Assembly (NCBI GenBank): GCA_016872645.1
Contig: VGZH01000062.1
Span: forward strand, 1-34,054
Reading direction: 5' to 3'
Origin: Planctomycetota bacterium
Lineage (GTDB): Bacteria; Planctomycetota; Planctomycetia; Planctomycetales; Planctomycetaceae
DNA length: 34,054 nt
The notes under the pieces were generated by a model. That model made no database searches. It was not told the origin of the DNA and worked only from the letters and a program-made list of their open reading frames with translations. Both the position numbers and the translations under genes were made by a program. The first letter of the stretch is position 1. Each line of letters begins with the position of its first letter. Below, piece by piece: positions 1-34,054 of the stretch.

Positions 1-2
1 AG

Positions 3-923
3 AACCCCGATTGTTTGGCCGACGCGAAGTACAAGGCCTTGTCCGGGATTCCCAAACGGAGCTTACATGCGTACCAGTCGGCGGACGGAATTCGCTGGAA
101 ACGGATTCGCTCGGAGCCGGTCATCACCGAAGGGGCGTTTGATTCGCAGAACCTCGCGTTCTGGGACACCGAGCGGAAGTGCTACGTGGATTATCACCGT
201 ACGAAGGCGGATGGCGTGCGGCATATCATGACGGCGACGTCGAGCGACTTCCTGAACTGGACCAAGCCCGTGCTGCTCGAATTCGGCGATGCACCGAGCG
301 AGCACCTTTACACGAACGCCATCCAGCAGTACGCCCGCGCGCCGCACTTGTTAATCGGCTTCCCGACGCGATTTCAGCCGAAGACGCAGCAAGTCGAACC
401 GGTCTTCATGACCAGCCGCGACGGACTCCGTTTCAAACGCTGGCCGGACGCCCTCATCCCGATCACCGCCCCTGCCGAGCGCGACGGCAACCGCAGCAAC
501 TATATGACGTGGGGCCTGCTGCAACTCCCCGGCCGCCCGAACGAACTCTCGGTCTACGCCACCGAACGCTACTACGCCGGCCCCGGTAGCCGCGTCCGCC
601 GCTTTACCTTCCGCACCGACGGATTCGTCTCAATTCACGCAGAGTCCAAGAGCGAATTGCTTACGAAACCGGTCATCTTCACCGGCAAACAACTGACGCT
701 GAACTTCAAGACGGCGGCCACCGGCAGTGTAAGAGCCGAACTGCAAGGCGCCTCCGGCAAACCGATCCCCGGCTTCGCGCTCGCGGATTGCAAGGCGCTC
801 CAAGGCGACGCAATCGACCAACCGGCAACATGGCCCGCCGACCTGTCGAAACTCAGCGTCCAACCCGTGCGAATCCGCTTCGTCTTGGAAAACGCCGACC
901 TCTTCGCGATGAAGTTCGTGTGA
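3..923 (+). CDS. GH32/GH43-like beta-propeller protein, C-terminal part (runs off left edge)
   Basis: The reading frame is already open at the window edge, so the true start lies upstream; a TTG at 15 is probably internal. What remains is about 306 residues of a five-bladed-propeller type glycosidase-like protein. Repeated short strands describe dated or observed data (SADGIRWKRI, SSDFLNWTKP, SRDGLRF), and a closing beta-sandwich segment begins near RTDGFVSIHA and ends in RFVLENADLFAMKFV. The same ending plan (RRDGFVSLNA ... ITLQSAKLFSYWFE) is found in the gene at 17981-20140, so the two are paralogues or share a module. The family is known for secreted glycoside hydrolase-like proteins in planctomycetes; substrate and catalytic residues cannot be judged because the N-terminal half is missing. 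Confidence 0.75.
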   Translation, partial: NPDCLADAKYKALSGIPKRSLHAYQSADGIRWKRIRSEPVITEGAFDSQNLAFWDTERKCYVDYHRTKADGVRHIMTATSSDFLNWTKPVLLEFGDAPSEHLYTNAIQQYARAPHLLIGFPTRFQPKTQQVEPVFMTSRDGLRFKRWPDALIPITAPAERDGNRSNYMTWGLLQLPGRPNELSVYATERYYAGPGSRVRRFTFRTDGFVSIHAESKSELLTKPVIFTGKQLTLNFKTAATGSVRAELQGASGKPIPGFALADCKALQGDAIDQPATWPADLSKLSVQPVRIRFVLENADLFAMKFV

Positions 924-991
924 TGGGTTCGGAAGAGAGTTCAAAGCCCGCATTGGTGGTCCCCGATCATTCGGGAACGGGAGGGTTTCAC

Positions 992-2404
992 ATGAGACGT
1001 GGTGGAATTGTGTTGCGACTGTACGAAATTGCAGGCGTCTTCGTCGTAGCGTTGCTCACATGGTTCGGCGAACGAGCGATCATGGCCGACGACGCCAGGC
1101 CTGCGGGCTTTCGGCTCGCGACGTTCTCGACCGACGTGACGCCGCCGCTGGGACATTCGTTACTGGGCGGAACGACGACTCCGCCGCCGGCGCATCGGAT
1201 TGACGACCCGTTGCTGGCGCGCGGGTTTGTGCTCATCGGCGGCGAGAAGCCGGTTGTCGTCGTGTCGATCGATTGGTGCGAGATTCGGAACGACGCTTAT
1301 GACCGCTGGCGCGAGGCGTTGGCGGAGGCGGCCGGGACGACTCGCGAGCGGGTGCTCGTGACGGCGATTCACCAGCATGATGCGCCGCTCGCGGACTTGG
1401 AGGCTCAGCGGATTCTCGATGCCAGCAAGCTTGGCGGATCGATCGTCGATCCGGCCTACCACGAGCGATCAGTGCAGGCGACGGTCGCGGCGTTGCGGGA
1501 AGGACTGAAGTCGGCGCGGGGAGTGACTCACTTCGGCACGGGGGAGGCGAAAGCGGTCCGCATCGCGTCGAATCGGCGGTACATCGGACAGAACGGCTTG
1601 CCGAAGTTTGATCGCAGCAGCATGAGCGGCGCGGATGCCATGAAAAGTCAGCGGGACGAGGGAGTCGTCGATCCGTGGTTGAAAACGCTCAGCTTTTGGG
1701 ACGGCGACACGCCACTGTGTGCGTTGCATGTCTACGCCGTGCATCCGATGTCGAACTGGGGTTCCGGCCGCGTCACCGCCGACTTCCCCGGAGCGGCGCG
1801 GTTGCGAATGCAGGACGCTCACCCGGAAGTGTTCCAGATTTACGCCTCGGGCTGTTCGGGCGACACAACGGCGGGTAAATACAACGACGGCGGTCAGGTC
1901 GCCCAGCGAGCGTTGCAGGACCGGCTTTTCGACGCGATGTCCGCCTCGTGGAAATCGACAAAGCGGCAACCGCTGACAAGGCTCGACTTTCGCAATTCTC
2001 CGTTCGAACTGCCACTGCGCACGACGGCCGGGTACTCGGAAGCAGACCTCAAGCAGCAACTTGAATCGGACGACTCGAAGAAGCGGTGCCTCGCGGCGCT
2101 CGCGCTGAGTTGGCGGAATCGGCACGCGGCGAAGCAACCGATCGATTTGCCGGTCCTCGATTTCGGCTCGGCAGCCGTCGCGCTCCTGCCGGGCGAAACC
2201 TACGTGGCGTTTCAGCTGGCGGCTCAACGGATGCGCCCGAACGATTTCGTCATCGTCATGGGCTACGGCGAGTCGGCTCCCGGTTTCATCCCGATTGAGC
2301 AAGCGTGGAAGGAAAACGACAGTAATCTCTCGTCCTGGTGCTGGGTCGATCCCGGCTGCGATCCGATCATGACCGCCGCGCTTCGCAAGTCTCTCGCGCC
2401 GTAG
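992..2404 (+). CDS. Secreted neutral/alkaline ceramidase-like hydrolase
   Basis: The protein has 470 residues. I chose ATG 992 because GGGAGG lies 7 bases upstream at 979-984 and the first residues form a signal peptide (MRRGGIV ... VALLTWFGERAIMA, ADD). The open frame reaches back to 788 but that part lies over the previous gene. The mature part opens with FSTDVTPPLGHSLLGG, followed by DPLLARGFVL and VLVTAIHQHDAP, then LHVYAVHPMSNWG and ASGCSGDT. This matches the N-terminal catalytic-domain pattern of neutral ceramidase-like proteins, where histidines of such motifs bind zinc. Animal and Pseudomonas ceramidases are longer (about 650-750 residues) and carry an extra C-terminal domain, absent here. 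Planctomycetes hold many such short forms whose true substrate is not known. It follows the previous gene by 68 bases. Confidence 0.8.
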   Translation: MRRGGIVLRLYEIAGVFVVALLTWFGERAIMADDARPAGFRLATFSTDVTPPLGHSLLGGTTTPPPAHRIDDPLLARGFVLIGGEKPVVVVSIDWCEIRNDAYDRWREALAEAAGTTRERVLVTAIHQHDAPLADLEAQRILDASKLGGSIVDPAYHERSVQATVAALREGLKSARGVTHFGTGEAKAVRIASNRRYIGQNGLPKFDRSSMSGADAMKSQRDEGVVDPWLKTLSFWDGDTPLCALHVYAVHPMSNWGSGRVTADFPGAARLRMQDAHPEVFQIYASGCSGDTTAGKYNDGGQVAQRALQDRLFDAMSASWKSTKRQPLTRLDFRNSPFELPLRTTAGYSEADLKQQLESDDSKKRCLAALALSWRNRHAAKQPIDLPVLDFGSAAVALLPGETYVAFQLAAQRMRPNDFVIVMGYGESAPGFIPIEQAWKENDSNLSSWCWVDPGCDPIMTAALRKSLAP

Positions 2405-2441
2405 TTGCGCGCGGAATTCATCGCGGACATCCGAGTCGGCT

Positions 2442-2620
2442 GGTTCGCGAGTTCTGTCACTGCGATCGAAGACGCTCTTCAAAGAAGGTGAAGCGGCACC
2501 GAGTGAGCCCGCCGTGTATGTGCATCCGCGCGGGACCGAGATGATGACGCATTACGCTCGGTCGGCCGATCACGGTCAGACGTGGAGGTTGGCTCAGGCA
2601 ACGCCCTGGGTAGGAGGTCG
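2442..2620 (+). pseudogene. Sialidase (BNR) fragment
   Basis: One frame reads TLFKEGEAAPSEPAVYVHPR and then ARSADHGQTWRLAQ, which is the start of a sialidase-type propeller with one Asp box (S-x-D-x-G-x-T-W). The match fades after about PWVGG near 2610 and no further blades follow. There is no convincing start codon or signal peptide. This is best read as a leftover of an extra sialidase gene at this locus. The rest of the 2405-3104 stretch contains two further short coding-like pieces listed separately. Confidence 0.5.
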
Positions 2621-2697
2621 AATAAACATTCGGAGGCCCCGAAGACTGGGGCAGGAAGAACTGGAGAATTCGCCGCAAAGTGGCGCTGTCCAATTAG

Positions 2698-2985
2698 TCA
2701 TTTGCGGACTTCCAGGGTCCCCACTCCGCCGCCGAACGGCCCAAGGCGAATAGTTCGGTCAACAACGAACCAAACTCTCGTTCCGTCCGGTTCGCTGATC
2801 TCGCGCCACCAGGCCATCGCCGTCCCGAAACTTCCCCGGCACGGACGCTGGGCCAGCGGTTCGGTCACCAGTACCTGCCGGCGTTCCGCGCGCGGATGCT
2901 GGCTGACGCCTCTCGCAAGACCGATCACATACTTGCCCGAATGAAACTGTATATTCTGAACCACGGTCAGATTTGCGCGATTCAC
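2698..2985 (-). pseudogene. Coding-like fragment of unknown family
   Basis: A 95-residue frame with a GTG start, preceded in frame by a TAG two codons upstream. Third-position GC is high, as in neighbouring real genes, and the peptide looks beta-rich (FHSGKYVIGLARG, then GSFGTAMAWWREI and WFVVDRTIRLGPF). I do not recognise the family. It could be the C-terminal end of a decayed gene or a small gene; no ribosome site is clear. It partly overlaps the next fragment on the other strand. Confidence 0.3.
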
Positions 2986-3104
2986 CGACTACAATGGGGC
3001 ACTCGCCGGCCGATTCGCCTTCTTCCGACTGACGGAGAACTTCTACGGAAAAGAAGACACCGGGTTGAACGGTCTGTATAGGACGGACGGGACAGATGGG
3101 GACT
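2960..3104 (+). pseudogene. Coding-like fragment of unknown family
   Basis: Following a TGA at 2957, one + strand frame reads through RFARFTDYNGALAGRFAFFR and TENFYGKEDTGLNGLYRTDG with strong GC in third positions, and then runs into the antisense of the epimerase gene at 3105. No start codon fits. It looks like the internal remains of a gene cut at the 3105 boundary. Family not recognised. Confidence 0.25.
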
Positions 3105-3980
3105 TCATCGCGCCGGCACGGCCTTGGGAAATCCTGCCGACTGGCTCTCGGCGGCCATGGCTCGCCAGTGGAATTGCGGTTGCCATCCGAGCATCCGCTT
3201 GAGCTTCTCGCAATTCACGAGACCTCGCTGATCGTGGAGATCCCCACGAACGTCAGTGACCTGTGGATAGTATTCGGCCAGTAACTGCCGCGTCGGCGCG
3301 TCGAAGCAGACGTCGTCGGCCGCCACGTTGAAGGCCTCGAAGCCGGTACGGTCCGACCGCAGCCAGGCGAGACAGGCGGTAGCCACGTCGCGTGCGTCGA
3401 TATAGGACCAGAGCGAGTCAGCGGCGGCCGCGACCGTCTCCGTGAACTTGCGGAACCGCCATTCGTACGACCCTTCGTAGACGATCCGCTGGGGTCTTAG
3501 CGCGGCGATCGACAGGCCGTGCCAACGGGCGTAATGCGTCGCGAGCGTTTCAAGATTCTGCTTCACGGCGCCGTAGATGCCGTCGGGACACGCCGGCGAC
3601 TGCTCGTCGATCGGCAAATAGGGTGCCCGACTATATTCACCGTAGATCATCGGACTGCTGGCCAACACCACGCGCGGGATTTTCAGATTCGCGGCCGCCT
3701 GGAGTACGTGATAACCGCCCAGTGCCAGATTGCGATACGATGTCTCCCAGGTGGTCCAGGAGTCGGTCGGCAGGCTGCCAAAATGAACCACCGCAACAGC
3801 TCCTGCCAGCGCGTCATGAACACCGGCGCCATCCTCCAGGTCCAGTTGCCGGTAGTTCTGTTCCCAAAAGCCGCACGGCTTAAGGTCGATTCCCAGTACG
3901 TCGTAGCCCGCTTCTCGCAAGACGCGCACGATCGATGTCCCGGTTCCTCCTTTGGCGCCTGTCACGACAACTTTCTGCAT
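3105..3980 (-). CDS. NAD(P)-dependent epimerase/dehydrogenase, extended SDR family
   Basis: The 291-residue protein starts with a Rossmann fold: the dinucleotide motif TGAKGGTGTS lies at residues 7-16 (G-x-x-G-x-x-G type), with acidic D32 after beta-2. The catalytic SDR set is visible as ASSP near 107-110 and Y136-G-A-V-K140. Family knowledge: extended SDRs oxidise, reduce or epimerise sugars or sugar acids; uronate and aldose dehydrogenases are of this type and somewhat shorter. The start ATG lies 42 bases after the stop of the dehydratase gene, so both are probably one - strand operon. With a lactonase-like gene across the divergent promoter, an oxidising sugar dehydrogenase is a more attractive role than an epimerase, but that is inference. 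Confidence 0.85.
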   Translation of the reverse strand: MQKVVVTGAKGGTGTSIVRVLREAGYDVLGIDLKPCGFWEQNYRQLDLEDGAGVHDALAGAVAVVHFGSLPTDSWTTWETSYRNLALGGYHVLQAAANLKIPRVVLASSPMIYGEYSRAPYLPIDEQSPACPDGIYGAVKQNLETLATHYARWHGLSIAALRPQRIVYEGSYEWRFRKFTETVAAAADSLWSYIDARDVATACLAWLRSDRTGFEAFNVAADDVCFDAPTRQLLAEYYPQVTDVRGDLHDQRGLVNCEKLKRMLGWQPQFHWRAMAAESQSAGFPKAVPAR

Positions 3981-4022
3981 GGTCCCCTGCTTTCACTTAT
4001 CTCTACCAGATTTCATCGAGAG

Positions 4023-5192
4023 TCAGATCAACGGTGTCGCTCCGTCGGCCTGCCCGTATCGCCGGGCGGCCAATGCGATGTGGCCCCGCGATTTCACCAG
4101 TTCCATGTTCAATTCAACACCGAGTCCCGGTCGGCGGCCCAGTTCGTTCACGTCGACAGAACCGTTTACGACCGGCACCCGCAGCGTCTGTACCTGATCA
4201 AACCAGGGCTGAATCGGGCAGTGTTCGAGGATCAGAAAATTCTGAATGGCCGCCGCCACATGGGCGCAAGCCGCCAGGGCAACCGGCCCATACGGGTTAT
4301 GCGGCGCCATCAGGATGCCGTAAACCTCGGCCACGTGCGCGATCTTGACCAGTTCGCTGATCCCGCCGCAGTGACTAGGATCCGCCTGGCATACGTCGAT
4401 CGCCTGCTGCTCGAACCAGGGTCGGAAGTCCCAGCGGGTGATCAACCTTTCCCCCAGCGCGATCTTCACGTCGGGAAAGTCGCGTTTCAGTCGCAGGGTG
4501 GGTTCAAGCGTGTCCTGGTTCGTCGGCTCTTCGACAAACAGCATGTTGAGCGGTCGCAGGCCGGCGATCAAACGGTGGGCCTGTTGCGGATCGAACATGC
4601 CGGCGGCGTCGATCATCAGGGCGACGCCCGGCCCCAATGTTTCTCGAAATCGAGCATGTTCGGCGATCGCCACGTCAACCTGCCGGTTACCGTCGTACGG
4701 AACCGTCGGCGTGCCAAAGCCATGTTTGAATGCATCGAACCCGAGTTCTCGCGTCACGCGCGCGGCGGTGTCGCGGTCCACTCCGGCGAATTCCGGGCCA
4801 TAGCGAATGTAACAGCGGACCTGTTCGCGAACCTTGCCTCCGAGCAACTTGAACACCGGCACTCCAGCCGCTTTTCCCGCGATATCCCACAATGCCATGT
4901 CGATGCCGCTCATCGCACTGGAATGTACGACGCCGCGTCTCCACCAGAAATCGCGGTAGCCCAACTGCCAGATGCGCTCGATCTCGGTCGGGTCGATCCC
5001 CAGCAGTCGCGGCTTCAGTTCCGTTTCGACCTGGGCCTGCACCGCCAACTCATGATATTCGGTCGTCGCCTCGCCGATTCCGCGAAGGCCCTCGTCGGTG
5101 AAGACCTCCACGAAGATCCAGTTCCGCAGCGCTGCGACGCCCCGTGAATCCGGGACGTTCATGACATGGCAACGGATATCGGTAATCTTCAT
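4023..5192 (-). CDS. Mandelate racemase/muconate lactonizing family sugar-acid dehydratase
   Basis: A full-length (389 aa) enolase-superfamily enzyme. The capping domain covers roughly residues 1-125 and the barrel 126-380. Metal ligands are seen with normal spacing: D195 (LMIDAAG), E221 (LFVEEPT) and E248 (ALGERL). H298 lies in APHNP and K156 in FKHGF. The HNP type and overall length resemble D-galactonate dehydratase-like acid-sugar dehydratases. However, the second histidine two residues after the first metal Asp in galactonate dehydratase is Ala here, so the exact sugar acid is open. It acts in the cytosol and would make a 2-keto-3-deoxy acid. It is first in a two-gene operon with the SDR gene and divergent from the SMP-30 gene. 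Confidence 0.85.
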   Translation of the reverse strand: MKITDIRCHVMNVPDSRGVAALRNWIFVEVFTDEGLRGIGEATTEYHELAVQAQVETELKPRLLGIDPTEIERIWQLGYRDFWWRRGVVHSSAMSGIDMALWDIAGKAAGVPVFKLLGGKVREQVRCYIRYGPEFAGVDRDTAARVTRELGFDAFKHGFGTPTVPYDGNRQVDVAIAEHARFRETLGPGVALMIDAAGMFDPQQAHRLIAGLRPLNMLFVEEPTNQDTLEPTLRLKRDFPDVKIALGERLITRWDFRPWFEQQAIDVCQADPSHCGGISELVKIAHVAEVYGILMAPHNPYGPVALAACAHVAAAIQNFLILEHCPIQPWFDQVQTLRVPVVNGSVDVNELGRRPGLGVELNMELVKSRGHIALAARRYGQADGATPLI

Positions 5193-5341
5193 GGCGAGGC
5201 TTCCAGCATGGGTTGGATGAGGTCGGCCATGTCGTGGCTAAGTGTGTTTCGTCGCATCGTCATGCAGGACGACTCCGAGGAAAGCGTGGCGGCGGTGCGC
5301 ACCGCACCGGAGGCAGTCCTGCGATGATCGTGCAAAGTCGC

Positions 5342-5404
5342 TTGAACCACCCGTAGAAATTTGAACCACCTTAAGAGAATGATTATCATACAACCGGTTT
5401 GAAC
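5342..5404. promoter_or_regulatory. Divergent control region with direct repeat and palindrome
   Basis: The 264-base gap between the dehydratase (-) and SMP-30 (+) genes holds TTGAACCACC twice, at 5342-5351 and 5361-5370, 19 bases start to start. It is followed by ATGATTATCAT at 5379-5389, an inverted repeat around one base, then AACCGGTT at 5392-5399 and a third TTTGAAC at 5398-5404. This part is much richer in AT than its surroundings. Two-turn spacing and symmetry suggest regulator binding for one or both promoters; ATGATTATCAT also faintly resembles half of a Fur box. No regulator gene is near. No exact -35/-10 pair could be fixed. Confidence 0.35.
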
Positions 5405-5456
5405 GTCAACACTGAGCTGGCTGCCGAAAGGAGCACGCTCGCCGTCGGAGGTTGCG

Positions 5457-6326
5457 ATGGACGTTAGCTGGAAGATCGTCGCGACGGGCATCGTTTCTCC
5501 AGAGGGGCCAGCCGCTGATCTCTCCGGGAACGTGTTTCTCGTGAGCCGCTGGACGGGGCGCGTCGTCAAGGTCGACCCGCAGGGGCAGGTCACGGAAGTG
5601 GTCCCGACCGGCGGCAAACCGCAATCGGTGGCACTTTTGGAGACCGGCGAACTGCTGTTGGCCGACGCCAAGAACCACGCGCTGCACAAGATCAGCCCGG
5701 CGGGATCGCTGAGCACGGTCGCCGAGACCATCGGTGGTCAACGGTTCATCGGCCCCAACGATTTGGTCATCGCCGACGGGCGAATCGTCTATCTCACCGA
5801 CCCGGGGCTCGACATGCAGGGGCCCGGGCGCATTCTGCGGATCGAGCTGGACACGGGCCGGACCGATCTTCTGGCGGACGGTTTTCGCTTTCCCAACGGC
5901 ATCACGATCTCGGCCGACGGACGCTGGCTGTATGTCGCCGAGAGCGTGACGCATCGAGTGCTGCGGTTTGAATTGCTGGACGATGGAAAACGTCTCGGTC
6001 CGGCCGAGCTGTTCTATCAGTTCGCCGACCACCATCCCGACGGGATCGCCTTCGACGCCGACGGCAACTTGCTCGTGACGCTCTGCGGCGGTGGAACGCT
6101 GGATATCGTTTCCCCCGACAGACAGCTCGTTGCGTCGATTCCCACCGGCGGCACCGACTGTACAAACATTGTGTTTGGCGGTGCCGATTTCCGGACGCTC
6201 TATCTCACGGAAGACAAGCAGGAGGCCCTGCTGGCGACACGTTGGCCTGTTCCTGGACAACGGCGGTACTCACGCAGTCAACCGGCCTCCTCATCACTCG
6301 ACCCCTCCGAGAGGCAGGGCTCATGA
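5457..6326 (+). CDS. SMP-30/gluconolactonase family protein (sugar lactonase)
   Basis: A 289-residue six-bladed propeller of normal SMP-30 length without signal peptide. Metal-binding residues expected for the family are in place: E16 (SPEGP), N101 (GPNDL), N147 (FRFPNGI) and D195 (HHPDGIAFD). Known members hydrolyse aldonolactones to aldonic acids with a divalent metal. The start ATG follows GGAGGTTGCG closely; the alternative ORFs on the other strand are shadows. The stop overlaps the ATG of the MFS fusion gene in an ATGA, so the two are likely translationally coupled. Together with the divergent SDR and dehydratase genes it fits a dehydrogenase-lactonase-dehydratase path. The last 25 residues are low in structure. 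Confidence 0.85.
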   Translation: MDVSWKIVATGIVSPEGPAADLSGNVFLVSRWTGRVVKVDPQGQVTEVVPTGGKPQSVALLETGELLLADAKNHALHKISPAGSLSTVAETIGGQRFIGPNDLVIADGRIVYLTDPGLDMQGPGRILRIELDTGRTDLLADGFRFPNGITISADGRWLYVAESVTHRVLRFELLDDGKRLGPAELFYQFADHHPDGIAFDADGNLLVTLCGGGTLDIVSPDRQLVASIPTGGTDCTNIVFGGADFRTLYLTEDKQEALLATRWPVPGQRRYSRSQPASSSLDPSERQGS

Positions 6327-9300
6327 CCGGGGTGCTGCCATCCCAAGATGCCTCACTGGCCGGAACTGCTCGGTTACCGGTCGTGGTGATCGTCGCGCTG
6401 ACGAGCTTCCTGTTCGCCAACATGCTGGAGTACGCCCTCCCCTTGTACTTCAACGCACTGGAGGGGTTTCCTCAGGACGTATGGTCGCAGCTGGTGTTGT
6501 GGCAGGTCATGCCTTGGATCATCGCGCCGTTTCTCGCCGGGCTGCTCGCGCGTCGGTTTGGCGAACGGCGCGTCTGGTCAGCGGCCTTGTTCGGTCAATC
6601 GCTGGTTCCGATCGCGCTCTTCGTCGCTCCGGAGCCGTGGATCGTGCGTCCGGTGGCCCTGTGGAGCGGTTTGACGGGAGCGCTCATGTGGGTCGGCGGC
6701 GTTTCACTGGTCCAAGTCGTCCCGCAACACCGCAAAGGGCTGGCGAACGGACTAATGATGATGTCGATGGGAGTCGGCAGCACGATCGGGCCACTCCTGG
6801 GTCGAACCGTTCTCTGGCGAGAGCATGTTGCGGATCTCGTTTCCAAGGAGAGTCTCGCGCGTGCCGGGGCATTCCTCATCAACCTCTCGCCGCCTCCCGC
6901 GGACGCTCCGCTGGGCAACTTCCAGATGATGATGGCCGGGCTGAGTGGCCTGGCGATTTTTGGTGCCGTGCTGATCGGACTCTTTGGCCAGCGGCCCGGC
7001 CAGGCTCCGGGCGACGATCAACTGCCTGGTCAGACGGTCGCCTCGCTGCGCGAACTCCTGGCGACGCCTCGCTTCTGGGCGCTGACCCTGGCGTTGTGTC
7101 TGCTGGGCGGCCCCGTCTTCCAGGCAACCAATCAGTTTCTGAAGTATCGCGCCGAGGATGTGGGCCTGATCGTCGGCGCCCAGGATCGTGGCTGGATCTG
7201 GCTCCAGTTGTTGCGCACGGCGATGTGGATTCCGGGCGGCCTGGCGGTGGGACTGCTGGCGGGCCGACGCGCGCCGGGCATCGCCGCCGTTGCCATGGTG
7301 GGCAGCTTCGCACTCGCCGGTAGCGGCATCGGATGGGCGACCTCGACGGGGTCGCTGTTCGCGGTCGTCGCGGTGTTTGAATTCGTGCGGCAGTTCATGC
7401 GCTGGTCGCACGCCGGATATCTCTCCGAGCATCTGCCGAATCGGCTGCGGAGCACGGCGATCGGCTGTGCTATTTCGCTTGCGGGGCTCGGCAGCACGCT
7501 GTACGGCGCCTTGCCGTTGGCGTTGATGGATCCCAACGAGAGTGGCTTTGACTCGCGGCTCCCCTTCTGGATTTCCGCCGGACTGGGACTGGCGGGAGCG
7601 GCAGGTCTTTTTGTTTTTGACCGTTTGAAACCGATTCGCCAAGACCGAATCGCCTACTCAGTCCTCACGCTGCTCGTTGTGATTTCTGGCGGTCTCTGCC
7701 CGGCGGAGGAACCTCTCTCACCGGTTTCACGCCATGTAATTCGCGGCGCGGAACAGGTAGTGGACGGGTGGGTGTCGACCGGGGGCGGTCACTCGTTCGA
7801 CAGCAGCAGCCAGCAGTTGAATGGCCGGCCGTGGGCCGAGTACGAGCGCGGACTGATGCGCTTCGATCTGAAAGCAATCGACCCGGCGCGGCACGGTCAG
7901 TTGAAACGGGCCGTGTTGCGACTGCATGCCGCCACGGTCGAGAACAAGAAGAACGTGCCCACGGTGGTTTCCGCGTCAAGCGTCGCCTGGAATCACGAAG
8001 CGACATTCCTGAGTCCCGATGGCACGTCGCGCTGGCCGGCCGATCGGAATCAGGCCGAGAACCTGGACTACGCGGCGATGGCACTGGGATCGGCACGGCA
8101 GGTCGTCACCAAACCGGGCCTGGTCGAATTCGACGTGACCGAGATCGTGGAGGCATGGCTGTTTCAGGGACAGGCGAATCATGGATTCCTGCTCACGATG
8201 GGACCGCCCATTTTTGGTCGACCGGATGCCGGCGCCTGGGGGCTCGAATTCGCCAGCTCCGAAGCGAAAGAGAACGGGCCGGAGCTGATCGTTGAACTGG
8301 AGGGAACGCCACCGACTCCCGAATTGGCCGAGCGACGAGCGCTGACGATTTATCCATCCGCCGCGCTGCCGCCCCTCAAAAGCCCCTACGCGATCGTCTG
8401 GTACGGCGTCCATGACAAGGAACTCTGGAAGCAGTTCAGCACATCGAACATGTCGACCTATGCCTCGATCCCGGAGTGGTTGGCGCAGCGCGGCGTGCTC
8501 GACATGACCTGGGGCGAAGGAGGCCCGATCGACTGGCTGCCCACGGAGGAAGCATGGGAGAAATACTATCTGGGCATCGCTGCGCGCAGCCGGGCTTACT
8601 GCATGCACGAGTGGCACATGTCGAGCGACAGCAACGACGCGCAGTGGGCGGTGCGGGCGGCGCGTCTGACCGAGTGGAAGCACCCCCGGTGCTACTCCGC
8701 CTTCTACTATCAGGGCCAGCGGGAAATGGCCGACTTGGCCGGGAAGGGGGAACTCGATCTGCTGATCCAGGAAGGGTACACACATGTCACGAAAGAGTTC
8801 CCGCTGGCCGCCGGTTTCACCGTGGGGATGCCAGGGATTGAGGAGCGGATCGACATCGCGCGTAAGGCCGAAGCGATCGAGCGGCACGTGGTGATGCTCG
8901 GTCACATTGCTCCCGCGGAGAAGTACCACCCCGGTCACGAACTGACTCCGGCGATGATCGAGGAACAGATCAGGCATCTGCGGAAATACGCGCCCGAGAT
9001 GCCGGGCATCGGCTTCTACTACGAGGGCGGCCGGGACCTCGCGATCGAATGCGACCGACTGGCTCGCAAGTATTTCGTCGACCCCGCGCCGGAAGTGGAG
9101 ATCGCGTCCCCGGCCCACGAAGCCCGCCTCTCGTCAACCGCCACTCCCCACGTAACAATCCGCGCCGACGCCCAGCCAAAGGGCGAATCGAAAGTGGTGA
9201 AGTATCGCTGGTTCATCGACAATCGGTTCGTCGCGGAAACCGACACCCCGCGGTACGTCTGGGATCTTCGCGGCGAAACGCCCGGCAGTCACTTCGTCAC

Positions 9301-9364
9301 CGTCCACGCGATCGACGATGGCTGGAACCGTTCCGCGGCACAGATCCTGGTTCGGTGTGAGTAG
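6323..9364 (+). CDS. MFS transporter fused to DNRLRE-like, hydrolase-like and Ig-like extracytoplasmic domains
   Basis: One uninterrupted frame of 1013 residues. Residues 1 to about 433 are a complete MFS permease (many hydrophobic helices, LLARRFGERR in the loop after helix 2, ending ISAGLGLAGAAGLFVFDR). It is immediately followed by KPIRQDRIAYSVLTLLVV and ISGGLCPAEE (about 436-465), which look exactly like a bacterial signal peptide. Residues about 470-670 resemble DNRLRE/CBM-type beta-sandwich modules (GRPWAEYERGLMRFDL, VEFDVTEIVEAWL). About 685-915 form an unidentified alpha/beta region with WYGVHDKELW, MTWGEGGPIDWL, CMHEWHMSS and MPGIGFYYEGG, perhaps a hydrolase barrel. About 920-1013 are Ig-like (YRWFIDNRFVAETDTPRYVW). 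The start ATG overlaps the SMP-30 stop. A TTG at 7625 could be a second internal start for the secreted half, but no good ribosome site precedes it. A 13th helix would put the C-terminal half outside the cytoplasm. Confidence 0.8.
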   Translation: MTGVLPSQDASLAGTARLPVVVIVALTSFLFANMLEYALPLYFNALEGFPQDVWSQLVLWQVMPWIIAPFLAGLLARRFGERRVWSAALFGQSLVPIALFVAPEPWIVRPVALWSGLTGALMWVGGVSLVQVVPQHRKGLANGLMMMSMGVGSTIGPLLGRTVLWREHVADLVSKESLARAGAFLINLSPPPADAPLGNFQMMMAGLSGLAIFGAVLIGLFGQRPGQAPGDDQLPGQTVASLRELLATPRFWALTLALCLLGGPVFQATNQFLKYRAEDVGLIVGAQDRGWIWLQLLRTAMWIPGGLAVGLLAGRRAPGIAAVAMVGSFALAGSGIGWATSTGSLFAVVAVFEFVRQFMRWSHAGYLSEHLPNRLRSTAIGCAISLAGLGSTLYGALPLALMDPNESGFDSRLPFWISAGLGLAGAAGLFVFDRLKPIRQDRIAYSVLTLLVVISGGLCPAEEPLSPVSRHVIRGAEQVVDGWVSTGGGHSFDSSSQQLNGRPWAEYERGLMRFDLKAIDPARHGQLKRAVLRLHAATVENKKNVPTVVSASSVAWNHEATFLSPDGTSRWPADRNQAENLDYAAMALGSARQVVTKPGLVEFDVTEIVEAWLFQGQANHGFLLTMGPPIFGRPDAGAWGLEFASSEAKENGPELIVELEGTPPTPELAERRALTIYPSAALPPLKSPYAIVWYGVHDKELWKQFSTSNMSTYASIPEWLAQRGVLDMTWGEGGPIDWLPTEEAWEKYYLGIAARSRAYCMHEWHMSSDSNDAQWAVRAARLTEWKHPRCYSAFYYQGQREMADLAGKGELDLLIQEGYTHVTKEFPLAAGFTVGMPGIEERIDIARKAEAIERHVVMLGHIAPAEKYHPGHELTPAMIEEQIRHLRKYAPEMPGIGFYYEGGRDLAIECDRLARKYFVDPAPEVEIASPAHEARLSSTATPHVTIRADAQPKGESKVVKYRWFIDNRFVAETDTPRYVWDLRGETPGSHFVTVHAIDDGWNRSAAQILVRCE

Positions 9365-9401
9365 CATCGCCGATGAGTATCACAAACAGAAGGGAAACTC
9401 G

Positions 9402-12400
9402 ATGATTGAAGGCATTCAAATCAGCCGATGGCGGTCCATGCTTCTGGGCGCGGTATTGGCTCTGTCGACCAGTCATCCTGTGATCCCCGCAGTAGCACGC
9501 GCCGACTGGCAGGGCCATGAGATTCGTCAGGGAGATGGAAATGGTGGCTGGGTCACGCGGCCCGCGCAGCGGAAGGTGCTCCGGCATCCAGACTGCGAGC
9601 ACACCATGCCGTTCGGCCTGGCGCAGATGGACAACGGCGAGATTGCGATCGTCGTCAGCCGAGAGAAGGCCGCTCCTGGCGGGGGACGGCTGTTCGAACC
9701 GAACATCGCCTTCAGCAAGGACGGCGGCGCAACGTGGTCGCCGTTCCAGGCGATCCCTGGAACCAGAGGCCGTCCCCAGTTTCTTCACTGGTTGGGTGGA
9801 GGAAACCTGTCGTTCGTGACCGAAGCGCTGGGGGGCGGTAAGCAGCAGCGGTTCTTCAGCGGCGACTACGGTCGCACGTGGAAGGAGAGTATTGACCATC
9901 CGGGAAGCAGCGACGGCAAGGGCTTTGGGATCGAGGGGAACGGCTGGGTCGATCGCGGCGAGAAGGGAACTCCTAAAGCCATTCTGGAAATCGGTTATCA
10001 CCTCGACGCTGGCAAGTCACACCCGCAGGGCGACTTCACCGGAATCTTCCGCCGCTCGGTCGATGGCGGCAAGACCTGGATTGACGAAGTCTCTCCGCCG
10101 CAGTGGAAGTTCACCGTCGAACACAACGGCAAGAAGTGGCTGCGGGGAGTCAGCGAAGGGGCGATCGTGCGGGCCGCCAACGGCGACCTGGTCGCAGCTC
10201 TGCGAACCGATATGCCGCCGAAGTATTTCGAGGGCCCGCACGATGACAGTCTCGAAGGTACAGCGATTTCGATTTCCAAAGACAACGGCAAGACCTGGTC
10301 GGATTTGAAGTTCCTGTTTGAAGCCGGGCGGCATCACGCCAATCTGCAGCGTCTGCCCAATGGCGATCTGGTCTGCACGCTCGTCGTGCGGGACGACATC
10401 CAGGCGGGCAAGCTCAGCAAGGGGGAGTTGACCAGTCACCGCCGGGGCTGCGACGCGCTGGTCAGTCACGACCACGGCCAGACCTGGAGTCTCGACCGCC
10501 GCTACGAACTCGACAGCTTCGAGTTCCTGCGCAAGGACGGTTATTGGGTGGACGGCGTCTGCGGACATATCGGAGCGGTGGTGCTGGACGACGGCCATGT
10601 GCTTTCGGTCTACGGCAACTACCCGGTCGGAGCGGTGCTGGTGAAGTGGAAGCCGGACGCCACTGCAGAGCAGGCCAACTTCTTCGTGTCACCCCTGGGC
10701 AAAGACGAGAACGCCGGAACATTTGACGCGCCGTTTCTGACGCTGGAACGCGCGCGCGATGCCGTCCAGGCCCTCAAGGCGAGATCACCGGATAAACCGA
10801 TCACGGTGCTGATTCGCGGCGGTACCTATCGCCTCGAACAGTCGGTCGTATTCAGCGGCCGCGATTCGGGGACGGCAGGCTCGCCCATCACCTACAAGGC
10901 CTATCCCGGTGAAACGCCGGTCTTCAGTGGTGGTCGCGTTGTCAGTGACTGGAAGCCTCATCGCGATCAGATCGTGGCCGCCCAGTTGCCGCAGATCGAG
11001 AACCATTACTACCGCTTTCGCGAACTGTTCCTGAACGGCCAGCGCCAGATCCGCGCCCGCTATCCGAACCGCGATCCCCAAGACCCGCGCTTTGGCGGCT
11101 GGGCGTTTATCGGGGCCACGCTCCCGGCCGATGATGCCGCACCCATTCGATTCACGGGCGAGAAGGGAGTCTTTCCGCGCCAGTGGGCCAAGCCCGACCA
11201 GGGGGAGATTTTCATCATTCCCGGCCTCGCCTGGAACAGTCATCTGATCCCGATCCGGGACTACAACCCGCAGACCGGCGAGATCACCGTGAGCCGTCGG
11301 CCGAATCAGGTGTGGGACCGGCTGATGAAGGGAAATCGGTTCTACGTCGAGAACCTGCTGGAAGAACTCGATCAGCCCGGCGAATGGTGCTTTGATACGC
11401 AGACGCGAATCCTGTACTTTTGGCCGCCGCAGGGAACGCTCGACGGCGCGGAAGTCACGATCCCCGTCATCGATCGGCTCATCGAACTGCGCGCCACGAC
11501 CCACGAACCGGTTCGGCATTTGCACTTTTCCGGTCTGACGTTTACGCAAACCCTTTCGGTCTTTCCCTGGATTCATCCGCTGAATCCCGACTATCTCGAA
11601 TGCAATCGTCCGAACTCCGGTGGCTTTGCATTTTACCTGGAGAACACGGAAAACTGCGTGATCGACGGCTGCCGGTTTGATCAGGTGGGGGGCGATGCGA
11701 TTCGCCTGCATGGCGCCAGCACGCGGAACCGGATCACGCGCAACGAAATCGTCGGCGCCGGCGCACAAGGCATCTGCTTCGCGGACCTCGAATTCTGGCC
11801 CTATCACTACCCGGCGGTGTGGCGCGGCAATGAAGCGAAGCTGCAGTCGGTCTCAAGCCGATTGCCGTGGGCGGTTGGCAACGTGGTTGAGAACAATCAG
11901 ATCCACGACTGCGGCGTGATCGACAACTTCGGCGCCGCGATCCATTTCCACGGTCAGAACACTGACGGCAACGTCGTGGCCCACAACCACATTCACGACC
12001 AGCCGCATCACGCGATCTACTTTTCGATGGGATTCGGGCAGAACATCATCGAGTACAACGACATTCACGATCTTTGTTACGTGATGGCCGACGCTGGCGG
12101 AGTCTACTGTAACCGTTGGAGCATTCTCACGGACGATCCGGTTCTGAACAAAAGCCAGATCATTCGGTACAACCGAATTCGAAACGTAATGGGAGTCGTT
12201 CCGCACGCCGTGGCGACCGACGACCCGGCCGGCACGCCCAGCCAGGATCGCATCCGGCGTCCCTATTTCACCTGGGGAATATATTTTGACAATTCGCCGC
12301 GACGAGTGCAGGTGTACGGCAACCTGTGCGTCGGAAACGTCTGGGGCGGCGTGTTTCTGGGGGGTGGTTATGCGGAACCCGAAGATTGCCTGGTCGAGAA

Positions 12401-12785
12401 CAACATCTTCGTCGACAGCAGTGTCTATCAATACGATGCCAGTATGAATGCCAACTCGCGAGGCAACGTGTTCCAGCGGAACATCATCTCCTTTTCCCGG
12501 CCAGACGCGTCCTTGCTGCGTTGTACTTCCCGCGAGGGAATCAAGAAGCTGGACGACAATCTCTATTTCCTGCAGGGTGGTGGGGCGCTGAAGGTTTCGG
12601 GTTTCGAAGACGGTTCGTTTGAGAAATGGCGTGCCGCTGGCTTCGACCGGAATTCGGTTGTCGCCGATCCGCTGTTTGTGGATCCGACGCGGGGCGACTA
12701 TAACCTGAAACCCGAGTCTCCGGCCTGGAAGCTGGGCTTCAAGCCGATTCCGTTCGAGAAGATCGGGATCAAAAAAGTCGAGTGA
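9402..12785 (+). CDS. Secreted sialidase-fold (BNR) protein fused to right-handed parallel beta-helix glycosidase-like domain
   Basis: The protein has 1127 residues. ATG 9402 is chosen for the preceding AGAAGGGA (9389-9396) and the signal peptide after it (RSMLLGAVLALSTSHPV ... AVARA, cut before DWQ). Residues about 40-425 form a sialidase-type propeller with five Asp boxes at about 105 (SKDGGATW), 153 (SGDYGRTW), 219 (SVDGGKTW), 292 (SKDNGKTW) and 355 (SHDHGQTW). From about 427 (FFVSPLGKDENAGTF, TLERARDAV, VLIRGGTYRLEQS) a parallel beta-helix starts. It resembles GH141/GH120-like planctomycete enzymes, with right-handed coils such as GCRFDQVGGDAIRLHG, NQIHDCGVIDNFGA and YNDIHDLCYVMADAGGVYCN. 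Family knowledge: both parts normally occur as separate secreted proteins. It lies 37 bases after the MFS fusion. The sialidase part need not be a true sialidase, because a YRIP-type arginine motif was not seen. Confidence 0.8.
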   Translation: MIEGIQISRWRSMLLGAVLALSTSHPVIPAVARADWQGHEIRQGDGNGGWVTRPAQRKVLRHPDCEHTMPFGLAQMDNGEIAIVVSREKAAPGGGRLFEPNIAFSKDGGATWSPFQAIPGTRGRPQFLHWLGGGNLSFVTEALGGGKQQRFFSGDYGRTWKESIDHPGSSDGKGFGIEGNGWVDRGEKGTPKAILEIGYHLDAGKSHPQGDFTGIFRRSVDGGKTWIDEVSPPQWKFTVEHNGKKWLRGVSEGAIVRAANGDLVAALRTDMPPKYFEGPHDDSLEGTAISISKDNGKTWSDLKFLFEAGRHHANLQRLPNGDLVCTLVVRDDIQAGKLSKGELTSHRRGCDALVSHDHGQTWSLDRRYELDSFEFLRKDGYWVDGVCGHIGAVVLDDGHVLSVYGNYPVGAVLVKWKPDATAEQANFFVSPLGKDENAGTFDAPFLTLERARDAVQALKARSPDKPITVLIRGGTYRLEQSVVFSGRDSGTAGSPITYKAYPGETPVFSGGRVVSDWKPHRDQIVAAQLPQIENHYYRFRELFLNGQRQIRARYPNRDPQDPRFGGWAFIGATLPADDAAPIRFTGEKGVFPRQWAKPDQGEIFIIPGLAWNSHLIPIRDYNPQTGEITVSRRPNQVWDRLMKGNRFYVENLLEELDQPGEWCFDTQTRILYFWPPQGTLDGAEVTIPVIDRLIELRATTHEPVRHLHFSGLTFTQTLSVFPWIHPLNPDYLECNRPNSGGFAFYLENTENCVIDGCRFDQVGGDAIRLHGASTRNRITRNEIVGAGAQGICFADLEFWPYHYPAVWRGNEAKLQSVSSRLPWAVGNVVENNQIHDCGVIDNFGAAIHFHGQNTDGNVVAHNHIHDQPHHAIYFSMGFGQNIIEYNDIHDLCYVMADAGGVYCNRWSILTDDPVLNKSQIIRYNRIRNVMGVVPHAVATDDPAGTPSQDRIRRPYFTWGIYFDNSPRRVQVYGNLCVGNVWGGVFLGGGYAEPEDCLVENNIFVDSSVYQYDASMNANSRGNVFQRNIISFSRPDASLLRCTSREGIKKLDDNLYFLQGGGALKVSGFEDGSFEKWRAAGFDRNSVVADPLFVDPTRGDYNLKPESPAWKLGFKPIPFEKIGIKKVE

Positions 12786-12793
12786 CGGAAGCT

Positions 12794-12931
12794 GATGACG
12801 TTGATGACTTCTCGCTTCGTGTATTGTTGAAGCGAAGTCAGGTACTTACGGCGCACGGCGTCGAACTGAGGAAGGCCGTCGCCAGAGCGCGACTTCCCAA
12901 GCTCTTCCAGAATTCCGCTCCAAGTCGGCAT
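12794..12931 (-). pseudogene. N-terminal remnant of an SDH_sah (serine dehydrogenase proteinase) family protein
   Basis: The frame starts MPTWSGILEEL and continues QFDAVRRKYLTSLQQYTKR, then becomes meaningless where it enters the end of the beta-helix gene. W-x-x-I-x-x-E followed by F-D-x-V-R-R-K-Y-L and Y-T-x-R is the usual opening of SDH_sah proteins, a ClpP-like family, from memory of the family. Only about 46 of the expected 280 or so residues remain. It starts 13 bases after the stop of the small gene at 12945-13178, in an operon-like arrangement. The + strand sialidase gene ending at 12785 marks the breakpoint. Confidence 0.5.
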
Positions 12932-12944
12932 AAACGATTCCTCG

Positions 12945-13178
12945 CTACGTTCCGAATACGCTTCCACCCGACGAATTTGAGACAATCACAACACGGTGAA
13001 TGCCGAGTAGCTGCTGATGAGCGCGCGCCACGGCCTCGTAGGGCTTCCACTGCTGATACACTTCCATGAGTTGTTGGATGCCGGGCTGCTTGGCAGCTTC
13101 GCTGATAAGCTCAACCAGTTCCTTCTGGCGATCTCGCTGCGGCTGCACTTTGCCTAACGGCTTTGTACGTTCGCTCAT
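12945..13178 (-). CDS. Small charged protein of unknown function
   Basis: A 77-residue frame starting MSERTKPLGKVQPQRDRQ, preceded by CGGAG 7 bases upstream. The middle (QKELVELISEAAKQPGIQQL, then EVYQQWKPYEAVARAHQQLL) predicts as two amphipathic helices; the tail is VVIVSNSSGG. A longer frame reaching 13667 exists but its N-terminal part overlaps other coding signals and the start of the sialidase gene, so I reject the long form. It appears to sit between a short fragment (13196-13306) and the SDH_sah remnant as an old three-gene unit. Function unknown. Confidence 0.45.
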   Translation of the reverse strand: MSERTKPLGKVQPQRDRQKELVELISEAAKQPGIQQLMEVYQQWKPYEAVARAHQQLLGIHRVVIVSNSSGGSVFGT

Positions 13179-13195
13179 GGGATGACTCCGATGGT

Positions 13196-13306
13196 TCATA
13201 GGGTTTCTTTGGTTGCTGCCTGCGACCAGTCCTTCTGGCCGACTTCGTATCGAATGACGCTGACTTCCTCCTTTGGTGAGAGTTTCGACGCCGGGTCTTG
13301 GATCAT
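13196..13306 (-). pseudogene. Short C-terminal coding remnant upstream of the small charged gene
   Basis: A 36-residue frame, MIQDPASKLSPKEEVSVIRY then EVGQKDWSQAATKETL, ends 17 bases before the next ATG on the same strand. The same frame continues upstream beyond one TGA as RAPWNSANEFVTYDER, suggesting a longer ancestral protein broken by a stop. A further frame reads VRRQAIIVEYKQ near 13390-13425. The gap 12786-13581 therefore seems to hold the decayed front of a - strand operon rather than spacer. Confidence 0.3.
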
Positions 13307-13581
13307 ATAGCGCTCGTTGACCGAGGTTCATCGCTCGTCGTAGGTCACGAATTCGTTGGCCGAATTCCATGGTGCTCGTTTGACTACGACGATTGCTGTT
13401 TATACTCAACGATGATAGCTTGTCGCCTGACTTCTTGCCACGCAATAAGATAAAGGCACAAAACCTCTTCGGCGGAAGCAGGATATGCGAAATCCTACCG
13501 CCGGTGAGGACGATCGTCGCCTCGGTCGAGGGCATTGAGAGCGATCCAGAAGTTGAGGCCATCGACATTGAGGTTGTCAAA

Positions 13582-16128
13582 ATGATCAACCCCCAGGCGT
13601 TGCTCGAAGCGCTCACTTTGTCGGTCGTCATCGCGGCAACCATCGGCGTCCGCGCCCAAGACGACATCTCGCGCGATCAGCCGTCCGGTCTGTCATTTCG
13701 CTATGAACGGTCTGCCAGAGATACCAAGACAATCCGTCAGTTCGAGGGCAAAGTAGATTCCGTCGAAGGGGTCGTGCACGTCTGCGCTACAATCCAAATG
13801 GGGCCGGCGAATCCGATCAGGTACGTCGATGGTCTGCCCGAATGGCAACCGGCAGGCGATGTGGTCGAGATCGACAAGTCGCAGGTTCCGACGTTTACCA
13901 GAGAAACAGTGCCGGGTGGATTCGAAATCCAGGAACACGAGCCGCTGCCGGACGGGCATCCACAGTTGCTGGAAGTGATCGCCTTGGGAACTCGACGTGA
14001 CGGAAAATTCACGCCGGCTGTCCGGTTCGGGCTGGGCAACGATGGCCGTGGTGAGAAGATGGCCCATGTCAACTGCTGGATTTCCGACGGCCGCATCGAT
14101 TACTTCGCTCCGTTCACTCGGCCCAACACGCCCTATGATTTCAAACTGCAAGTGGATTTGAAGAACAAACGTCTCTCCGCGTGGGTCAGCGGATGGGGTG
14201 ACGACGACTGGTTTCCAGTGGCAGAAGATGTGATCTTGCACAGCGACTCGCCGAAGATCGACTGGGTGCAAGTTGAGATGACTCCGGATGCTCCTCCGAT
14301 TGAGGGACTGCAACTCCGGACGGAGCCAGCCCCTGGATCGGAATCGGTGCGACCTCATCCCCTCGCTAAACAGAATCGTGTGGTGGATGTCGAACGGGGA
14401 TTCCGCTTTCAATCGCTGCGATCCACGTGGCGCATACCCGGCAAGCATGTCACCATTTTCCGAGAACCTGGAGTCCATGCGGGATTTCCCGATGTGACGC
14501 TGGCCGGGAAGGACCATCTCGTCTGCGTCTGGCGGAACAGTTCGCATACCGGCGGCAGCGGCAACGGAGGCGGTCTGTCGGTCGCGCATAGTTACGACCT
14601 GGGACAAACGTGGGGAAGACCGGAAAGTGTACCAACGCCGGCGGGCGTCTACCAAAACTGTCCTCGTCTGCAACGATTGAACGACGGCGCCTTGCTCATG
14701 CTCGTGGACGTTCCTTCGGGCGGAGACCAGACCGTCGCCACCTGGGATGTCTTGTTGCGCGACAGCCGAGATGAAGGCAAGACCTGGATCAACGAACGCT
14801 GGCTGCGCGCGAAAGAGGTTGGCGGCGGAGGCGGTATCGTGCCCAGTCGCGTCGCCGAAATGGACGATGGCTCCTGGTTGCTGGCCGCGTCCTACTTTGC
14901 CAAGCCGGGAAACGTGGAAATCCTCGATTACTATCGTTCCAAGGATCGCGGCAAGACCTGGGAGTTCATCGGGCAGCCGCATCACTTTCCGCCTCATTCC
15001 CTTTCCGAGCCGAGTCCCATTCAGCTCGCCGACGGACGTCTGTTCGTCATTGCCCGCGAATCGCGCGTCGACGGTTTGCAGGGGGCGAAGGGCTTTTCGA
15101 CAGACGGTGGCAAATCCTGGAAGTACCAGCACGTGCCGTTTCCGATCACCGGGCGGACGTGTGCCGGCCTGTTACAAGATGGTCGTCTGATGGTGACATT
15201 CCGCTCGGGCGTGGGACGGGCCGCGCTGCGTGCCTGGATTGGCGATGTGGATGATCCCACCGGACCGCAGCCAGCCGGCGGTCACTGCAACGATCGGTAT
15301 TCCATCGGCCTGAAGGACGGCGTGTTTCATTTGGATAATGACGGGCACCGTGGCCAATTTACGATGTATAATCTGCGTCCCGCCGATTCGGCCAAGACCA
15401 TCGTCGATTTGACCTTCGAGGTTCTGGTGCGGGCGAATGCAGGCCGTGCGGCGAGCGTGTCGGTACCGTTTGCCGGCGTGTTGCGCTTGTTTCCCGACCA
15501 CGTCGTCATGGCCCACAATCCCCAGCTGCGGGCCGAGATCGCGCCCGGTGAGTTTCACACCTACCGAGTCGTCAGCCGGACCGGCCGCATGGAACTGTTC
15601 ATCGACGGAAGACCTGCCTGGGACACCGATCAGGGCGACAGCCGCCTGAGCGAGTTGCCGTGGACTCTGATCAGCAGCCATGCCCTGGCGTTCGGCAACG
15701 AGCCGCGCAACCCGTACGAGGTCTTCGGGTACGATTACTATCGGTTCAAGGTTCAGCATCCGGATCTGTACGCGGTTCAGATTTCGCCGAGTGTGACCGG
15801 TTACAGCCAGTGGCGACGCTTCGAAGCCGTCACCGAAGACCCGGCAGCGGGACGCCATGTGACGTCGTGGTCCGCGGCCCACGACGGGTTCCCCGACCAG
15901 CATCAACTCGATCACATCGTCGAAGTGGAGGCCAGCGCCAACGGCCATGAACAAGGCTACTCCGGCTGGGTGCAACTCGGCGACGGCCGCATCTTCGTGG
16001 TGCATTACACCGACGACACCGCCGCGGCCAGCAGTGCCAACCCGCACATGTTCGGCGTCCCCTGGATTCGCGGCACGTTCTTGTCGCTGGATGATCTGCC
16101 GCCCAGGAAGCTTGGGGACTCGAAATGA
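13582..16128 (+). CDS. Secreted sialidase-fold (BNR repeat) protein with LamG-like region
   Basis: The protein has 848 residues. ATG 13582 is favoured by GAGG at 13570-13573 and a signal peptide (ALLEALTLSVVIAATIGVRA, cut before QDD); the frame is open back to 13393 but that part is not protein-like. N-terminal residues about 30-230 form a beta-sandwich. Four Asp boxes follow at about 337 (SYDLGQTW), 395 (SRDEGKTW), 453 (SKDRGKTW) and 506 (STDGGKSW). Residues about 570-720 (FTMYNLRPADSAKTIVDLTF, FIDGRPAWDTDQGD) resemble a LamG/concanavalin-like binding module. It faces the FG-GAP gene tail to tail, 38 bases apart. Strictly, the fold is clear but sialidase activity is not. It probably belongs to the same + strand unit as the beta-helix gene, interrupted by the 12786-13581 relics. 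Confidence 0.8.
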   Translation: MINPQALLEALTLSVVIAATIGVRAQDDISRDQPSGLSFRYERSARDTKTIRQFEGKVDSVEGVVHVCATIQMGPANPIRYVDGLPEWQPAGDVVEIDKSQVPTFTRETVPGGFEIQEHEPLPDGHPQLLEVIALGTRRDGKFTPAVRFGLGNDGRGEKMAHVNCWISDGRIDYFAPFTRPNTPYDFKLQVDLKNKRLSAWVSGWGDDDWFPVAEDVILHSDSPKIDWVQVEMTPDAPPIEGLQLRTEPAPGSESVRPHPLAKQNRVVDVERGFRFQSLRSTWRIPGKHVTIFREPGVHAGFPDVTLAGKDHLVCVWRNSSHTGGSGNGGGLSVAHSYDLGQTWGRPESVPTPAGVYQNCPRLQRLNDGALLMLVDVPSGGDQTVATWDVLLRDSRDEGKTWINERWLRAKEVGGGGGIVPSRVAEMDDGSWLLAASYFAKPGNVEILDYYRSKDRGKTWEFIGQPHHFPPHSLSEPSPIQLADGRLFVIARESRVDGLQGAKGFSTDGGKSWKYQHVPFPITGRTCAGLLQDGRLMVTFRSGVGRAALRAWIGDVDDPTGPQPAGGHCNDRYSIGLKDGVFHLDNDGHRGQFTMYNLRPADSAKTIVDLTFEVLVRANAGRAASVSVPFAGVLRLFPDHVVMAHNPQLRAEIAPGEFHTYRVVSRTGRMELFIDGRPAWDTDQGDSRLSELPWTLISSHALAFGNEPRNPYEVFGYDYYRFKVQHPDLYAVQISPSVTGYSQWRRFEAVTEDPAAGRHVTSWSAAHDGFPDQHQLDHIVEVEASANGHEQGYSGWVQLGDGRIFVVHYTDDTAAASSANPHMFGVPWIRGTFLSLDDLPPRKLGDSK

Positions 16129-16166
16129 TGGCTTACGACAATGCCGACGAGCAACGCGGGAATCCC

Positions 16167-17915
16167 TCATCGTTTCAAGAGTTCGTCCAGCGCAAACTTC
16201 TCGAAATTCAGCGAGTAGGAATCGAGCTTCGGCGTCGTTGCCGGGTCGCTCGTCGAGAGGTGAAAGGAGAGTCGCACAGGCTCGCGAATTCGCAGGTCCA
16301 AGTCCGAGGTGACCTCCACGCGCAACGGACGGTCACGGGCGTCGAGCACGTCGACGCGGACTTGTGTATTTTCCGGTGTCTCCACGGCGAACTGAAGTCG
16401 GCGGAATTCGCAGTCGGGAGGCAACGTTAGCAACTCCGTCACGAATCGACCGTCGCGGACGTTGCCGCCGTCACCCTTCGCCAGAACGAGATTGTCCGTC
16501 AGGTTGATCACACTCTGCTTCTGGCCCCGTTCGATAAAAAAACTGTCTTCATAGGCCCACGGTCGCACGTTCAACCGCTGGTAGCTGCGACGGCGTTGAA
16601 AGTGCTCGGTGTTTGAGCCAAAGCCGCTCGTTTCGAATACGTCGAGACCGCCATAACCCGTCACGACAAGTTCCAGAAACGGATCGTCGTCCAGGTTGCA
16701 GACGAAGGCGTGCCCCCAATACCGCGATTCGCCCAGGTCCAACTCGTCGAGCACATTACCGCGTGCATCGAGGGCCGTCAGTCTGGCATTCGGCTTCTGG
16801 CCGGGCGTGGGTGAATATTGCCCGTGGGTCATCGCGAGGATTTCGAGCTGCCGGTCTCCGTTCAGGTCGCAGAGGATCGGCGTCATGTACATGTGCTGGC
16901 CATCATCAAGTTCCGGCCGAAGATCGCGCCGCCATTGGAAGCGGCCCTTTGCGTCCAGACAGTAGACCTCGCCTCCGAATGTCATGCCGACGATCTCGAC
17001 CGAGCCGTCGCCGTCCAAGTCCGCCACGTTCGGCGAGTCCTCTTCCGATAATCCGTCCACTTTCCACAGCAGCTTGCCGTCGATCGTGAACGCCATGACG
17101 GCATCGTGAGCTTCGTCCTGCTTGTAGTTGTCCACGGACTTGATGATCTCGACAGTTCCATCGCCGTCAATGTCGACCAACACGGCATCGGCACTCGAGG
17201 CGTTGTCGTTTGTCGGAAAAGTCCACACGCTCTCCAGCGTCGATGGATTCAAGCGGTGCAGCACTCCCTTTGCGGCAAAGTCGTCCCCGCTACCGGCAAA
17301 CAAGTCCCAGCGGCCATCACGATCCACATCCATTGCCGACGTGTAGCAGCCGCATTGGACCCAGTCACGCCGTCGCTGGAGTAGCGACAGTTCGTTCATG
17401 TTGATACGAGCCAGGTAACGGGATCGGGTGCCGAGATAGCCGTCGAGCACTCCGTCTCCATCTCCGTCGATGATCACCGGGGAATTGCCGAGCTTGCCGT
17501 CTTCCGAATCCCACTGCCGCAGGATTTTGCCGTTGTGATCGCAGACATACAGAACACCCGGATCAGAGACCGAATACAACACCTCCCACCGGCCGTCGCC
17601 GTCGAGATCAAATGCGGAGGTCGATTGCTGTTGGCCCTTCAGCTCGCGGCTCCAGCGAACACTCCCGTCGGCCGCGTTGAGCATTTGCAGCTTGCCAGGC
17701 GCTCGCGACACATACAGCAGTTCGCGCCGGCCGTCGTTGTCGAAATCCACGCATACTTCAGAGCCGCAGAACTCCCGATCGTAGATTGTGTACTGATGCC
17801 GAAAGAGCTTGCTCCGCACGCGATCGACCGACATCTCACCCGTCTGCGGTTCCGCGGCAATCGCCGCCGTGGCCGCAAGTAATATCAGGCACGTGACCAT
17901 TCGAGTCATCGCCAT
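16167..17915 (-). CDS. Secreted FG-GAP/VCBS repeat protein
   Basis: 582 residues with a signal peptide (MVTCLILLAATAAIA, then AEPQ). Start 17915 is used; ATG 17909 is possible. Eight calcium-loop type repeats run through the protein: DFDNDGRREL, DLDGDGRWEV, DGDGDGVLDG, DVDRDGRWDL, DIDGDGTVEI, DLDGDGSVEI, DLNGDRQLEI and NLDDDPFLEL. These make a seven- or eight-bladed integrin-like propeller, and PQQ-like strands (GKLLWKVDG) are mixed in. The C-terminal 150 residues form another beta domain ending in FEKFALDELLKR, nearly the same as the end of the sialidase at 20180-21811. It is last in a six-gene - strand series, 65 bases after the preceding gene. The role is probably binding or scaffolding; no enzyme signature was seen. 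Confidence 0.75.
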   Translation of the reverse strand: MAMTRMVTCLILLAATAAIAAEPQTGEMSVDRVRSKLFRHQYTIYDREFCGSEVCVDFDNDGRRELLYVSRAPGKLQMLNAADGSVRWSRELKGQQQSTSAFDLDGDGRWEVLYSVSDPGVLYVCDHNGKILRQWDSEDGKLGNSPVIIDGDGDGVLDGYLGTRSRYLARINMNELSLLQRRRDWVQCGCYTSAMDVDRDGRWDLFAGSGDDFAAKGVLHRLNPSTLESVWTFPTNDNASSADAVLVDIDGDGTVEIIKSVDNYKQDEAHDAVMAFTIDGKLLWKVDGLSEEDSPNVADLDGDGSVEIVGMTFGGEVYCLDAKGRFQWRRDLRPELDDGQHMYMTPILCDLNGDRQLEILAMTHGQYSPTPGQKPNARLTALDARGNVLDELDLGESRYWGHAFVCNLDDDPFLELVVTGYGGLDVFETSGFGSNTEHFQRRRSYQRLNVRPWAYEDSFFIERGQKQSVINLTDNLVLAKGDGGNVRDGRFVTELLTLPPDCEFRRLQFAVETPENTQVRVDVLDARDRPLRVEVTSDLDLRIREPVRLSFHLSTSDPATTPKLDSYSLNFEKFALDELLKR

Positions 17916-17980
17916 CCCCGATCCTTTGTCAACATTGGCCGTCCAGCTTGGTTGAGCGAGTCCGCCGTCCGCCAGAGTTC

Positions 17981-20140
17981 TTACTCGAACCAGTACGAAA
18001 ACAGTTTCGCGCTTTGCAGCGTGATGCGGAGCTGGATCGACGACGGGCCCGCCAACTTGCTGAGGTCTGCGATATCGCCAATTTCAATGCGGCGGTGGTC
18101 ACCGGTGAAAGGCTGCGATTTGGCGAATACTTCGCCCTTGGAGTTCAGCACTTCGACTCGGCAATCTCCGTCCCGCGCATCGACGTTGAGAAACAGCTTG
18201 CCCGGCGGCGATGTGAATGGCTTGGTGATGAGCTGGCCTGAGTCGTTGCCGGCATTGAGCGAGACGAAGCCGTCGCGGCGCAGCGTGACGAGGCCGATCG
18301 CGCTGGGGTATTTTCGATCAACCTTGGGAAACTTGGGACTGCGATGTGGGCCGTTCACCATGGAGTAATGCAGATAGATCGTGTCACCCACGATGTTGAT
18401 GCCTCGGCCAGCGCGGGACATGCCGTCGTCCCAGGAACCTTCCGGGGCGTTGGCAATAAACGTCTGGCGCTCCGCCGCGCGCCGCCAGCGGCGACCATCG
18501 CGGCTGACGGCCAGTTGCGTGTCGATCTTCGCATCGGTCCCTTCGCGGTACATCCAGAACATTCCCAGGAACAGTCCTTCGTAGATGTCCGTCGGCATGC
18601 CGTAGATCTGGCCGCCCGGCCCGTCGGCGACATCGCAGGCCAGCACGCGGCGGGGTTCTGACCAACGCAGTGCGTCAGGACTTTCGGTCAGCGCCACCGT
18701 GCGGCCGAAACCCATGCGGCCGAAACCCAGATACATCTTGCGGCGCGCGTCGAAGAGGATCGTATGCGTCGTGTCGCTCCCCTGCGGCAGGACCGGGCCG
18801 TGAGTCGTCCACTGCAGACCGTCAGGTGAAAACGCGACCCACATTCCGCCCGCTCGTTGGGTGTCGGTCAAGCCGGGCGGATCGACCGGAACCTTCGCGA
18901 GCGTCTCATCCACGCCCGTCGCATCCTCTGGTGGCGTGAGCCGCCGATCCCAGAAGAACGCCTTGTAACGCCGAGCGGCATCGTCGTCGTGCGGATCGAA
19001 CAGCACGCCGACTCCTTCCGGATTATCAATGCCGATTTTGATGAGGTTGTTCTGCTTCGAGCCTTCAAAGCTGAGCTGCCCGAGTTCCGGCTTCTTCCAA
19101 TGAACCGCATCTTCGGATTCCGCGTAGGCCAGTAGCGTGGTATTGGTCACGCGCCGATAGCCGCCGACTTCCACCCACTTGCGGCCCGATTTCGGCGGCT
19201 CGGGCGAGCAGAGATACCACAGCCGGAACTTCTTCGTGGCCGAGTCGTACAGCATCGTGCCGTACACCGAAGCGGAACTCTTCTCCCATGGATGCTCGCC
19301 GCGCAGAACCGGATTGCCGGGATGCCGCTGCGGTTGATGCAGCTCGCGCGTCAGTCCGGTCAGGCGTCCGATGCCGAAGTCGTCGAGAAACAACTGTCGT
19401 ACACCGCGCTCGACGATAAACTGCTGGCTCGGCTTGGCCCGGCCGCCGTTGACGTTCCATGCGACCCAATCGAGCAGCCCGGTCCCCGTGCCATTCTCGA
19501 AACTGATTTCCAGGGTCGAATCAAACGGCGTCTCGCGATGATGCCCGCGAAACGTTTTGATCGGCTTGCCGTCGATCAGCAACCGGCAGGGCAAGTCGTG
19601 CGGCCGGCCCGTCGGCGTCCATTCGATCGTGTAACTGTGCAAGGCATCGGCTCGCCAATCGGCAAGCGTTTGCCGCACGAGAGCCGTTTCATTGACACGT
19701 TGGTCGGTGTCGCCGACTCGCTGCCAAAGCGTGCAATGGCCGCCGCCCAGATCGAGCAGCGCTCCACCACCGGGAATCGAAACTGCCACAACCGCCGCCC
19801 CTGAATAGTTCGCCGCCATGCGGACCGTGACCGAATGAGTTGTGCCGATCTCGGTCGGTTCCCAATCGTGCGTGCTGCCGCGCAGCGTGATGGTATAACG
19901 CCCCGCCTGCGACGCATCTGGACGGCCAATACGCAGTCCCCGATTGTTGTCGCCGATCGGCTCGATGGTGATCGCCTCGGGCGGATATTCCAGATTGTCG
20001 AGGTTCCAACCGGGCGATACCAAATGCGGCTGTCGATCGAACTCGAATCGCCCCGTATTCCCCACATCGGTCGCCGGGTCCTCCGCCAGAGTCAGGCTCG
20101 CCACTCCGCAAAGCAGCAACATCATTACGAGATTTCGCAT
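17981..20140 (-). CDS. Secreted GH32/GH43-like five-bladed propeller protein with N-terminal lectin-like domain
   Basis: 719 residues, with signal peptide MRNLVMMLLLCGVASLTLAE. Residues about 30-245 form a concanavalin-like sandwich (GALLDLGGGHCTLWQRVGD, YTIEWTPTGRPHDLPC). The propeller follows from RQLFLDDFGIGRLTGLTREL, with HPGNPVLRGEHPWE, FRLWYLCSPEP, AESEDAVHWKKPE, WVAFSPDGLQWTTHG and SRDGRRWRRA. It ends in a beta-sandwich (RRDGFVSLNA ... QSAKLFSYWFE) shared with the protein at 3-923. These are features of the GH32/43/68-like group, but a full catalytic triad could not be assigned. It lies 39 bases after the sialidase gene in the same series. Confidence 0.75.
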   Translation of the reverse strand: MRNLVMMLLLCGVASLTLAEDPATDVGNTGRFEFDRQPHLVSPGWNLDNLEYPPEAITIEPIGDNNRGLRIGRPDASQAGRYTITLRGSTHDWEPTEIGTTHSVTVRMAANYSGAAVVAVSIPGGGALLDLGGGHCTLWQRVGDTDQRVNETALVRQTLADWRADALHSYTIEWTPTGRPHDLPCRLLIDGKPIKTFRGHHRETPFDSTLEISFENGTGTGLLDWVAWNVNGGRAKPSQQFIVERGVRQLFLDDFGIGRLTGLTRELHQPQRHPGNPVLRGEHPWEKSSASVYGTMLYDSATKKFRLWYLCSPEPPKSGRKWVEVGGYRRVTNTTLLAYAESEDAVHWKKPELGQLSFEGSKQNNLIKIGIDNPEGVGVLFDPHDDDAARRYKAFFWDRRLTPPEDATGVDETLAKVPVDPPGLTDTQRAGGMWVAFSPDGLQWTTHGPVLPQGSDTTHTILFDARRKMYLGFGRMGFGRTVALTESPDALRWSEPRRVLACDVADGPGGQIYGMPTDIYEGLFLGMFWMYREGTDAKIDTQLAVSRDGRRWRRAAERQTFIANAPEGSWDDGMSRAGRGINIVGDTIYLHYSMVNGPHRSPKFPKVDRKYPSAIGLVTLRRDGFVSLNAGNDSGQLITKPFTSPPGKLFLNVDARDGDCRVEVLNSKGEVFAKSQPFTGDHRRIEIGDIADLSKLAGPSSIQLRITLQSAKLFSYWFE

Positions 20141-20179
20141 TCGACCGTGCTCCAGAAGGTATTCATGCTGCGCGAATCG

Positions 20180-21811
20180 TCATCGCTTTAAGAGTTCATC
20201 CAACGAGAACTTTTCGAAGACTAAGTGTGACTGGCTTCCTTCGTAGACGATGCCAACATGTCGATCGTCCACGCGAGTCAAGCTCGGGTATCCGGCGCCG
20301 CGGCCTTCGTCGAGCAGCAGGTGGTGCGACTTCGGCCACGTGCGGCCGTCGTCGAAGCTGACCTGGATCGTGTGATGTGTTCGGCCTTGCTGCGTGTGGG
20401 GATTGGCGAACAGCAGGACGTGTTTTTTCTCGCTCGCCGCTTCGTAATCGACGCGCAGCAAGCTGCCGTTGCAGTTTGGTTCGATGAGCGTGTTGCGATT
20501 GGTCGCGTGTGGCTGCCACGTTTGGCCCAGGTCCTTCGTGACGAACACGGCGCGAAAACGCTCGTGATCGTTGCGCATGTTGAGCATGATCGAACCGTCG
20601 CCGAGTCGGGCTGCCTGGCACTCGTTCCCGCCGCTGAAGGCGGGCTTGCCGACCGTCCAGGTTGTGCCATGGTCGCGACTGATCATGATGGTTGCGAACG
20701 TAGCCAGCGCGTCGCGTCCGGTGCGGCCTTCGACCGGCATCACCAACGTTCCATCCGGCAGGTTGATCCCTTGCTGTGGCGACGGCGCGAGCAGCCACCA
20801 CGCGTCTTGCTTGAGCTTGCGAGTCAGGTTCTCTGGCTTCGACCATGTCAGCCCGTCGTCCTTCGATCGGACCATCAGGAACTGAGCGCTCTTGCCGATT
20901 TCAAAACCGGGTTCAGAGCCGTCGTCGTTCCACTGATGTTTGCCCGGCTTGCCGTTCATCCAGACGGCGAAACAAAAGATCTCGCCCGTCTGCCGATCGA
21001 CGATGAGCCCGGGATCGCTGCAACCATTCTGCTCCTGCGGCAGGCCGCCGAACTCGCCCATGTCCATGATGACGCGTACCGGCTCCCACGAATGGCCGCC
21101 GTCCGTACTGCGGCTGAGGCCGATGTCGATGTCTTCCTGCAGGTCACGACCCATCCGTCGCCGCATGTCGTACACACAGAGCAGCGTCCCCTTCGCCGAC
21201 GTGGCCAGTGCCGGGATGCGATACGTGTGGACGCCGTCGTCTTGGTGCTTTCGCAGCGCGACGCCGATGCGATGTCGCACGCCTGGCGAGGCATCGCGCG
21301 GGGTCAATTTGCCAGCCGTCGTTTCGATCGAACGGCAAGTCGCCGCGACTCGATGCGCGAGTTTCGCCGTCGGCTTCAAGCGGCACGACAGCCAGAAGAC
21401 GTTCTTACCCGAGTTGAGCACACGCTCATTTCGAAAAGTCAGTTCTTTGTCCGGCTTGATTGCGTCACCGATTGGCGTGACAGACGAGAATTCCTCTTTG
21501 CCGCCAGTGGAAAATAGCGAGAGCGATTCAAGGTCCCCAAGATCATCCGTGCCGTCCAACTTGAAGTCGAACGACGTCACGCGAACTTCGATTCCTTCCG
21601 CGACATCCAGAACGACGCGTGTGAGCGGTCCATGCTCATTCCGAATCAACACCGGATGGACCGGCTGCAGCGTGGCGGCGCTTAGCTCCGCTGCGGACGC
21701 TTCGCAGCTGAACACGATGGTTGCGACGACGACCGCTACGGCTCGAAACAATTCGCGGCGAGTCAACACAGGGGTGGTTTGCGTTGCAGTAAGATGTCGC
21801 GTTGTTGCCAT
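20180..21811 (-). CDS. Tat-exported exo-alpha-sialidase-like protein (GH33-type, BNR)
   Basis: 543 residues. A twin-arginine motif (TRRELFRAV at 17-25) leads a hydrophobic stretch ending ASA-AE, so export by Tat is likely. Residues about 42-178 match the N-terminal BNR-associated domain. The propeller opens with YRIP (197-200, the arginine of the sialidase triad), then YDMRRR and EDIDIGLSRSTDGGHSW. Asp boxes follow: STDGGHSW, SKDDGLTW, SRDHGTTW, TKDLGQTW and SFDDGRTW. GYPSLTRVDDRHVGIVYEG matches the region of the Tyr/Glu nucleophile pair. This is the most typical sialidase of the window. The last strand ends FEKFSLDELLKR. It lies 79 bases after the DUF1501 gene. Role: cleavage of terminal sialic or similar acids (family knowledge). 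Confidence 0.85.
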   Translation of the reverse strand: MATTRHLTATQTTPVLTRRELFRAVAVVVATIVFSCEASAAELSAATLQPVHPVLIRNEHGPLTRVVLDVAEGIEVRVTSFDFKLDGTDDLGDLESLSLFSTGGKEEFSSVTPIGDAIKPDKELTFRNERVLNSGKNVFWLSCRLKPTAKLAHRVAATCRSIETTAGKLTPRDASPGVRHRIGVALRKHQDDGVHTYRIPALATSAKGTLLCVYDMRRRMGRDLQEDIDIGLSRSTDGGHSWEPVRVIMDMGEFGGLPQEQNGCSDPGLIVDRQTGEIFCFAVWMNGKPGKHQWNDDGSEPGFEIGKSAQFLMVRSKDDGLTWSKPENLTRKLKQDAWWLLAPSPQQGINLPDGTLVMPVEGRTGRDALATFATIMISRDHGTTWTVGKPAFSGGNECQAARLGDGSIMLNMRNDHERFRAVFVTKDLGQTWQPHATNRNTLIEPNCNGSLLRVDYEAASEKKHVLLFANPHTQQGRTHHTIQVSFDDGRTWPKSHHLLLDEGRGAGYPSLTRVDDRHVGIVYEGSQSHLVFEKFSLDELLKR

Positions 21812-21890
21812 GTTGCATTTTCTTTCAAGCAGTTGCGTTCAAGGTCAACGCCATGACGTTGCCGATTCCGGCTGGCGAGCCGACGGGCGA

Positions 21891-23300
21891 TCAAGACAGT
21901 ATCTCTTTCACGATTCGGCCATGCACGTCGGTCAGGCGGAAGTCGCGGCCGGCGTGGCGGTAGGTGAGCCGTTCGTGGTCGAAGCCCATCTGGTGTAGCA
22001 GTGTCGCGTGGAGGTCGTGGATGTGGACCCGGTTCTCGACGGCTCGATAGCCGAAGTCATCTGTGCTGCCGTAGGTCAGGCCTCCTTTGATGCCGCCGCC
22101 CGCGAGCCAGACGGAGAAGCCGTGATGATTGTGGTCGCGGCCGGTGGGATTTCCGCCGCCGATGGGGATCTCCACCGCGGGAGTCCGACCGAATTCGCCG
22201 CCGCACAGCACAAGCGTTTCGTCGAGCAGACCTCGCTGAGCCAGATCGGTCAGCAGCGCGGCAATCGGGCCGTCGGCTTCGTTGCCCAGCTTGCGATGTT
22301 CGCCAGCGATGTTGCTGTGTGAATCCCAGGGCTGCACGTCTCCGTGATAACACTGCACGACGCGGACACCCCGCTCGACCAGTCGTCGGGCAATCAGGAG
22401 TTGGCGGCCGTGAACCGTCTTCGCGTTATAGAGTTCTTGTGTCTCCTTCGATTCTTTCGAGATGTCCAGCGCGTCGGTCGCTTCCATCTGCATGCGGAAC
22501 GCAAGCTCAAACGATTGAATGCGAGCTTCGAGATTCGCATCTTCTTGTCGAGACTCCTGATGTTGACGATTCAGCTTCGCCAACAGATCGAGTTGCCGAC
22601 GTTGATCGGCCGCGCCGATGGTCGGGTTTTGAATGTTGGCGATCAGCTCGGTGACGTTCGTCTTGCGTGTGTCGAGATACGTCCCCTGATAGATGCCCGG
22701 CAGAAACGAGCTGCGCCAATTCGAGGAATCGGCGACGGGCAGGCCGGGGCAGAGCGTGACGAAGCCTGGCAAGTTCTGGTTCTCGCAGCCCAGTCCATAG
22801 GTCAGCCACGAGCCATAGCTGGGCCGCGACAGCCGCTCGTCTCCGGTGTTCATCAGCCGCATGCTTTGTTCGTGGTTCGGCGTGTTGGCGTACATTGAGC
22901 GGATCACGCAGATGCGATCCGCATGACGGCTGGCAGTCTGATGAAAAATTTCGCTGCACCACAAGCCGCTGTCGCCGTACTGAGCGAACTGGAACGGCGA
23001 GGCCAACGCGACGCCCGTTTCCCGTTCGGTCGTCAAGTTGCCGAGCGGCAGCTTCTTGCCGCCCCATTTCGTGAGTTCCGTTTTTGGATCCCATGTGTCG
23101 ACCTGCGATGGGCCTCCGTTCAAATAGAGATGAATGATATGTTTGGCACGTGGCGCGAAGTGCGGACTGCGCAATGCCAACGGATTGCTCGATACCGCCC
23201 CCTCTGCTTGCAGCAACGCCGGCAACGCCAGCAGACCGAGCCCTGTCCCTGTTGTGCAAAGCAGGTCGCGACGTGACAACAAACTCGATGGATCGTTCAT
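21891..23300 (-). CDS. DUF1501 family protein (Tat signal)
   Basis: 469 residues with twin-arginine signal SRRDLLCTTG ... LLALPALLQAEG. Diagnostic DUF1501 segments are all present: IHLYLNGGPSQVDTWDPK, MRLMNTGDERLSRPSYGSWL, LCGGEFGRTPAVE, GRDHNHHGFSVWLAGGG and the ending GRDFRLTDVHGRIVKEIL. The family has a sulfatase/alkaline-phosphatase-like fold and is strongly expanded in planctomycetes; its biochemical role is not settled. It lies 39 bases after the DUF1549/DUF1553 gene, the usual partner in these bacteria, so the pair is one transcription unit here and continues into the sialidase gene. Confidence 0.9.
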   Translation of the reverse strand: MNDPSSLLSRRDLLCTTGTGLGLLALPALLQAEGAVSSNPLALRSPHFAPRAKHIIHLYLNGGPSQVDTWDPKTELTKWGGKKLPLGNLTTERETGVALASPFQFAQYGDSGLWCSEIFHQTASRHADRICVIRSMYANTPNHEQSMRLMNTGDERLSRPSYGSWLTYGLGCENQNLPGFVTLCPGLPVADSSNWRSSFLPGIYQGTYLDTRKTNVTELIANIQNPTIGAADQRRQLDLLAKLNRQHQESRQEDANLEARIQSFELAFRMQMEATDALDISKESKETQELYNAKTVHGRQLLIARRLVERGVRVVQCYHGDVQPWDSHSNIAGEHRKLGNEADGPIAALLTDLAQRGLLDETLVLCGGEFGRTPAVEIPIGGGNPTGRDHNHHGFSVWLAGGGIKGGLTYGSTDDFGYRAVENRVHIHDLHATLLHQMGFDHERLTYRHAGRDFRLTDVHGRIVKEILS

Positions 23301-23339
23301 GCTGTCTCCGGTGAAATGACCGGTAAGTAACTCAGAGCG

Positions 23340-26036
23340 TCAATCAATAAACATCAACTCGTTGCTCATCAGTAGAACTTGAGCGAGTTGCTCCAGCGAA
23401 CCGGCTTGGCGGAATTCGTTGCACCACGCAAGTTCCTCGGCCGTTGGCTCGCGTCCGTAAGCGGCGAGGTACAGGTCCGCGATCGCGTTCGTGGTTTTTG
23501 TTTTCGCCGGACGGCTCGCCAGTGCTTTCGCTCGTCCCAGTATGAAGGTGGAGTTCATCGCGAACAGCGCCTGCTGTGGCACGGTCGTCAACACGCGGCG
23601 AGGTGTCGAGCTGTCGGCGTTGGCGAAGTCAAAGTTCTGAACCATCGCCGGAATGTTTTGACGTTCGACAAAGGCGTACACAGTTCGACGAAGATTACTC
23701 TCGTCGGTGATGAGCGGCGGACGGCCGAACATCGTTTCGTCCAACTCGCCCGACGCGACGAGTAGCGTGTCGCGCATCTGCTCGAAGTCGAGCCGCCGGC
23801 GGTTGGCTCGCCACAGCAGTGAGTTCGCTGCGTCGGCTTCGAGTTGCTTCGCCATCTGCGGCGTCTCCGGAATTCGTGACGCTCGCTGATAGGCTCGTGA
23901 CGTGACGATCAACTCATGCAGCGGTTTCGTGCGCCAACCGTTGCGAATGAAGAAGTCGGCCAGGAAGTCGAGCAGTTCGTACTGGACTGGGCGTTTGGTT
24001 CGCAGGCCGAAATCGCTGGGGTTCTCGACCAGCGGCTCGCCGAAATGGTGCATCCAGACGCGATTCACCCAGACGCGTGCGGTGAGCGGGTTGTCGCGCG
24101 ACGCGATTGCGTTGGCGAGATCGAGTCGTCCGCCGCCGTCGGCGAAGTTCGCTCGGTCGGCTTTCGACAACGCGCTGAGGAAACGACGCGGGACCGGCAA
24201 TCCACGCGCGCTGGGATCGCCGCGCTGGAAGATCACGGGATCGCACAAGACTTCGGAATCTGCGACGACCATCGCTCGCGCCGCGGCGTCTTTGTGTTTG
24301 ACGGCGATGGCATCAAGCTGCCCCAGCAAACCACGAAAGGCGTCTCCTGGTTGTCGCGAGAGATAAACCGTCACGTCTCGCTTCGGAAACCAGACCGGGC
24401 CGGTGCGTGAAATCAGCAACGCGGCGATCGAGTCCGCTTCATCGGGATTCTTCGCCCACACATCGCGGATGATCGTGCCGTAGGCTTGCGCGACCTCGGT
24501 CGAGGTTTGCGGCTTGGCGGCGACGAGTCCGTCGATGATTCGCTGGTCGATGCCGCGAGCCTTCCACTCCTCGGGCTTCAGCACCGGTTCGCGCATCAGG
24601 TCATGCCACGGGCCGAAGAGTGGGTCGTCAGCGAACGCTCGCCGAGCGATCAATTGTCGCCAGCGTTTCGTGATCTGCGGACGAAGCTGGTCAGGGATCA
24701 ACGACAGAAAGAAAATCGTGGTCTCCGAGACATCGGGTTCGGTCGTGGCGACTTGCACCAGATAATCCGGCGTCCGCTCGCGAGCGGTCTTCAGCGTCGA
24801 GTCGTAATGCGTCTGCTGCTGGTCATAGACCTCTTTTAATTTGGTGGCGAACTCTTGCTCGAATGCCTTGCCAGCTTCCGTGGCGGTGGCGATGCGCGGC
24901 CTTTCCAGCGGCTCGATGCAGCTCGCGAAGACGCCGTACAGCGAGTAGTAGTCGGCCGTCGGGATCGGATCGAACTTGTGGTCGTGGCAGCGAGCACAAC
25001 TGATGGTCAAGCCGAGGAAGCCGCGAGCGACCACGTCGATCTGGTCGTCGATTACATCATGCCGATTGCTGTCGAACATACGTCCGAGCGTCAGCAGCCC
25101 CAGCGCCGCGAGGTCCGGTGAGCCCTCCGGCAACTTCAATCGGTCCGCGGCGAGTTGCTCGCGAACGAAATGATCAAACGGCTTGTCGTCGTTGAACGCG
25201 CGGATCACATAATCGCGATAGGTGTAGGCAAACGGCCGGATGCGAGCATCGCCATACATCAACACGCCGTCTTTCGCGTCCGAATATCTCGCCACGTCGA
25301 GCCAATGCCGGCCCCAGCGTTCGCCGTACCGAGGCGATGCGAGCAGTTCTTGAATGAGCCGCGGATAAGCTTCGCGAGCCGTTGCCAGTTGTTTCTCCGT
25401 CGGGGGCAGGCCGATGAGATCAAAAGTCGTCCGCCGCACGAGAGTCCGCATGTCGGCCGGCTCTGTTGCGACCAAGTGATTCTCGCGCAGTTTTCGTTCG
25501 ATTAAGAAATCAATCGGATGAGCGTTCGCGTCGAGTGCTGGCGGCACGATCGGCTGAAAGGCCCAATGCCGTTGCGACGCCGCTTCGATGTCGGTGACAA
25601 TCTTGGTTCCCGTTCGTGGATCGTGAGCACCTTGCCGAATCCACGTCGTCAGGTCGTCGATTTGCGCGTCGCTCAGTTTTCCACCCGCCTCTTTCGGCGG
25701 CATTTTGAGTTGCGGATCACGATGTGAGACCGCTCGAATCAGCAAGCTCGCCGACGGATCGCCCGGGACGATCGCCGGGCCACCTTGGCCACCCTTTTCC
25801 CAGCCCGCTCGAGAATCCAGCCGCAACTTGGCCGACGCTTCCGCTGGACCGTGACATTCATAGCAGTGCTTCACAAGCAGCGGCCGAATCTTCTTCTCGA
25901 AGAATTCGACGCCGCGCGCCGTATCGTCAGCGTGAACGACATTGTTGGCCACAGTACCAACCATCATCACGCTGAGTAGCAATCTGACGGCCAACCGCAG
26001 CGGACCATTTCGCCAATGACTTGCAGGGGAATTCAT
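23340..26036 (-). CDS. Planctomycete cytochrome c protein, PSCyt1-DUF1549-DUF1553
   Basis: 898 residues. A signal peptide (LAVRLLLSVMMVGTVANNVV, HADD) is followed by the PSCyt1 domain with heme motif C-Y-E-C-H (KHCYECHGPAEASAK). DUF1549 follows (RYGERWGRHWLDVARYSDAK) with a second C-A-R-C-H (SCARCHDHKFDPIPTADYYS). DUF1553 follows (LTARVWVNRVWMHHFGEPLV, FNFANADS-type RRVLTTVPQQALFAMNS) to the end. The family is typical of planctomycetes and always found beside DUF1501. It is periplasmic, perhaps an electron or redox partner in polymer oxidation; no activity is proven. Its start overlaps the stop of the PQQ-like gene by 4 bases (ATGA type), indicating coupling. Confidence 0.9.
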   Translation of the reverse strand: MNSPASHWRNGPLRLAVRLLLSVMMVGTVANNVVHADDTARGVEFFEKKIRPLLVKHCYECHGPAEASAKLRLDSRAGWEKGGQGGPAIVPGDPSASLLIRAVSHRDPQLKMPPKEAGGKLSDAQIDDLTTWIRQGAHDPRTGTKIVTDIEAASQRHWAFQPIVPPALDANAHPIDFLIERKLRENHLVATEPADMRTLVRRTTFDLIGLPPTEKQLATAREAYPRLIQELLASPRYGERWGRHWLDVARYSDAKDGVLMYGDARIRPFAYTYRDYVIRAFNDDKPFDHFVREQLAADRLKLPEGSPDLAALGLLTLGRMFDSNRHDVIDDQIDVVARGFLGLTISCARCHDHKFDPIPTADYYSLYGVFASCIEPLERPRIATATEAGKAFEQEFATKLKEVYDQQQTHYDSTLKTARERTPDYLVQVATTEPDVSETTIFFLSLIPDQLRPQITKRWRQLIARRAFADDPLFGPWHDLMREPVLKPEEWKARGIDQRIIDGLVAAKPQTSTEVAQAYGTIIRDVWAKNPDEADSIAALLISRTGPVWFPKRDVTVYLSRQPGDAFRGLLGQLDAIAVKHKDAAARAMVVADSEVLCDPVIFQRGDPSARGLPVPRRFLSALSKADRANFADGGGRLDLANAIASRDNPLTARVWVNRVWMHHFGEPLVENPSDFGLRTKRPVQYELLDFLADFFIRNGWRTKPLHELIVTSRAYQRASRIPETPQMAKQLEADAANSLLWRANRRRLDFEQMRDTLLVASGELDETMFGRPPLITDESNLRRTVYAFVERQNIPAMVQNFDFANADSSTPRRVLTTVPQQALFAMNSTFILGRAKALASRPAKTKTTNAIADLYLAAYGREPTAEELAWCNEFRQAGSLEQLAQVLLMSNELMFID

Positions 26037-27265
26037 TGTGGCACCGGCAATCCATGTGCGAACTTGTAAAGTGTTTCGTCGGTCCGCAGATACATGGCGC
26101 CATCCAGAAACGCTGGGGTCGCAAAGGTGCGCCCGGGGAGTTCATTGGTGCCGAGCATGGTGAAGTTTTTGTCGGCCTTTACCCAGGTCGCCAAACCGGT
26201 TTCGTTCAGAAAGAGCACACGACCGTTGGCGAATGTCGGTGACGCCGAGTAGTTGCCGCTAAGCCGCTCCATCCAATGACGCTCGCCGCTTTTGGCATTC
26301 ACGCATGATGCGATGCCGTCATCGGAGACGAAGTACAACTCGCTGCCGACCAGCAGCGGTGACGGAGTGCTCGGTGCCCCGCGCTTGATCCGCCAGACGA
26401 CGTGCGAGTCGGTCACATCCCCCTGGCCCCCAAGCTTGACGGCCATCAGTTCGGGATGATCATAGTCGTGGTTGTAGAAGACGAGCCCGTGTCCGATCGC
26501 CGGCTGCGGGACCACCGACCAGCCGGGAGCGAGCACTCGCCAGAGCTCCTTGCCGCTCGACAAATCGTAGGCCGCGAAGTGATCAGGGCCGGGAGCCATC
26601 ACCTGAGCCTTTTCGTCCACAACCGCGATCGTTGGCGTCACGAACGAATGCGTCAGCCGAGCTTTCACACCGCGCGGAGTCTTCCAAGCGACCTTTCCTG
26701 TCTTGGCATCGATTGCCGCGACAAATGGATCTTTGCTGCCGTCGCAGACCACAATCAACTTCCCATCATGCAACACCGGCGAACCACCGTTCCCGTGCAG
26801 GGGCGGATAATCCAGCTCCAAGCAGGTCCATTGCAGCTCCCCGTCGGCCGCAGCCAGCCGAGCCATTCCTTGTGCTCCGAAGTGGACGAAGACCGCCCCG
26901 TCTCGCACGAGCGGCGTTGGGCTGGCATGACTGTTCTTTGTGTGAATCGCCGGTGCTTTGTCGAGCGTCCGGACTTCGCGATCCCAAATGACTTTGCCGG
27001 ACTTTGCGTCCAATGCCATCGCACGAAACGACAAACCCTCACCATGCGGCACCGCCGTCGTCAAGAAGACCTTCCCATTGACTACCACCGGCGACGACCA
27101 GCCCAAACCAGGAATGCTCGTCTTCCAAGCAACATTCTTCGTGTCAGACCACTCCACAGGAGTCGCCGGACCGACCGCGTGTCCGTTCGAATTCGGCCCG
27201 CGAAACTGCGGCCAGTCACCAGCCTCCGCGCTTAAGACACACATCACAATCGCTTGAAAAATCAT
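26033..27265 (-). CDS. PQQ-like beta-propeller repeat protein
   Basis: 410 residues with a short signal-like N-terminus (MIFQAIVMCVLSAEAG) followed by DWPQFRGPNSNGH, the usual opening of planctomycete PQQ-like propeller proteins. Repeats such as GWSSPVVVNGKVFLTT, GSPVLHDGKLIVVCDG, KTGKVAWKTPRG and SSGKELWRVLAPGW form blades of the BamB/quinoprotein dehydrogenase fold. No quinone-binding catalytic motifs could be assigned, so it may be structural or a sensor. GAGG stands 10 bases before the ATG. It is the first gene of the six-gene - strand series. A 72-codon frame directly upstream (27262-27480) is not convincing. Confidence 0.85.
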   Translation of the reverse strand: MIFQAIVMCVLSAEAGDWPQFRGPNSNGHAVGPATPVEWSDTKNVAWKTSIPGLGWSSPVVVNGKVFLTTAVPHGEGLSFRAMALDAKSGKVIWDREVRTLDKAPAIHTKNSHASPTPLVRDGAVFVHFGAQGMARLAAADGELQWTCLELDYPPLHGNGGSPVLHDGKLIVVCDGSKDPFVAAIDAKTGKVAWKTPRGVKARLTHSFVTPTIAVVDEKAQVMAPGPDHFAAYDLSSGKELWRVLAPGWSVVPQPAIGHGLVFYNHDYDHPELMAVKLGGQGDVTDSHVVWRIKRGAPSTPSPLLVGSELYFVSDDGIASCVNAKSGERHWMERLSGNYSASPTFANGRVLFLNETGLATWVKADKNFTMLGTNELPGRTFATPAFLDGAMYLRTDETLYKFAHGLPVPQ

Positions 27266-27731
27266 CGGTGTGGTACCTCGTCATTGCGGAATCGATTCAA
27301 TTTATTCACCGGGGTAGTTTGTAGTCTAATTTTGGATGGTGCAACTGGAGAGGCGGCGCAAGGTCGTTCGAAACTGAATGGCCAAGCAAGTCGGACGTGA
27401 CCGAATAGTCTGACACGATTCATCTTTAAAGTGATATGCGGGAAACAAACTTCCGCCAAGGCCTGCCGCAAGTCGGCCAAATTAGGAGGAACGATTAGGA
27501 CGGAATCAGGAGTGATTTGATAACCATAACTTCTCGATGACTTTGTCAGGTGTATGGCTCGCGATTCAGATTTGCGGCAATCTTTTTACAAGCGCGAACT
27601 TTTCGAGCTTGAAGAGGTTTCAGGATCCTGCCATCTGGGAATCTTTGGTCAGTATGTCCCTCGATCGGAGTTGATTTGTGTGCCGTGGTCGGGGCCGCGA
27701 ATTTCTTCAGTGATATGACGGGAGATGCGTG
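27266..27731. other. Non-coding gap before the PQQ-like operon
   Basis: No intact gene is seen here. It should contain the promoter of the - strand series, but no clear -35/-10 pair was found. A 54-codon + strand frame at 27554-27718 (starting MARDSDLRQSFYKRELFE) ends 13 bases before the DUF1501 remnant and may be either chance or a remnant. Confidence 0.5.
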
Positions 27732-28010
27732 ATGCCGAACTGCGAATTGCCAGCGCTGCTGCGTCGGGACGTACTCGCGCTCGGTGGGATGGCGGGACTG
27801 ACGGCAATGCTGTCGGAAATGACTCGGGTTCAAGCAAGAGCCGAAATACGCACTCCCAACCACGGCCGTATGTTTGGCAAGGCGAAGTCGGTCTTGTTGC
27901 TGTTCCTCTTGAAAAACAGCTCGCACCCGCCGTGCTCGGCGCGAATTTCTCGTTCGGCCTGGGTATCGGAGTGGCGATTCTCATTGAACGCAAGACCGAC
28001 GGACCACTGA
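27732..28010 (+). pseudogene. Truncated DUF1501 gene (N-terminal remnant)
   Basis: ATG 27732 is preceded by GGGAG and opens MPNCELPALLRRDVLALGGM, a Tat signal (L-R-R-D-V-L) of the DUF1501 type, followed by FGKAKSVLLLFLL, the first strand of that family (normally followed by GGPSQ-D-x-W-D). After about 27910 the match stops and the frame ends at 28010. A different + strand frame then reads LGANFSFGLGIGVAILIERK and AELGAAFPRVQRIDVDFRGW up to a stop at 28088-28090. A broken gene joined to foreign or shifted sequence explains this. Confidence 0.55.
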
Positions 28011-28239
28011 ACATTGCCGCCGAACTCGGCGCGGCCTTTCCGCGAGTGCAGCGCATCGATGTGGACTTCCGAGGCTGGCAAATCGTTTGATCGACAGACG
28101 CTGCCGTGGAGATCTCGCAGGAGATTCAAACTTCGAATGTGGCCGCCGCGCAAGCGACCTTGACTGTGAGAATGGCGGGCGACACTTCCTGACACCGCGA
28201 GCAATGGCGTGGGAAAGAAAACAGGCGGACTAATAAGGT

Positions 28240-28280
28240 GACGCAGCTTTCTTGGCAGGCGCATCAAAAAGCGTTGCGTC
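28240..28280. repeat. Inverted repeat, bulged hairpin
   Basis: GACGCAGCTTT (28240-28250) pairs with AAAGC-GT-TGCGTC (28268-28280) as an 11-bp stem with a two-base bulge and a 17-base loop. It lies in the gene-free stretch 28091-28615, which otherwise shows no coding signal to me. It may be a mobile-element end or a structured RNA. Confidence 0.35.
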
Positions 28281-28411
28281 CCCTAGGCTCCCTTCAAGTG
28301 GCCAGATTGAGCGTCCCATTAATATCAGACGCCAGTTTCCTTGTGCCTTGGCGCCTTGATCCGGGCCTTAAGGGCCGACTCCCCCTGAACAATCTCCGCT
28401 GAAAAGTCGAC

Positions 28412-28433
28412 GAGGTGCAGGAACTGCACCCTC
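28412..28433. repeat. Inverted repeat, compact hairpin downstream of the acyltransferase gene
   Basis: GGTGCAG (28414-28420) and CTGCACC (28424-28430) are perfect arms around GAA, extended to GAG/CTC with a single bulge. It lies beyond the stop of the - strand acyltransferase gene but without a run of T, so a rho-independent terminator is not proven. AGCCG/CGGCT at 28496-28513 is a weaker second stem. Confidence 0.35.
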
Positions 28434-28615
28434 AAGAGGCGGGCCGGCTCCTACCGACCGACGTATGCGACAGCAATCACTCAACGATCAGCGGGAGCCG
28501 ACCCGAGACGGCTGACGGATGACATCTGATGAGTTCGAGCGGATATGTCTTCACGGTCAGTCTGCGAGTCCGCGAGCATCATCCAAGAGCAATTGCGGGA
28601 CGGGCGTCCGCACCT

Positions 28616-30316
28616 TCAGGCCGGACGTTTCTTGCGGCCGTTGAGGAGTGCTCCCAGCCAAGTGTAGCGGACGAGCCATTCGTAGGAGGCCAACAGCAGA
28701 CCCGTCACGACGAGGCACAGCAGCAGAAACTTGACTCCCGACGGGATTGGCCACGTTCGAATCAGGTGTTGTCCCACGATGACCAGTGGCAAGTGCGCGA
28801 GGTATAGCCAGTACGACGAGTCGGAGAGGTATCGAATCCATTTCGATTCGCGCGTCAGCAGGCGACGAAAGAGGCCCATCGCAGCGAACGACATCAGCCA
28901 GGCGTAAGTGACTTGAGCGATGCCGCCGAGTAACGGCGAGCCCATCATCGCCAGTCCCATCGGCAGCGTGACGGCGGTGGCGATCGACAGCAGCATCAGC
29001 CAGTGGCGACCGACTTGAGTCTCTGTGTCGTTCGCGTCGAAGTACAGCACGCCAAAGCCGAAGAAGAGTCCATAGTACAACAGCAGGTGCGGCTGCGGGA
29101 TCAGGCCGACGGACGTGTCGGGACCGAAGACGGAACCGGTCGTGCCCATCAACAACTGCGGCAACAGAGTCAGCGGCAGCAACCAGCAGAAGCGGATCGG
29201 TGAAAGGATCAGGCGGCGCAGCAGTTTGGCACGACGCTCCGCATCGTGATTCGCAACGCGGAGTGTCTCGTCACCAAAATCAGCGGCGGCAACGGCTGTA
29301 CGAGACGTGAGGGTTTGAAAGATCGCGAACCCACCGACCATCCAGCATAGAAACCACAAGAACCACAAATGGTCGAAAATGCTGGCTTGAATCAAATGGA
29401 TCGGGGGCTTGGATGCAGACCAGCGGACGTTCCAGACATCGGACTTCATCCAGTTGGCGTAGCGGGATCGAATCGAGGTCAGCCACGCGAACTCGATCGG
29501 TGCCGCACGAGCCGATTTCGGCAGCAGTTCGCGGCACTTCGCCTGGCCGGCCTTCAGTTCGTTGTCGGGTCGCATCGGGAACTTCAACGACTTCGCGTAG
29601 TACTCGATGATGCCACGATCAGCCAAGCTGACGTCAGCGGGCGAATCGCCGCGAAAGGTCTTCGCCGTTGGATTCGCTCCGTGATCGAGAAGCGTCTGGA
29701 CGATCTCCGCGTGTCCCAGCAACGCGGCACCGTGAAGTGCCGTCGAGCCGTCGCGATTTGTCCCCTCGATGTTGGCTCCCTTTTCGAGCAACCGCCGCAA
29801 TACCGTGACATTCCCATGCAGCACGCTCCACGTCAGCGGCCGAGTCCCAAATTCGCCGTCAGTGGCGTTGACGTCCGAACCGTCGGCGAGACACTGCTCA
29901 AAGCGAGCGGGATCCGCTTCTCGGATCGCGTCGATCAGTGGCGAAGACGAAGGTTTCACCAAGACCGGCGGCGGAGCATCCACCATCACCCATGCCGACA
30001 GGCCGTGCATCAGCGGGACGATCGTCAGCAGGCCGAGCACGCACGGCAGCAGAACTCGCTGAGCACGATGCTTGAGCAGCGCGGCCAGTCCCTTTTGCCG
30101 ACAGAGCATCGCCGTGAAGAAACCGCTGATGACGAAGAACAGCGGCATTCGAAATCCGTGAATCGCAAAAAAGAGCAGCCCGAACAACTCGTCTTGCCGA
30201 GTGTCCTGCACCATCCACGGAAACGGCACAAACGAGAGTGCCGCATGGAGGGCAATACCGAGCAACATCGCAGTCGCTCGCAGGGCGTCGAGATCGTGTC
30301 GTCGATCAATAGGCAT
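28616..30316 (-). CDS. Acyltransferase-3 family membrane protein with inserted ankyrin repeats
   Basis: 566 residues. The N-terminus RRHDLDALRATAMLLGIALH with H24, followed by FRMPLFFVISGFFTAML and RAQRVLLPCVLGLLTIVPLM, is the acyltransferase-3 (OpgC/OafA-like) signature for transferring acyl groups to sugars at the inner membrane. After the third helix, residues about 125-240 are three ankyrin repeats (PLIDAIREADPARFEQCLAD, RPLTWSVLHGNVTVLRRLLE, STALHGAALLGHAEIVQTLL). The membrane domain resumes at IFDHLWFLWFLCWMVGG and runs through at least seven more helices (LHLAHLPL-like YWLYLAHLPLVIVGQHLI). The frame is continuous, so the repeat block is an in-frame insertion in a loop. The last gene of a - strand run; ATG 30316 has AAAGGGA 13 bases upstream. 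Confidence 0.85.
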   Translation of the reverse strand: MPIDRRHDLDALRATAMLLGIALHAALSFVPFPWMVQDTRQDELFGLLFFAIHGFRMPLFFVISGFFTAMLCRQKGLAALLKHRAQRVLLPCVLGLLTIVPLMHGLSAWVMVDAPPPVLVKPSSSPLIDAIREADPARFEQCLADGSDVNATDGEFGTRPLTWSVLHGNVTVLRRLLEKGANIEGTNRDGSTALHGAALLGHAEIVQTLLDHGANPTAKTFRGDSPADVSLADRGIIEYYAKSLKFPMRPDNELKAGQAKCRELLPKSARAAPIEFAWLTSIRSRYANWMKSDVWNVRWSASKPPIHLIQASIFDHLWFLWFLCWMVGGFAIFQTLTSRTAVAAADFGDETLRVANHDAERRAKLLRRLILSPIRFCWLLPLTLLPQLLMGTTGSVFGPDTSVGLIPQPHLLLYYGLFFGFGVLYFDANDTETQVGRHWLMLLSIATAVTLPMGLAMMGSPLLGGIAQVTYAWLMSFAAMGLFRRLLTRESKWIRYLSDSSYWLYLAHLPLVIVGQHLIRTWPIPSGVKFLLLCLVVTGLLLASYEWLVRYTWLGALLNGRKKRPA

Positions 30317-30340
30317 TTTCGTCGATTATTCCCTTTCTGG

Positions 30341-30403
30341 AGTGACTCTGGAATTCGGCGGCACTCCCAAAATCTTGGGGAGAAAATCTTGGCGAGAGTC
30401 ACT
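30341..30403. promoter_or_regulatory. Nested inverted repeats with a tandem decamer
   Basis: The outer arms AGTGACTCT (30341-30349) and AGAGTCACT (30395-30403) are perfect complements; the right arm covers the stop codon of the upstream - strand gene. Inside are CTCCCAA (30364-30370) and TTGGGGAG (30375-30382), a second stem, and AAAATCTTGG repeated at 30369-30378 and 30383-30392. In - strand RNA this is the leader of the acyltransferase gene. Terminator, attenuator or protein site are all possible; no U-tract follows. Confidence 0.45.
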
Positions 30404-31055
30404 GGCCGCGATTGACATCATCCGTTTGTAGACTGGCCCAGCGGTCCACTTCCTGCATCGCAGCCTTGAGGCTGGTTCCTGAGATGCCGTCGAGCACGGA
30501 TTGCCACCAGCGATGACGATGGCACTTCTGGCCGAGCTTGCGGGCAATGAAATAGCCCGCCGGAACGAACAACACGCCGAAGAGGATGTTGCTCACGATC
30601 CACCAGCGATCGAACTTGCTGAGCAGGTCGGCACGTCCGCCGGAGACCCAGTTCAACACTCCTTGAACGGCCACCAGCAAACCACAGAAGCCGACCAGCG
30701 GCGAGAGGAGCGTGATCCATTTGAACTGTCGAATTGTCGCGACTGGCAAGCGTTCGAGCGTCTCCTGAATGACCGCCACTGGGCCGGTCCAGTCCACCGC
30801 CGAGACCTGCTCCAGTTGCCGAACGCTGTCGATCAGCAGTGTCAGAAAGCTGACCGCGACCACGCTTGCGGGAAGCATCAGCCGCCAGTCCTGCCATTGT
30901 TGGCTCACGGCCAGTCCCGCGATCAGCAGTCCGGCGATCCAGAACGCGCCCTCGCGCCGAGCCGACGCCGGAGTAGTGCAATTTCGCGAGTCCCGAGTCT
31001 GCAAAACTGCATCGGGCCGACACACTGAAGCGTCAAGTGGCGTTTTGTTCTTCAT
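30399..31055 (-). CDS. Four-helix membrane protein of unknown function
   Basis: With ATG 31055 the protein has 218 residues; the frame is open to ATG 31199 (266 residues) but the extra N-terminal part is unstructured, Ser/Pro-rich and without ribosome site, so the short form is preferred. Four hydrophobic segments are visible: FWIAGLLIAGLAVS, LMLPASVVAVSFLTLLI, ITLLSPLVGFCGLLVAV and WWIVSNILFGVLFVPAGYFI. Between helices 2 and 3 is an amphipathic stretch (PVAVIQETLERLPVATIRQF) and the C-terminus is basic then acidic. This recalls a widespread membrane protein type often encoded beside an ECF sigma factor, but none is here. Function not known. Confidence 0.6.
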   Translation of the reverse strand: MKNKTPLDASVCRPDAVLQTRDSRNCTTPASARREGAFWIAGLLIAGLAVSQQWQDWRLMLPASVVAVSFLTLLIDSVRQLEQVSAVDWTGPVAVIQETLERLPVATIRQFKWITLLSPLVGFCGLLVAVQGVLNWVSGGRADLLSKFDRWWIVSNILFGVLFVPAGYFIARKLGQKCHRHRWWQSVLDGISGTSLKAAMQEVDRWASLQTDDVNRGQ

Positions 31056-31222
31056 AGAAGCGGAACGCGAAGATGTGGCAGGTCTCTCGCATGATTGCCT
31101 TGGTTCGCTTGGCGAGCACTCGGGCAGATCATTCACCATTCCGCGAGTCGGACAAGTCCGATCATGTTGCCCGCCTAAACTGCTGTCTGAATTTGTCATC
31201 AATAAGAAGCTGGGCTCAGCGC

Positions 31223-31843
31223 CTATTCGGTTTGCTTTTTCAAATAATCGTCACGTATCGCCCGCAGTTGCTTCCAGATCGCCGTATCTCGGGCCTGTGG
31301 TGATGCGCAGGCAAAGATGTAGTTGCGGCCGTTCCTGGTCCACGTCCGAATCTCCAAATGGAGTTTCTGCGGCTTCTTCGTGGCGAATGGCTCGACCCAA
31401 TCCAGCGTGCCCGCGTACTGCATCGCAGCATCTGTGTCCTTTTTAGTCGGTTCAGGCTTGGAGTCAGATTTCAGGCGTTGCAGTTCCAGTGTGAATTTTG
31501 ACGGATCGAGGTCCGGAATCTTTCCGTCGAGAACTTTCTGGCAAAGTCCTCGGTAGTATTTCAAAAACTCGTCTTTGATGACGGCTTCAGTCAAATCGGG
31601 CTTCGGCTGAAGTTCGAACACAAAGGCATAGCTGAAAAATGAATCCGATGCCGGCCTCATCATTCCGGGTGCGAACCGAATATGTTCAGAACCTTTCAGC
31701 CTCATGTCGGGAGCAAACCCCGGCGGAAGTGTGATCGTTTCGCCAGACCACCCTTCGGGGGCTGCGAGCTTTACAGAGTTAGCCTCATCGGCGGCCCCAA
31801 GCGTCCCGGAAATCAGCAGAATCACAGCAACGAGGCGAAGCAT
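31223..31843 (-). CDS. Small secreted protein of unknown function
   Basis: 206 residues with a clean signal peptide (MLRLVAVILLISGTLGAA, then DEANS). The mature part has alternating strands and helices: APEGWSGETITLPPGFAPDM, FFSYAFVFELQP, LTEAVIKDEFLKYYRGLC, LHLEIRTWTRNGRNYIFACA and TAIWKQLRAIRDDYLKK. It has no metal or catalytic motif that I recognise. Such PsbP-like or lipoprotein-like folds are common in the periplasm. It lies between the SelO and membrane protein genes on the same strand, with 60 bases to SelO. Confidence 0.7.
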   Translation of the reverse strand: MLRLVAVILLISGTLGAADEANSVKLAAPEGWSGETITLPPGFAPDMRLKGSEHIRFAPGMMRPASDSFFSYAFVFELQPKPDLTEAVIKDEFLKYYRGLCQKVLDGKIPDLDPSKFTLELQRLKSDSKPEPTKKDTDAAMQYAGTLDWVEPFATKKPQKLHLEIRTWTRNGRNYIFACASPQARDTAIWKQLRAIRDDYLKKQTE

Positions 31844-31903
31844 TCGAGTCTCCTATCGACGAGCGAGAAGCAAAAGGTCGTGGTTTTACGAGACGGGGAA
31901 CGC

Positions 31904-33367
31904 CTATGTTCCACAGAACGTTCGGTAGCCGCAATCTTCAGGAGAAGGCTCTTGGTACGTCGCTGCATCGGCATCGATGTCATACGGCGTCGCCAGCGTC
32001 GCCAGCAGACGATGGAGTAACGACAGATCATTGTGGTCCTCTGCGGCAGCGAGCGCTTCCTCAACTCGGTGGTTCCGAGGAATGACCGCCGGGTTGATGC
32101 CCCGCATCGCAACGTGGGCTTCGGTGTTCGACCGACTCTCTCGGCTGAGACGAACTTGCCAACGCGAATGCCATTCGCGGAATTCCGGATCTTGATAGCG
32201 TTCCCCAGTCGGCAACTGGTCTGCTGAGAGATCACGGAACGTGTTGGTAAAATCGGCCCGGTTGTTCTGCATCCAAGTTAACAACGACTGAGCCAACTCC
32301 AAATCGCCGGCCTCGGCACACTGAAGCCCTAGCTTCGCTCGCATGCCAGTCAGCCAGTACTTCTCGAACAGAGCCGGGTATTGATCGAGTGCCTCCGTGG
32401 CAACGGCAACGGCCTTCTCTTGTTGATCAGCCAGGAGCGGCAAGAGTGACTCGGCAAAGCGAGCCAAGTTCCACTGCGCGATGGCGGGCTGGTTACCATA
32501 GGCGTATCGGCCGGCATGGTCGATCGAACTGAAGACCGTGTTCGGACGGTAGGTATTCATGAACGCGCACGGGCCATAATCAATCGTCTCTCCGGATATC
32601 GCCATGTTGTCGGTATTCATCACTCCGTGGATGAAACCGACGAACTGCCACCTTGCGACGAGCGCGGCTTGTCGATCCATGACCGCGCGGAAGAAATCCA
32701 CATACCGGCTGGGTGAGTCTTTCAATTCTGGGTAGTGACGCTGGATCGCGTAATCCGCCAGCACACGCAGGTTCAATTCGTCGTCCCTCGCCGCCAAATA
32801 CTCGAACGTTCCGACTCGAATGTGACTGGCGGCCACGCGAGTGAGGATCGCACCCCTCCGTTTGGTCTCTCGGTAAACGGGATCGCCCGTCGTCACGACA
32901 GCAAGACTCCGCGTCGTCGGAATACCGAGAGCGAACATCGCTTCGCTGATGATGTACTCACGAAGCATCGGCCCCAGAGCAGCACGGCCATCGCCGCGTC
33001 GCGAGAATTGAGTCTGCCCCGACCCTTTCAACTGGATATCGACAAGATGACCCGATGGCGAGCGGTGCTCGCCCAGCAGGATGGCGCGGCCGTCACCGAG
33101 CATCGTGAAGTGGCCGTACTGATGCCCGGCGTATGCCTGGGCAATCGGTCTGGCACCGCTTGGCAGATCCTGACCCCCGAAAACGGATGCCGCCGCTTCA
33201 GGTAAAATCGCCTCGAAGTCGAGGCCGAGGTCATCTGCCAGTCGACGGTTCAAGATCACTAGTCGAGGTGCTCCGACAGCCGCCGGTTTCGCCGGAGCAA
33301 AAAAAATTCCAGGCAGCCGCGCGTATGTGTTGTCGAATCGCCAACCTACCTGGTTGTGCTCTGTCAT
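31904..33367 (-). CDS. selO: SelO/YdiU family protein adenylyltransferase (AMPylator)
   Basis: 487 residues with ATG 33367 (MTEHNQVGWRFDNTYARLPG, the conserved opening); the upstream in-frame starts give only an unconserved tail. The pseudokinase fold is recognisable: QAYAGHQYGHFTMLGDGRAI, LKGSGQTQFSRRGDGRAALG (flipped ATP site), FIHGVMNTDNMAISG (catalytic loop Asp-Asn) and DYGPCAFMN (metal motif). The C-terminal YRTFCGT keeps the cysteine that is selenocysteine in eukaryotic forms. Known members transfer AMP to Ser/Thr/Tyr of proteins in redox stress. It is the first gene of the - strand run and ordinary in length. Confidence 0.95.
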   Translation of the reverse strand: MTEHNQVGWRFDNTYARLPGIFFAPAKPAAVGAPRLVILNRRLADDLGLDFEAILPEAAASVFGGQDLPSGARPIAQAYAGHQYGHFTMLGDGRAILLGEHRSPSGHLVDIQLKGSGQTQFSRRGDGRAALGPMLREYIISEAMFALGIPTTRSLAVVTTGDPVYRETKRRGAILTRVAASHIRVGTFEYLAARDDELNLRVLADYAIQRHYPELKDSPSRYVDFFRAVMDRQAALVARWQFVGFIHGVMNTDNMAISGETIDYGPCAFMNTYRPNTVFSSIDHAGRYAYGNQPAIAQWNLARFAESLLPLLADQQEKAVAVATEALDQYPALFEKYWLTGMRAKLGLQCAEAGDLELAQSLLTWMQNNRADFTNTFRDLSADQLPTGERYQDPEFREWHSRWQVRLSRESRSNTEAHVAMRGINPAVIPRNHRVEEALAAAEDHNDLSLLHRLLATLATPYDIDADAATYQEPSPEDCGYRTFCGT

Positions 33368-33736
33368 TGTGGCCTTCGCCTTCACCATCCGATTACTCAA
33401 ATGCAATTCCAAACATCGGCACTGTACGCGACGGGGCTTTCCCGATCACGGAGTTCAGCAAGCAACGGGCTTCCTGTTCCAACCGCAACTCTGGCGTGCA
33501 AGGCCTGACGTTGCAAACGCGACACGGAGCTTGGCAAGTGCAGAAACGACTGCCGCAGCGGATGTACCAACGAGTTATTGGCATTCGCCAAGCATTCTGA
33601 GGAATTCATGAGACGGTCCGTAAGAACCCGATCCCGCATCTCGGAATTCACCAGTCATCTCCTGCCATGCTCCCCCCATTTCGGTGAGTTCAACTTCGGC
33701 TTCATCGGGACTCTTGGGGTCTGGTGGTCTTTTGGT
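33368..33736. other. Gene-free stretch upstream of selO
   Basis: Short frames on both strands have no recognisable content. The region must hold the selO promoter on the - strand, but I could not fix -35 and -10 elements. Confidence 0.5.
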
Positions 33737-33850
33737 TCATCTGGCCAGAGTGAATTTGGCGTGATGGAGTGTGAGTAGTCGGAGTTTGAAGTGGTCGTAG
33801 CGGCGATAGCCGTAGGCTCGGCTGTGGACGACGGTTGAAAATGGCGGCGC
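33737..33850 (-). pseudogene. Possible transposase C-terminal remnant
   Basis: One - strand frame ends VVHSRAYGYRRYDHFKLRLL followed by TLHHAKFTLAR and a stop at 33737. A final R-x-Y-x-x-R-x-x-D-x-x-x-L-R pattern is found at the end of some ISL3-like transposases, but the upstream frame is not clearly coding, and no terminal repeats are visible. The remaining 33851-34054 shows nothing I can name. Confidence 0.25.
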
Positions 33851-34054
33851 TGGTCGGCTGAATGTGGTGGTGCTGGGTCGTTGCGGGACTCCTGCGGGTT
33901 GCGGTCGGGGTTCGTCATCGCGGTCAGATGCCGAGTCTGGTTGAAAAACGCCATGTGGTTCGGGAAGGTCGCAAACGCTACCCGTTTTTTCGACCGAATG
34001 AGGCAGGTCGAGAGCGACCGAAGAGACGCCGGTTCTGATGCTCGCGTAGGGCGG

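Follow-up and report, generated by a model that had tools for sequence, protein, structure and literature searches.

The window, by which we mean the whole stretch of 34,054 nucleotides analysed here, carries at positions 6323-9364 a single frame of 1013 codons with zero internal stops. This frame is a real in-frame gene fusion, restricted to one lineage, and the MFS permease, signal-peptide-like segment, DNRLRE module, alpha/beta region and Ig-like end that the initial annotation had placed in it were all found. The fusion, its parts and its neighbours are as follows:

4023..5192, minus strand: enolase-superfamily sugar-acid dehydratase-like gene, divergent (MR_MLE_C, E 4e-57)
5457..6326, plus strand: SMP-30/gluconolactonase-like (SGL) gene, overlapping the MFS start (PF08450, E 4.3e-41)
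6323..7639, plus strand: MFS permease half, residues 1-439, ending in FDRLKPIR (MFS_1, unfused relatives, AF2 model)
7625..7627, plus strand: TTG once proposed as a start, encoding L435 within the MFS C-terminus (alignments A2/A3)
7640..7714, plus strand: junction with QDR, a 15-residue hydrophobic core (IAYSVLTLLVVISGG) and a candidate signal-peptidase site (CPA/EE) that follows residue 461 (hydropathy, L013 alignment)
7841..8296, plus strand: DNRLRE/CBM96-like module, residues about 507-658 (NCBIfam NF033679)
8333..9097, plus strand: beta/alpha (TIM-barrel-like) domain, residues about 671-925 (A5 alignment, low-confidence model)
9089..9304, plus strand: Ig-like Big_7 domain, residues 923-994 (PF17957)
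9402..12785, plus strand: next gene downstream, combining a BNR-type domain with a GH141-like beta-helix

The start ATG at 6323 and the stop of the SGL gene on its 5' side overlap as ATGA; the mechanically called open reading frame starts further 5', at TTG 6242. GC3 is 0.65-0.88 across ten 300-nt segments and 0.69 in the final short one, and it is the highest of the codon positions except in segment 7523-7822, across the junction, where positions 1 and 3 are equal at 0.65. The same frame is present in a second assembly (L012, VGZA01000079.1, which is contig C79 of genome G402), and a comparison over window positions 478-15361 gave 42 differing columns, all within 8735-9104. Because of this confinement, positions 7560-7700 are identical in both assemblies; the indel for which the initial annotation had marked this interval was not seen in the comparison, and the identity of the junction in two assemblies makes a frameshift there unlikely. 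That an assembly or sequencing error fused two genes is thus very improbable: both assemblies are fragmented and L012 shows two isolated patches that differ from the window, but 478-8734, junction included, is base-for-base equal in both, and the in-frame joint has a whole MFS motif on one side and an entire signal-peptide-like core on the other.

On sequence and model evidence, residues 1-439 make up an entire MFS permease with a 12-helix fold and predicted transport activity. Pfam MFS_1 (PF07690) matches residues 22-393 with 56.2 bits (cutoff 33.4), and the AF2 model has twelve membrane-length helices in residues 18-435, once helix pieces one residue apart were merged by us, with block pLDDT values of 43-89 across residues 11-430. 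In the loops as we assigned them, lysine plus arginine account for 14/90 residues inside and 7/100 outside. A PDB sequence search with this half returned nothing at E <= 0.01, and the 50 PDB matches listed by Foldseek are presumably MFS structures, judging from their titles. Unfused relatives are 44-55% identical to this half (tblastn), and the PIR motif (residues 437-439) is kept in 14/14 of them, with a stop 7-31 codons downstream. The count is of distinct unfused loci whose ends were read, with repeats taken once (L036 = L014, L038 = L020, L039 = L003, L121/L127 = L017, all with identical sequences except L121, which was equated by the length of its contig and its position) and with L022 and G1053, in which the MFS is split over two frames, omitted.

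A neutral or decaying fusion, in which the C-terminal half (C-half), the MFS or both would no longer be useful, was also considered. The fusion is confined to one lineage, and its MFS half departs from the other 14 rows at 10/106 columns in which they do not vary, and those rows themselves have 0-12 altered; in the MFS tree its branch is the longest, at 1.23, followed by 1.17 and 1.09. Against decay stand the 1013-codon stop-free frame with its coding-type GC3 and the divergent patch of the C-half, where the two assemblies differ by 24 nucleotide changes in synonymous codons vs 11 amino-acid-changing codons (the two codons of one in-frame 3-nt indel having been set aside), a ratio that fits a protein under constraint. 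We consider a fusion of this kind improbable.

The two halves meet in a segment with Sec-type features by eye, namely a basic RQDR, a 15-residue core and CPA/EE. Its hydrophobicity maximum, at residues 443-461 (Kyte-Doolittle 1.94), falls inside the signal-peptide-like stretch 436-465 of the initial annotation, and in alignment it falls on the beginning and the signal-like stretch of the L013 protein, a homologue of the C-half that stands alone. Since homologues of the C-half without an MFS begin with their own signal-like segment or follow a BNR-type domain, the junction segment is, judged from these alignments, most likely a former signal peptide that may now form a 13th helix. Full-length structure modelling bore out the predicted twelve-helix MFS, whereas the thirteenth segment appeared only as a low-confidence helix at residues 444-456 (junction-block pLDDT 28-41; the overall pLDDT of the full-length model is low, at 56). 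The hydrophobic core is short for a membrane anchor.

It had also been suggested that TTG 7625 is a start, and an internal start there or at a later GTG would yield the secreted half as a product of its own, whether or not the full-length chain is made as well. With TTG 7625 as the start, the product would open with MKPIRQDR, which is plausible as a signal-peptide n-region. The codon probably is no start, because L435 sits inside the conserved MFS C-terminus, a stretch shared with unfused MFS relatives, none of which needs a start there. In addition, no purine-rich ribosome site lies at the usual spacing, the closest such stretch being GGCAGG (7600-7605), which ends 19 nt upstream, although planctomycete start rules may differ. 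Internal initiation is therefore held to be a slim chance.

Beyond the junction, the NCBIfam DNRLRE model (NF033679) scores 52.1 bits, above its cutoff of 34, and Pfam Big_7 (PF17957) scores 27.6 bits, above 24.1. Pfam CBM96 (PF24517) reaches 16.2 bits at residues 509-657, below its cutoff of 26, and glycan binding by the module is a prediction; the fusion thus passes the cutoff for DNRLRE but not that for CBM96, a family in which an alginate-binding member has been described (PMC9971899).

The middle of the C-half is a beta/alpha domain, probably a TIM-barrel; strands and helices alternate in its low-confidence model (pLDDT 56). Its alignment A5 (30 sequences) has one invariant Glu, residue 763 (codon 8609-8611). 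The 30 sequences gave no relevant match, glycoside hydrolases included, against Pfam and NCBIfam, with a few chance-level rows at E <= 1, under HMMER filters that discard most matches above about E 0.1. The top rows of a VIA fold comparison were mostly chitinases and related barrels, with Z up to 7.7 for GH18 chitinases, computed on the pLDDT 56 model and lying under the caution level of 8, and with Z < 8 the barrel is not placed in any enzyme family. GH18 chitinases carry the catalytic motif DxxDxDxE; it is missing around the invariant Glu, whose contexts, by eye, are such as IAIDE, YCMHE or FCGHE. Foldseek with the barrel model gave nothing at E <= 0.001, its top rows including GH5 endoglucanases as well as unrelated folds. 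A PDB search with the barrel profile gave five weak rows (E 0.63-0.76), comprising the designed proteins 8i8y (twice) and 11cp and the GH114 barrels 8rg5_A (E 0.66) and 8rg3_A (E 0.76), and the C-half profile gave nothing at E <= 1. No relative of the barrel alignment, or of the whole protein, was found among viral contigs.

Two ancestral genes, one for an MFS permease and one for a secreted protein, are joined here, as judged from the separate halves in relatives. Outside the fusion lineage we found 7 full-length C-half proteins, none with an MFS, of which 5/7 start with their own signal-like segment and 2/7 follow a BNR-type domain that has one (by eye); this number excludes G970, whose C-half is split over two frames with a gap. 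The C-half of G1085 has masked residues, and partial or weak matches were not counted as relatives of either half. A single-sequence C-half search of 392 genomes of the phylum had matches in 12, full length only in G000 and G402, and a profile search of 397 genomes of the class added three further full-length copies (G690, G737 and G759), so single-sequence misses are not absences. The joining of two genes proposed in the initial annotation therefore stands, on 14 unfused MFS loci and 7 MFS-less C-halves, and the two halves do exist apart. The neighbouring arrangement that it suggested looking for was not seen in G737, G690 and G1085, where both halves occur on separate contigs, and in 4/10 MFS loci compared an enolase-superfamily dehydratase gene follows the MFS; stop loss between neighbours is thus no more than a possible route.

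The fusion was not found in any further lineage among the relatives searched, and neither half had a match in any of 11 same-genus genomes. Although G402 is classed in a different family of the class, its 17.8-kb contig C79 has almost the same sequence as the window. This contig terminates at window position 18310, within a 719-aa gene, and contig C1 of G402 bears its own, 71% identical copy of that gene region. Tetranucleotide profiles (ten stretches per genome) assign window 24-34 kb to G000 (0.960 vs 0.901 for G402), and give no clear assignment for 1-12 kb (0.924 vs 0.937). C79 in G402 is likely the result of misbinning or recent transfer, and G402 is therefore not counted as an independent origin; the two assemblies, which may derive from a single population, do not amount to separate evolutionary cases.

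The best NCBIfam model for the divergent dehydratase-like gene is galactonate dehydratase, at 283 bits, under the cutoff of 311; similar genes occur in 8/10 MFS loci compared and lie immediately 3' of the MFS in 4/10. MFS relatives are often beside MR_MLE, SGL, DHDPS or HpcH genes. A similar setting is L017, an unfused planctomycete locus (Baikal-deep MAG) with a 55% identical MFS and with SGL (67% identical, two genes upstream of the MFS), MR_MLE, epimerase-like, BNR and GH141-like genes resembling those of the window. It differs in that its MFS ends 23 codons after PIR and is followed by the MR_MLE dehydratase, and the C-half was not found in the locus. The gene downstream of our fusion is, relative to L127 and G019, a second fusion.

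We infer the topology, localisation, carbohydrate binding, catalysis, substrate and tethering of the fusion as follows. A 12-helix MFS permease for a sugar or sugar acid, with both termini inside, would have lost its variable cytoplasmic tail and come to read into the signal peptide of a secreted DNRLRE, TIM-barrel-like and Ig protein. The old signal peptide would then serve as an N-in/C-out segment that places the last 550 residues in the periplasm, if the organism has the usual planctomycete envelope. There the module would most likely bind or trim an oligosaccharide next to the importer, together with the neighbouring BNR-GH141-like protein, and the freed sugar would enter the cell through the importer and be broken down by the lactonase/dehydratase pathway encoded nearby. 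Uptake of polysaccharide into the intermembrane space has been seen in planctomycetes (PMC5520146). We regard this lineage-restricted attachment of a periplasmic glycan-handling module to a sugar or sugar-acid importer, via an old signal peptide, as about an even call. The more specific version, single-chain capture, cutting and import by a glycan-binding module and an uncatalogued TIM-barrel glycosidase (Glu 763) tethered via a signal-peptide-derived 13th helix to the MFS, is doubtful.

The short signal-like segment may instead be cleaved. Signal peptidase I would cut the one chain after CPA (residue 461), leaving a normal MFS behind and setting the other protein free in the periplasm, and the fusion would merely couple expression and stoichiometry of the two. 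The likeness of the segment to a former signal peptide, with its core and site, and the signal-like starts of the homologues favour cleavage, but a Cys occupies position -3 of the site, and the segment now lies behind TM12, which could hinder or change processing. Such cleavage is a tentative possibility, and continued attachment is slightly more likely. A periplasmic capture or cleavage module of putative activity, attached to or released from its own importer, is our best reading.

Known proteins offer partial parallels. The L013 protein (Candidatus Zipacnadia MAG) is a standalone DNRLRE-barrel-Big_7-like protein, 55% identical to the C-half and with 60.7 bits for DNRLRE, but its gene stands apart, has an ATG and a signal-like segment of its own, and adjoins an aldo/keto reductase and a DUF4838 gene. 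The G737 and G759 proteins have a 52% identical C-half that is likewise joined to an N-terminal partner; in place of a permease this partner is a BNR-type domain whose N-terminus looks signal-like (scanned in G737). PepT1 and PepT2, of the POT family of MFS, carry an extracellular Ig-like domain proposed to bring a hydrolase, trypsin, to the importer (PMC4597091). As in the topology proposed for the fusion, an MFS importer bears an extra domain on its non-cytoplasmic side; no homology is claimed. In PepT1 and PepT2 this domain lies inside the MFS fold and attracts a protease, whereas the fusion has about 550 residues after the last helix, joined via a former signal peptide and including a putative enzyme-like barrel. 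In the literature searched on transporters joined to hydrolases or secreted domains and on carriers with extra domains, a collection with few papers from subscription journals, the listed titles and opening lines of abstracts described no fusion of an MFS or other transporter to a hydrolase or secreted domain.

In bacteria, freeing a sugar and taking it up are usually the work of two distinct proteins, an enzyme and an importer. In the protein described here, one chain could combine glycan handling beyond the inner membrane with the channel for importing the product, parts that are unjoined in the relatives examined. The analysis also indicates a beta/alpha domain family without a name, whose members were seen in Planctomycetota and in the phylum to which L013 belongs (labelled Armatimonadota). 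A covalent link between enzyme and importer, if true, would make it possible to test directly for substrate channelling across a membrane. It would also illustrate how a signal peptide can turn into a transmembrane segment, with a large domain placed beyond the permease on the other side of the membrane.

The fused reading frame proposed in the initial annotation is borne out, as 6323-9364 encodes 1013 residues with no in-frame stop, and Pfam and NCBIfam profiles place three domains along it:

residues 22-393, MFS permease
residues ~507-658, DNRLRE module
residues 923-994, Big_7 Ig domain

GC content at the third codon position is coding-like in every interval along the gene; in the interval across the junction, positions 1 and 3 tie. 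The start ATG (6323) and the stop codon of the SMP-30/gluconolactonase-like (SGL) gene overlap. The same fused gene is carried by a second assembly (locus L012, contig VGZA01000079.1, binned as C79 of genome G402), which was aligned over 478-15361. The junction sequence (7640-7714) is identical in the two, and hence a local indel there, for which the initial annotation had suggested a check, is unlikely. All 42 differing columns of this otherwise identical 14.9-kb stretch fall within a 370-bp patch at 8735-9104, which holds 24 nucleotide changes within synonymous codons, amino-acid changes in 11 codons and one 3-nt indel, and could represent recombination with a diverged allele or a strain-mosaic assembly.

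C79, which differs from the window at 23 further positions (17523-18272), is near-identical to 478-18310, yet its bin is a genome assigned to another family. The contig terminates within a gene for which G402 has a separate copy region of 71% identity at another place, and misbinning or recent transfer is likely. The window and L012 were for this reason counted as one lineage; that the fusion was found in a single lineage is a point against the reading. A short stretch near the end of the window (~33823-33915) recurs, 82-88% identical, on several contigs of this genome, including at some contig ends (C18, C50, C71), and may have limited the assembly.

Scanning genome contigs with the whole protein yielded 11 loci, namely L012, the C-half locus L013 and nine MFS loci (L014-L022). 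The whole protein was matched, mostly weakly, in 9/59 relatives' genomes at E <= 0.001, the MFS half (residues 1-439) in 9/397 class genomes at E <= 1e-30, two of them fused copies, and either half in 8/170 genomes of the family at E <= 1e-15; the 11 same-genus genomes gave zero matches for the whole protein (E <= 0.001) or either half (E <= 1e-15). The PIR motif at residues 437-439 occurs in all 14 distinct unfused MFS loci with a readable C-terminus (repeats and the broken L022/G1053 excluded), followed by a stop 7 to 31 codons beyond. TTG 7625, previously suggested as the start of a secreted half, is the codon of L435, directly ahead of this motif and inside the conserved MFS end, and it is MFS sequence and unlikely to be a start. 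At 10 of the 106 columns that are otherwise invariant the fused MFS half carries a change, compared with 0-12 for the other 14 rows; it is fast-evolving, which we also count against the reading.

The C-half is found without an MFS partner in seven full-length proteins, five of which have their own signal-like segment at the N-terminus, while in G737 and G759 it is preceded by a BNR-type domain whose N-terminus is signal-like (all signal-like segments judged by eye). The L013 protein (Candidatus Zipacnadia; 570 aa) is 55% identical to the C-half, and in the alignment its ATG and signal-like segment fall at the junction of the fused gene. In the phylum of L013, Armatimonadota according to tree labels, the C-half profile matched 47/291 genomes at E <= 0.001, with essentially full-length copies in three (G761, which is L013 itself, G767 and G1042) and a broken one in G970. 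It matched 11/397 class genomes at E <= 1e-6, where G690, G737 and G759 hold full-length copies besides the two fused ones; a search of the family added G1085. In a tree, the window C-half groups with planctomycete copies (99/97), with L013 next (98/98).

Residues 671-925 and 29 other sequences form a beta/alpha domain family with one invariant Glu, apparently uncatalogued, whose members are found in Planctomycetota and the phylum of G761, several adjoining DNRLRE-like modules. Across ~250 aligned positions, three columns are invariant in the 30 sequences: Glu 763, Pro 891 and Gly 895 (window numbering). Neither Pfam nor NCBIfam gave a relevant match for any of the 30 at E <= 1, the rows listed being few and chance-like. 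An AF2 model built from three sequences (pLDDT 55.9, pTM 0.57) has alternating strands and helices. Chitinase-type barrels make up most of its best structural matches, Z reaching 7.7 and thus staying under the tool's trust level, and Foldseek returned no match at E <= 0.001. Our best guess is a glycosidase-like TIM barrel, with Glu 763 as a candidate catalytic residue by inference. That the structure models are of low confidence and that the barrel matched no enzyme family also weighs against the reading.

G690, G737 and G1085 contain both halves separately, but on different contigs. By tblastn, stretches of 7-15 kb around each half (L115, L117, L126, L128, L129) contained one half apiece, the MFS contig of G690 being read across 4.3 kb (L038). 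Ten distinct MFS loci were set against the window genes: an enolase-superfamily dehydratase-like (MR_MLE) gene lies directly 3' of the MFS gene in four (L014, L017, L128, L129) and elsewhere in the locus in four (L015, L016, L018, L020), and was not found in L019 and L021; in the window it is divergent, at 4023-5192. A rearrangement that set a C-half gene behind the MFS gene, with removal of the tail of the one and the start of the other, is judged no less likely than the loss of a single stop codon.

Loops assigned inside from the model helices contain 14 K+R in 90 residues, versus 7 in 100 outside, and the basic stretch RLKPIRQDR ahead of the hydrophobic core speaks for a possible 13th segment oriented N-in/C-out, which should place the C-half in the periplasm, given an envelope of Gram-negative type. 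Since the core is 15 residues long and CPA/EE comes after it, cleavage of the chain there by signal peptidase I has to be taken seriously as an alternative to such an anchored protein. The full-length AF2 model (mean pLDDT 56.4, pTM 0.43) is poor past the MFS.

In the downstream gene (9402-12785), a BNR domain runs in frame into a GH141-like beta-helix near 10665. These parts are separate neighbouring reading frames in L127 and G019:C350 (L143), so that, compared with those genomes, two adjacent genes of this lineage are both fused. The BNR part has a 434-aa gene of its own in L127, with 69% identity, and identity is 41% for the beta-helix; the signal-like start of the second L127 gene has no counterpart in the window. 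With a cutoff of E <= 1e-40 the gene was matched in 20/99 relatives; some of these matches lie in open frames as long as 1211 codons, among which there may be further fusions of these domains. L142 (G025:C889:1-657) encodes a fragment 89% identical to the end of the GH141-like gene; it corresponds to 12120-12770 at 86% DNA identity, and its contig begins there.

Genes that share the locus with the fused gene include:

epimerase-like enzyme gene
MR_MLE dehydratase gene (nearest model galactonate dehydratase, below cutoff)
SGL lactonase gene
BNR-GH141-like protein gene

A similar set occurs as separate genes in L017, from a Baikal-deep MAG, and GH141 enzymes are reported to include alpha-L-fucosidases and endo-fucanases (PMC10154630, PMC12786026). 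PepT1/PepT2, described as MFS importers with an extracellular domain that binds trypsin (PMC4597091), offer a functional analogy to the fused protein and are not relatives of it. Based on the locus genes, the L017 set and the GH141 activities, we propose that a glycan would be trimmed in the periplasm, the product imported and the sugar then oxidised non-phosphorylatively.
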